Part shown: piece by piece, positions 1 to 64,000 of the stretch
Numbering within the stretch: position 1 is the stretch's first letter
How the letters are laid out: every line of letters starts with the position of its first letter
Assembly (NCBI GenBank): GCA_964036195.1
Contig: OZ038453.1
Location: 930,001-994,000, forward strand
Length of the DNA stretch: 64,000 nucleotides
From: Sphaerolaimus hirsutus
Lineage: Eukaryota; Nematoda; Chromadorea; Monhysterida; Sphaerolaimidae
Direction of reading: 5' to 3'
The notes under the pieces: generated by a model
Told to the model about the DNA's origin: nothing
Seen by the model: only the letters and a program-made list of their open reading frames with translations
Database searches by the model: none
Made by a program: the position numbers and the translations under genes

Positions 1-122
1 CACGGAAAATGCCCTGCGAAATGGCAACCGAGTTGCCATTTTGCAGGGCATTTTCCATGAATTTTGACACTTTGCGTGACATTTGACAATTTACATGGCT
101 TTTTACAGGGTCTGGGAATGGC
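1..122. repeat. Foldback element FB-1, right half at window edge
   Basis: Most of a hairpin element cut by the window start. Bases 1-32 end the left arm (GCCCTGCGAAATGGCAACCG) and 47-122 form the right arm, ending ACAGGGTCTGGGAATGGCAC. Complete copies at 12978-13150 and 31799-31971 show the missing left arm beginning CAGTCCCAGACCCTGTAAAA. Confidence 0.85.
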
Positions 123-334
123 ACTGGTTGGTGTCGCGCCTCCACTTTCAATCAGGTTTTTCAATTCCAACTTTCCGGCCTTCGGCAACCTGGAAATTTT
201 TTGCGATTTAAAAAAAATCCAATTTCCTGATAAATAATTGTAATTATATTCGATTGTATGTATTTGCATACAGTTTATGTGTCGGTATTGACAGCGCATA
301 CACTAGTTGACACGTGTGTCAACTGGGCAGTGCC

Positions 335-487
335 AAGCCCTGTAAAGTGTAAAGTAAAGTGTCAAATGTAAAGTCAAATGCAAAGTAAAGTGTCAATTGT
401 CATGCAAAGTTCAGTAATAAAATCTTTTCTTTTTTGTTTTGATTGACACTGTACATTGCATTTGACTTTACGTTTGACACTTCACTT
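335..487. repeat. Second foldback, GTAAAGTGTCAAATG type
   Basis: The left arm consists of reiterated GTAAAGT and GTGTCAAATG words and pairs with the right arm ending TTTGACACTTCACTTTA. An AT-rich loop lies near 415-440. It resembles FB-1 in its GTGTCAAATG words, so the two may be distantly related. Copies follow in every unit (about 13370, 20130, 32190, 43400 and 53050). It is directly followed by the left end of the PIF-like element at 490. Confidence 0.7.
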
Positions 488-489
488 TA

Positions 490-654
490 GACCCCGTTTA
501 CACGGATTTTTTGTGACGACTCGACAACAATAAAACGTTCAATAAGTTGAGTAAAACGTTCCTTATTCATTAGAAAAAGTGGTCAAGTATACCTTCTATC
601 TAGGCGAATATGCACGCCAAATTGCAGAATTGTGCTTGCAGCTCAAGAGTTATA
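490..654. mobile_element. PIF/Harbinger-like MITE, left end only
   Basis: Starts GACCCCGTTTACACGGATTT directly after TTA (487-489). The right end present in the intact copies (20772, 53690) is missing here: near 805-830 the sequence jumps to CTTTAAACAACTCACG. The same deletion product occurs in U2, U4 and U5, so the loss preceded block duplication. Confidence 0.7.
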
Positions 655-734
655 CCGTATTTCCTCAAATACCCCCCCCTCTCGGTAGCACTATGAAACA
701 ATCACCCCCCACGGGGTATTTCGAGGAAATACGG
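655..734. mobile_element. TA-flanked CCGTATTT MITE, 80 bp
   Basis: Begins CCGTATTTCCTCAAATACCC and ends with the inverse GGGTATTTCGAGGAAATACGG, with TA on both sides (653-654, 735-736). It is almost entirely terminal repeat, with an internal CCCC/GGGG core. Equivalent copies: 13689-13766, 20449-20525, 32510-32589, 45422-45501 and 53367-53443. TA duplication suggests Tc1/mariner-type mobilisation, but the transposase family is not proven. Confidence 0.8.
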
Positions 735-1030
735 TATATTTACATTCGAAAACATTTAGCTATTGTCGCAGGCTGTCGGAAGACTGTCCGACTACTGCAA
801 AAGTGTGTGTGTAGGGTCCTTTAAACAACTCACGCGCGTTTGATTACAGTCAAAAGTTGTTTCCCGAGTTTGCTAATCATTTTTGCCGGCTACGCTTGTT
901 TTTGTTGCTTTCGGGAAAAATTGACGAAATTTAGCGCTGGTACGAATGCTGAAATAAAAATAAAAAAAACAGTATTTATGTGTACGTTTCCTTGTATTTT
1001 TCGGGGGAAAACGATAAATGGTTTGAAAAT

Positions 1031-1320
1031 GGCGCCATACACTGGATGTCAACTGGTTTTAGTGTCAAGTCAATTTTGGTTCAATTTAGGTCACGGGACA
1101 ATTTTCAAGTGCACATGCGGCAATGTTGGAAAGAATCAATATGGCCATGTGCATTAATTGAACATAGTTTCATAGCCGTCAACGAAACTCTGAATGGAGA
1201 CGAGTTGACATCCGATGACTCCTGATGTCAACTGAGCTGACCGGTTTTTACATTAGGTTAATGTGTTGAACTAAAATCGAGTTGACACCAAACCCAGTTA
1301 ACATCCAGTGTGTGTGGCGC
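1031..1320. repeat. Inverted repeat around TGTCAAC words
   Basis: GGCGCCATACACTGGATGTC at the left pairs with CATCCAGTGTGTGTGGCGCC at the right, enclosing about 240 bp rich in GTTGACA/TGTCAAC. The arrangement recurs in each unit and single arms occur elsewhere (for example 12480-12513). It may be a decayed non-autonomous element. Short open frames across this part vary in length between units through small indels, which argues against a protein-coding role. Confidence 0.5.
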
Positions 1321-1509
1321 CAGTGGGCCAGTTTGGAAAGTGTAAAAAGTGTTTTTGAATGTGTTTAAGGACTTTTGACACTTTGCATGACATTAGATAT
1401 TTTACAGGGTTCGGGAGTGGATCCTGGTGGAAATTGCGCCAGTGGATAAGTGGCAAGAAAAGGTGATGCATCTTCAATGTTAAAATCAAAAGACGAGGAA
1501 AATGAATTA

Positions 1510-1947
1510 CCGTATTTCCTCGAAATACCCCCGGGGGGTTTATTGTTTCAGAGTGAGAATTTTGAGGGGGGGTTAAACGAGGGGGGGGGTATTTCGAGGG
1601 GGGGGTTTATTATTTCGCCAGAAATTTTTTGAAAACCAAGTACTAAATTGTCGTCTGAAACGTACGTCGAAAATGCAACAAAAATCGCCAGTTATAAGAC
1701 TCTAAGCACTTGTATAAGTGTGTAGATGTATAATCACTGTTCTCACATAACAGAGTCATCGTTTTTAACGTGTGTTTTGCATTACCCAGATGACAAACCG
1801 CAGCCTTTGTCATTTACGTTCTCTATACACTGAATTTGGGGGGGGGGTATTTCGAGGGGGGGGTTTATAAGTTCATAGTGTCCATTTTGAGGGGGGGTAT
1901 TTCGAGGGGGGGTATTTCGAGGGGGGGGGTATTTCGAGGAAATACGG
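1510..1947. mobile_element. TA-flanked CCGTATTT element with poly-G words
   Basis: Ends are CCGTATTTCCTCGAAATACC and its inverse. TA is present on both sides (1508-1509, 1948-1949). The empty site is seen in U2 (14538), U3, U5 and U6, which read GAATTAATGCAAATACC without the insert, so a TA target duplication is directly shown. The interior reiterates GGGGGGTATTTCGA. The only other filled copy is U4 33365-33802. Confidence 0.9.
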
Positions 1948-1958
1948 TAATGCAAATA

Positions 1959-2270
1959 CCGTATTTGCTTGAAAAATCCCCCTGGGGCATTATAATTTCC
2001 TCAGACATTTTTGATGGGGGAACTATTCGAGGGGGAAATTAATCAAGGGGGGAAATTACGATTTCGTCAAAATTTTCGAGCATGTTTCGATCAAGTCATT
2101 TCACGACATGTGCATCATTAACACACACAATAAAGTGCCATTTTTGTTAAAATTAGGCACAACAAATTGATCAAATCTCTTAAGGGGGAAGTATTCAAGG
2201 GGGCCTATTTTTTCCTCACTCGTCTTACAGGGGGGAATTATTTAAGGGGGCACTATTCAAGCAAATACGG
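1959..2270. mobile_element. TA-flanked CCGTATTTGCTTGAA element
   Basis: CCGTATTTGCTTGAA at the left matches TTCAAGCAAATACGG at the right. TA lies on both sides (1957-1958, 2271-2272). The interior carries GGGGGAAATTA and GGGGGAACTATTC words, echoing the subterminal sequence. Present in all six units. Confidence 0.85.
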
Positions 2271-2668
2271 TACTTGTAAACGTGCTGAATTTCCCCATGG
2301 TTGTGGACTGGCGGTAAGATTTCAAGTACTTAATATGGAGACACTTTATTTTACTTAACTTGAAAGTTATTGTACACTTTTACAAGTCACATATGTACCT
2401 ATTGAGAGTAAAGATATAATCTTACCTTGATGAAGTCTCGGAAAAAGTTTGTGTCTAATTGATACAACTGAAGTAAATTTACATCGGTAAAGTTTCTCTT
2501 AAATATTCAAGGCTGAGCGTATTTTCCGTATTTTAATTAAAATTTTCTTACGCTGGTTTCACGTTTTACTGATTGATGGGTCAAATGTACCTAATTTAAT
2601 GATGTGCATTTACGTTACGAGAAAGTATAAAACATTGGACAAAATTTAAATGGTTTCAGTGCCAATTA

Positions 2669-3026
2669 CCGTATTTCTTCTAATATAAGGGCGCCCCTCT
2701 TTTTTTCGTCAACTTTTCAGTAATTCTTTTTCATGTTCTACCAAGGTTTTTCAAAGTGTTACGTCACAGACAGTTCATAGAATGACGATACATAGAGTTC
2801 AGTACATTCAACATTTGAGGTTTAAATACCTAGCACCAAATCAATGGACCAAAGCCACTCAATCATAGCATCCGCTGATATATTTTCATTTTTTATGCAC
2901 TTGGCACAATTCCAACACTTTGTGTACCTTCTATTGAAGACCGCCCTTCTATTTATTTCGTGGCCCAAATTAAGTCGAAAAAGTGTACCTTCTATTAGAG
3001 ACGTCCTTCTATTAGCAATAATACGG
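2669..3026. mobile_element. TA-flanked CCGTATTTCTTCTAATA element
   Basis: Starts CCGTATTTCTTCTAATATAA and ends CTATTAGCAATAATACGG, with TA at 2667-2668 and 3027-3028. The interior repeats the word CCTTCTATTAGAGACG in several forms, again resembling the ends. Copies: 15259-15616, 22241-22648, 34524-34881, 47576-47933 and 55153-55560. Confidence 0.82.
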
Positions 3027-3287
3027 TAACAAGATAATTGCAGGTTGTCAAAATCGGCAATTTTGATGCGGCCGAAATTTTCCGCAACGTAAAATTGGGC
3101 CCACCTTTTTTGACGTCGGTTGCACTCCCGACGGCAGTTGTAACATTTTTATGCGATCAAATTGCACTAAATGGAGAAAACTAATAAACCCATCAATCGA
3201 ACTGGCGATAAGAAAGTGTCAAAAAATCACCCGGTAGAACGGCAGGTAGAAATCATGTTGGGAGTGTGCCAAAACACAAAAATAATA

Positions 3288-5174
3288 CCGTATTTCCTCG
3301 AAATACCCCCCGGGGGGTGATTGTTTCATAGTGGTCCCGAGAGGGGGGGATTAAACGAGGGGGGTATTTCGAGGGGGGGGGGGTATTATTTCGCCAGAAA
3401 TTTTTTCAAATCCTAGTACAAAATCGTCGTTTGTGATGTACACTGGGGTAGAAAAATGCATCAATAACTGACATGTATAGACTTCTGTAGACTAATAAAC
3501 ACCTTCCCGATCAAGTCCGGCCCCCAATTTTTTACTTTACTTCTGACGTCCTATCTACAGTTCTAGGACGCACCAGAAGCTGAAACTTGGGGTAGATATT
3601 GGTGCAACCCCCCTCTACTTCGCATGAATTGAAGGGGTCGCGGCGACCCCCTACAGGGTGGGTCGCCGAGTGCAAAAAAAATTTGCAGCTTTTTTAGTGT
3701 CCCACACAGGTCCGGCCCCCACTGATTTCTTACACTGCGGGTGCCGTACCTCCAGCTGTGGGAGGGGTATAAATCTAAAATTTTGGGGATGTGTCCCCTA
3801 CACCCCTCCCCTACTATACACTGGCCAGGCGGTTTTTGGCAACTCACCACAGTGTGGGGTGCAACGTTCAAAATTTAATAAAATGTTACTGTCCCACACA
3901 AGTACAGCATCCATATGAATTTCAAAAAATGGACACTTTTGTGTTGTTTAAACACTAATGTGGTTGACAATGTGGAATAAGCATGAAATATCCTCTAAAA
4001 ATATATTTTCCAACCTAAAACTGCCCAGCACATGAACCCCACCCCCCAAGTGGGTGACAAAAAAATCACTTTTCACAACTTTTTTATTAGACACTTGAAC
4101 TGCTGGTTTACAATAATTGATAGGTTAGGGTTAAAGGTTTCAAATTGTGTAAAGAACCTTACCTCCAAAATTCCTTCATAAGAAAATTTGCTGGGGGTAA
4201 ATTTAAAATCGTAAATTTTGCCTATTTTTGTTCCTGCAATGATGCCATTTTTACAATTTGAAATTCACCCCCAGCAAATTTTCTTATGAAGGCATTTGTG
4301 AGGTAAGGTTGTTTACACAATTTGAAACCTTTAACCCTTCCCTATAAATTATAGTAAACCAGCAGTTCAAGTGTCTAATAAAAAAGTTGTGAAAAGTGAT
4401 TTTTTTGTCAGCCACCCGGGGGGATAAGATTCATGTGGTGGGCGGTTTTGGGTGGGATAAAATATTTTAGCGGATATTTCAGGTTTATGTCACATTATCA
4501 AATGCTCAAGTGTTAAAACAACACAAAAGTGTTCATTTTTTTAAATGAAATTAGGTGCTGGACTTGTGTGGGACCGTAATGTTTTAACAAACTTTTATCG
4601 CTGTGCCCCACACTGTGGTGAGTTGCCAAAAACCGCCTGGCCAGTGTATAGTAGGGGAGGGGTGTTGGGGACACATCCCCAAAATTTTAGATTTATACCC
4701 CTCCCACAGCAGGAGATCCGGCACCCGCAGTGTAGGAAATCAAGTGGGGGCCGGACCTGTGCGGGACAGTGAAAACACCGCAATTTTTTTTCACATATAT
4801 GGCGACCCCCTCTATAGTGTATCGCCGCTGCCCCATTTATTCATGAGGGGTAGTGGGGGGTTGCGCCTATGTACCACCCAAGTTTTAGTTTTCCATCCCT
4901 CCCACAACCGGAGATATGGCCTGCGAAGTGAAAAAAAAATAGGCGGCCGGACTTGATCGGGAAGGTGTTTATTAGTGCGTAGATCGTATAAACACTGTTC
5001 TAACGTGATTCCGACATTGTTTTAACGTGTGTTCTGCACTACGCAGAACACAAACTGCAGTATTTGTCATGTACGTTCTCTTTACACTCAATCTGGGGGG
5101 GTATTTCGAGGGGGGGGGTGATTGTTTCATAATGGTCTCGAGAGAGGGGGGGGGGGTATTTCGAGGAAATACGG
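3288..5174. mobile_element. TA-flanked CCGTATTTCCTCG element, interrupted
   Basis: Outer ends CCGTATTTCCTCGAAATACC and the inverse, with TA at 3286-3287 and 5175-5176. The empty site is readable in U3 (about 23030) and U6 (about 55945) as AAAATATTAAACACATT. Uninterrupted copies in U2 (15905-16317) and U5 (48673-49087) are about 413 bp; here and in U4 a 1472-bp foldback sits inside. Confidence 0.88.
3498..4969. mobile_element. Long-arm foldback transposon, TA target
   Basis: AACACCTTCCCGATCAAGTC at the left is mirrored at the right end (GACTTGATCGGGAAGGTGTT). Complementarity extends through most of the element: arms of about 700 bp around a loop near 4200-4265. TA lies on both sides (3496-3497, 4970-4971) and U2/U5 show the empty site CTAATATTAG. 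Such long arms with a TA duplication fit a Tc1/mariner-like non-autonomous element. No transposase ORF is seen; the open frames are two mirror images of the arms. Confidence 0.87.
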
Positions 5175-5338
5175 TAAACACATTAAAAGCATCGATACAC
5201 CGTTTTTATCAATACAGTGTGGGCCTAGGGCCAATGCATTTGGTTCGTGGTAAGGGAATGCCATTTTTTCAATTTTCAAACGCTACAACGTATCATTGGT
5301 TTGTTTTAAAAATGGCCGTTACTTTTTTCTGCAATTAA

Positions 5339-5990
5339 TTGAGGCGTCCAATTCTAAAAGTCGACAAGTCCAAAATATGAAAATTTTGAGTTAGGCCCGG
5401 AAACGTCATCTGGGGCTACTCCCGCACATTTTTTTCATAATTTTCCATAAATTTTGTGACCTCACATGCCCATATGGCAAAATGCCAAATTTGACACTTT
5501 TAGGGATAAATGCAAAAAAATTGGGCAAGAAGTCGACAAGTCCACTTACCTTTTGGGCTAAAAGTCGACAAGTCCACCTTCCGCAGCCTTTTTTATGGGA
5601 AACAAACGCAAGAAATGTGATAAGTCCATCATGGACAAAGATTTCTAAAAGTCGACAAGTCCATAAATTTCCCATAAGGCAGGCGTTGCGCCGGCGGGAA
5701 CAAAAATGTTCTCGAGTGCAAAAAGTCGACAAGTGCATTTTCCTCCCCGAAACGGTTTTGTTCTGTCCGAGTAGAATTTTATAGACACCCAATTTTACCA
5801 TTATATTTACATAGAGAGCAGGGGCTGAAAATTCGACACTTTATTGTTAACATTTGGAACTTATTGTTGAGCATGAGAGAGCCCCATTGGACACGCACCA
5901 AGGACCTGGAATTGGAAATGAAACTTAAAATGCGATTTACTCAAAATCGCATTTTGTGGACTTGTCGACTTTTAGAATTAGACGCCTCAA
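5339..5990. mobile_element. TTGAGGCGTCC element, probable TTAA target
   Basis: Ends are TTGAGGCGTCCAATTCTAAA and its inverse TTTAGAATTAGACGCCTCAA. The left flank is TTAA (5335-5338); the right flank is degraded to TAAA here but intact in U2 and U5. AAAGTCGACAAGTCCA follows the terminal repeat and is repeated several times inside. TTAA would fit the piggyBac superfamily, yet the ends do not start with the usual CCC, so the class is uncertain. The open frames across it come from the repeated words, not from a recognisable protein. Confidence 0.75.
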
Positions 5991-6166
5991 TAAAATTACT
6001 ACGGTCGTTGTAATCTATCTCTCCGACTCAATTGTGCAAATTTTAGACCCTGCACACACCAGGTGCCACCCCCAGACCCTGTAAAATGCTCTGTAAAATG
6101 TCAAATGTCATGCAAAGTGTCTAAAGTCATGGAAAATGCCCTGCAAAATGGCAGCTCGGTTGGCAC

Positions 6167-6998
6167 TAGTGATGGAAAAGCACCAGAAAAAAGGGCGCCA
6201 GGCGCCAATGGCGCCATGGCGCCATTCGGAAACTGGGCGCCAAGCGCCAAGGGCGCCACAGAACATGGGTGCCAGGCGCCAAGGGCGCCACGGAAAGAGG
6301 GCGCCATGCTCAAAACGTGCAAACAACACACTGTGCAAACAACAAAAACAACAAACACATCTCCCTATAACTGTCATGCACACATTCACTTCGTTATCCA
6401 CGTTCTCCAGGATGTAGTGAACAAAAGGACTAGCAACGATTTTTGGATAAAGTCATACCCACGTTGAATTCCAACACGATGAAAATTGTCATTTGACAAA
6501 AAAGTGTATTCACTTCAATTATGTTTTCGACGTTTCCAGATGACGTTTCCGGGCCTAACTCGAAATTTTCATATTTGGACTTGTCGACTTTTAGAATTGG
6601 ACGCCTCAATTGTCATTTGACAAAAAAGTGTATTCACTTCAATTATGTTTTCTGTTCACAATTTTTTTTCTTCAAATGGACGAAAACGGAATTGCAGCGA
6701 TTTGAACCCGTTGATTTACGGGTTTGCATGTTAGACGGTCCATCATTCTCAGCTTCTGATCCGTCAGAAGTGTCTGACGAACTGTTGTACAAAAGATTTT
6801 CATCTAATCGCACCAGCTCGTAATTTTTCCAGCGAATTTCGTTCATGTACTGCTCGCTTTTTCATTTTTGTGCATTGATGCAGCACTCACCTTGAAACCC
6901 TGCTGGCGCCATTTTGGCGCCCTTTTAAGGCAGGGCGCCAGGCGCCAAGGGCGCCACGGAAACGGGCGCCAAGCGCCAATGGCGCCATTCCATCACTA
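6167..6998. mobile_element. hAT-A, TAGTGATGG ends, GGCGCC-rich, 832 bp
   Basis: Starts TAGTGATGGAA and ends TTCCATCACTA. The perfect 8-bp target duplication GTTGGCAC is at 6159-6166 and 6999-7006. Duplication size and the TAGTGATG-type end fit the hAT superfamily. Subterminal regions are arrays of GGCGCCAAGGGCGCC in both orientations; the middle (6310-6890) is AT-rich without a transposase. Copies in U2, U4 and U5 share the same flank, so this insertion is ancestral to the block duplication. This copy and that of U4 carry an extra ~125-bp insertion-duplication. Confidence 0.9.
6487..6652. repeat. 43-bp duplicated flank around a foreign fragment
   Basis: TTGTCATTTGACAAAAAAGTG...ATGTTTTC occurs at about 6487-6529 and again at about 6609-6652. 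The ~80 bp between them is an inverted end fragment of the TTGAGGCGTCC element (TTGGACTTGTCGACTTTTAG). U2 and U5 have the sequence once and no insert. The duplication is far too long for a transposase target site and looks like repair synthesis with filler. Confidence 0.75.
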
Positions 6999-7192
6999 GT
7001 TGGCACTCACCTCAACTCGGTAGCCAATTTGCAGGGCATTTTCCATGACTTTGACACTTTGCATGACATTTGACATTTTACAGGGTCTGGGACTGCCCCC
7101 AGTTGACAAGGAGATTGGTTGTCAACTGGGACTGGTTTCCATTCAAGTTGCGAATATTTGATGCGTCGCCCAACCAGGTTCAAATGCGCATA

Positions 7193-7620
7193 CCGTATTT
7201 CTTCTAATCGAACGACATACCTCCAACACAAGGTCATTACAGGTTTTGGCCCTTTTTTCACCCACCTACATAAACATAAAACGGCAACCTCCAATAGAAC
7301 GGCAGCTTCCAATAGAACGACAGGTATAAATTACGTTGTGAGTGTTTGAAGACGCACAGATGTTTGAAAAATGAGTGGTGTGGTGAGGACATAAACGTGT
7401 TCAGAATTATAATTCTGGGGTGGTTTTCACATTTGTTTTTTTGAATTCATGCTGTGATATAAAAATGTTGTTTCATCAAATGGACAATGTGTGAAAAGGA
7501 TTAGTGCAAAATTGAATGGCAGCCTAAAATAGAGACATACCTCTCATTGAACGGCACCTCCAATATAACGGCGGGTAAGTTAACGAAAAAATAAAACACC
7601 TTCAATTAGAAGAACTACGG
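7193..7620. mobile_element. TA-flanked CCGTATTTCTTCTAATCG element
   Basis: Starts CCGTATTTCTTCTAATCGAA after TA (7191-7192) and ends AATTAGAAGAACTACGG, followed by TG, which may be a mutated TA. The interior repeats CCAATAGAACGGCA and similar words. Copies: 18107-18553, 39048-39475 and 51029-51475. In U3 the right part is split by the 4.47-kb PIF-like composite. Confidence 0.78.
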
Positions 7621-7634
7621 TGCCAATATACCTA

Positions 7635-8041
7635 CCGTATTTACTCGAATAATTTCCCCAGGGAATTTTTTTTCGTCAGACATTTTTGAGGGGGGAATTA
7701 TTCAAGTGGATGGATTATTATTTCATCACAATTTTCAAGCATGTTTTTATCACACTACATACACATGTATGCCCTGTTTCCATCGGTAGTGCACATAACA
7801 TTGCATCTTTGCACTCCGATGTACTGCATTTCCATTCCATGAATCAAAGTACACACCGATCTTTTGCATGCTTTCACTTGATCGATTCGTTTTTGTTAAA
7901 AGAATGTGAATGATCTACCTTCCGTCATTGGGGGGGGGAATTATTCAAGCGGGGGAATTATTTTTCCTCACTCATCTAACACTGGGGAATTATTCGAGGG
8001 GGGAATTATTCAAGTGGGGGGAATTATTCGATTAAAAACGG
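7635..8041. mobile_element. TA-flanked CCGTATTTACTCGAA element
   Basis: Starts CCGTATTTACTCGAATAATT and ends ATTATTCGATTAAAAACGG, with TA on both sides (7633-7634, 8042-8043). The interior repeats GGGGGAATTATTCAAG. Copies: 18568-18979, 29442-29851, 39490-39902 and 51490-51898. Confidence 0.82.
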
Positions 8042-8230
8042 TAAATTGTTTTCCACTTTGGCGCATGTGCACTTCAAAATGGCCCCAATACTACCTATTT
8101 TCTCGCGTTTATTACCATTTTTGTGTGTGAAAAAGCGTATTCTCTACTATGAATTTCACGAAAATTTCTGACGAAATAATAAACCCCCCTCGAAATACCC
8201 CCCCCCCCCTCCAGAATGATGTACATCATG

Positions 8231-8666
8231 CAGGGGCGTACGCAGGGGGGGGCGGGGGGGGCGGCCGCCCCCCCCGTTCCCGGGCGGACATAAAAATTTG
8301 CCAGGAATGGCACTTTTCTACTGCAATTTTGTAGGCACTTTAAAAAATTTTTCCGCGCAAGCGCGCAAATCCCCACCCCATTGTTTAAATATGTATTTTT
8401 GGGAGCCTCAACAGCATTTCGAAAGTGCCAAACATGGTCTTAGTACTATACATAGGTCTTAATATACACCTTTATAGTATACGTTGGCGCCAGCGCCAAC
8501 GCCAATATTGCCATGGCGCTGGCGCCTACAACTGGCGCCAGCGCCATGGCTCGATTCCTATATTATAGGGCCAAATTTTAGGGGGGGGGGGGGGGCGCCG
8601 CCCCCCCCGCTCGCCGGGCTCCGTATACAATCCGCCCCCCCCGCTCAAAATCCTGCGTACGTCCTG
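8231..8666. mobile_element. hAT-H, CAGGGGCGTACGC ends, 436 bp
   Basis: Starts CAGGGGCGTACGCAGG and ends CCTGCGTACGTCCTG. The 8-bp duplication ACATCATG is at 8223-8230 and 8667-8674. CAGGGGCGTA-type ends with 8-bp duplications are characteristic of hAT. The interior has long G and C runs and a palindromic block of GGCGCCAGCGCCA words (8485-8550). No coding capacity. A second, independently inserted copy lies inverted at 48170-48612. Confidence 0.9.
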
Positions 8667-8745
8667 ACATCATGTATGCGATGTACATGATGTACTTATT
8701 ACTACTAATTTGCGTTGCAGATACACTTATACGCTCATTTGTGTA

Positions 8746-9893
8746 CAGGACCGATCACTCACATCCGACCATGAGCGATTTTTTTTAGAAAATTCTTCAC
8801 CACCCCAGAACTAGGGCATTTCGGCAAGGTCTGTTCCATGAAAAATAAAGTTCAAACATTTGCCTAAAAAAGTATATGGGCACCCCCCGCTGAAACCCAC
8901 CTTGGGCCGTGTAAATGGGCCATATATTTTTTAATATTCTTTTTGGCTGATCACTCAAGTCCAACTGCGAGTGATTATCAACTTAAATCCTGCTTTTCAA
9001 GGCCAAATTTTGGCCTGAAATACAGAACATGTTCATGGCGAATTGCCAAAATGCAACTTCAATGGCTTTTTTAGCGATAAAAATAGGATAATGATATTTT
9101 TTAGTTTGTATTGATTTGTATGGCGGAACGTACTTCGTCAGAATTTTTATCGCAGTAATTTTTAACGCTGCAAAATGAAGCTATGAAAACGCTTCCACAT
9201 TAAAGAGAAAGCCAGAGGCATTTTTTAAAAACTTTCCCCGCTCAAATGCCAAATATATCAAATTTGAGAACGTGTGAGGCGAACTTCGAAGATGTTACTT
9301 ATTTCGTTCTGGGAAGAAAATTAGTACTGAGGGAAATGTAGCGAGGTTTTTTAAATTTCACCTTGCGTTTTCTCAAATTTGATTTATTTGGCATTTGAGT
9401 GGGGAAAGTTTTAAAAAATTGCCTCTGGCTTTCTCTTTAATGTGGAAGTGTTTTCATAGCTTCGTTTTGCAGCATAAAAAATTGCTGCGATAAAAATTGT
9501 GACGAAGCGTGTTCCGCCATACAAATCAATACAAACTAAAAAAATATCATTATCCTATTTTTATCGCTAAAAAAGCCATTGAAGTTGCATTTGGCAATTC
9601 GCCATGAACATGCTCTGTATTTCAGGCCAAAATTCGGCCTTGAAAAGCAGGATTTTAGTTGATTATCACTCGCAGTCGGACTTGAGGGATCAGTCAAAAA
9701 GAGTATTAAAAAAATGTGGGCTGTATACACGGCCCAAGGTGGGTTCCAGCCAGGGGGTGCCCATATACTTTTTTAGACAAATGTTTGAACTTTATTTTTC
9801 ATGGAACAGACCCGGCCGATATGCCCTAGTTCGAGGGTAGTGAATGATTTTCTAAAAAAATCGCTCATGGTCGGATGTGACTGATCGGTCCTG
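8746..9893. mobile_element. Long-arm foldback transposon, CAGGACCGATCA ends
   Basis: CAGGACCGATCACTCACATC pairs with GATGTGACTGATCGGTCCTG, and complementarity continues for about 500 bp per arm to a loop near 9265-9385. TA is on both sides (8744-8745, 9894-9895); the inverse sequence near 25900 (GTACAATTGTACAC) gives the empty site. Fits a Tc1/mariner-like non-autonomous element. No transposase ORF. The arms contain CGTGTAAATGGGCC-like words also seen near 59880. Confidence 0.85.
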
Positions 9894-10013
9894 TACAGAT
9901 GTACATCTATAGCCCCAATACTACCTATTTTCTCGCGTTTATTACCATTTTTGTGTGTGAAAAAGCGTATTCTCTACTACGAATTTCATGAAAATTTCTG
10001 ACGAAATAATAAA

Positions 10014-10115
10014 CCCCCCCCCCCGTCGAATAAACCCCCCCTCGAATTACCCCCCCCCCTCAAATTTTGCTGGCGAAATAATAAACCCCCATGGGGGTAT
10101 TTCGAGGTAATACGG
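10014..10115. repeat. Poly-C module, right end of a CCGTATTA-type element
   Basis: CCCCCC runs are separated by GTCGAATAAA, TCGAATTA and TCAAATTTTGCTGGCGAAAT, ending GAGGTAATACGG before TA. The corresponding left end in inverted form occurs at 57992 and 25710. Copies: 19120-19200, 29993-30094, 40043-40148 and 52040-52120, the U2 and U5 ones being cut by a deletion. Confidence 0.65.
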
Positions 10116-10274
10116 TATATATGGCGTACAGTGCTATTATTTCCAGGATTTTAGATTTTTAATTTTGTAGATAATTGACAGTATTAGGACTGATTTACAT
10201 ATAAAATATCAGTGTGCTTGAAAAATGCTTAATTTTGGCCTACATGTGAACCGGGTTTACATGCGCACCGGCAC

Positions 10275-11447
10275 TAACGATGGCAAAAAAAGATTTGAAA
10301 ATTCGAAAACATTTTCGAATTTTCGAATTTTTTCGGAATTTTCGAATTTTTATTTCGCCCCTAGAAAAAACACTTAAAAATCGATTTATTTTTCAAAAAA
10401 TTCGAAAATTCGAAAATTCAAAAATAGTTTTCGAATTTTTTAGGGAATTCAAGGCAGCAAAAAACACTGTTAAGTTCAACGTGCTTAATAAATCAACAAT
10501 TGATACGCGGCGCGTATGGAAAAGCGAAACGTAACAAAAAAAGAACGTTGAAATGTCATCCATGGCGGAAGAGGCGGACTTCGACACATCCGTTTTTTAT
10601 ACTGTATTTTCTCGAAATATCCCCCCCTCGAAATACCCACCTCAAAATTTACACTATTAATTTATAAACCCCCCCTCGAAATACCACCCCCCCCCAATTT
10701 GGTGTATAGAGAACGTAATGCAGTTTGTGATCTGGGAAACACAGAACACACGTTAAAAACAATAACTGTGTTGTGTAGAACAGGGGTTTGTACCATCTAC
10801 GTAATATAAGTATATAGAGTCTTATAAAAGGCAGTTTTTGTTGCATTTTGTGACATCTGTGTTACCTACAAACAACAATTTAGTACTCGGATTTTGAAAA
10901 ATTTCTGGCAAAATAATACACCCCCCTCAAAATACCCACCCTTGTTTAACCCCACCCCAAGTTTCCACTCTGAAAAAATAATATTTAAAGCCAATTTTGT
11001 ATTTTATGCTGATATTTTATTTGACGCCAATATTTAAATTGTTGTTTTTATTGCCTTCGCTCTGTTGGTGAATTCAATGTATCAATGTGTGAATTAAATG
11101 AAGAAGCAGCACACGCGTTTGCATAACTCATTCCACCATTTTTAATGCTTATTTATGGTTAAAATAAGGTCATAACAACTGAGCAGAACATGAAGACAGT
11201 CCAAATTCTGTGTTTAAAGCTTAAGATTCAATATTTTTCTGAAAAGATTTGAAAATTTTTTGAAAAAATTCGAAAACTAGCCAAAAAAATTCGAAAATTG
11301 CCAAAAAAGATTCAAAAATTCGAAATTCGAAAATTAAATTCGAAATTCAAAAATTATTTTGAAGAAAAATTCGAAAATTCGAAAATTCATTTCAGAAAAA
11401 ACACTTAAAAATTTAAATACTTTTTTTTCGACTGTTTGCCATCGTTA
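10275..11447. mobile_element. hAT-B, TAACGATGGC ends, TTCGAAAA-rich, 1173 bp
   Basis: Starts TAACGATGGCAAA and ends TTTGCCATCGTTA. The perfect 8-bp duplication ACCGGCAC is at 10267-10274 and 11448-11455, and the empty site is seen in U3 (30245) and U4 (40300). Both subterminal regions (about 190 bp each) are reiterated TTCGAAAA. The middle holds a poly-C/CCGTATTT-like segment (10600-10985) and AT-rich DNA. No transposase. Confidence 0.92.
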
Positions 11448-11504
11448 ACCGGCACAGACACCTCGAAATCCCCCCCCCCCCCGTTGGAATGATGCGCATC
11501 GTGT

Positions 11505-11740
11505 ATAGTGATGTAAAGGCACCGGGGCACCGGTGCTCCGGTGCTGCGCACCGAAGGGCACCAGCACCGGTGCTGGTGCAATGCCCTCGCAATTTTTAAA
11601 GGTGCCCTGCCGGTGCCGGTGCCATTTTTTTCAGAATAGCACCGGTGCCAGTGCGGTGCGGTGACTGTTTTTTCGGTGCCCCAGGGTGCCATGTGCCCCT
11701 TTCACGCGATGGGAAAGGTGCCGGTGCCCCCCGATCCGGT
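11505..11740. repeat. GGTGCC/ACCGGTGC palindromic module
   Basis: Starts TAGTGATGTAAAGGCACCGG and is made of ACCGGTGC, GGTGCC and GCACCG words in both orientations. It resembles the subterminal arrays of hAT-A in layout and in its TAGTGATG start, but no matching CATCACTA end or 8-bp duplication was found. Direct repeats CTACATGTG(A/C)ACCGGGTTTA lie outside it at 10240 and 11741. Copies: 30301-30536 and 40356-40590. Confidence 0.6.
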
Positions 11741-12274
11741 CTACATGTGCACCGGGTTTACATGCGCAGCGAGTTATCGCCGTTTTAACAACTATGGTAA
11801 TTACAATCAAAATAACATTTTACCATCGCATCAAATTTGTTTGTCAAATGAACATAATCTGAACAAATCTACTCAATGTGCCAACAGAAGTGACTCAGAA
11901 TGAGCTATTTTCATGAATGATTATCACTTTTGAGTATTTTAATTAGGTAGGGCCATTCTAACTTGAAAATATTGTGTGGGATGACAAACGGCACTATTTT
12001 TGGAGAAAACTGATCGAGGGGCATGCTTCTAAGCGGCTACGCATAGTGCACAGATTCGATTTGCATATGCAAATGCGAGCGCGGCAAATGACTGCATTGG
12101 GCCAACACACGCTAGTTGACATCCCAAATTTGTGTCAACTCAATGTCAACTAAATAACACACAATAATTTTTTAAAGCTTCACACTTAACAGAAACAATA
12201 AAACTTTTATTTAATTATATTTTATGGCCTGAGTGAATTCCTGCCTGGGATGAGACGATAGTCCAGGCGGCAGT

Positions 12275-12428
12275 CCCAGACCCTGTAAAAAGCCCTGTAA
12301 AATGTCAAATGTCATGCAAAGTGTCTAAAGTCATGGAAAATGCCCTGCAAAATGGCAACTCGATTGCCATTTTGCATGACTTTTGACACTTTGTATGACA
12401 GATGACAGGGCTTTTTACAGGGTCTGGG
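12275..12428. repeat. Foldback FB-1, complete
   Basis: CCCAGACCCTGTAAAAAGCC at the left pairs with GGCTTTTTACAGGGTCTGGG at the right; the tip is GGCAACTCGATTGCC. The left arm is about 20 bp longer than the right, through a deletion after GACAGATGACAGG. Other uninterrupted copies: 19211-19364, 31070-31248, 41124-41277 and 52130-52283. Non-coding; transcripts would form a long hairpin. Confidence 0.85.
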
Positions 12429-12977
12429 AGTGCCCCCTGGCACAACCCCGGATTGTCATCTGGCGACCTAGATTGAACTCAATCGAGTTGACATCCAGTG
12501 TGTGTGGCGCCTTAAGGGGCTGTTTCAAACGTTTCTGTTTTCGTTTCCGCGAAATACGTAAAAAAATATTTCTAGTTCATTTCATAAACGTCTCGAAGCG
12601 AAAGTGGTGAACAATGTGAGAAAAATGGATTCTAGTTCTAAATCTATGTTTGATCACTCTAAATCTCAATTTAATCACCCCACTATTAGTTTCTTTACAT
12701 GCCTATGGTAAGAGTATTTCGCAAAAGGAAACTCAAATGCGATTTTTAGTGAATACAATATCATCTTCACTTGTCATTTGCTTACACAACTCTGAAATAC
12801 CCACAGTACCGAATACTTTCTCCTACTTTAAAAAAAAGTATTTAGATAAGTATCTATATTGGATCTAAGTATCAACTATGAGTACAATCGAATGTACGAT
12901 CGTTTTTTACACTTGCAATCGATCAACCCAGCACCAAGTTATGCCTGGCCATCAGATGCAACACACCTGGGGGCAGT

Positions 12978-13150
12978 CCCAGACCCTGTAAAAAGCCACG
13001 TAAAATGTCAAGTGTCACGCAAAGTGTCCAAAGTCACGGAAAATGCCCTGCGAAATGGCAACCGAGTTGCCATTTTGCAGGGCATTTTCCATGAATTTTG
13101 ACACTTTGCGTGACATTTGACAATTTATATGGCTTTTTACAGGGTCTGGG
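12978..13150. repeat. Foldback FB-1, variant with CAACCGAGTTG tip
   Basis: Arms of about 80 bp: CCCAGACCCTGTAAAAAGCC against its inverse, with tip GGCAACCGAGTTGCC. This is the sequence cut by hAT-B at 41917 in U4/U5. Copy at 31799-31971; the right part of a third is at the window start. U2/U3 and U5/U6 junctions lack it. Confidence 0.85.
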
Positions 13151-16100
13151 AATGGCACTGGTTGGTGTCGCGCCTCCACTTTCAATCAGGTTTTTCAATT
13201 CCAACTTTCCGGCCTTCGGCAACCTGGAAATTTTTTGCGATTTAAAAAAAAATCCAATTTCCTGATAAATAATTGTAATTATATTCGATTGGATGTATTT
13301 GCATACAGTTTATGTGTCGGTATTGACAGCGCATACACTAGTTGACACGTGTGTCAACTGGGCAGTGCCAAGCCCTGTAAAGTGTAAAGTAAAGTGTCAA
13401 ATGTAAAGTCAAATGCAAAGTAAAGTGTCAATTGTCATGCAAAGTTCAGTAATAAAATCTTTTCTTTTTTGTTTTGATTGGCACTTTACATTGCATTTGA
13501 CTTTACTTTGACACTTCACTTTAGACCCCGTTTACACGGATTTTTTGTGACGACTCGACAACAATAAAACGTTCAATAAGTTGAGTAAAACGTTCCATAT
13601 TCATTAGAAAAAGTGGTCAAGTATACCTTCTATCTAGGCGAATATGCACGCCAAATTGCAGAATTGTGCTTGCAGCTCAAGAGTTATACCGTATTTCCTC
13701 AAATACCCCCCCTCTCGGTAGCACTATGAAACAATCACCCCCGCGGGGTATTTCGAGGAAATACGGTATATTTACATTCGAAAACATTTAGCTATTGTCG
13801 CTGGCTGTCGGAAGACTGTCCGACTACTGCAAAAGTGTGTGTGTAGGGTCCTTTAAACAACTCACGCGCGTTTGATTACAGTCAAAAGTTGTTTCCCGAG
13901 TTTGCTAATCATTTTTGCCGGCTACGCTTGTTTTTGTTGCTTTCGGGAAAAATTGACGAAATTTAGCGCTGGTACGAATGCTGAAATTAAAAAAAACAAC
14001 AGTATTGATGTGTACGTTTCCTTGTATTTTTCGGGGGAAAACGATAAATGGTTTGAAAATGGCGCCATACACTGGATGTCAACTGGTTTTGGTGTCAAGT
14101 CAATTTTGGTTCAATTTAGGTCACGGGACAATTTTCAAGTGCACATGCGGCAATGTTGGAAAGAATCAATATTGCCATGTGCATTAATTGAACATAGTTT
14201 CATAGCCGTCAACGAAACTCTGAATGGAGACGAGTTGACATCCGATGACTCCCGATGTCAACTGAGCTGACCGGTTTTTACATTAGGTTAATGTGTTGAA
14301 CTAAAATCGAGTTGACACCAAACCCAGTTAACATCCAGTGTGTGTGGCGCCAGTGGGCCAGTTTGGAAAGTGTAAAAAGGGTTTTTGAATGTGTTTAAGG
14401 ACTTTTGACACTTTGCATGACATTAGATATTTTACAGGGTTCGGGAGTGGATCCTGGTGGAAATTGCGCCAGTGGATAAGTGGCAAGAAAAGGTGATGCA
14501 TCTTCAATGTTAAAATCAAAAGACGAGGAAAATGAATTAATGCAAATACCGTATTTGCTTGAAAAATCCCCCTGGGGCATTATAATTTCCTCAGACATTT
14601 TTGATGGGGGAACTATTCGAGGGGGAAATTAATCAAGGGGGGAAATTACGATTTCGTCAAAATTTTCGAGCATGTTTCGATCAAGTCATTTCACGACATG
14701 TGCATCATTAACACACACAATAAAGTGCCATTTTTGTTAAAATTAGGCACAACAAATTGATCAAATCTCTTAAGGGGGAAGTATTCAAGGGGGCCTATTT
14801 TTTCCTCACTCGTCTTACGGGGGGGAATTATTTAAGGGGGAACTATTCAAGCAAATACGGTACTTGTCAACTTGCTGAATTTCCCCATGGTTGTGGACTG
14901 GCGGTAAGATTTCAAGTACTTAATATGGAGACACTTTATTTTACTTAACTTGAAAGTTATTGTACACTTTTACAAGTCACATATGTACCTATTGAAAGTA
15001 AAGATATAATCTTACCTTGATGAAGTCTCGGAAAAAGTTTGTGTCTAATTGATACAACTGAAGTAAATTTACATCGGTAAAGTTTCTCTTAAATATTCAA
15101 GGCTGAGCGTATTTTCCGTATTTTAATTAAAATTTTCTTACGCTGGTTTCACGTTTTACTGATTGATGGGTCAAATGTACCTAATTTAATGATGTGCATT
15201 TACGTTACGAGAAAGTATAAAACATTGGACAAAATTTAAATGGTTTCAGTGCCAATTACCGTATTTCTTCTAATATAAGGGCGCCCCTCTTTTTTTCGTC
15301 AACTTTTCAGTAATTCTTTTTCATGTTCTACCAAGGTTTTTCAAAGTGTTACGTCACAGACAGTTCATAGAATGACGATACATAGAGTTCAGTACATTCA
15401 ACATTTGAGGTTAAAATACCTAGCACCAAATCAATGGACCAAAGCCACTCAATCATAGCATCCGCTGATATATTTTCATTTTTTATGCACTTGGCACAAT
15501 TCCAACACTTTGTGTACCTTCTATTGGAGACCGCCCTTCTATTTATTTCGTGGCCCAAATTAAGTCGAAAAAGTGTACCTTCTATTAGAGACGTCCTTCT
15601 ATTAGCAAAAATACGGTAACAAGATAATTGCAGGTTGTCAAAATTGCTTATAATTGCAGGGTTATCAAAATCGGCAATTTTGATGCGGCCGAAATTTTCC
15701 GCAACGTAAAATTGGGCCCACCTTTTTTGACGTCGGTTGCACTCCCGACGGCAGTTGTAACATTTTTATGCGATCAAATGGCACTAAATGGAGAAAACTA
15801 ATAAACCCATTAATCGAACTGGCGATAAGAAAGTGTCAAAAAATCACCCGGTAGAACGGCAGGTAGAAATCATGTTGGGAGTGTGCCAAAACACAAAAAT
15901 AATACCGTATTTCCTCGAAATACCCCCCGGGGGGTGATTGTTTCATAGTGGTCCCGAGAGGGGGGGATTAAACGAGGGGGGGGTTATTATTTCGCCAGAA
16001 ATTTTTTCAAATCCTAGTACAAATTCGTCGTTTGTGATGTACACTGGGGTAGAAAAATGCATCAATAACTGACATGTAAAGACTCCTGTAGACTAATATT

Positions 16101-16481
16101 AGTACGTAGATGGTATAAACACTGTTCTAACGTGATTCCGACATTGTTTTAACGTGTGTTCTGCACTACGCAGAACACAAACTGCAGTATTTGTCATGTA
16201 CGTTCTCTTTACACTCAATCTGGGGGGGTATTTCGAGGGGGGGGGGTGATTGTTTCATAATGGTCTCGAGAGAGGGGGGGTCAAACGAGGGGGGGGGGGT
16301 ATTTCGAGGAAATACGGTAAACACATTAAAAGCATCGATACACTGTTTTTATCAATACAGTGTGTGCCTAGGGCCAATGCATTTGGTTCGTGGTAAGGGA
16401 ATGCCATTTTTTCAATTTTCAAACACTACAACGTATCATTGGTTTGTTTTAAAAATGGCCGTTACTTTTTTCTGCAAGTAA

Positions 16482-17040
16482 TTGAGGCGTCCAATTCTAA
16501 AAGTCGACAAGTCACATGCCCATATGGCAAAATGCCACATTTGACACTTTTAGGGAAAAATGCAAAAAAAATGGGCAAGAAGTCGACAAGTCCACTTACC
16601 TTTTGGGCTAAAAGTCGACAAGTCCACCTTCCGCAGCCTTTTTTATGGGAAACAAACGCAAGAAATGTGATAAGTCCATCATGGACACCGATTTCTAAAA
16701 GTCAACAAGTCCATAAATTTCCCACAAGGCAGGCGTTGCGCCGGCGGGAACAAAAATGTTCTCGAGTGCAAGAAGTCGACAAGTGCATTTTCCTCCCCGA
16801 AACGGTTTTGTTCTGTCCGAGTAGAATTTTATAGACACCCAATTTTCCATTATATTATACGTAGAGAGCAGGGGCTGAAAATTTGACACTTTATTGTTAA
16901 CATTTGGAACTTATTGTTGAGCATGAGAGAGCCCCATTGGACACGCACCAAGGAACTGGAATTGGAAATGAAACTTAAAATGCGATTTACTCAAAATCGC
17001 ATTTTGTGGACTTGTCGACATTTAGAATTAGACGCCTCAA
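16482..17040. mobile_element. TTGAGGCGTCC element, U2 copy
   Basis: Shorter than the U1 copy (559 bp) through loss of about 80 bp near the left end. TTAA follows at 17041-17044; the left flank reads GTAA. Confidence 0.72.
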
Positions 17041-17120
17041 TTAAATTACCAAGGTCGTTGTAATCTATCTCTCTGACTCAATTGTGCAAATTTTGGGCCC
17101 TGCACACACCAGGTGCCACC

Positions 17121-18005
17121 CCCAGACCCTGTAAAATGTCAAATGTCATGCAAAGTGTCTAAAGTCATGGAAAATGCCCTGCAAAATGGCAGCTCGGTTG
17201 GCACTAGTGATGGAAAAGCACCAGAAAAAAGGGCGCCAGGCGCCAATGGCGCCATGGCGCCATTCGGAAACTGGGCGCCAAGCGCCAAGGGCGCCACAGA
17301 AAATGGGTGCCAGGCGCCAAGGGCGCCACGGAAAGAGGGCGCCATGCTCAAAACGTGCAAACAACACACTGTGCAAACAACAAAAACAACAAACACATCT
17401 CCCTATAACTGTCATGCACACATTCACTTCGTTATCCACGTTCTCCAGGATGTAGTGAACAAAAGGACTAGCAACGATTTTTGGATAAAGTCATACCCAC
17501 GTTGAATTCCAACACGATGAAAATTGTCATTTGACAAAAAAGTGTATTCACTTCAATCATGTTTTCTGTACACAATTTTTTTTTTCAAATGGACGAAAAC
17601 GGAATTGCAGCGATTTGAACCCGTTGATTTACGGGTTTGCATGTTAGACGGTCCATCATTCTCAGCTTCTGATCCGACAGAAGTGTCTGACGAACTGTTG
17701 TACAAAAGATTTTCATCTAATCGCGACCAGTTCGTAATTTTTCCAGCGAATTTCGTTCATGTACTGCTCGCTTTTTCATTTTTGTGCATTGATGCAGCAC
17801 TCACCTTGAAACCCTGCTGGCGCCATTTTGGCGCCCTTTTAAGGCAGGGCGCCAGGCGCCAAGGGCGCCACGGAAACGGGCGCCAAGCGCCAATGGCGCC
17901 ATTCCATCACTAGTTGGCACTCACCTCAACTCGGTAGCCAATTTGCAGGGCATTTTCCATGACTTTGACACTTTGCATGACATTTGACATTTTACAGGGT
18001 CTGGG
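17121..18005. repeat. Foldback FB-1 with hAT-A, U2 copy
   Basis: Same arrangement as in U1, with CCCAGACCCTGTAAAATGTC at the left and its inverse at the right. Confidence 0.82.
17205..17912. mobile_element. hAT-A, U2 copy, 708 bp
   Basis: Ends TAGTGATGG/CCATCACTA with the duplication GTTGGCAC at 17197-17204 and 17913-17920. Lacks the insertion-duplication found in U1 and U4, so it shows the ancestral middle region. Confidence 0.9.
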
Positions 18006-19210
18006 ACTGCCCCCAGTTGACAAGGAGATTGGTTGTCAACTGGGACTGGTTTCCATTCAAGTTGCGAATATTTGATGCGTCGCCCAACCAGGTTCAAATG
18101 CGCATACCGTATTTCTTCTAATCGAACGACATACCTCCAACACAAGGTCATTACAGGTTTTGGCGCCTTTTTTCACCCACCTACAGAAACATAAAACGGC
18201 AACCTCCAATAGAACGGCAGCTTCCAATAGAACGACAGCTTCCAATAGAACGACAGGTATAAATTACGTTGTGAGTGTTTGAAGACGCACAGATGTTTGA
18301 AAAATGAGTGGTGTGGTGAGGACATAAACGTGTTCAGAATTATAATTCTGGGGTGGTTTTCACATTTGTTTTTGTGAATTCATGCTGTGATATAAAAATG
18401 TTGTTTCATCAAATGGACAATGTGTGAAAAGGATTAGTGAAAAATTGAATGGCAGCCTAAAATAGAGACATACCTCTCATTGAACGGCACCTCCAATATA
18501 ACGGCGGGTAAGTTGACGAAAAAATAAAACACCTTCAATTAGAAGAACTACGGTGCCAATATACCTACCGTATTTACTCGAATAATTTCCCCAGGGAATT
18601 TTTTTTTCGTCAGACATTTTTGAGGGGGGAATTATTCAAGTGGAGGGATTATTATTTCATCACAATTTTCAAGCATGTTTTTATCACACTACATACACAT
18701 GTATGCCCTGTTTCCATCGGTAGTGCACATAACATTGCATCTTTGCACTCCGATGTACTGCATTTCCATTCCATGAATCAAAGTACACACCGATCTTTTG
18801 CATGCTTTCACTTGATCGATTCGTTTTTGTTAAAAGAATGTGAATGATCTACCTTCCGTCATTGGGGGGGGGGGGAATTATTCAAGCGGGGGAATTATTT
18901 TTTCCTCACTCATCTAACACTGGGGAATTATTCGAGGGGGGAATTATTCAAGTGGGGGGAATTATTCGATTAAAAACGGTAAATTGTTTTTCCACATTGG
19001 CGCATGTGCACTTCAAAATGGCCCCAATACTACCTATTTTCTCGCGTTTATTACCATTTTTGTGTGTGAAAAAGCGTATTCTCTACTACGAATTTCACGA
19101 AAATTTCTGACGAAATAATAACCCCCCCCCCGTCGAATAAACCCCCCCTCGAATTACCCCCCCCCCTCAAATTTTGCTGGCGAAATAATAAACCCCCATG
19201 GGGTCCCAGA

Positions 19211-19364
19211 CCCAGACCCTGTAAAAAGCCCTGTAAAATGTCAAATGTCATGCAAAGTGTCTAAAGTCATGGAAAATGCCGTGCAAAATGGCAACTCGGT
19301 TGCCATTTTGCATGACTTTTGACACTTTGCATGACAGATGACAGGGCTTTTTACAGGGTCTGGG
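19211..19364. repeat. Foldback FB-1, U2 copy
   Basis: Starts within a doubled CCCAGACCCAGACCC and ends TTTACAGGGTCTGGG. The element directly follows the truncated poly-C module, marking the deletion that distinguishes U2 and U5. Confidence 0.8.
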
Positions 19365-20283
19365 AGTGCCCCCTGGCACAACCCCGGATTGTCATCTGGC
19401 GACCTAGATTGAACTCAATCGAGTTGACATCCAGTGTGTGTGGCGCCTTAAGGGGCTGTTTCAAACGTTTTTGTTTTCGTTTCCGCGAAATACGTAAAAA
19501 AATATTTCTAGTTCATTTCATAAACGTCTCGAATCGAAAGTGGTGAACAATGTGAGAAAAATGGATTCTAGTTCTAAATCTATGTTTGATCACTCTAAAT
19601 CTCAATTTAATCACCCCACTATTTGTTTCTTTACATGCCTATGGTAAGAGTATTTCGCAAAAGGAAACTCAAATGCGATTTTTAGTAAATACAATATCAT
19701 TTTCACTTGTCATTTGCTTACACAACTCTGAAATACCCACAGTACCGAGTACTTTTTCCTAATTTAAAAAAAAAGTATTTAGATCAGGTATCTATATTGG
19801 ATCTAAGTATCAACTATGAGTACAATCGAATGTACGATCGTTGTGTACACTTGCAATGGATCAGGCCATTGCCACGCCATACTTGTGCTGCAGATTTATT
19901 CCAGCCGAGTGATTAAATTGTCCATTTTTAACCAGGTCGTTCAATTCCTTCTTTCCGGCCGGGATTCCGGCCAACCTGGAAATTTTTTGCGATTTTTGAG
20001 AAAAAAAGAAATCTAATTTCCTGATAAATATTTGTAATTATATTCGATTGTATGTATTTGCATACAGTTTATGTGTCGGTATTGACAGCGCATACACTAG
20101 TTGACACGTGTGTCAACTGGGCAGTGCCAAGCCCTGTAAAGTGTAAAGTAAAGTGTCAAATGTAAAGTCAAATGCAAAGTAAAGTGTCAATTGTCATGCA
20201 AAGTTCAGTAATAACATCTTTTCGTTTTTGTTTTGATTGGCACTTTACATTGCATTTGACTTTACGTTTGACACTTCACTTTA

Positions 20284-20772
20284 GACCCCGTTTACACGGA
20301 TTTTTTGTGACGACTCGACAACAATAAAACGTTCAATAAGTTGAGTAAAACGTTCCATATTCATTAGAAAAAGTGGTCAAGTATACCTTCTATCTAGGCG
20401 AATATGCACACCAAATTGCAGAATTGTGCTTGCAGCTCAAGAGTTATACCGTATTTCCTCAAATACCCCCCCTCTCGGTAGCACTATGAAACAATCACCC
20501 CGCGGGGTATTTCGAGGAAATATGGTATATTTACATTCGAAAACATTTAGCTATTGTCGCAGGCTGTCGGAAGACTGTCCGACAACTGCAAAAGTTACCA
20601 AACGCCTTTAACTCATGAGCTACAAGCACGATTGTGCAATTTGACATGCATATTCGCCTACGTCAGATGTACAGTTGTACACTTTTTCTCATAAATAATG
20701 AACCTTTTTACTCAATTTTTTCAACTTTTTAATGTTTTCGAATCGTCACAAAAAATGCGTGTAAACGGGGCC
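20284..20772. mobile_element. PIF/Harbinger-like MITE, 489 bp
   Basis: GACCCCGTTTACACGGATTT at the left matches the inverse of ...CGTGTAAACGGGGCC at the right. TTA flanks it on both sides (20281-20283, 20773-20775). A 3-bp TTA target and GGCCCNGTTTACACG-like ends fit PIF/Harbinger. It contains a TA-flanked CCGTATTT MITE (20449-20525). No transposase. Confidence 0.82.
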
Positions 20773-23101
20773 TTACACTATTCAGGGCTTTGGACTCGGC
20801 CCCAGGCGTGTGTGTGGGGCCCAAACAACTCACGACTTTCTGACTGCAGTTATGAATGCCCTCGTCTGTTTGTCGTACTTGTGTGCCATTTTTGCCGGCT
20901 ACGCTTGTTTTTGTTGCTTTCGGGAAAAATTGACGAAATTTAGCGCTGGTACGAATGCTGAAATATTTATTAAAAAAATCAGTATTTATGTGTACGTTTC
21001 CTTGTATTTTTCGGTGGAAAAACGATAAATGGTTTGAAAATGGCGCCATACACTGGATGTCAACTGGTTTTGGTGTCAAGTCAATTTTGGTTCAATTTAG
21101 GTCGCGGGAGAATTTTCAAGTGCACATGCGGCAATGTTGGAAAGAATCAATATTGCCATGTGCATTAATTGAACATAGTTTCATAGCCGTCAACGAAACT
21201 CTGAATGGAGACGAGTTGACATCCGATGACTCCTGATGTCAACTGAGCTGACCGGTTTTTACATTAGGTTAATGTGTTGAACTAAAATCGAGTTGACACC
21301 AAACCCAGTTAACATCCAGTGTGTGTGGCGCCAGTGGGCCAGTTTGGAAAGTGTAAAAAGTGTTTTTGAATGTGTTTAAGGACTTTTGACACTTTGCATG
21401 ACATTAGATATTTTACAGGGTTCGGGAGTGGATCCTGGTGGAAATTGCGCCAGTGGATAAGTGGCAAGAAAAGGTGATGCATCTTCAATGTTAAAATCAA
21501 AAGACGAGGAAAATGAATTAATGCAAATACCGTATTTGCTTGAATAATCCCCCTGGGGCATTATAATTTCCTCAGACTTTTTTGATGGGGGAACTATTCG
21601 AGGGGGAAATTAATCAAGGGGGGAAATTACTATTTCGTCAAACTTTTCGAGCATGTTTCGATCAAGTCATTTCACGACATGTGCATCATTAACACACACA
21701 ATAAAGTGCCATTTTTGTTAAAATTAGACACAACAAATTGATCAAATCTCTTAAGGGGGAATTATTCAAGGGGGGTCTATTTTTTCCTCACTCGTCTTAC
21801 AGGGGGGGGAATTATTTAAGGGGGAACTATTCAATCAAATACGGTACTTGTCAACTTGCTGAATTTCCCCATGGTTGTGGACTGGCGGTAAGATTTCAAG
21901 TACTTAATATGGAGACACTTTATTTTACTTAACTTGAAAGTTACTGTACACTTTTACAATTCACATATTTACCTATTGAGAGTAAAGATATTTATAATCT
22001 TACCTTGATGAAGTCTCGGGAAAAGTTTGTGTCTAATTGATACAACTGAAGTAAATTCACATCGGTAAAGTTTCTCTTAAATATTCAAGGCTGAGCGTAT
22101 TTTCCGTATTTTAATTAAATTTTCTTACACTGGTTTCACGTTTTACTGATTGATGGGTCAAATGTACCTAATTTAATGATGTGCATCTACGTAAAAGTAA
22201 TAAACATTGGACAAAATTTAAATAGTTTCAGTGCCAATTACCGTATTTCTTCTAATATAAGGGCGCCCTTCTATTTTTCGTCAATTTTTTTAACCCACCC
22301 TTCTATTGGAGACCGCCCTTCTGTTTTTTCGTCAACTTTTCAGTAATTCTTTTTCATGTTCTACCAAGGTTTTTCAAAGTGTTACGTCACAGACAGTTCA
22401 TAGAATGACGATACATAGAGTTCAGTACATTCAACATTTGAGGTTAACATACCTAGCACCAAATCAATGGACCAAAGCCACTAAATCATAGCATCCGCTG
22501 ATATATTTTCATTTTTTATGCACTTGGCACAATTCCAGCACTTTGTGTACCTTCTATTGGAGACCGCCCTTCTATTTATTTCGTGGCCCAAATTAAGTCG
22601 AAAAAGTGTACCTTCTATTAGAGACGTCCTTCTATTAGCATAATTCGGTAACAAGATAATTGCAGGGTTGTCAAAATTGCAGATAATTGCAGGGTTATCA
22701 AAATTGCAGATAATTGCAGGTTATCAAACTTTGATGCGGCCGAAATTTTCCGCAACGTAAAATTGGGCCCACCTTTTTTGACGTCGGTTGCACTCCCGAC
22801 GGCAGTTGTAACATTTTTATGCGATCAAATGGCACTAAATGGAGAAAACTAATAAACCCATTAATCGAACTGGCGATAAGAAAGTGTCAAAAAATGGCGC
22901 CAAAATTCCCCGAAATAATTGGCGCATTTTGGCGCCACACGGCATCCAATAGAACGGCACCCCCAATAGAACGACACCCCCGGTAGAACGGCAGGTAGAA
23001 ATCATGTTGGGAGTGTGCCAAAACACAAAAATATTAAACACATTAAAAGCATCGATACACCGTTTTTATCAATACACTGTGTGCCTAGGGTTCGTGGTAA
23101 G

Positions 23102-24141
23102 CAGGGTTGGTTTTATAAAAATCATTTGTATACAAATTGTATAAAAATTGTATAAAAATGTATTTTTTTAAATTTTATTCTTGTTTCATTTTATTTTATT
23201 CCAAAATAATAATAAAATAATAAAATGGACCATTTTACAAAAAAATTACAAAAATTTTACATAAATTTTGCAAAAAATCAGAATCCTTGCATGCAAGGTC
23301 AGAAAAATGTGATAATTTTACCTAAACATGAAAAACGTGTGACAAATTTTTCCATTACTTTGCAAAAGTTGCATGCAGTAGGTATTGTTAGCTAGTTGTA
23401 AGTGTTAAGTTACAGTTATCGATAAGAGTGGTTTGCATTTTCAGTAGAAGGATTACTGGAGTGTGCTGGGCGCATTTGTAAAACATCATGCAAAGTGTCA
23501 ATTGTCATGACAAATGTAGTAAAGAGTCAATTGGCATCTCAAATGTCAAGCAAAGTATAATTGCCATGACAAATGTTGTGCAGAGTGTAAATTGTGTATC
23601 TGAATCTTATGTTTTGGTATCCAAACCTTATATTTTGGTATCCAAATCTTATGTTTTTGTATCCAAATGTTCACATAAGATTTGGTTACAAAAACAACAA
23701 TATTTGGATACAAAAGATAAGATTTGGATACAATTTGCTTTACAGTTTCCACTTCCATATTTGTCATGATAATTGACACTTTACTTAACATTTTCATGAA
23801 AATTGCCACTTTCCATTCCATTTCATATGACATTTTGACACTTTACATGGCTTGGGACTGCCCCAGCTCCGCGAATGAACAGGTTGAACTATAAACAACA
23901 GAAAAATATTCTTTACAAAAAATATGAATTTTTATACAATTTTTACAAAAATATGAATTTGTATACAATTTTACAAAAAATTTACAAAAATTCGAATTTT
24001 TATACAAATGTTATTTTTATTTTGAAATTTTTTATTTTATTTTATTTTATTCTTCAATTTTCCATTTTATTTTAATTTATTCTTCAATTTTCCATTTTAT
24101 TTTATTTTTTATTTTTATTTTCTGAGTGTTTGCCAACCCTG
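23102..24141. mobile_element. hAT-G, CAGGGTTGG ends, ATAAAA/TTTTATT-rich, 1040 bp
   Basis: Starts CAGGGTTGGTTTTATAAAAA and ends TTTGCCAACCCTG. The flanks GTGGTAAG (23094-23101) and GGTGTAAG (24142-24149) agree at 6 of 8 positions, consistent with an old 8-bp duplication. Subterminal parts are TTTACAAAAATTT and TTTTATTTTATT arrays. A diverged foldback related to FB-1 (23480-23850) sits in the middle. Confidence 0.83.
23480..23850. repeat. Diverged foldback with TATCCAAATC tip repeats
   Basis: CATGCAAAGTGTCAATTGTC at the left pairs loosely with GACAATTGACACTTTAC-like sequence at the right, and the end reads ACTTTACATGGCTTGGGACTG as in FB-1. The tip has tandem TTATGTTTTGGTATCCAAA words and their inverse. 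Non-coding; copy in U6 at about 56392-56775. Confidence 0.65.
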
Positions 24142-24285
24142 GGTGTAAGGCAATGCCATTTTTTCACTTTTCAAACACTACAACGTATCATGTATCACGA
24201 TCGGGGGGAGGGAGGGGGGGGGGGGGCAAAACGTGAGCTGAAATTCCTTTGTTTAAAAATGGGCGTTACTTTTTTCTGCAATTAA

Positions 24286-24493
24286 TTGAGGCGTCCAATT
24301 CTAAAAGTCGACAAGTCCAAAATATGAAAATTTTGAGTTAGGCCCGGAAACGTCATCTGGGGCTACTCCTGCACATTTTTCATAATTTTCCATAAATTTT
24401 TTGACTTCACATGCCCATATGGCAAAGTACCAAATTTGACATTTTTAGGGAAAAATGCAAAAAATTTGGGCAAGAAGTCGACAAGTCCACTTA
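24286..24493. mobile_element. TTGAGGCGTCC element, truncated, U3
   Basis: The left end is preceded by TTAA (24282-24285). After AAGTCGACAAGTCCACTTAC the sequence changes to CCGTAAATCCTCGAATAAGT and the right end is absent. The same truncation occurs in U6 from 57198. Confidence 0.7.
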
Positions 24494-24499
24494 CCGTAA

Positions 24500-24885
24500 A
24501 TCCTCGAATAAGTCCCCCCCCCTCGAAAAACTCCCCCCCCCCCCTCGAATAACTCCCCCTCTAAGCAGGCTGAGGAAAAAATAACCCCCCCCCTCGAATA
24601 ACTCCCCCCTATTTTATGGGTGGGAAAGAAGTCCACGTATAAAAAAACGTATTTATGTATAGTCGGCAGACATGATACTATACAATGAGTCGCATGATGT
24701 CATATCATGCACGCTGTATCCAACCCGTAGAACTCTGTTTTGGTGACTCGTGCTTACGCATATACGGAATGAAACTATTCAATTGTGCCCGCACAATTCA
24801 AACCCCCGTCAAAGTGTAGTTGAGTTTTTTGGCATGATGCCATCCAAGCGTCGTCTGGATCTGAATAAATACAAAGCGGGAACGT
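24500..24885. other. Captured piece of array-flanking DNA in U3
   Basis: Poly-C words to about 24612 are followed by ~270 bp seen only here and in U6 (57530-57803), where it leads into single-copy DNA. It contains ATGATGCCATCCAAGCGTCG (24834), which opens a short basic frame starting MMPSKRRLDLNKYKAG. Here the frame is joined to an internal unit sequence (CGGGATCCAATATAACGG), so this copy is a dead end. Confidence 0.5.
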
Positions 24886-25709
24886 CGGGATCCAATATAA
24901 CGGCGGGTAAGTTTAGGCCCTGTTTACACGGATTTTTGGTGACGACAAAAAATTTGTGTCGTCACAGACATTTTTTTGCAAAAATTGGTAATTTTACATG
25001 CGTGACGACCAATCGGCCTCGATAAATTTGGTTGTCACACATGTAAAATCAGCCTCGATAAATTTTAATACACAAAAATGCAAACAAGATGTCATTTTCA
25101 TACCTTTATGAGGCCATATCATAGTCTCAACAAATTTGTTGTAATATAGTGCCATGCATTAATGGCATTTTGTGAACATTTTACATGTAAATAGGTAAAT
25201 GTAAATTGTAAATAGGTGACGGCACTTATAGAATGTTGTCACAAGCATAGCTCGTTCACAGCTTGTGACGACACATTTGAGTCGCACCTGTAAGTGAAGT
25301 TCAATTTTGTCGGAGTTTTGCAGATCAGCCTCGCTACCGAGGCCGATTTTCATGACTCCGACAATTATTTTCACAATCCATATCTTGCTCATTTCTCAAC
25401 CGATTTGATCCATTCAACACTTGTAATGATCTGGAAAACCTGTAGATTCCATTTTTGTTGTCTGATTTATGATGGCTGAACTGGTTAAGCTGGTGTAAGC
25501 CGAGACTTTGCCACACGTTTTTGACCATGCTCAACAATGGCAAAACACACTGAGACTATGATTTGTTGAGACAAACACACATTTTAAATTTGTTTCACAC
25601 AGAAACTCAAAAACTCAAAACTCAAATAAGTTTTTATTGGAGTACACAGAAACACATAAGACATAGTAAAGTTTATTCAGAGATTTTTAATTAAAATACA
25701 AGGTAACTA

Positions 25710-26106
25710 CCGGTAATTACCTAGAAATACCCCCATGGGGGTTTATTATTTTGCCAGCAAAATTTGAGGGGGGGTTAATTCGAGGGGGGGTTTTATTATT
25801 TCGTCAGAAATTTTTGTGAAATTCATAGTAAAGAATACGCTTTTTCTTACACAAAAACTGTAATAAACGTGAGAAAATAGGTTATATTGGGGCTATAGAA
25901 GTACAATTGTACACAAATGAGTGTGTAAGTGTAGCTGCGATGCAAATAAGTAGTAATAAATACATCATGTACATTGCATACATGATGTACATCATTCCAG
26001 AGGGGGGGTATTTTGAGGGGGGTTTATTATTTCCCCAGCCTATTTTGAGGGGGGTTATATCAAGGGGGGGGGTTAATTCAAGGGGGGATAATTCGAGGTC
26101 ATACGG
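25710..26106. mobile_element. TA-flanked poly-G element inside the PIF-like composite
   Basis: Starts CCGGTAATTACCTAGAAATA and ends GAGGTCATACGG, with TA at 25708-25709 and 26107-26108. The interior has GGGGGGTTAATTCGA-type words plus a GTACAATTGTACAC segment that shows the empty site of the foldback at 8746. Confidence 0.72.
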
Positions 26107-26787
26107 TATACCATATTTCCTCAAAATACCCCCAGGTGGTTTACGTTTTCATAGTTGAAATTTTGAGGGGGTTATTCAAGGGGGATTATAATTTCACCAG
26201 AAATTTTTTGAACTCCCAGTACTAATTTGTTGTTTGTAATGTACGCAGACCTAAAAAAATGCAACAAAAAGGTTTTTGTTAAAAGTACTGAAGTAAATGT
26301 GAAGTATTGAATTTTTACTCACCCTGAGTATAGAAAGTGTAATGTAGATTTTTTACTTTTACTCATGAATAAACCTGAGTAAAATACTTGTAAAAACATA
26401 AAAGTGAGTATTTTTGGGTAATTTTGCCAGAATTTTGATGCAAAATCACCTATTTTCATACTTTTTTTGCCCATACTATTCTTCAAAACCACTTATTCAT
26501 CCAATTTTTGCCAATTTTCAGCTACTCTTGACTGTATATGTATTTGCTATACCAAATTTTGATTATTTTTCACTACTTTTAGATTTTTTATTCCTTTTTC
26601 CCTTGTAAATGCTGTGAGAAGCTGATATATAAGCCTATCCAACATACATTTTGTGTACTTGAGTACTTGAAAAAAGTAGGTGTTAAGGTGAGTATGGGTA
26701 CTTTCTTTCAGTGGAAATGTAAAGATATTTACACAGTACTCGAGGACATGTATTTTTCGAGTAAATATAAATGTTTTAACAACTATG

Positions 26788-26957
26788 TAGGGTGTCAACT
26801 TTCCATTTTCCATTTCTGTTTTCCAGAGGAAATTTTTTACCCTTTCCGTTTCGTTATCTGGCCGATGAAAATGTTTACCCTTTCCGTTTTCCGGCAGCTT
26901 AAAATTTTTACCCTTTCCATTTTCCATGTTTCCATAAAAAATATGTTTGACACCCTA
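26788..26957. mobile_element. hAT-C, TAGGGTGTCAA ends, 170 bp
   Basis: Starts TAGGGTGTCAACTTTCC and ends ATGTTTGACACCCTA. The perfect 8-bp duplication CAACTATG is at 26780-26787 and 26958-26965. The interior is reiterated TTTACCCTTTCCGTTTTCC, the same word that fills the 1.7-kb copy at 43655-45348. Confidence 0.9.
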
Positions 26958-27229
26958 CAACTATGGATATTAGTCAAAATTTTTGCCCCTGGGATAGATA
27001 GATAGAAAGCTGACTGGCATCCAGGATAGATATATAGCTGGGTGATTCAGGGGGGGGGGGCGATTTGTTATTTATGTGCCTATATACTTATTTCAAGCTA
27101 TTTTTCACCTGTTTTTATCAAATTTTCTCTCTTTTATTTCTTCTACACCTTGAAAAAACCAGCCCCCCTGATCTTTCTCCAGTAAAGCAATTTACTACCT
27201 ACTGTAAATACTCTACTAGTACAACTGTC

Positions 27230-27898
27230 TAGGGTTGGGACGATATATCGTATCAAATATTGAATATTGGATATCGACTATTTTTTCATATCGAATATTG
27301 ATATCGAAAATTTTGAAAAAATATCAAGCATTTTTTCGATATTTTTCAATATTCTTCCCTTCCCTGGCCTGACCTATTGCACATTTAGAAAGTTATTTTG
27401 AAGGCAGTTATCAAAAATTCTGTGCACATGCATGCACTTTGTCATCACATGACATGTATTTCCATTTTACCAGTTGCAACCACCTCTAATCTTGTGCAGA
27501 TGCAATCACAAATGTCCACGTCAGAGTATGTGCCATGGCACTGGCACCATGGTGCATTTTCTTTACTACATCCATCAAATTTCAGGGTGTGGGGTGAGTT
27601 TATGTAAATTTTATGTGAATTTGTACAATCTACTCTTCAGTAAGGATATGATCAATTATGTTTGTGACCAAATGGAAATACAATATGCCACTCAAGATAT
27701 GCCTTGCCTTAGGAAAAGCAAAATATCGAAATATCAAAAATATCGAAATATCAATATCAAATATCGAGCATATCTTCAGATCAAATATCGATATCGAATA
27801 TCGAGGGTCCATATTGTATCGATATCGAATATCGAGTTCCAGAAAAAAATATCGAATATCAAATATCGATATCGAAAAGTCATATCGTCCCAACCCTA
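27230..27898. mobile_element. hAT-E, TAGGGTTGGGACGATAT ends, ATATCGA-rich, 669 bp
   Basis: Starts TAGGGTTGGGACGATATATC and ends CATATCGTCCCAACCCTA. The perfect 8-bp duplication CAACTGTC is at 27222-27229 and 27899-27906. Both sides are arrays of ATATCGA and AATATCG; the centre (27360-27710) is plain sequence. An open frame of 182 codons crosses the right part, but it is generated by the ATATCGA array. Confidence 0.92.
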
Positions 27899-28279
27899 CA
27901 ACTGTCACATTGTTTTTAAGGGTCGCTATTGGAGGGGTCAAATTTTATTTTGCTATTATTCACAAAATAGGTTTATAAGAACATGCAGTACAATAGCTGA
28001 AAATAGGCAGTTAGACACATGATTCCGTGATTTTGGAGGTGAATACCTATAAAAAGGCATGCAAATAAGCGTTTTTCAGCAAAAATTTGGGTATACTTTC
28101 TGAAAAATCGTTTCAGATAGCTAGATCCCTTTGTTATGTCGGGGGTTTATGTTTTTCTGTTTTTGTTTTATGTTTTTCTCTGGGGGTCACACTATTACAG
28201 AGGGTCACATAAAACTCGCACTACATGTACAAAGGGGTCTCACCATTGGTTGGATCGCTTATTGGAGGGGGGTCATAAT

Positions 28280-28899
28280 TAGGGTTGGAAAAAAACGTGT
28301 TTTCTAACTCCTTGTTTTTTAAAAGCTACCAGATATGGTTATGGGTCCGCATATATAGGTACTTTAGACAACTGGCAGTACTTTGTGATGTTATATATGA
28401 CCATATAATGGCTGTGGAGCCATATGAGAGCGTTATAGTGGTACTTTGTGTCAAAAATATCCATTTTTTGTCAACATGTTCATATATCGCCTTATAGTCG
28501 AATGTTTGTGACTTCAGGTGAAGTTTGGCATGGAATAGTGATCAAACAAGGTTATAAAATAAAGTTGTTACTTTAGTGATCTTACACACTGTGGATATAC
28601 ATGTAAGCACTTTACCTGAATATTATATGCTACAGCAACATATGACGGCTTATTAACCCATGGTAGCATATAGAAATGGATGCTTTGATACAAAAAATGC
28701 CACAAAACCAATGAAAACAGCTACCAATGTCAATTTGTGTGTGAAATTGCGTGCTTGCACACAGAAAAATCATGCAAAATACCTAGTGCTGAGTACTAAA
28801 AATGTTGGCCAATGTTTAAAACATTTTGGGCATCATGTTTTTTTGAAAACAACGTTTTTTTAAATAAAAAACGTTTAAAAAAAACGTCAGCCAACCCTT
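28280..28899. mobile_element. hAT-F, TAGGGTTGGAAAAAAACG ends, 620 bp
   Basis: Starts TAGGGTTGGAAAAAAACGTG and ends AAACGTCAGCCAACCCTT, the last base deviating from the expected A. The perfect 8-bp duplication GTCATAAT is at 28272-28279 and 28900-28907. AAAACGT words flank a plain AT-rich centre. Confidence 0.88.
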
Positions 28900-29441
28900 G
28901 TCATAATAATTGAGTATTTATGGTATATATCAATATAAACTAGTGAAAAATTCACATTCCACCTATCACACACTCACAAAATATTTTGCTGTGATGTTTC
29001 AGATAAAAGACACATTGTCATCACTGAAAAAACACGTTCACAGCTCGTGACGACTTTTAGCCACTTTTCTGTGTCACTACTATATGTGCGTGACGATCAC
29101 AGCCATGAATTTGCTGTTCATCACACTCAAAATCAAATGTTCTCGATTTGTCGGAATTTTGTCGGAATCAAAAACAACTTCCGGCGACAACAAAAAAATG
29201 CAGTGGTCTATCACTCTTTAACGACCAAGACAATATGAATGAATATTCACATGCACATACCCCTCAGTACTATATATACTCGACCACCTTTTCTCAAAAA
29301 TATGGAACTTAACAATCGAGTTATGAAACTTTTTAAAGTGACATTTTTGTTTTTTGTCGTCACCCAAAAATCCGTGTAAACGCTGCCTAACGAAAAAATA
29401 AAACACCTTCAATTAGAAGAACTACGGTGCCAATATACATA

Positions 29442-29851
29442 CCGTATTTACTCGAATAATTTCCCCAGGGAATTTTTTTTTCGTCAGACATTTTTGAGGG
29501 GGGAATTATTCAAGTGGAGGGATTATTATTTCATCACAATTTTCAAGCATGTTTTTATCACACTACATACACATGTATGCCCTGTTTCCATCGGTAGTGC
29601 ACATAACATTGCATCTTTGCACTCCGATGTACTGCATTTCCATTCCATGAATCAAAGTACACACCGATCTTTTGCATGCTTTCACTTGATCGATTCGTTT
29701 TTGTTAAAAGAATGTGAATGATCTACCTTCCGTCATTGGGGGGGGGGAATTATTCAAGCGGGGGAATTATTTTTTCCTCACTCATCTAACACTGGGGAAT
29801 TATTCGAGGGGGGAATTATTCAAGTGGGGGGAATTATTCGATTAAAAACGG
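29442..29851. mobile_element. TA-flanked CCGTATTTACTCGAA element, U3 copy
   Basis: Same family as 7635-8041. Follows directly on the right end of the PIF-like composite and the residual AATTAGAAGAACTACGG of the neighbouring element. Confidence 0.8.
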
Positions 29852-30300
29852 TAAATTGTTTTTCCACATTGGCGCATGTGCACTTCAAAATGGCCCCAAT
29901 ACTACCTATTTTCTCGCGTTTATTACCATTTTTGTGTGTGAAAAAGCGTATTCTCTACTACGAATTTCACGAAAATTTCTGACGAAATAATAACCCCCCC
30001 CCCGTCGAATAAACCCCCCCTCGAATTACCCCCCCCCCTCAAATTTTGCTGGCGAAATAATAAACCCCCATGGGGGTATTTCGAGGTAATACGGTATATA
30101 TGGCGTACAGTGCTATTATTTCCAGGATTTTAGATTTTTAATTTTGTAGATAATTGACAGTATTAGGACTGATTTACATATAAAATATCAGTGTGCTTGA
30201 AAAATGCTTAATTGTGGCCTACATGTGAACCGGGTTTACATGCGCACCGGCACAGACACCTCTAAATCCCCCCCCCCGTTGGAATGATGCGCATCGTGTA

Positions 30301-30536
30301 TAGTGATGTAAAGGCACCGGGGCACCGGTGCTCCGGTGCTGCGCACCGAAGGGCACCAGCACCGGTGCTGGTGCAATGCCCTCGCAATTTTTAAAGGTGC
30401 CCTGCCGGTGCCGGTGCCATTTTTTTCAGAATAGCACCGGTGCCAGTGCGGTGCGGTGACTGTTTTTTCGGTGCCCCAGGGTGCCATGTGCCCCTTTCAC
30501 GCGATGGGAAAGGTGCCGGTGCCCCCCGATCCGGTC
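30301..30536. repeat. GGTGCC module, U3 copy
   Basis: As at 11505. Here hAT-B is absent, so the sequence upstream (CATGCGCACCGGCACAGACA) gives the unoccupied target of that element. Confidence 0.6.
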
Positions 30537-31798
30537 TACATGTGCACCGGGTTTACATGCGCAGCGAGTTATCGCCGTTTTAACAACTATGGTAATTACA
30601 ATCAAAATGACATTTTACCATCGCATCAAATTTGTTTGTCAAATGAACATAATCTGAACAAATCTACTCAATGTGCCAACAGAAGTGACTCAGAATGAGC
30701 TATTTTCATGAATGATTATCACTTTTGAGTATTTTAATTAGGTAGGGCCATTCTAACTTGAAAATATTGTGTGGGATGACAAACGGCACTATTTTTGGAG
30801 AAAACTGATCGAGGGGCATGCTTCTAAGCGGCTACGCATAGTGCACAGATTCGATTTGCATATGCAAATGCGAGCGCGGCAAATGACTGCATTGGGCCAA
30901 CACACGCTAGTTGACATCCCAAATTTGTGTCAACTCAATGTCAACTAAATAACACACAATAATTTTTTAAAGCTTCACACTTAACAGAAACAATAAAACT
31001 TTTATTTAATTATATTTTATGGCCTGAGTGAATTCCTGCCTGGGATGAGACGATAGTCCAGGCGGCAGTCCCAGACCCTGTAAAAAGCCCTGTAAAATGT
31101 CAAATGTCATGCAAAGTGTCTAAAGTCATGGAAAATGCCGTGCAAAATGGCAACTCGGTTGCCATTTTGCATGACTTTTGACACTTTGTATGACATTTGA
31201 AATTTTACAAATGATTTTGAAATGACAGGGCTTTTTACAGGGTCTGGGAGTGCCCCCTGGCACAACCCCGGATTGTCATCTGGCGACCTAGATTGAACTC
31301 AATCGAGTTGACATCCAGTGTGTGTGGCGCCTTAAGGGGCTGTTTCAAACGTTTTTGTTTTCGTTTCCGCGAAATACGTAAAAAAATATTTCTAGTTCAT
31401 TTCGGAAACGTCTCGAATCGAAAGTGGTGAACAATGTGAGAAAAATGGATTCTAGTTCTAAATCTATGTTTGATCACTCTAAATCTCAATTTAATCACCC
31501 CACTATTTGTTTCTTTACATGCCTATGGTAAGAGTATTTCGCAAAAGGAAACTAAAATGCGATTTTTAGTGAATACAATATCATCTTCACTTGTCATTTG
31601 CTTACACAACTCTGAAATACCCACAGTACCGAGTACTTTTTCCTACTTTAAAAAAAAAGTATTTAGATAAGTATCTATATTGGATCTAAGTATCAACTAT
31701 GAGTACAATCGAATGTACGATCATTTTTTACACTTGCAATCGATCAACCCAGCACCAAGTTATGCCTGGCCATCAGATGCAACACACCTGGGGGCAGT

Positions 31799-31971
31799 CC
31801 CAGACCCTGTAAAAAGCCACGTAAAATGTCAAGTGTCACGCAAAGTGTCCAAAGTCACGGAAAATGCCCTGCGAAATGGCAACCGAGTTGCCATTTTGCA
31901 GGGCATTTTCCATGAATTTTGACACTTTGCGTGACATTTGACAATTTACATGGCTTTTTACAGGGTCTGGG
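31799..31971. repeat. Foldback FB-1 spanning the U3/U4 phase point
   Basis: Complete hairpin with tip GGCAACCGAGTTGCC. Window base 1 corresponds to 31856 inside it. Confidence 0.85.
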
Positions 31972-33364
31972 AATGGCACTGGTTGGTGTCGCGCCTCCAC
32001 TTTCAATCAGGTTTTTCAATTCCAACTTTCCGGCCTTCGGCAACCTGGAAATTTTTTGCGATTTAAAAAAAATCCAATTTCCTGATAAATAATTGTAATT
32101 ATATTCGATTGTATGTATTTGCATACAGTTTATGTGTCGGTATTGACAGCGCATACACTAGTTGACACGTGTGTCAACTGGGCAGTGCCAAGCCCTGTAA
32201 AGTGTAAAGTAAAGTGTCAAATGTAAAGTCAAATGCAAAGTAAAGTGTCAATTGTCATGCAAAGTTCAGTAATAAAATCTTTTCTTTTTTGTTTTGATTG
32301 ACACTGTACATTGCATTTGACTTTACGTTTGACACTTCACTTTAGACCCCGTTTACACGGATTTTTTGTGACGACTCGACAACAATAAAACGTTCAATAA
32401 GTTGAGTAAAACGTTCCTTATTCATTAGAAAAAGTGGTCAAGTATACCTTCTATCTAGGCGAATATGCACGCCAAATTGCAGAATTGTGCTTGCAGCTCA
32501 AGAGTTATACCGTATTTCCTCAAATACCCCCCCCTCTCGGTAGCACTATGAAACAATCACCCCCCACGGGGTATTTCGAGGAAATACGGTATATTTACAT
32601 TCGAAAACATTTAGCTATTGTCGCAGGCTGTCGGAAGACTGTCCGACTACTGCAAAAGTGTGTGTGTAGGGTCCTTTAAACAACTCACGCGCGTTTGATT
32701 ACAGTCAAAAGTTGTTTCCCGAGTTTGCTAATCATTTTTGCCGGCTACGCTTGTTTTTGTTGCTTTCGGGAAAAATTGACGAAATTTAGCGCTGGTACGA
32801 ATGCTGAAATAAAAATAAAAAAAACAGTATTTATGTGTACGTTTCCTTGTATTTTTCGGGGGAAAACGATAAATGGTTTGAAAATGGCGCCATACACTGG
32901 ATGTCAACTGGTTTTAGTGTCAAGTCAATTTTGGTTCAATTTAGGTCACGGGACAATTTTCAAGTGCACATGCGGCAATGTTGGAAAGAATCAATATGGC
33001 CATGTGCATTAATTGAACATAGTTTCATAGCCGTCAACGAAACTCTGAATGGAGACGAGTTGACATCCGATGACTCCTGATGTCAACTGAGCTGACCGGT
33101 TTTTACATTAGGTTAATGTGTTGAACTAAAATCGAGTTGACACCAAACCCAGTTAACATCCAGTGTGTGTGGCGCCAGTGGGCCAGTTTGGAAAGTGTAA
33201 AAAGTGTTTTTGAATGTGTTTAAGGACTTTTGACACTTTGCATGACATTAGATATTTTACAGGGTTCGGGAGTGGATCCTGGTGGAAATTGCGCCAGTGG
33301 ATAAGTGGCAAGAAAAGGTGATGCATCTTCAATGTTAAAATCAAAAGACGAGGAAAATGAATTA

Positions 33365-33802
33365 CCGTATTTCCTCGAAATACCCCCGGGGGGTTTATTG
33401 TTTCAGAGTGAGAATTTTGAGGGGGGGTTAAACGAGGGGGGGGGTATTTCGAGGGGGGGGTTTATTATTTCGCCAGAAATTTTTTGAAAACCAAGTACTA
33501 AATTGTCGTCTGAAACGTACGTCGAAAATGCAACAAAAATCGCCAGTTATAAGACTCTAAGCACTTGTATAAGTGTGTAGATGTATAATCACTGTTCTCA
33601 CATAACAGAGTCATCGTTTTTAACGTGTGTTTTGCATTACCCAGATGACAAACCGCAGCCTTTGTCATTTACGTTCTCTATACACTGAATTTGGGGGGGG
33701 GGTATTTCGAGGGGGGGGTTTATAAGTTCATAGTGTCCATTTTGAGGGGGGGTATTTCGAGGGGGGGTATTTCGAGGGGGGGGGTATTTCGAGGAAATAC
33801 GG
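33365..33802. mobile_element. TA-flanked CCGTATTT element, U4 copy
   Basis: Identical in position and sequence to 1510-1947. Shared only by U1 and U4, so it inserted after the units diverged but before the block duplication. Confidence 0.88.
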
Positions 33803-35352
33803 TAATGCAAATACCGTATTTGCTTGAAAAATCCCCCTGGGGCATTATAATTTCCTCAGACATTTTTGATGGGGGAACTATTCGAGGGGGAAATTAATCA
33901 AGGGGGGAAATTACGATTTCGTCAAAATTTTCGAGCATGTTTCGATCAAGTCATTTCACGACATGTGCATCATTAACACACACAATAAAGTGCCATTTTT
34001 GTTAAAATTAGGCACAACAAATTGATCAAATCTCTTAAGGGGGAAGTATTCAAGGGGGCCTATTTTTTCCTCACTCGTCTTACAGGGGGGAATTATTTAA
34101 GGGGGCACTATTCAAGCAAATACGGTACTTGTAAACGTGCTGAATTTCCCCATGGTTGTGGACTGGCGGTAAGATTTCAAGTACTTAATATGGAGACACT
34201 TTATTTTACTTAACTTGAAAGTTATTGTACACTTTTACAAGTCACATATGTACCTATTGAGAGTAAAGATATAATCTTACCTTGATGAAGTCTCGGAAAA
34301 AGTTTGTGTCTAATTGATACAACTGAAGTAAATTTACATCGGTAAAGTTTCTCTTAAATATTCAAGGCTGAGCGTATTTTCCGTATTTTAATTAAAATTT
34401 TCTTACGCTGGTTTCACGTTTTACTGATTGATGGGTCAAATGTACCTAATTTAATGATGTGCATTTACGTTACGAGAAAGTATAAAACATTGGACAAAAT
34501 TTAAATGGTTTCAGTGCCAATTACCGTATTTCTTCTAATATAAGGGCGCCCCTCTTTTTTTCGTCAACTTTTCAGTAATTCTTTTTCATGTTCTACCAAG
34601 GTTTTTCAAAGTGTTACGTCACAGACAGTTCATAGAATGACGATACATAGAGTTCAGTACATTCAACATTTGAGGTTTAAATACCTAGCACCAAATCAAT
34701 GGACCAAAGCCACTCAATCATAGCATCCGCTGATATATTTTCATTTTTTATGCACTTGGCACAATTCCAACACTTTGTGTACCTTCTATTGAAGACCGCC
34801 CTTCTATTTATTTCGTGGCCCAAATTAAGTCGAAAAAGTGTACCTTCTATTAGAGACGTCCTTCTATTAGCAATAATACGGTAACAAGATAATTGCAGGT
34901 TGTCAAAATCGGCAATTTTGATGCGGCCGAAATTTTCCGCAACGTAAAATTGGGCCCACCTTTTTTGACGTCGGTTGCACTCCCGACGGCAGTTGTAACA
35001 TTTTTATGCGATCAAATTGCACTAAATGGAGAAAACTAATAAACCCATCAATCGAACTGGCGATAAGAAAGTGTCAAAAAATCACCCGGTAGAACGGCAG
35101 GTAGAAATCATGTTGGGAGTGTGCCAAAACACAAAAATAATACCGTATTTCCTCGAAATACCCCCCGGGGGGTGATTGTTTCATAGTGGTCCCGAGAGGG
35201 GGGGATTAAACGAGGGGGGTATTTCGAGGGGGGGGGGGTATTATTTCGCCAGAAATTTTTTCAAATCCTAGTACAAAATCGTCGTTTGTGATGTACACTG
35301 GGGTAGAAAAATGCATCAATAACTGACATGTATAGACTTCTGTAGACTAATA

Positions 35353-36824
35353 AACACCTTCCCGATCAAGTCCGGCCCCCAATTTTTTACTTTACTTCTG
35401 ACGTCCTATCTACAGTTCTAGGACGCACCAGAAGCTGAAACTTGGGGTAGATATTGGTGCAACCCCCCTCTACTTCGCATGAATTGAAGGGGTCGCGGCG
35501 ACCCCCTACAGGGTGGGTCGCCGAGTGCAAAAAAAATTTGCAGCTTTTTTAGTGTCCCACACAGGTCCGGCCCCCACTGATTTCTTACACTGCGGGTGCC
35601 GTACCTCCAGCTGTGGGAGGGGTATAAATCTAAAATTTTGGGGATGTGTCCCCTACACCCCTCCCCTACTATACACTGGCCAGGCGGTTTTTGGCAACTC
35701 ACCACAGTGTGGGGTGCAACGTTCAAAATTTAATAAAATGTTACTGTCCCACACAAGTACAGCATCCATATGAATTTCAAAAAATGGACACTTTTGTGTT
35801 GTTTAAACACTAATGTGGTTGACAATGTGGAATAAGCATGAAATATCCTCTAAAAATATATTTTCCAACCTAAAACTGCCCAGCACATGAACCCCACCCC
35901 CCAAGTGGGTGACAAAAAAATCACTTTTCACAACTTTTTTATTAGACACTTGAACTGCTGGTTTACAATAATTGATAGGTTAGGGTTAAAGGTTTCAAAT
36001 TGTGTAAAGAACCTTACCTCCAAAATTCCTTCATAAGAAAATTTGCTGGGGGTAAATTTAAAATCGTAAATTTTGCCTATTTTTGTTCCTGCAATGATGC
36101 CATTTTTACAATTTGAAATTCACCCCCAGCAAATTTTCTTATGAAGGCATTTGTGAGGTAAGGTTGTTTACACAATTTGAAACCTTTAACCCTTCCCTAT
36201 AAATTATAGTAAACCAGCAGTTCAAGTGTCTAATAAAAAAGTTGTGAAAAGTGATTTTTTTGTCAGCCACCCGGGGGGATAAGATTCATGTGGTGGGCGG
36301 TTTTGGGTGGGATAAAATATTTTAGCGGATATTTCAGGTTTATGTCACATTATCAAATGCTCAAGTGTTAAAACAACACAAAAGTGTTCATTTTTTTAAA
36401 TGAAATTAGGTGCTGGACTTGTGTGGGACCGTAATGTTTTAACAAACTTTTATCGCTGTGCCCCACACTGTGGTGAGTTGCCAAAAACCGCCTGGCCAGT
36501 GTATAGTAGGGGAGGGGTGTTGGGGACACATCCCCAAAATTTTAGATTTATACCCCTCCCACAGCAGGAGATCCGGCACCCGCAGTGTAGGAAATCAAGT
36601 GGGGGCCGGACCTGTGCGGGACAGTGAAAACACCGCAATTTTTTTTCACATATATGGCGACCCCCTCTATAGTGTATCGCCGCTGCCCCATTTATTCATG
36701 AGGGGTAGTGGGGGGTTGCGCCTATGTACCACCCAAGTTTTAGTTTTCCATCCCTCCCACAACCGGAGATATGGCCTGCGAAGTGAAAAAAAAATAGGCG
36801 GCCGGACTTGATCGGGAAGGTGTT
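35353..36824. mobile_element. Long-arm foldback transposon, U4 copy
   Basis: Same as 3498-4969, shifted by 31855, inside TA element 35143-37029. Arms of ~700 bp are retained without visible change. Confidence 0.87.
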
Positions 36825-37193
36825 TATTAGTGCGTAGATCGTATAAACACTGTTCTAACGTGATTCCGACATTGTTTTAACGTGTGTTCTGCACTACGCA
36901 GAACACAAACTGCAGTATTTGTCATGTACGTTCTCTTTACACTCAATCTGGGGGGGTATTTCGAGGGGGGGGGTGATTGTTTCATAATGGTCTCGAGAGA
37001 GGGGGGGGGGGTATTTCGAGGAAATACGGTAAACACATTAAAAGCATCGATACACCGTTTTTATCAATACAGTGTGGGCCTAGGGCCAATGCATTTGGTT
37101 CGTGGTAAGGGAATGCCATTTTTTCAATTTTCAAACGCTACAACGTATCATTGGTTTGTTTTAAAAATGGCCGTTACTTTTTTCTGCAATTAA

Positions 37194-37845
37194 TTGAGGC
37201 GTCCAATTCTAAAAGTCGACAAGTCCAAAATATGAAAATTTTGAGTTAGGCCCGGAAACGTCATCTGGGGCTACTCCCGCACATTTTTTTCATAATTTTC
37301 CATAAATTTTGTGACCTCACATGCCCATATGGCAAAATGCCAAATTTGACACTTTTAGGGATAAATGCAAAAAAATTGGGCAAGAAGTCGACAAGTCCAC
37401 TTACCTTTTGGGCTAAAAGTCGACAAGTCCACCTTCCGCAGCCTTTTTTATGGGAAACAAACGCAAGAAATGTGATAAGTCCATCATGGACAAAGATTTC
37501 TAAAAGTCGACAAGTCCATAAATTTCCCATAAGGCAGGCGTTGCGCCGGCGGGAACAAAAATGTTCTCGAGTGCAAAAAGTCGACAAGTGCATTTTCCTC
37601 CCCGAAACGGTTTTGTTCTGTCCGAGTAGAATTTTATAGACACCCAATTTTACCATTATATTTACATAGAGAGCAGGGGCTGAAAATTCGACACTTTATT
37701 GTTAACATTTGGAACTTATTGTTGAGCATGAGAGAGCCCCATTGGACACGCACCAAGGACCTGGAATTGGAAATGAAACTTAAAATGCGATTTACTCAAA
37801 ATCGCATTTTGTGGACTTGTCGACTTTTAGAATTAGACGCCTCAA
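37194..37845. mobile_element. TTGAGGCGTCC element, U4 copy
   Basis: Same as 5339-5990 shifted by 31855, including the degraded right TAAA. Confidence 0.75.
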
Positions 37846-37925
37846 TAAAATTACTACGGTCGTTGTAATCTATCTCTCCGACTCAATTGTGCAAATTTTA
37901 GACCCTGCACACACCAGGTGCCACC

Positions 37926-38946
37926 CCCAGACCCTGTAAAATGCTCTGTAAAATGTCAAATGTCATGCAAAGTGTCTAAAGTCATGGAAAATGCCCTGCA
38001 AAATGGCAGCTCGGTTGGCACTAGTGATGGAAAAGCACCAGAAAAAAGGGCGCCAGGCGCCAATGGCGCCATGGCGCCATTCGGAAACTGGGCGCCAAGC
38101 GCCAAGGGCGCCACAGAACATGGGTGCCAGGCGCCAAGGGCGCCACGGAAAGAGGGCGCCATGCTCAAAACGTGCAAACAACACACTGTGCAAACAACAA
38201 AAACAACAAACACATCTCCCTATAACTGTCATGCACACATTCACTTCGTTATCCACGTTCTCCAGGATGTAGTGAACAAAAGGACTAGCAACGATTTTTG
38301 GATAAAGTCATACCCACGTTGAATTCCAACACGATGAAAATTGTCATTTGACAAAAAAGTGTATTCACTTCAATTATGTTTTCGACGTTTCCAGATGACG
38401 TTTCCGGGCCTAACTCGAAATTTTCATATTTGGACTTGTCGACTTTTAGAATTGGACGCCTCAATTGTCATTTGACAAAAAAGTGTATTCACTTCAATTA
38501 TGTTTTCTGTTCACAATTTTTTTTCTTCAAATGGACGAAAACGGAATTGCAGCGATTTGAACCCGTTGATTTACGGGTTTGCATGTTAGACGGTCCATCA
38601 TTCTCAGCTTCTGATCCGTCAGAAGTGTCTGACGAACTGTTGTACAAAAGATTTTCATCTAATCGCACCAGCTCGTAATTTTTCCAGCGAATTTCGTTCA
38701 TGTACTGCTCGCTTTTTCATTTTTGTGCATTGATGCAGCACTCACCTTGAAACCCTGCTGGCGCCATTTTGGCGCCCTTTTAAGGCAGGGCGCCAGGCGC
38801 CAAGGGCGCCACGGAAACGGGCGCCAAGCGCCAATGGCGCCATTCCATCACTAGTTGGCACTCACCTCAACTCGGTAGCCAATTTGCAGGGCATTTTCCA
38901 TGACTTTGACACTTTGCATGACATTTGACATTTTACAGGGTCTGGG
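37926..38946. repeat. Foldback FB-1 with hAT-A, U4 copy
   Basis: Same arrangement as 6071-7091. Confidence 0.84.
38022..38853. mobile_element. hAT-A, U4 copy, 832 bp
   Basis: Same as 6167-6998, with GTTGGCAC on both sides and the same 43-bp insertion-duplication. Confidence 0.9.
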
Positions 38947-41827
38947 ACTGCCCCCAGTTGACAAGGAGATTGGTTGTCAACTGGGACTGGTTTCCATTCA
39001 AGTTGCGAATATTTGATGCGTCGCCCAACCAGGTTCAAATGCGCATACCGTATTTCTTCTAATCGAACGACATACCTCCAACACAAGGTCATTACAGGTT
39101 TTGGCCCTTTTTTCACCCACCTACATAAACATAAAACGGCAACCTCCAATAGAACGGCAGCTTCCAATAGAACGACAGGTATAAATTACGTTGTGAGTGT
39201 TTGAAGACGCACAGATGTTTGAAAAATGAGTGGTGTGGTGAGGACATAAACGTGTTCAGAATTATAATTCTGGGGTGGTTTTCACATTTGTTTTTTTGAA
39301 TTCATGCTGTGATATAAAAATGTTGTTTCATCAAATGGACAATGTGTGAAAAGGATTAGTGAAAAATTGAATGGCAGCCTAAAATAGAGACATACCTCTC
39401 ATTGAACGGCACCTCCAATATAACGGCGGGTAAGTTAACGAAAAAATAAAACACCTTCAATTAGAAGAACTACGGTGCCAATATACCTACCGTATTTACT
39501 CGAATAATTTCCCCAGGGAATTTTTTTTTCGTCAGACATTTTTGAGGGGGGAATTATTCAAGTGGAGGGATTATTATTTCATCACAATTTTCAAGCATGT
39601 TTTTATCACACTACATACACATGTATGCCCTGTTTCCATTGGTAGTGCACATAACATTGCATCTTTGCACTCCGATGTACTGCATTTCCATTCCATGAAT
39701 CAAAGTACACACCGATCTTTTGCATGCTTTCACTTGATCGATTCGTTTTTGTTAAAAGAATGTGAATGATCTACCTTCCGTCATTGGGGGGGGGGGGAAT
39801 TATTCAAGCGGGGGAATTATTTTTTTCCTCACTCATCTAACACTGGGGAATTATTCGAGGGGGGAATTATTCAAGTGGGGGGAATTATTCGATTAAAAAC
39901 GGTAAATTGTTTTTCCACATTGGCGCATGTGCACTTCAAAATGGCCCCAATACTACCTATTTTCTCGCGTTTATTACCATTTTTGTGTGTGAAAAAGCGT
40001 ATTCTCTACTACGAATTTCACGAAAATTTCTGACGAAATAATAAACCCCCCCTGTCGAATAAACCCCCCCCTCGAATTACCCCCCCCCCCCTCAAATTTT
40101 GCTGGCGAAATAATAAACCCCCATGGGGGTATTTCGAGGTAATACGGTATATATGGCGTACAGTGCTATTATTTCCAGGATTTTAGATTTTTAATTTTGT
40201 AGATAATTGACAGTATTAGGACTGATTTACATATAAAATATCAGTGTGCTTGAAAAATGCTTAATTTTGGCCTACATGTGAACCGGGTTTACATGCGCAC
40301 CGGCACAGACACCTCGAAATGCCCCCCCCCCCCGTTGGAATGATGCGCATCGTGTATAGTGATGTAAAGGCACCGGGGAACCGGTGCTCCGGTGCTGCGC
40401 ACCGAAGGGCACCAGCACCGGTGCTGGTGCAATGCCCTCGCAATTTTTAAAGGTGCCCTGCCGGTGCCGGTGCCATTTTTTCAGAATAGCACCGGTGCCA
40501 GTGCGGTGCGGTGACTGTTTTTTCGGTGCCCCAGGGTGCCATGTGCCCCTTTCACGCGATGGGAAAGGTGCCGGTGCCCCCCGATCCGGTCTACATGTGC
40601 ACCGGGTTTACATGCGCAGCGAGTTATCGCCGTTTTAACAACTATGGTAATTACAATCAAAATAACATTTCACCATCGCATCAAATTTGTTTGTCAAATG
40701 AACATAATCTGAACAAATCTACTCAATGTGCCAACAGAAGTGACTCAGATGAGCTATTTTCATGAATGATTATCACTTTTGAGTATTTTAATTAGGTAGG
40801 GCCATTCCAACTTGAAAATATTGTGTGGGATGACAAACGGCACTATTTTTGGAGAAAACTGATCGAGGGGCATGCTTCTAAGCGGCTACGCATAGTGCAC
40901 AGATTCGATTTGCATATGCAAATGCGAGCGCGGCAAATGACTGCATTGGGCCAACACACGCTAGTTGACATCCCAAATTTGTGTCAACTCAATGTCAACT
41001 AAATAACACACAATAATTTTTTAAAGCTTCACACTTAACAGAAACAATAAAACTTTTATTTAATTATATTTTATGGCCTGAGTGAATTCCTGCCTGGGAT
41101 GAGACGATAGTCCAGGCGGCAGTCCCAGACCCTGTAAAAAGCCCTGTAAAATGTCAAATGTCATGCAAAGTGTCTAAAGTCATGGAAAATGCCGTGCAAA
41201 ATGGCAACTCGGTTGCCATTTTGCATGACTTTTGACACTTTGCATGACAGATGACAGGGCTTTTTACAGGGTCTGGGAGTGCCCCCTGGCACAACCCCGG
41301 ATTGTCATCTGGCGACCTAGATTGAACTCAATCGAGTTGACATCCAGTGTGTGTGGCGCCTTAAGGGGCTGTTTCAAACGTTTTTGTTTTCGTTTCCGCG
41401 AAATACGTAAAAAAATATTTCTAGTTCATTTCATAAACGTCTCGAAGCGAAAGTGGTGAACAATGTGAGAAAAATGGATTCTAGTTCTAAATCTATGTTT
41501 GATCACTCTAAATCTCAATTTAATCACCCCACTATTAGTTTCTTTACATGCCTATGGTAAGAGTATTTCGCAAAAGGAAACTCAAATGCGATTTTTAGTG
41601 AATACAATATCATCTTCACTTGTCATTTGCTTACACAACTCTGAAATACCCACAGTACCGAATACTTTTTCCTACTTTAAAAAAAAAGTATTTAGATAAG
41701 TATCTATATTGGATCTAAGTATCAACTATGAGTACAATCGAATGTACGATCGTTTTTTACACTTGCAATCGATCAACCCAGCACCAAGTTATGCCTGGCC
41801 ATCAGATGCAACACACCTGGGGGCAGT

Positions 41828-43182
41828 CCCAGACCCTGTAAAAAGCCACGTAAAATGTCAAGTGTCACGCAAAGTGTCCAAAGTCACGGAAAATGCCCTG
41901 CGAAATGGCAACCGAGTAACGATGGCAAACCCCCGAGAAAAAAGTATTTAAATTTTTAAGTGTTTTTTCTAAAAGTAATTTTCGAATTTTCGAATTTTTC
42001 CCCAAATTAATTTTCGAATTTCGAATTTAATTTTCGAATTTTTGAATTTTCGAATCTTTATTAGCAATTTTCGAATTTTTTTGGCCAGTTTTCGAATTTT
42101 TTCAAATAATTTTCGAATTTGTTTTGGAAAAATATTGAATCTGAAGCTTTAAACACATTATTTGGACTGTTTTCTTATTCTCCTCAGTTTTTATAACCTT
42201 AAAACGTCCCATAATTTAGCATTAAAAATGGTGGAAGGAGTTATACGGACCAGTGTCCTGCTTCTTCATTTAATTCACACATTGACACATTTAATTCACC
42301 AACGCAGCAAAGGCAATAAAGGCAACAAATTAAAAATCGGTGTCAAATAAAATATTGGAATCAAATAGAATATTGGCATCAAATAAAATATTGGCATCAA
42401 ATACCATATTTCCTTGAATTAACCCCCCCCCCCCCTGGGGGTCTATTACTTTGCCAGAAATTTTTCGAAATCCCAGTGCTAAATTGTTTTTTTTGTGAGT
42501 AACACAGATGTAAAAAATGCAACAAAAACCGCCATTTATAAGATTCTATAGACTTATATATTTAAGTACGTAGACGGTACAAACCCTGTTCTAACGCAAC
42601 ACAGTCATTGTTTTTAACGTGTTTCCCAGATAACAAACCGCACAAACGTTCTCTATACACCAAATTTGGGCGCGGTATTTCGAGGGGGGGGGGGGTTATA
42701 AATTCATAGGGCAAATATTGAGGGGGGTATTTTGAGGGGGGAGGATATTTCATTTAAATACGGTATAAAAACGGATGTGTCGAAGTCCGCCTCTTCCGCC
42801 GCGGATGACATTTCAATGTTTTTTTTGTTACGTTTCGCCTTTTCATACGCGCATCAATTGTCGCTTTATTTAGCACGTTGAACTTAAGAATGCGTTTTGT
42901 TGCCTTGAAATGCCTGAAAAATTCGAAAACTATTTTCGAATTTTTGAATTTTCGAATTTTCGAATTTTTTGAAAAATAAATCGATTTTTAAGTGTTTTTT
43001 CTAGGGGTGAAATAAAAATTCGAAAATTCCGGAAAAATTCGAAAATTCGAAAATGTTTTCGAATTTTCGAATCTTTTTTGGCCATCGTTACAACCGAGTA
43101 GCCATTTTGCAGGGCATTTTCCATGAATTTTGACACTTTGCGTGACATTTGACAATTTACATGGCTTTTTACAGGGTCTGGG
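41828..43182. repeat. Foldback FB-1 with hAT-B in its tip
   Basis: Left arm 41828-41916 and right arm 43099-43182 are inverse repeats. hAT-B sits exactly in the tip CAACCGAG. Compared with the intact tip at 13060, the right arm reads GTAGCC where TTGCC is expected. Confidence 0.87.
41917..43090. mobile_element. hAT-B, second copy, 1174 bp
   Basis: Starts TAACGATGGCAAACCC and ends TTGGCCATCGTTA. The perfect 8-bp duplication CAACCGAG is at 41909-41916 and 43091-43098; the empty site is seen at 13060 and 31880. Orientation is opposite to the copy at 10275. Subterminal arrays are reiterated TTTTCGAA; the interior again carries a CCGTATTT/poly-C-like segment (42400-42770). Confidence 0.92.
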
Positions 43183-43654
43183 AATGGCACTGGTTGGTGT
43201 CGCGCCTCCACTGTCAATCAGGTTTTTCAATTCCAACTTTCCGGCTTTCGGCAACCTGGAAATTTTTTGCGATTAAAAAAAATCTAATTTCCTGATAAAT
43301 AATTGTAATTATATTCGATTGGATGTATTTGCATACAGTTTATGTGTCGGTATTGACAGCGCATACACTAGTTGACACGTGTGTCAACTGGGCAGTGCCA
43401 AGCCCTGTAAAGTGTAAAGTAAAGTGTCAAATGTAAAGTCAAATGCAAAGTAAAGTGTCAATTGTCATGCAAAGTTCAGTAATAAAATCTTTTCTTTTTT
43501 GTTTTGATTGACACTGTACATTGCATTTGACTTTACGTTTGACACTTCACTTTAGACCCCGTTTACACGGATTTTTAGTGACGACTCGACAACAATAAAA
43601 CGTTCAATAAGTTGAGTAAAACGTTCCATATTCATTAGAAAAAGTGGTCAAGTA

Positions 43655-45348
43655 TAGGGTGTCAAAAAATTTTTTTTACGGAAAACGGAAAACGGAAAGG
43701 TAAAATTTTTTCACTTTACGGAAAACGGAAAACGGAAAGGTAAAAAAAAAATTTCTGCCGGAAAACGGAAAACGGAAAGGTAAAAAAATTTCACTCAGCG
43801 GAAAACGGAAAACGGAAAGGTAAAAAAAAATTTTTAGCCGGAAAACGGAAAACGGAAAAATGAAATGCCGGAAAACGGAAAACGGAAAGCAAAATTTTCA
43901 CGGAAACGGAAAAAAATAAAGTGAAATTAGCACGGTAATAGACAAATTTGCAGAAGGAAAACCTGCATGCAGGTTTGCCTGTTTGGCTTTGATTGTGGTA
44001 GCTGTACATTCTGCAACTATGGATGATGCCTGTAACTTCACTTGTAGTTCAAGCTTAACTGAACCAACAAAATATCATCAAAAAGTAGCCATAGTGGCCA
44101 TAGGAAAGGAAACACTATGACAATTTCACAGTCTAGAAGCAGTGGGAATCACTGATGACCCCTATGCAATTGATGACAACATTGCAGAGGAGATGATAAT
44201 AAATAGCATAAAATTCAACGACAACAACAAACAATACTATATTGACTGGCCGTATAAAGAGAGTATCAGTGACCTGCCCACAGGAAAAGCAGAAGCCTTG
44301 GTGTGGTTTAAATCACTGATAAGAAGATTCAACAAAGATCCAAACTTATTCGAACAATACCGGAAAGTTTTGGATGACCAACTAGAAAAGGGAATAATTG
44401 AGATCTGTGATGACAAAACAGACAACAAGGGGATTCATTACCTGCCACACCAGCCAATAGTACTTTGTTTTAAACGCGTACTGTTTGGACTTGTCTGCAG
44501 CCCAGCAATTTTGAGAGCAGTCATAAAATACCATTTAAATGTGACAATAAACAACATGAATGAATATGAAGAAAATGAAGGGGAACAAAACCAGTTGGCG
44601 ATGATAATAAACAACATTTACGTCAATAACTTCATCATGAGTGTCACGAATGAAGTTGAAGCTTTAGAACTATATTACAAAGTCAAAGCTTTATTTAACC
44701 AATGTTCTTTGAACATGAGGGAATGGCTGTCAAACTCCAGATCAGTCATGAATGAAATAGCAGAAACAATAGGAGTCCAAAGGTGAATAAAATTGTTGCA
44801 GTAATGGGCATGAGATAAAATCACCAAATGGACATGCTGGCAATATCAACACCAAAATTGCAAATTGACAGCATCACAACACCAACCAGACGAAACTTGA
44901 AAAAATTATTGGTGTCAGCATATGACCCAATTGGGTTCACAGCACCTGTTTCACTGACCCTGAAATCCCAGTTGTCAATGCTGCTCCAAGAGACAAAAAC
45001 AACACAATGGGATGAGCCAATTGAAGATAAATACAGATTGGAAAAATGCCAGAAAACTGAAAATCAAGCCAGAAAATGGAAAAATGGCCTGGTAAAATGG
45101 AAACGGAAAGGTAAAAATTTTTCAGTCGGAAAATGGAAAAATGGGCCGGAAAAACGGAAACGGAAAGGTAAAAAATTTTCAGCTGCCGGAAAACGGAAAA
45201 CGGAAAGGTAAAATTTTTTCGGCTGCCGGAAAACGGAAAACGGAAAGGTAAAATTTTTTCGGCTGCCGGAAAACGGAAAACGGAAAGGTAAAAAATTTTC
45301 CTGCGGAAAGGCGGAAACGGAAAACGGAAACGGAAATTTGACACCCTA
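43655..45348. mobile_element. hAT-C, long copy with captured retroelement, 1694 bp
   Basis: Starts TAGGGTGTCAAA and ends TTTGACACCCTA. The perfect 8-bp duplication GTCAAGTA is at 43647-43654 and 45349-45356; the empty site is in every other unit (for example 588-595). About 260 bp at the left and 290 bp at the right are arrays of CGGAAAACGGAAAGGTAAAA. Between them lies ~1.1 kb of unrelated sequence holding a BEL/Pao pol fragment. The 170-bp copy at 26788 shows the family without this cargo. Confidence 0.9.
44060..45050 (+). pseudogene. BEL/Pao retrotransposon pol fragment (reverse transcriptase region), decayed
   Basis: The translation from about 44121 matches the layout of BEL/Pao pol: SLEAVGITDDP, then DQLEKGIIE, then HYLPHQPIV, then RVLFGLVCSPAILRA and an IYVNN motif. 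After a frameshift near 44786, LLVSAYDPIGFTAPVSL follows, typical of the A17/Pao region downstream of the reverse transcriptase. Breaks: a TGA just before the QFHSLE segment, stops further upstream, loss of the stretch between HYLPHQPIV and RVLFG (including the first catalytic aspartate region), N in place of D in the active-site box, the frameshift, and an in-frame TAA near 44816. No LTR, gag, protease, RNase H or integrase is visible. The segment is bounded on both sides by the CGGAAAA arrays of hAT-C, so it travelled or accumulated inside that element. Family assignment rests on motif recall, not on a search. Confidence 0.8.
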
Positions 45349-46000
45349 GTCAAGTATACCTTCTATCTAGGCGAATATGCACGCCAAATTGCAGAATTGT
45401 GCTTGCAGCTCAAGAGTTATACCGTATTTCCTCAAATACCCCCCCCTCTCGGTAGCACTATGAAACAATCACCCCCCACGGGGTATTTCGAGGAAATACG
45501 GTATATTTACATTCGAAAACATTTAGCTATTGTCGCAGGCTGTCGGAAGACTGTCCGACTACTGCAGAAGTGTGTGTGTAGGGCCCTTTAAACAACTCAC
45601 GCGCGTTTGATTACAGTCAAAAGTTGTTTCCCGAGTTTGCTAATCATTTTTGCCGGCTACGCTTGTTTTTGTTGCTTTCGGGAAAAATTGACGAAATTTA
45701 GCGCTGGTACGAATGCTGAAATTAAAAAAAAAAAAAACAGTATTTATTTATACGTTTCCTTGTATTTTTCGGGGGAAAACGATAAATGGTTTGAAAATGG
45801 CGCCATACACTGGATGTCAACTGGTTTTGGTGTCAAGTCAATTTTGGTTCAATTTAGGTCACGGGACAATTTTCAAGTGCACATGCGGCAATGTTGGAAA
45901 GAATCAATATTGCCATGTGCATTAATTGAACATAGTTTCATAGCCGTCAACGAAACTCTGAATGGAGCCGAGTTGACATCCGATGACTCCCGATGTCAAC

Positions 46001-46581
46001 TAGGGTTCAAACGGGATCCCGATCCCGATCCCGGACTCCGTGAAATTCCGGGATTTACCAGTCCCGATCCCAATCCCGATCCCGAAACCCTAATCCCGAT
46101 CGCGATCCTGATCCCGATCCCGAAATCTCAAAAATACCAATCCCGATCCCGAAAATTTTCAAATCCCGATCCCGATCCCGAGAAACTCCCAAGTCCGGGA
46201 TCCCGATCCCGGAAAAATTAGTGGAAATTATAAAAAAAGTGAAATAATGACGTTTTTGCATGCAAAAAAGTGGATGCAAACCCCCAGCGTCAATTTTATG
46301 CCACTTTTCTGGCATCCAACAGTGTTTTGAGACCTTTATGAACAACTGTGAATGCCAGAAAAATGGCCATAATCTCTATCCCTAGAACTCAATCCCGATC
46401 CCGGAAAAATGCCTATCCCAATCCCGATCCCGATCCCGTGACCCCAATCCCGGCCAATCCCGATCCCGATCCCGAAATCTCAAAAAACCAATCCCGATCC
46501 CGAAACCCCAATCCCGATCCCGATCCCGAAATCTCAAAAAGTGAATCCCGATCCCGACAAGTCAATCCCGTTTGAACCCTA
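46001..46581. mobile_element. hAT-D, TAGGGTTCAAACGGG ends, ATCCCG-rich, 581 bp
   Basis: Starts TAGGGTTCAAACGGGATCCC and ends ATCCCGTTTGAACCCTA. The perfect 8-bp duplication ATGTCAAC is at 45993-46000 and 46582-46589; the empty site is in U2 at 14254-14261. Both sides are GATCCCGATCCCGAT arrays around a plain centre (46215-46385). The long open frames that cross it come from the 6-bp word. Confidence 0.93.
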
Positions 46582-48169
46582 ATGTCAACTGAGCTGACCG
46601 GTTTTTACATTAGGTTAATGTGTTGAACTAAAATCGAGTTGACACCAAACCCAGTTAACATCCAGTGTGTGTGGCGCCAGTGGGCCAGTTTGGAAAGTGT
46701 AAAAAGTGTTTTTGAATGTGTTAAAGGACTTTTGACACTTTGCATGACATTAGATATTTTACAGGGTTCGGGAGTGGATCCTGGTGGAAATTGCGCCAGT
46801 GGATAAGTGGCAAGAAAAGGTGATGCATCTTCAATGTTAAAATCAAAAGACGAGGAAAATGAATTAATGCAAATACCGTATTTGCTTGAATAATCCCCCA
46901 GGGGCATTATTATTTCCTCAGACTTTTTTGATGGGGGAACTATTCGAGGGGGAAATTAATCAAGGGGGAAATTACTATTTCGTCAAAATTTTCGAGCATG
47001 TTTCGATCAAGTCATTTCACGACATGTGCATCATTAGAAAAACACACAATAAAGTGCCATTTTTGTTAAAATTAGACACAACAAATTGATCAAATCTCTT
47101 AAGGGGGAAGTATTCAAGGGGGCCTATTTTTTCCTCACTCGTCTTACAGGGGGGAAGTATTTAAGGGGGAACTATTCAAGCAAATACGGTACTTGTCAAC
47201 TTGCTGAATTTCCCCATGGTTGTGGACTGGCGGTAAGATTTCAAGTACTTAATATGGAGACACTTTATTTTACTTAACTTGAAAGTTATTGCACACTTTT
47301 ACAATTCACATATTTACCTATTGAGAGTAAAGATTTAATCTTTAACGAAAAAGTTTGTGTCTAATTGATACAACTGAAGTAAATTCACATCGGTAAAGTT
47401 TCTCTTAAATATTCAAGGCTGAGCGTATTTTCCGTATTTTAATTAAAATTTTCTTACGCTGGTTTCACGTTTTACTGATTGATGGGTCAAATGTACCTAA
47501 TTCTAATGATGTGCATCTACGTTACGAGAAAGTATAAAACATTGGACAAAATTTAAATGGTTTCAGTGCCAATTACCGTATTTCTTCTAATATAAGGGCG
47601 CCCTCTTTTTTTTCGTCAACTTTTCAGTAATTCTTTTTCATGTTCTACCAAGGTTTTTCAAAGTGTTACGTCACAGACAGTTCATAGAATGACGATACAT
47701 AGAGTTCAGTACATTCAACATTTGAGGTTAAAATACCTAGCACCAAATCAATGGACCAAAGCCACTCAATCATAGCATCCGCTGATATATTTTCATTTTT
47801 TATGCACTTGGCACAATTCCAACACTTTGTGTACCTTCTATTGGAGACCGCCCTTCTATTTATTTCGTGGCCCAAATTAAGTCGAAAAAGTGTACCTTCT
47901 ATTAGAGACGTCCTTCTATTAGCAAAAATACGGTAACAAGATAATTGCAGGTTGTCAAAATTGCTTATAATTGCAGGGTTATCAAAATCGGCAATTTTGA
48001 TGCGGCCGAAATTTTCCGCAACGTAAAATTGGGCCCACCTTTTTTGACGTCGGTTGCACTCCCGACGGCAGTTGTAACATTTTTATGCGATCAAATGGCA
48101 CTAAATGGAGAAAACTAATAAACCCATCAATCGAACTGGCGATAAGAAAGTGTCAAAAAATCACCCGGT

Positions 48170-48612
48170 CAGGGACGTACGCAGGATTTTTGAGCGGGGG
48201 GGGGGGCGGATTGTTTACGGAGCCCGGCGAACGGGGGGGGCGGCGCCCCCCCCCCCCTAAAATTTGGCCCTATAGTAAAGGAATGGAGCCATGGCGCTGG
48301 CGCCATTTGTAGGCGCCAGCGCCATGGCAGTATTGGCGTTGGCGCTGGCACCAACGTACACTCTATAAGTACCGATTTAGATCTATATATAGGACTAAGA
48401 CACATGTTGGACACTTTTATGATGCTTTTTAGGCTCCTGAAAATACACATGAAACAATGTGGTGGGGATTTGCGCGCTTGCGCGCAAAAATTTTTGAAAG
48501 TGCCTACAAAATCGCTTCAGAAAAGTGCCATTCCTGGCAAATTTTGATGTCCGGCCCGGGAACGGGGGGGGGGGGCGGCCGCCCCCCCCGCCCCCTCCTG
48601 CGTACGCCCTTG
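48170..48612. mobile_element. hAT-H, second copy, inverted, 443 bp
   Basis: Starts CAGGGACGTACGCAGG and ends CCTGCGTACGCCCTTG. The 8-bp duplication CACCCGGT is at 48162-48169 and 48613-48620; the empty site is in U1, U2 and U4 (AAATCACCCGGTAGAACGG). Orientation is opposite to 8231-8666 and the target differs, so this is a separate transposition. Confidence 0.9.
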
Positions 48613-49280
48613 CACCCGGTAGAACGGCAGGTAGAAATCATGTTGGGAGTGTGCCAAAACACAAAAATAATACCGTATTTCCTCGAAATACCCCCCGGGG
48701 GTGATTGTTTCATAGTGGTCCCGAGAGGGGGGGTATTTCGAGGGGGGGGGGTTATTATTTCGCCAGAAATTTTTTCAAATCCTAGTACAAATTCGTCGTT
48801 TGTGATGTACACTGGGGTAGAAAAATGCATCAATAACTGACATGTAAAGACTCCTGTAGACTAATATTAGTACGTAGATGGTATAAACACTGTTCTAACG
48901 TGATTCCGACATTGTTTTAACGTGTGTTCTGCACTACGCAAAACACAAACTGCAGTATTTGTCATGTACGTTCTCTTTACACTCAATCTGGGGGGGTATT
49001 TCGAGGGGGGGGGGGGTGATTGTTTCATAGTGGTCTCGAGAGAGGGGGGTCAAACGAGGGGGGGGGGGGTATTTCGAGGAAATACGGTAAACACATTAAA
49101 AGCATCGATACACCGTTTTTATCAATACACTGTGTGCCTAGGGCCAATGCATTTGGTTCGTGGTAAGGGAATGCCATTTTTTCAATATTCAAACACTATC
49201 ACGATGGGAGGGGGGGGGGGCAAAACGTGAGCTGAAATTCCTTTGTTTTTAAAATGGCCGTTACTTTTTTCTGCAATTAA

Positions 49281-49929
49281 TTGAGGCGTCCAATTGTAAA
49301 AGTCGACAAGTCCAAAATATGAAAATTTTGAGTTAGGCCCGGAAACGTCATCTGGGGCTACTCCCGCACATTTTTTTCATAATTTTCCATTAATTTTTTT
49401 GACCTCACATGCCCATATAGCAAAATGCCAAATTTGACACTTTTAGGGAAAAATGCAAAAAATTTGGGCAAGAAGTCGACAAGTCCACTTACCTTTTGGG
49501 CTAAAAGTCGACAAGTCCACCTTCCGCAGCCGTTTTTATGGGAAACAAACGCAAGAAATGTGATAAGTCCATCATGGACACCGATTTCTAAGAGTCGACA
49601 AGTCCATAAATTTCCCATAAGGCAGGCGTTGCGCCGGCGGGAACAAAAATGTTCTCGAATGCAAGAAGTCGACAACTGCATTTTCCTCCCCGAAACGGTT
49701 TTGTTCTGTCCGAGTAGAATTCTATAGACACCCAATTTTGCCATTATACGTAGAGAGCAGGGGCTGAAAATTTGACACTTTATTGTTAACATTTGGAACT
49801 TAATGTTGAGCATGAGAGAGCCCCATTGGACACGCACCAAGGAACTGGAATTGGAAATGAAACTAAAAATGCGATTTACTCAAAATCGCATTTTGTGGAC
49901 TTGTCGACATTTAGAATTAGACGCCTCAA
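49281..49929. mobile_element. TTGAGGCGTCC element, U5 copy with TTAA on both sides
   Basis: TTAA precedes (49277-49280) and follows (49930-49933) the inverse ends TTGAGGCGTCC and GGCGTC-complement GACGCCTCAA. Best-preserved evidence for a TTAA target in this family, though the flanks could also be part of a longer terminal repeat. Confidence 0.75.
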
Positions 49930-50009
49930 TTAAATTACCAAGGTCGTTGTAATCTATCTCTCTGACTCAATTGTGCAAATTTTGGGCCCTGCACACACCA
50001 GGTGCCACC

Positions 50010-50927
50010 CCCAGACCCTGTAAAATGTCAAATGTCATGCAAAGTGTCTAAAGTCATGGAAAATGCCCTGCAAAATGGCAGCTCGGTTGGCACTAGTGAT
50101 GGAAAAGCACCAGAAAAAAGGGCGCCAGGCGCCAATGGCGCCATGGCGCCATTCGGAAACTGGGCGCCAAGGGCGCCACAGAAAATGGGTGCCAGGCGCC
50201 AAGGGCACCATGGCACCATTCGGAAAGTGGGCGCCAGGCGCCAAGGGCGCCACGGAAAGAGGGCGCCATGCTCAAAACGTGCAAACAACACACTGTGCAA
50301 ACAACAAAAACAACAAACACATCTCCCTATAACTGTCATGCACACATTCACTTCGTTATCCACGTTCTCCAGGATGTAGTGAACAAAAGGACTAGCAACG
50401 ATTTTTGGATAAAGTCATACCCACGTTGAATTCCAACACGATGAAAATTGTCATTTGACAAAAAAGTGTATTCACTTCAATTATGTTTTCTGTACACAAA
50501 TTTTTTTTCAAATGGACGAAAACGGAATTGCAGCGATTTGAACCCGTTGATTTACGGGTTTGCATGTTAGACGGTCCATCATTCTCAGCTTCTGATCCGT
50601 CAGAAGTGTCTGACGAACTGTTGTACAAAAGATTTTCATCTAATCGCACCAGCTCGTAATTTTTCCAGCGAATTTCGTTCATGTACTGCTCGCTTTTTCA
50701 TTTTTGTGCATTGATGCAGCACTCACCTTGAAACCCTGCTGGCGCCATTTTGGCGCCCTTTTAAGGCAGGGCGCCAGGCGCCAAGGGCGCCACGGAAACG
50801 GGCGCCAAGCGCCAATGGCGCCATTCCATCACTAGTTGGCACTCACCTCAACTCGGTAGCCAATTTGCAGGGCATTTTCCATGACTTTGACACTTTGCGA
50901 GACATTTGAAATTTTACAGGGTCTGGG
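50010..50927. repeat. Foldback FB-1 with hAT-A, U5 copy
   Basis: Arms as in U1/U2; the right arm reads TTTGCGAGACATTTGAAATT, slightly diverged. Confidence 0.82.
50094..50834. mobile_element. hAT-A, U5 copy, 741 bp
   Basis: Ends TAGTGATGG/CCATCACTA, duplication GTTGGCAC at 50086-50093 and 50835-50842. The left GGCGCC array is longer than in U2 by one GGCGCC-TTCGGAAA unit, showing array expansion between copies. Confidence 0.9.
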
Positions 50928-53201
50928 ACTGCCCCCAGTTGACAAGGAGATTGGTTGTCAACTGGGACTGGTTTCCATTCAAGTTGCGAATATTTGATGC
51001 GTCGCCCAACCAGGTTCAAATGCGCATACCGTATTTCTTCTAATCGAACGACATACCTCCAACACAAGGTCATTACAGGTTTTGGCGCCTTTTTTCACCC
51101 ACCTACAGAAACATAAAACGGCAACCTCCAATAGAACGGCAGCTTCCAATAGAACGACAGCTTCCAATAGAACGACAGGTATAAATTACGTTGTGAGTGT
51201 TTGAAGACGCACAGATGTTTGAAAAATGAGTGGTGTGGTGAGGACATAAACGTGTTCAGAATTATAATTCTGGGGTGGTTTTCACATTTGTTTTTTTGAA
51301 TTCATGCTGTGATATAAAAATGTTGTTTCATCAAATGGACAATGTGTGAAAAGGATTAGTGAAAAATTGAATGGCAGCCTAAAATAGAGACATACCTCTC
51401 ATTGAACGGCACCTCCAATATAACGGCGGGTAAGTTGACGAAAAAATAAAACACCTTCAATTAGAAGAACTACGGTGCCAATATACCTACCGTATTTACT
51501 CGAATAATTTCCCCAGGGAATTTTTTTTTCGTCAGACATTTTTGAGGGGGGAATTATTCAAGTGGAGGGATTATTATTTCATCACAATTTTCAAGCATGT
51601 TTTTATCACACTACATACACATGTATGCCCTGTTTCCATCGGTAGTGCACATAACATTGCATCTTTGCACTCCGATGTACTGCATTTCCATTCCATGAAT
51701 CAAAGTACACACCGATCTTTTGCATGCTTTCACTTGATCGATTCGTTTTTGTTAAAAGAATGTGAATGATCTACCTTCCGTCATTGGGGGGGGGAATTAT
51801 TCAAGCGGGGGAATTATTTTTTCCTCACTCATCTAACACTGGGGAATTATTCGAGGGGGGAATTATTCAAGTGGGGGGAATTATTCGATTAAAAACGGTA
51901 AATTGTTTTTCCACATTGGCGCATGTGCACTTCAAAATGGCCCCAATACTACCTATTTTCTCGCGTTTATTACCATTTTTGTGTGTGAAAAAGCGTATTC
52001 TCTACTACGAATTTCACGAAAATTTCTGACGAAATAATAACCCCCCCCCGTCGAATAAACCCCCCCTCGAATTACCCCCCCCCCCTCAAATTTTGCTGGC
52101 GAAATAATAAACCCCCATGGGGTCCCAGACCCAGACCCTGTAAAAAGCCCTGTAAAATGTCAAATGTCATGCAAAGTGTCTAAAGTCATGGAAAATGCCC
52201 TGCAAAATGGCAACTCGGTTGCCATTTTGCATGACTTTTGACACTTTGCATGACAGATGACAGGGCTTTTTACAGGGTCTGGGAGTGCCCCCTGGCACAA
52301 CCCCGGATTGTCATCTGGCGACCTAGATTGAACTCAATCGAGTTGACATCCAGTGTGTGTGGCGCCTTAAGGGGCTGTTTCAAACGTTTCTGTTTTCGTT
52401 TCCGCGAAATACGTAAAAAAATATTTCTAGTTCATTTCATAAACGTCTCGAATCGAAAGTGGTGAACAATGTGAGAAAAATGGATTCTAGTTCTAAATCT
52501 ATGTTTGATCACTCTAAATCTCAATTTAATCACCCCACTATTAGTTTCTTTACATGCCTATGGTAAGAGTATTTCGCAAAAGGAAACTCAAATGCGATTT
52601 TTAGTAAATACAATATCATCTTCACTTGTCATTTGCTTACACAACTCTGAAATACCCACAGTACCGAGTACTTTTTCCTAATTAAAAAAAAAAGTATTTA
52701 GATCAGGTATCTATATTGGATCTAAGTATCAACTATGAGTACAATCGAATGTACGATCGTTGTGTACACTTGCAATGGATCAGGCCATTGCCACGCCATA
52801 CTTGTGCTGCAGATTTATTCCAGCCGAGTGATTAAATTGTCCATTTTTAACCAGGTCGTTCAATTCCTTCTTTCCGGCCGGGATTCCGGCCAACCTGGAA
52901 ATTTTTTGCGATTTTTGAGAAAAAAGAAATCTAATTTCCTGATAAATATTTGTAATTATTTTCGATTGTATGTATTTGCATACAGTTTATGTGTCGGTAT
53001 TGACAGCGCATACACTAGTTGACACGTGTGTCAACTGGGCAGTGCCAAGCCCTGTAAAGTGTAAAGTAAAGTGTCAAATGTAAAGTCAAATGCAAAGTAA
53101 AGTGTCAATTGTCATGCAAAGTTCAGTAATAACATCTTTTCGTTTTTGTTTTGATTGGCACTTTACATTGCATTTGACTTTACGTTTGACACTTCACTTT
53201 A

Positions 53202-53690
53202 GACCCCGTTTACACGGATTTTTTGTGACGACTCGACAACAATAAAACGTTCAATAAGTTGAGTAAAACGTTCCATATTCATTAGAAAAAGTGGTCAAGT
53301 ATACCTTCTATCTAGGCGAATATGCACGCCAAACTGCAGAATTGTGCTTGCAGCTCAAGAGTTATACCGTATTTCCTCAAATACCCCCCCTCTCGGTAGC
53401 ACTATGAAACAATCACCCCGCGGGGTATTTCGAGGAAATATGGTATATTTACATTCGAAAACATTTAGCTATTGTCGCAGGCTGTCGGAAGACTGTCCGA
53501 CAACTGCAAAAGTTACCAAACGCCTTTAACTCATGAGCTACAAGCACGATTGTGCAATTTGACATGCATATTCGCCTACGTCAGATGTACAGTTGTACAC
53601 TTTTTCTCATAAATAATGAACCTTTTTACTCAATTTTTTCAACTTTTTAATGTTTTCGAATCGTCACAAAAAATGCGTGTAAACGGGGCC
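53202..53690. mobile_element. PIF/Harbinger-like MITE, U6 copy
   Basis: 489 bp, TTA at 53199-53201 and 53691-53693, same ends as 20284-20772, and the same TA MITE (53367-53443) inside. Confidence 0.82.
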
Positions 53691-56012
53691 TTACACTATT
53701 CAGGGCTTTGGACCGGCCCCAGGCGTGTGTGTGGGTCCCAAACAACTCACGACTTTCTGACTGCAGTTATGAATGCCCTCGTCTGTTTGTCGTACTTGTG
53801 TGCCATTTTTGCCGGCTACGCTTGTTTTTGTTGCTTTCGGGAAAAATTGACGAAATTTAGCGCTGGTACGAATGCTGAAATATTTATTAAAAAAATCAGT
53901 ATTTATGTGTACGTTTCCTTGTATTTTTCGGTGGAAAACGATAAATGGTTTGAAAATGGCGCCATACACTGGATGTCAACTGGTTTTGGTGTCAAGTCAA
54001 TTTTGGTTCAATTTAGGTCGCGGGAGAATTTTCAAGTGCACATGCGGCAATGTTGGAAAGAATCAATATTGCCATGTGCATTAATTGAACATAGTTTCAT
54101 AGCCGTCAACGAAACTCTGAATGGAGACGAGTTGACATCCGATGACTCCTGATGTCAACTGAGCTGACCGGTTTTTACATTAGGTTAATGTGTTGAACTA
54201 AAATCGAGTTGACACCAAACCCAGTTAACATCCAGTGTGTGTGGCGCCAGTGGGCCAGTTTGGAAAGTGTAAAAAGTGTTTTTGAATGTGTTTAAGGACT
54301 TTTGACACTTTGCATGACATTAGATATTTTACAGGGTTCGGGAGTGGATCCTGGTGGAAATTGCGCCAGTGGATAAGTGGCAAGAAAAGGTGATGCATCT
54401 TCAATGTTAAAATCAAAAGACGAGGAAAATTAATTAATGCAAATACCGTATTTGCTTGAATAATCCCCCTGGGGCATTATAATTTCCTCAGACTTTTTTG
54501 ATGGGGGAACTATTCGAGGGGGAAATTAATCAAGGGGGGAAATTACTATTTCGTCAAACTTTTCGAGCATGTTTCGATCAAGTCATTTCACGACATGTGC
54601 ATCATTAACACACACAATAAAGTGCCATTTTTGTTAAAATTAGACACAACAAATTGATCAAATCTCTTAAGGGGGAAGTATTCAAGGGGCCTATTTTTTC
54701 CTCACTCGTCTTACAGGAGGGAATTATTTAAGGGGGAACTATTCAAGCAAATACGGTACTTGTCAACTTGCTGAATTTCCCCATGGTTGTGGACTGGCGG
54801 TAAGATTTCAAGTACTTAATATGGAGACACTTTATTTTACTTAACTTGAAAGTTATTGTACACTTTTACAATTCACATATTTACCTATTGAGAGTAAAGA
54901 TATTTATAATCTTACCTTGATGAAGTCTCGGGAAAAGTTTGTGTCTAATTGATACAACTGAAGTAAATTCACATCGGTAAAGTTTCTCTTAAATATTCAA
55001 GGCTGAGCGTATTTTCCGTATTTTAATTAAATTTTCTTACACTGGTTTCACGTTTTACTGATTGATGGGTCAAATGTACCTAATTTAATGATGTGCATTT
55101 ACGTAAAAGTAATAAACATTGGACAAAATTTAAATAGTTTCAGTGCCAATTACCGTATTTCTTCTAATATAAGGGCGCCCTTCTATTTTTCGTCAATTTT
55201 TTTTACCCACAATTCTATTGGAGACCGCCCTTCTGTTTTTTCGTCAACTTTTCAGTAATTCTTTTTCATGTTCTACCAAGGTTTTTCAAAGTGTTACGTC
55301 ACAGACAGTTCATAGAATGACGATACATAGAGTTCAGTACATTCAACATTTGAGGTTAAAATACCTAGCACCAAATCAATGGACCAAAGCCACTCAATCA
55401 TAGCATCCGCTGATATATTTTCATTTTTTATGCACTTGGCACAATTCCAGCACTTTGTGTACCTTCTATTGGAGACCGCCCTTCTATTTATTTCGTGGCC
55501 CAAATTAAGTCGAAAAAGTGTACCTTCTATTAGAGACGTCCTTCTATTAGCATAATTCGGTAACAAGATAATTGCAGGGTTGTCAAAATTGCAGATAATT
55601 GCAGGGTTATCAAAATTGCAGATAATTGCAGGTTATCAAACTTTGATGCGGCCGAAATTTTCCGCATCATAAAATTGGGCCCACCTTTTTTGACGTCGGT
55701 TGCACTCCCGACGGCAGTTGTAACATTTTTATGCGATCAAATGGCACTAAATGGAGAAAACTAATAAACCCATCAATCGAACTGGCGATAAGAAAGTGTC
55801 AAAAAATGGCGCCAAAATTCCCCGAAATAATTGGCGCATTTTGGCGCCACACGGCATCCAATAGAACGGCACCCCCAATAGAACGACACCCCGGTAGAAC
55901 GGCAGGTAGAAATCATGTTGGGAGTGTGCCAAAACACAAAAATATTAAACACATTAAAAGCATCGATACACCGTTTTTATCAATACACTGTGTGCCTAGG
56001 GTTCGTGGTAAG

Positions 56013-57060
56013 CAGGGTTGGTTTTATAAAAATCATTTGTATACAAATTGTATAAAAATTGTATAAAAATGTATTTTTTTTAAATATTATTCTTGTTTCA
56101 TTTTTTGTTTTTCCAAAATAATAATAAAATAATAAAATGGACCATTTTACAAAAAAATTACAAAAATTTTACATAAATTTTGCAAAAAATCAGAATCCTT
56201 GCATGCAAGGTCAGAAAAATGTGATAATTATACCTAAACATGAAAAACGTGTGACAAATTTTTCCATTACTTTGCAAAAGTTGCATGCAGTAGGTATTGT
56301 TAGCTAGTTGTAAGTGTTAAGTTACAGTTATCGATAAGAATGGTTTGCATTTTCAGTAGAAGGATTACTGGAGTGTGCTGGGCGCATTTGTAAAACATCA
56401 TGCAAAGTGTCAATTGTCATGACAAATGTAGTAAAGAGTCAATTGGCATCTCAAATGTCAAGCAAAGTATAATTGCCATGACAAATGTCGTGCAGAGTGT
56501 AAATTGTGTATCTGAATCTTATGTTTTGGTATCCAAACCTTATATTTTGGTATCCAAATCTTATGTTTTTGTATCCAAATGTTCACATAAGATTTGGTTA
56601 CAAAAACAACAATATTTGGATACAAAAGATAAGATTTGGATACAATTTGCTTTACAGTTTCCACTTCCATATTTGTCATGACAATTGACACTTTACTTAA
56701 CATTTTCATGAAAATTGCCACTTTCCATTCCATTTCATATGACATTTTGACACTTTACATGGCTTGGGACTGCCCCAGCTCCGCGAATGAACAGGTTGAA
56801 CTATAAACAACAGAAAAATATTCTTTACAAAAAATATGAATTTTTATACAATTTTTACAAAAATATGAATTTGTATACAATTTTACAAAAAAATTTACAA
56901 AAATTCGAATTTTTATACAAATTTTATTTTTATTTTGAAATTTTTTATTTTATTTTATTTTATTTTATTCTTCAATTTTCCATTTTATTTTATTTTATTC
57001 TTCAATTTTCCATTTTATCTTATTTTTTTATTTTTATTTTCTGAGTGTTTGCCAACCCTG
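56013..57060. mobile_element. hAT-G, U6 copy, 1048 bp
   Basis: Same ends and same flanks as 23102-24141, so it is the same ancestral insertion. TTTTATT array length differs by several units from U3. Confidence 0.83.
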
Positions 57061-57197
57061 GGTGTAAGGCAATGCCATTTTTTCAATTTTCAAACACTAC
57101 AACGTATCATGTATCACGATCGGGGGTGGGAGGGGGGGGGGAACGTGAGCTGAAATTCCTTTGTTTAAAAATGGGCGTTATTTTTTTCTGCAATTAA

Positions 57198-57405
57198 TTG
57201 AGGCGTCCAATTCTAAAAGTCGACAAGTCCAAAATATGAAAATTTTGAGTTAGGGCCGGAAACGTCATCTGGGGCTACTCCTGCACATTTTTCATAATTT
57301 TCCATAAATTTTTTGACTTCACATGCCCATATGGCAAAGTACCAAATTTGACATTTTTAGGGAAAAATGCAAAAAATTTGGGCAAGAAGTCGACAAGTCC
57401 ACTTA
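57198..57405. mobile_element. TTGAGGCGTCC element, truncated, U6
   Basis: Preceded by TTAA (57194-57197). Truncated at the same base as the U3 copy and followed by CCGTAAATCCTCGAATAAGT. Confidence 0.7.
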
Positions 57406-57529
57406 CCGTAAATCCTCGAATAAGTCCCCCCCCCCTCGAAAAACTCCCCCCCCCCCCCCTCGAATAACTCCCCCTCTAAGCAGGCTGATGAAAAAATAAC
57501 TCCCCCCCCCCTCGAATAACTCCCCCCTA

Positions 57530-57889
57530 TTTTATGGGTGGGAAAGAAGTCCACGTATAAAAAAACGTATTTATGTATAGTCGGCAGACATGATACTATA
57601 CAATGAGTCGCATGATGTCATATCATGCACGCTGTATCCAACCCGTAGAACTCTGTTTTGGTGACTCGTGCTTACGCATATACGGAATGAAACTATTCAA
57701 TTGTGCCCGCACAATTCAAACCCCCGTCAAAGTGTAGTTGAGTTTTTTGGCATGATGCCATCCAAGCGTCGTCTGGATCTGAATAAATACAAAGCGGGAA
57801 CGTTTTCTGAATTCAAAATTTTGAACGTAACAAGTTTTCGTCAAAATGAATCGATAGCGTGTAACTTTTCTAAATATGAATTAGATTAA
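57530..57889 (+). other. Array boundary with a possible small coding exon
   Basis: The shared U3/U6 sequence ends at 57803. Across it runs an open frame with two adjacent ATGs (57752, 57755) giving MMPSKRRLDLNKYKAG, then FSEFKILNVTSF and a stop at 57887. The basic start looks protein-like, but no family is recognised, no splice signals stand out, and upstream DNA lacks a clear promoter. It may be a first exon or chance. Confidence 0.25.
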
Positions 57890-57991
57890 ACGTGGGTAAA
57901 CGTATAATCAAAAATTTGCAGCACCTATCGGCACAAAAATTGGAGTAAACGAGTGCGTAAAGAACAGCACATTTTTATTTTCCTTCTTACT

Positions 57992-58115
57992 ACCGTATTA
58001 CCTCGAAATACCCCCAGGGGGTTTATTATTTCGCCAGCAAAATTTGAGGGGGGGATAATTCGAGGGGGGGTTTATTCGAGGGGGGGTCTATTATTTCGCC
58101 AGAAATTTTCGGAAA
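57992..58115. mobile_element. CCGTATTACCTCG element, left part
   Basis: TA then CCGTATTACCTCGAAATACC, followed by GGGGGG words and two AATTTCGCCAGAAATTT-like segments. No matching right end was found within 500 bp, so it is probably truncated. Same family as the poly-C module at 10014. The remaining bases to 58400 are AT-rich with no gene seen. Confidence 0.6.
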
Positions 58116-58404
58116 TTCTCCATACGCAGACGTAGAAAAATCGAACAATCACATAGATTTATATGTGTTTATAGGCATATATTAGAACATATATATTTCT
58201 GAGTGAACTGCATGCAAAGTATGGCCAATGCAAAAGATAGGAGACACAATCACAGCCTCATTTTTGCCCGATTTGTGTGTGTTTTTGCACACAATGCAGT
58301 CACTATTTATTAGTACAACATGCCCTTTACAAACACGTTACAATCTTGACAAACAGGGTTAGTAGATGGCAAAGTTGCTTCCCAAGAATGCAATTGCACA
58401 TGTA

Positions 58405-58610
58405 TAGGGGGTTGACTTGAGTTTTTAGGGGCTGAGTTTACAATTCAGGGTTGAGTTGATGGGTGTTTATAAATTAGGGTTGAGTTGACAGAAGTTTAAA
58501 AATAAGGGGCTGTTGACACAAGTTTACAAATAAGAGGCTGAGTTTATGGGAGTTGAGTTGATGGGTGTTGGCCAAATTAGGGGCTGAGTTTATGGGAGTT
58601 AACAATAACA
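58405..58610. repeat. G-rich minisatellite, GGGTTGAGTTGA words
   Basis: Loose tandem copies of GGGGCTGAGTTTATGGGAGTT and GGGTTGAGTTGATGGGTGTT, spaced roughly 40-50 bp. Directly precedes the 116-bp satellite. Non-coding. Confidence 0.7.
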
Positions 58611-58619
58611 TTACCAAAA

Positions 58620-59716
58620 TCCTTAAATGAGGCCCCCAGGGCAAAAAATATAAATTGTGATATGATGCATTTGTGGGTTACTGATTACAATGATTTGAAA
58701 TATGCACTCCATTCTGACTGTACATTACCATAACCCTGAAATTGAACCCCTGGGGCCAAAACTTTCAAATTGTGAAATGATGCATTGTGGGTTTCTAATT
58801 GCACTGATTTGATATATAATGCACTCCATTTTGACACTACATTACCATAACTCTGAAAATGAACCACTGGGGCCAAATACTTTCAATTTGAGAAAGGATG
58901 CATTTTCAGGTTTCTAATAGCACTCATTTGAAATATGCACTTCATTTTGACACTACATTACCATAACCCTAAAAATGAACCCCCTGGGCCAAAAACTCTC
59001 AAATCATAAAATGATGTATTAGTGGGTTTCTGAGTGTAGCGATTTCAAATATGCCCAGGGCTTAAAAAATTAGAAATTGTGAAATGATTCAATGTGGGTT
59101 TCTAACTGCACTGATTTGAAATCTGCACTCCATTTTGACACTACATAACCCTGAAAACTACATAACCATAACCCTGAAAATGAACCTCTGGAGCCAAAAA
59201 CTTTCAATTTGTGAAATCATTCATTTTCAGGTTTCTGATTGCACTCATTTGAAATATGCACTTCATTTTGACACTACATTACCATAACCCCAAAAATAAA
59301 CCCCCTGGGCCAAAAACTTTCAAATCATAAAATGATGCATTTGTGGGTTTCTGATAGTAGCAATTTCAAATATGCACTCCATTTTGACACTACATTACTA
59401 AAACCCTGAAATTGAACCCGTAGACCCAAAAATTTAAAATTGTGAAATGATGCATTTTGCAGGTTTCTAATTGCACTGATTTGAAATGACTCAATTTCAA
59501 CTCTACATTACTGTAAGCCTTAAATTGAACCCCTGGGGCTAATAAATTAGAAATTGTGAAATGATGCATTTGTGGCTTTTTGATTGCCTTGATTTGAAAT
59601 ATGCACTTCATTTTGACACTACATTACCATAACCCTGAAAATGAACCCCCAGGGCTAAAAATTTTCAAATCATAAAATGATGTGTTTGTGGGTTTCTGAT
59701 TGTAGCAATTTCATAT
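58620..59716. repeat. Satellite, period about 116 bp, about 9 copies
   Basis: The landmark ACATTACCATAACCCTGAAA recurs at 58722, 58839, 58955, about 59143, 59276, 59392, 59505 and 59621, giving steps mostly of 113-117. Each unit reads TTTGAAATATGCACTCC, TTTTGACACTACATT, AATGAACCCCTGGGG, AAATGATGCATT and GGGTTTCTGATTG. The fourth unit carries a deletion and the fifth a short internal duplication. Copies differ by roughly 10-20 percent by eye, so the array is old. Confidence 0.88.
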
Positions 59717-60200
59717 AAACCGCCGTTTACCTAGGTCCGAACGCTTACGAATTTTTGAAAAACGATTCATTCACGGCCACCCCTAAACTTTTTGGGAAAA
59801 TTCACCCCATACAAAAGATAGCCCAAAGAGTCGTCTAAATGATGTATGGTATGCCCCCCAATATAAGGCCGCGTGGGCCGTGTAAACGGCCCACGCATTT
59901 TTTTATACAAAAATGCACTGATCACCTTGCTCCGAACGTTTCTTTTTATATGCTTATATTCTTTTTTTCATAGCCAGTTAACTTAGTACATTTCATCCGG
60001 GGAAGGAAATTAGTAGTAAGTAAAATTTAACAATGTTTAATAAATTTCGCCCCTCAAATTCTAATGTTTGGGTAGGTGAATTTAAGCGGTGTAGGTTTTA
60101 AAAAAAATGCTTAAGATTTCTCTTTCTGGTGAAAGCATTTTCTGTGTTAATAGATCTCACATTAGGAGATAAAATGATCACAATCACAGCTGATTGTGAT
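59717..60200. repeat. Probable single arm of a diverged foldback element
   Basis: GGGCCGTGTAAACGGCCC, then CACTGATCACCTTGCTCCGA, then AATGCTTAAGATTTCTCTTTC follow each other in the same order as related words in the left arm of the foldback at 8746-9893 (GGGCCGTGTAAATGGGCC, GATCACTCAAGTCCAA, GAGAAAGCCAGAGGCATTTT). No opposite arm was found. Confidence 0.4.
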
Positions 60201-62466
60201 CGCAATACAAAACAGTGAAAATTGAAAATATCGTAATTGTCAGATATTTTACGTTTTTACTAATTTTACTAGTTTCCGTTTTTACCACAAAAATACGCCA
60301 CTCGTCGAATTTTGCCGCGGCAGAGAATTGCAAATTCCGGTCCCTTTGCGCTTCCAATTGCGTGCTTAATTAAATAAATAATTGGTTTTATGGTACGGGG
60401 ATGTTTACACGCAAATCAGGAACGGCGCCAGTACCCCTTGGGGTCCTGACAGTTCCTGAGGACGGACACGGCAACTTACCAATCCCTTTCGTAACGGCTG
60501 CCGGCGGTTTACTTCGATTAATTGTTAAAAAGCCGTAATTAATGTAAAGCCGAAATTAATAAAATTCAAATTAAAATTCAAGCAGTTAGTATGCTTCAGG
60601 GGGACCAAGTTGGTTTCACGGGAACTTTATTTAGCAATGTAGTCAGAGTCAAATTCACAATAGCTCAAGTGAGTCGTATAGCCTCTAGTGGGTGAAAAAA
60701 TGTAAAATCAGCGCGTTTTATAATCACCAAAATCTACCATAAACGAAATGAATACTAAATCAAAGACACAACAATTAACCATAATAAGCGACTTAATAAG
60801 GCAAATTCAATGATCACTGGAAAACTGTAAACATAACGTACAAGGCACAAGTAAATTAATTAAATGCGGGAAAAATATCTAATTAAACAAAACGGGTAAA
60901 ACATGAGTTAAACCAAGTGTAAAGTAACTGTAATTACCAATGACGTAATTAAAATACAATTTATCTCGTAGGTGAGTGTCGGGAACTGGGTTTCTATTCA
61001 GAGGTTACGGTACAGTCGAGAGCAGGTGGTGTGACACGTGTTATCAACCTGCGCCCCTTTAGGTGAAAAATATTTTTATAGCGCGCCCGACCAAGGCCAC
61101 AGAAAGAACGCTCATTTGCGGGGGTTGTTCAAGGTTATTGCATTGCCGGGTAAGGGTTGGAAACTTCGGGCCTGAACACACGCCACAAGACACTAGCACT
61201 TGTGAGTTCACCAATCACCCTGGGTGATGGGAATAATTAATTGGCACTGCTGTGCTCTTCACTGTAAACTGTGCTCTGCATGTGTCTTGCAGTCGCATGC
61301 CAACAATAATTGCCGTTTGCCACTTTTCCACCCATTACCTAGTCCTACATAAAAATGCACTTGGTCGGGGAAATTTCTGAATGTTATCTATCGGGGCGTC
61401 TAAGCATTTAACAGAGTCAACACCTGTTAGCTTAACTAGAAACATAAAAAGCCTTTCTAATCATTCCCAGACACTGCACCCTTTTAATCAAAAATGTAAA
61501 CTTGATGAAAGCCTAATAATTATAACGTTCGAAAGTACATATTGGGAAATGCAAAAGAAAAACGGAAGTATTCACTTAATTAACTCAAAAATGCGGGTAA
61601 CCTAATTAGCTTAATTAATGAATCACTAAAATAAAAATTAAAAAATTAGCGTCACACGGGAAGTAATAAAATAATTAACGGAAAAGAAACAATTAATAAT
61701 TTCATGGCCGCAGTAGTGTCCATTCGGGCGTACCGTCCTGGGGCTGCGGCTTCGTTGGCGGATTTGCAGTGCACAGCGAACCGCACGTTCACTGTGACTT
61801 CCCTGTGCACCGCGGGTCGTCATTCGGTCGCATATGGTCGTTCTCGAGTCGTCGGAGTGTCTGCACAAAATTGTCGTTACGTTTTTACGCATGATTAGCT
61901 AGCCATATTTCTACCTACAATCCCACCAGCCATTAATTTTTTACCTCCGGGCTAAAAACGACATGTTCAGAAAAAGTGTTTTGCGCCGTTTTTTGGTTAT
62001 TCAAAAATCATGCCTTCTCTACATTTTTCGGTGGACGGCTGTGGCAGTCACATGCCCTGGGGGTGCAAATATGGCTCGTCTTCATTTGAATTATGGCATC
62101 AGCTTTCCGCCGTGCCGGCTTTTTGTGCTCGAAAGTTCGAAATTTTGGTTCCCGCTCAGGGCTCGATGTGAGGAAAAAGTTTTTTCTTTTTTGGAAACTA
62201 ATTAATCGGATTATTAATCTGTGCTGTTTCACAGCATCGTGCCACTGTTGGACGGGCAGTTTGGCATCAACATTCAAGTTACCTGCTCGACCGACATGTC
62301 GCAGTCCGTGCGTGTGAAAATTGATCGTCGACAAGATTTTCTAATTGTTTTCATGGAATATTAACAAGTATGTTTTTTAATTACTGGTTTTTGTTACAAA
62401 GTTGTCTGTTTCTCCTGATGACAAAAAGTTGTGCATGAATTATTACGTTGAAACTTTGATAACGGG
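60201..62466. other. Single-copy intergenic stretch, no gene recognised
   Basis: Moderately AT-rich, without the poly-G elements of the array. Open frames up to 108 codons (for example 62008-62334 minus, 61638-61892 minus) show no recognisable domain. Slightly GC-rich islands lie at 60410-60510 and 61720-61850. I see no tRNA cloverleaf or rRNA. It may include 3' flank of the helicase gene on the minus strand. Confidence 0.5.
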
Positions 62467-62480
62467 TTTTTTTTTTTTTT
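62467..62480 (-). other. A14 tract 18 nt after the helicase stop codon
   Basis: On the minus strand 14 consecutive A residues start 18 nt beyond the TGA (62499-62501). No AATAAA lies between. It could be chance, or the genomic poly(A) remnant of a retrocopied transcript. Confidence 0.45.
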
Positions 62481-62498
62481 GACAAAAATTGTTTCGTA

Positions 62499-64000
62499 TC
62501 AATTTTCACAATTACCATTTTCCATGTGGTGTTCTACCTGTTGCGCTGGAGCCTCCTCCGGTGGCAGTGGGATGGCCTCGACCGCGTCGTGGTGCTCGGG
62601 CGGCGGCGAGGGGGGCTCGGCTACGTTCTGCAGTGCCATGGCCGCCATGTCGTTGCTAATGGGGGAATATTCTTCATTAGGGCGGTAAACTGGTTCGACA
62701 ACGGGCACCACTTCCTCCAACACCGGCACACCCTCCTCCCGCGCGTCTGCGGAGGAGTCAGAGCCCGCGGTGGCGGTTTCAATGTCAGACAAACATTCCG
62801 CCTGCAGTTCTTCTTCGAGGGCCGGGTATCTGTCCGGTCCGACTAGTTCTTTCAAGTCGGCCCGCGGGCGCCATTCCGGAGGCCAAAATCCCATCACGTT
62901 TCCCCAAATTTGGCCTGACTCGTAAGAGTAAATCCGGTCGGCTTTGTGCTCGACCGTCAGAAACCGGTGGAAAAAGGTTGACCACAACATGGTCTCGGCG
63001 TTGGCCACCACAATGCGCACACATTTGGCGCGGGAGGTGGCTACGTTTCCCCGGGGCAATTCCGCTACAAATCCAACTCTACCATACGCCTTTTTGGGGT
63101 CGGCCTCCAGCTGGGCGGAGTCGGTAGGCGGGCTGCCGCGCACGCAGGAAATGATGACCACTTCCGCTTCACGGGCCTGTGCTTTGTCGGCAGTGATCAC
63201 GCGGGTGGCCCAGTAAGCCGCGTCGTGTTCTGTATGGGCTACTAGTCGACTGATTAGGGCGCGCGCCTGCGCCGCATAAAAACACACAATTAGCAAACTA
63301 GCGGGATCGGTAAGATCTGCCCAGGGCAGGGTGGGATCTTCTTTCACCGTGGCCACGAGGTAGTCGTACAGGTGCAGGATGATGCGCAGCTCCTTCTTGT
63401 TGATGATGGACATGCCCTCTTTTGATTCGCAGCCCTGGTGCACCAACGTTGATGACAGCATGACGCCATCCTCGAAGTCGCCAGGTGCGGGCAACATGGT
63501 GGCGCCGTGCGCGGCGGTGTCGTTGTAGGCGCGTAGCAGTCCGTTGTACGCCGCCACTGAGTTGGCCTGAATGAGCTGGCGATGCCCGCGGAACACCGTT
63601 TCCAAGTGAACCACGGGACATAGTTGATATTGAGTGAGCCTATCAATGAGGGTGGGGTCGGGTTTCAGGACAGGCTCCACCCAGTCTTGCACGCGAATCA
63701 TACGCGTCAATTGTTTACTGTCTCCAAATAGAAGCAGCATGCCGTTCACTGGGAGCTGAGCCGCCTGAACCACGCTAATTACTGCAGCGTCAGACGCCAA
63801 AGACGCTTCGTCAATAATTACCGCACACGCAGTCACACTTTTTATACGGGCGTCGTGGGCGGAGTCTAAAGTGACATGTATTTGACCGGGCTGCACCACT
63901 TCCAAGAACACCCGGTGCAGCCTGACCGTAGCCCTGACATATTTAGACAACGCCCTACGCAGCACCTTACCCCAAAATCCCTGGTCAGCTAAACTAGCCT
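62499..64000 (-). CDS. UPF1-like superfamily 1 helicase, C-terminal part (5' end outside window)
   Basis: Open frame of about 499 codons on the minus strand, running off the window edge; codon 63965 is GTG, not a start, and the frame is open upstream of it. Counting from that codon: Walker B IIDEAS (50-55), motif III FGDSKQL (80-86), a VFRGHRQL box with YNGLL (124-144) matching the QYRMHP...FYNG region of UPF1-like helicases, motif IV CFYAAQARAL (228-237), motif V TADKAQAREAEVVIISCVRG (258-277) and motif VI NVATSRAKCVRIVVAN (307-322). These place it in the DNA2/NAM7/UPF1 (AAA_12) group, ATP-driven RNA or DNA unwinding. Walker A must lie upstream. Motif V has QAREAE where QG(R/K)E is usual. 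The C-terminal ~120 residues are acidic and proline-rich without a domain. The ORF is intronless over 1.5 kb and markedly GC-rich against its surroundings. Host gene, retrocopy or transferred gene cannot be told apart here. Confidence 0.87.
   Translation of the reverse strand, partial: ASLADQGFWGKVLRRALSKYVRATVRLHRVFLEVVQPGQIHVTLDSAHDARIKSVTACAVIIDEASLASDAAVISVVQAAQLPVNGMLLLFGDSKQLTRMIRVQDWVEPVLKPDPTLIDRLTQYQLCPVVHLETVFRGHRQLIQANSVAAYNGLLRAYNDTAAHGATMLPAPGDFEDGVMLSSTLVHQGCESKEGMSIINKKELRIILHLYDYLVATVKEDPTLPWADLTDPASLLIVCFYAAQARALISRLVAHTEHDAAYWATRVITADKAQAREAEVVIISCVRGSPPTDSAQLEADPKKAYGRVGFVAELPRGNVATSRAKCVRIVVANAETMLWSTFFHRFLTVEHKADRIYSYESGQIWGNVMGFWPPEWRPRADLKELVGPDRYPALEEELQAECLSDIETATAGSDSSADAREEGVPVLEEVVPVVEPVYRPNEEYSPISNDMAAMALQNVAEPPSPPPEHHDAVEAIPLPPEEAPAQQVEHHMENGNCEN

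Follow-up and report, generated by a model that had tools for sequence, protein, structure and literature searches.

Nonautonomous hAT-like elements in a nematode genomic window, several with arms that carry arrays of a family-specific word on the same strand

The window analysed here, a single 64-kb stretch of Sphaerolaimus hirsutus DNA on which all results rest, is eukaryotic in character, as seen from its many inverted-repeat elements, a remnant of BEL/Pao type and an open frame of 499 aa. Between positions 1 and 57803, shared segments of up to ~8 kb occur in several copies that are 92–99.8% identical (for example, 99.8% for 1–8205 versus 31856–40071 and 98.3% for 16512–24885 versus 49405–57803), and some segment copies carry transposon insertions that others lack. 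A segment of ~1.5 kb (3491–4976 and 35346–36831) is 82.6% self-complementary and holds a 196-bp TTAA-flanked inverted-repeat element (4135–4330, also 35990–36185). A satellite of ~116-bp units at 58608–59702 adjoins a 29-bp array at 58435–58544. The 499-aa frame (62499–63998, minus strand), which leaves the window and sits in a higher-GC stretch, matches the AAA_12 helicase family (E = 1.1e-25), and an Rfam search of the window gave no match.

The short terminal inverted repeats (TIRs) of hAT transposons start with [TC]A[GA]NG. A loose scan, in which inverted ends of whatever sequence were accepted if flanked by exact 8-bp duplications, yielded 41 pairs, compared with 5, 9 and 6 in three block-shuffled windows, and recovered B1, B2, C1, C2, D and E together with all four copies of the A insertion. 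A second scan, limited to [TC]A[GA]NG ends, yielded 11 pairs (1, 0 and 0 in shuffled windows), comprising these families again and family H, which is absent from the first-pass annotation of this DNA. The elements are listed below with their target-site duplications (TSDs).

6167–6998, plus strand: A1, 832 bp, TSD GTTGGCAC, arrays of the word GGCGCC
8231–8666, minus strand: H2, second H copy, exact TSD CATGATGT
10275–11447, minus strand: B1, TSD ACCGGCAC, of the B2 family, inverted and at another site, 82.7% identity to B2
17205–17912, plus strand: A2, 708 bp, duplicate of the A insertion
23102–24141, plus strand: G, ends CAGGGTTGG, A+T-rich repeats (TACAAA/TTTTATT), TSD agreeing at 6 of 8 positions, a weak case
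26788–26957, minus strand: C2, 170 bp, TIR TAGGGTGTCAA, exact TSD CAACTATG; array (TTTCC on the plus strand) with no separate centre, units matching those of C1 on the opposite strand
27230–27898, plus strand: E, 669 bp, TIR TAGGGTTGGGACGA, word ATATCGA, exact TSD CAACTGTC
28280–28899, plus strand: F, 620 bp, ends TAGGGTTGG/AAGGGTTGG, TSD GTCATAAT, no array
38022–38853, plus strand: A3, 832 bp, duplicate of the A insertion
41917–43090, plus strand: B2, 1,174 bp, TSD CAACCGAG, TTTTCGAA arrays, a TA-flanked element nested in the centre
43655–45348, plus strand: C1, 1,694 bp, TSD GTCAAGTA, CGGAAAA arrays in both arms, 40-bp unit
46001–46581, plus strand: D, 581 bp, TSD ATGTCAAC, ATCCCG arrays in both arms
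48170–48612, plus strand: H1, CAGGG ends, TSD CACCCGGT, no array adjacent to the TIR
50094–50834, plus strand: A4, 741 bp, duplicate of the A insertion, with 35 bp more in its left array than A1–A3 have

In seven families (A–F and H), the inverted ends are short and the 8-bp TSDs exact; A1–A4 are four copies of a single insertion with the exact duplication GTTGGCAC. The end sequences of the hAT-type elements include TAGGGTGTCAA, TAGGGTTCAAA, TAGGGTTGGGA, TAACGATGG and TAGTGATGG. Some ends are imperfect: the right end of F starts with AAGGG and that of H1 with CAAGG. The F ends (28280 and 28899) were set by hand and are flanked by a perfect TSD. The A copies differ by a 124-bp stretch with a 45-bp direct repeat at its boundaries, which is present in A1 and A3 and missing from A2 and A4.

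Because segment copies without the insertion exist, empty sites were available within the window: one for B1, two for B2, at least five each for C1 and D, and three, with no mismatch, for H1. None was found there for A, C2, E or H2, nor for F and G when tested with ends 1–3 bases off (the same ends served for F and G in the arm alignment and CpG analyses below; the 6-mer shuffle test used corrected ends). The empty sites indicate that ends, arrays and centre were inserted as one piece in B, C1 and D, and for these an origin of the arrays by independent satellite insertion is rejected. End motifs, 8-bp duplications and empty sites support the assignment of A–F and H as nonautonomous hAT-like elements, bearing out the first-pass annotation on this point. 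A Pfam scan of ten long frames of the window detected no hAT domain. With respect to the usual description of MITEs (short, noncoding and of high copy number), the elements seen in the window are 170–1,694 bp long and C1 contains coding remnants.

Word arrays were assessed by counting copies of the commonest 6-mer in the two arms against 300 dinucleotide shuffles. None of the 300 shuffles reached the observed counts in C1 (39 copies; shuffle maximum 15), D (35; 12), A1 (GCGCCA, 20; 7), E (ATATCG, 20; 11), B2 (TCGAAA, 18; 12) or C2 (6; 4). The same holds for G (10; 9), which is marginal. As a control, 500 pairs of 200-bp segments outside elements gave a median of 4, a 95% mark of 7 and a maximum of 13. 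In the centres the same 6-mers occur 0 (A1), 3 (B2), 1 (C1), 0 (D) and 0 (E) times, and C2 has no centre; arm limits were set by eye where arrays stop, so arm/centre contrasts are partly built in. The units are 40 bp long in both arms of C1 and 28–29 bp in both arms of D. F was rejected as an array family (AAACGT, 5 copies, a number reached by 7 of 300 shuffles), and H1, with a top 6-mer of 3 copies reached by 201 of 300 shuffles, has no array and serves as a hAT-like control without the array plan. F and H are thus hAT-like without arrays, so arrays are not needed. Of the at least seven array families proposed earlier, five (A–E) are clear, G is weak and A+T-rich and F drops out; within 26788–28899, where the proposal was made, E fits well, C2 weakly and F, lacking an array, does not. 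The suggestion that the word adjoins the element's own terminal repeat holds, as judged by eye, for C, F and the right end of A; in D and E the terminal repeat itself includes the word, and in B the two are separate.

The first-pass annotation described tandem words on both sides without examining their strand. We aligned left and right arms locally in direct and inverted orientation, with 200 shuffles each. Direct scores exceeded inverted scores in C1 (190 versus 24), D (162 versus 18) and C2 (37 versus 16); no shuffle of 200 reached the direct scores of these three, and their inverted scores lay at shuffle level, being reached by 23 (C1), 63 (D) and 41 (C2) of 200 shuffles. The direct and inverted scores were 77 and 37 for A1, 69 and 39 for A4, 50 and 37 for E, 63 and 52 for G, 55 and 58 for B1, 54 and 56 for B2, and 18 and 24 for F. 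The inverted scores of A and B topped all 200 shuffles, that of E all but 3 of 200 and that of G nearly all, as expected because the words are partly palindromic; B is not directional because its core word is palindromic. Strand counts in the left and right arms were 20:0 and 19:0 for CGGAAA in C1, 15:3 and 17:0 for ATCCCG in D, 10:2 and 7:3 for GCGCCA in A1, and 3:1 and 11:3 for ATATCGA in E; for TTTTCGAA they were 8:0 and 5:4 in B2 and 4:3 and 0:5 in B1. In C, D and A, and less clearly in E, the two arms are direct repeats of each other, not inverted ones.

This orientation bears on the idea that these are foldback elements in which the inverted repeat of each end expanded symmetrically, as in Tetris or Galileo. 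Tandem repeats do adjoin both ends, and the mixed strands of B, together with inverted scores of 58 and 56 that 0 of 200 shuffles reach, agree with such an origin; the shuffle-level inverted scores and unreached direct scores of C1, C2 and D do not. Arms inverted to each other, the mark of foldback elements, are not found in C, D or A nor, on weaker grounds, in E, and B is ambiguous. A symmetric foldback origin is refuted for C and D by their direct arms, and across the families we consider it highly improbable. Same-strand arms are easy to check for and tell these elements apart from foldback transposons.

The earlier proposal extended the array plan to TA- and TTAA-flanked elements, which proved correct for three of six unique TA-flanked elements. 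The TA-flanked set comprised 20 pairs. Three unique elements had direct scores of 62, 30 and 43 versus inverted scores of 15, 13 and 16; those at 1508–1949, 1957–2272 and 15903–16319 have TACCGTATTT ends and carry, in each half, G-run repeats on the same strand. Among the other three, two are without G-runs and one is a mis-pairing. Six TTAA-flanked pairs were found (0 or 1 in each shuffle), and the two clear families among them, which are inverted repeats of the ordinary sort (inverted scores of 92 and 79; direct scores of 16 and 20), were rejected as sharers of the plan. The same-strand plan is therefore common to hAT-like and some TA-flanked elements and not to other transposons here.

The centres offer a view of how two such arms may have arisen. 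In D, the unit variant CCCGGAAAAAT has only two copies, which lie in the two units directly flanking the centre; a single array split by the centre should look like this. C2, which lies on the other strand than C1, is an array from end to end with no centre. The centre of C1 contains a BEL/Pao pol fragment (44121–45211) with a Pfam Peptidase_A17 (Pao) match (E = 1.2e-7) at 44819–45211; a 221-aa frame beside the A17 frame had no significant Pfam match. This centre can be likened to the filler DNA described for maize Ds2 and Ds-l4 in the cited part of that work (PMC3260210) and may have been taken up by gap repair.

Arrays also differ between copies. The left array of A is common to A1, A2 and A3 and 35 bp longer in A4. 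The segment pair that includes A4 is 99.2% identical outside gaps, with 22 indels, seven of them of at least 3 bp; of these seven, two fall in the A array (35 of 57 bp), and the G array has one of 5 bp. In the younger segment pair, which includes A1 and A3, five indels occur, none of them in the arrays. The A4 array thus grew by 35 bp in place, after the segmental duplication. B1 and B2, which are independent insertions, are alike at 340 of 367 arm positions and 301 of 349 positions of their own centre (P = 0.007), in a comparison of one pair with arm limits set by eye and misaligned positions 431–849 left out of the centre; most of the contrast is due to the right arm (alike at 162 of 168 positions, versus 178 of 199 in the left arm). 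A stronger contrast (P = 4.8e-5) that included positions 431–849 was dropped. The likeness of the B arms would fit constraint while the family moved, to the extent that one pair can suggest it.

Passive growth would explain some of this. A slippage-prone repeat could have been captured, or have grown, near an end and hitchhiked as a minisatellite with no role in transposition, an origin proposed for Xenopus miDNA4 in the cited part of that study (PMC12628747). The in-place gain of 35 bp in A4, arms that are direct rather than mirrored, and the ability of F and H to manage without arrays all speak for such hitchhiking. It accounts less readily for arrays of unlike words beside both ends in five families, for B copies that are more alike in their arrays than in their centre (though weakly so) and for the A1/A3 pair, in which no array changed. 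On balance, we regard passive hitchhiking as possible but rather unlikely.

What the words may be is suggested by known hAT systems, as far as the cited portions of the literature describe them. The Ac transposase binds the hexamer AAACGG, present in several copies in the subterminal 200 bp (PMC3260210), and subterminal repeats are CGATTCAT in Herves and AAGT in Hermes (PMC10368747; PMC3143072). On binding arrays, the motifs of hAT-derived BED plus Hermes-type domains mostly differ from protein to protein; most contain CGG or GCGC and some are A+T-rich, and for each of the four transposon-encoded proteins the motif matches subterminal regions of its own element (PMC8097297). The words CGGAAAA, CGGGAT, GGCGCC, TTTTCGAA and ATATCGA fall within this published range (PMC8097297), which is a resemblance and not a test. 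It is plausible that the words are expanded subterminal transposase-binding sites, one per family.

With family H left unmasked, the fraction of word copies in the window lying outside elements was 0/18 for ATATCGA, 4/39 for ATCCCG, 8/38 for TTTTCGAA, 21/48 for CGGAAAA and 39/105 for GGCGCC, and 30/42 for AAAACGT and 42/79 for TTTTATT. The tandem repeat list of the window contains no long free array of these words, so seeding of satellites is not seen here. The window likewise offers evidence neither for nor against an arms race in transposase recognition. Exact-pattern searches of IMG/VR gave 0 hits each for the E end, the D end, the C unit and the TA end. A trimer of the D word was present in nine viral contigs, none resembling a relative (five with one common coding context and four with other GATCCCG runs), and a string of the E word found in one bacterial contig among genome contigs was judged a chance match.

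Several words contain CpG, and the arrays might act as methylation switches that mark elements for silencing or time their transposition. Observed/expected CpG in the arms was 3.93 (B2), 3.76 (E), 2.34 (C1) and 1.64 (D), compared with a median of 0.91, a 95% mark of 1.36 and a maximum of 1.76 in 2,307 control segments; B2, C1 and E exceed all controls and D lies above the 95% mark. Together with low values in the centres of C1 (0.25), D (0.37) and E (0.08), these ratios are what a switch would lead one to expect. However, the arms of A (0.86), C2 (1.26) and G (0.46, one CpG) are not raised in this way, the F value (1.64) comes from 4 CpG, the centres of A1 (1.22) and B2 (1.10) are not low, and any repeated CpG-bearing word raises the ratio. 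A uniform CpG rule is rejected, as A and G do not fit, and a methylation switch appears improbable.

We favour, with a probability of about 0.6, the reading that these are nonautonomous hAT-type elements in which subterminal transposase-binding words grew into one array that was later split by filler. The elements would be moved by hAT-type transposases encoded elsewhere, and the word of each family would most likely be what the BED zinc finger of its transposase recognizes. Slippage or unequal exchange could have turned a few sites next to one end into a single directional array that reaches the other end. Filler DNA, perhaps from gap repair after excision, would later have split this array in the longer copies; we propose that both arms carry the array on the same strand for this reason. 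Counting against this reading are the failure to see a transposase in the frames scanned, the lack of direction in B, the high inverted scores of A and E, the absence of arrays from F and H, and the restriction of the B contrast to one pair.

A broader and more doubtful suggestion is that unrelated families, hAT-like and TA-flanked, converged on one strand-oriented array of landing sites that spans the whole element, the centre having been inserted late, and that this array both gives polarity and attracts transposase. A shared strand would make the two ends non-equivalent, as Hermes needs according to the cited part of that work (PMC10368747), so that the array would give the element polarity. 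If the words are transposase sites, this one genome provides a natural series varying in site number, strand and spacing. It then becomes possible to ask in what way the number of sites and the asymmetry of the ends govern hAT movement, and whether minisatellites arise from arrays of landing sites.

Several known systems share parts of this plan. The TU elements of sea urchins have 8-bp duplications and short tandem repeats beside their ends, as here, but unlike the elements here they have long inverted repeats. Maize Ac/Ds, as presented in the cited part of the source, is similar in its 8-bp duplications, 11-bp ends, subterminal site repeats and unrelated internal filler; in place of its scattered hexamers, the elements here have dense arrays with higher-order units, on the same strand in both arms, with a word for each family (PMC3260210). 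Hermes and Herves likewise have short repeated sites near both ends, where the transposase binds, and their ends are non-equivalent; they differ in being autonomous, in their site sequences and, in the cited accounts, in having no minisatellite-like arrays (PMC10368747; PMC3143072). In Hermes, left-end sites 2–7 are antisense and right-end sites 1–5 are sense (PMC10368747; PMC3143072), and a symmetrised left/left element is inactive (PMC10368747). If the ends are read inward from the tips, the Hermes sites, too, would all be on a single strand of the element.

The Xenopus MITEs Xmix/Xstir and miDNA4, in the cited parts of their descriptions, also contain internal tandem repeats, which are linked to satellites there; they are classified there as Kolobok (TTAA) and Tc1/mariner elements, whereas those here are hAT-like, and unlike Xmix and miDNA4 the element words form no free satellite in the window (PMC6004289, PMC9659126, PMC12628747). 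Tetris and Galileo carry tandem repeats beside their ends, which in Galileo hold binding sites of the THAP transposase (PMC3688188); according to the cited sections both have long inverted repeats, in contrast to the direct arms of C, D, A and E (PMC4079207; PMC3688188). MITE-borne tandem repeats that feed satellites (Xmix/Xstir, miDNA4 and Tetris) and transposase-binding end repeats (Galileo) are thus already known. Among titles and the beginnings of abstracts, a survey whose scope excluded Repbase and most subscription papers, we found no description of several hAT families whose two arms carry a word array on the same strand. Relative to the known MITE-borne arrays, the same-strand plan appears to be new.
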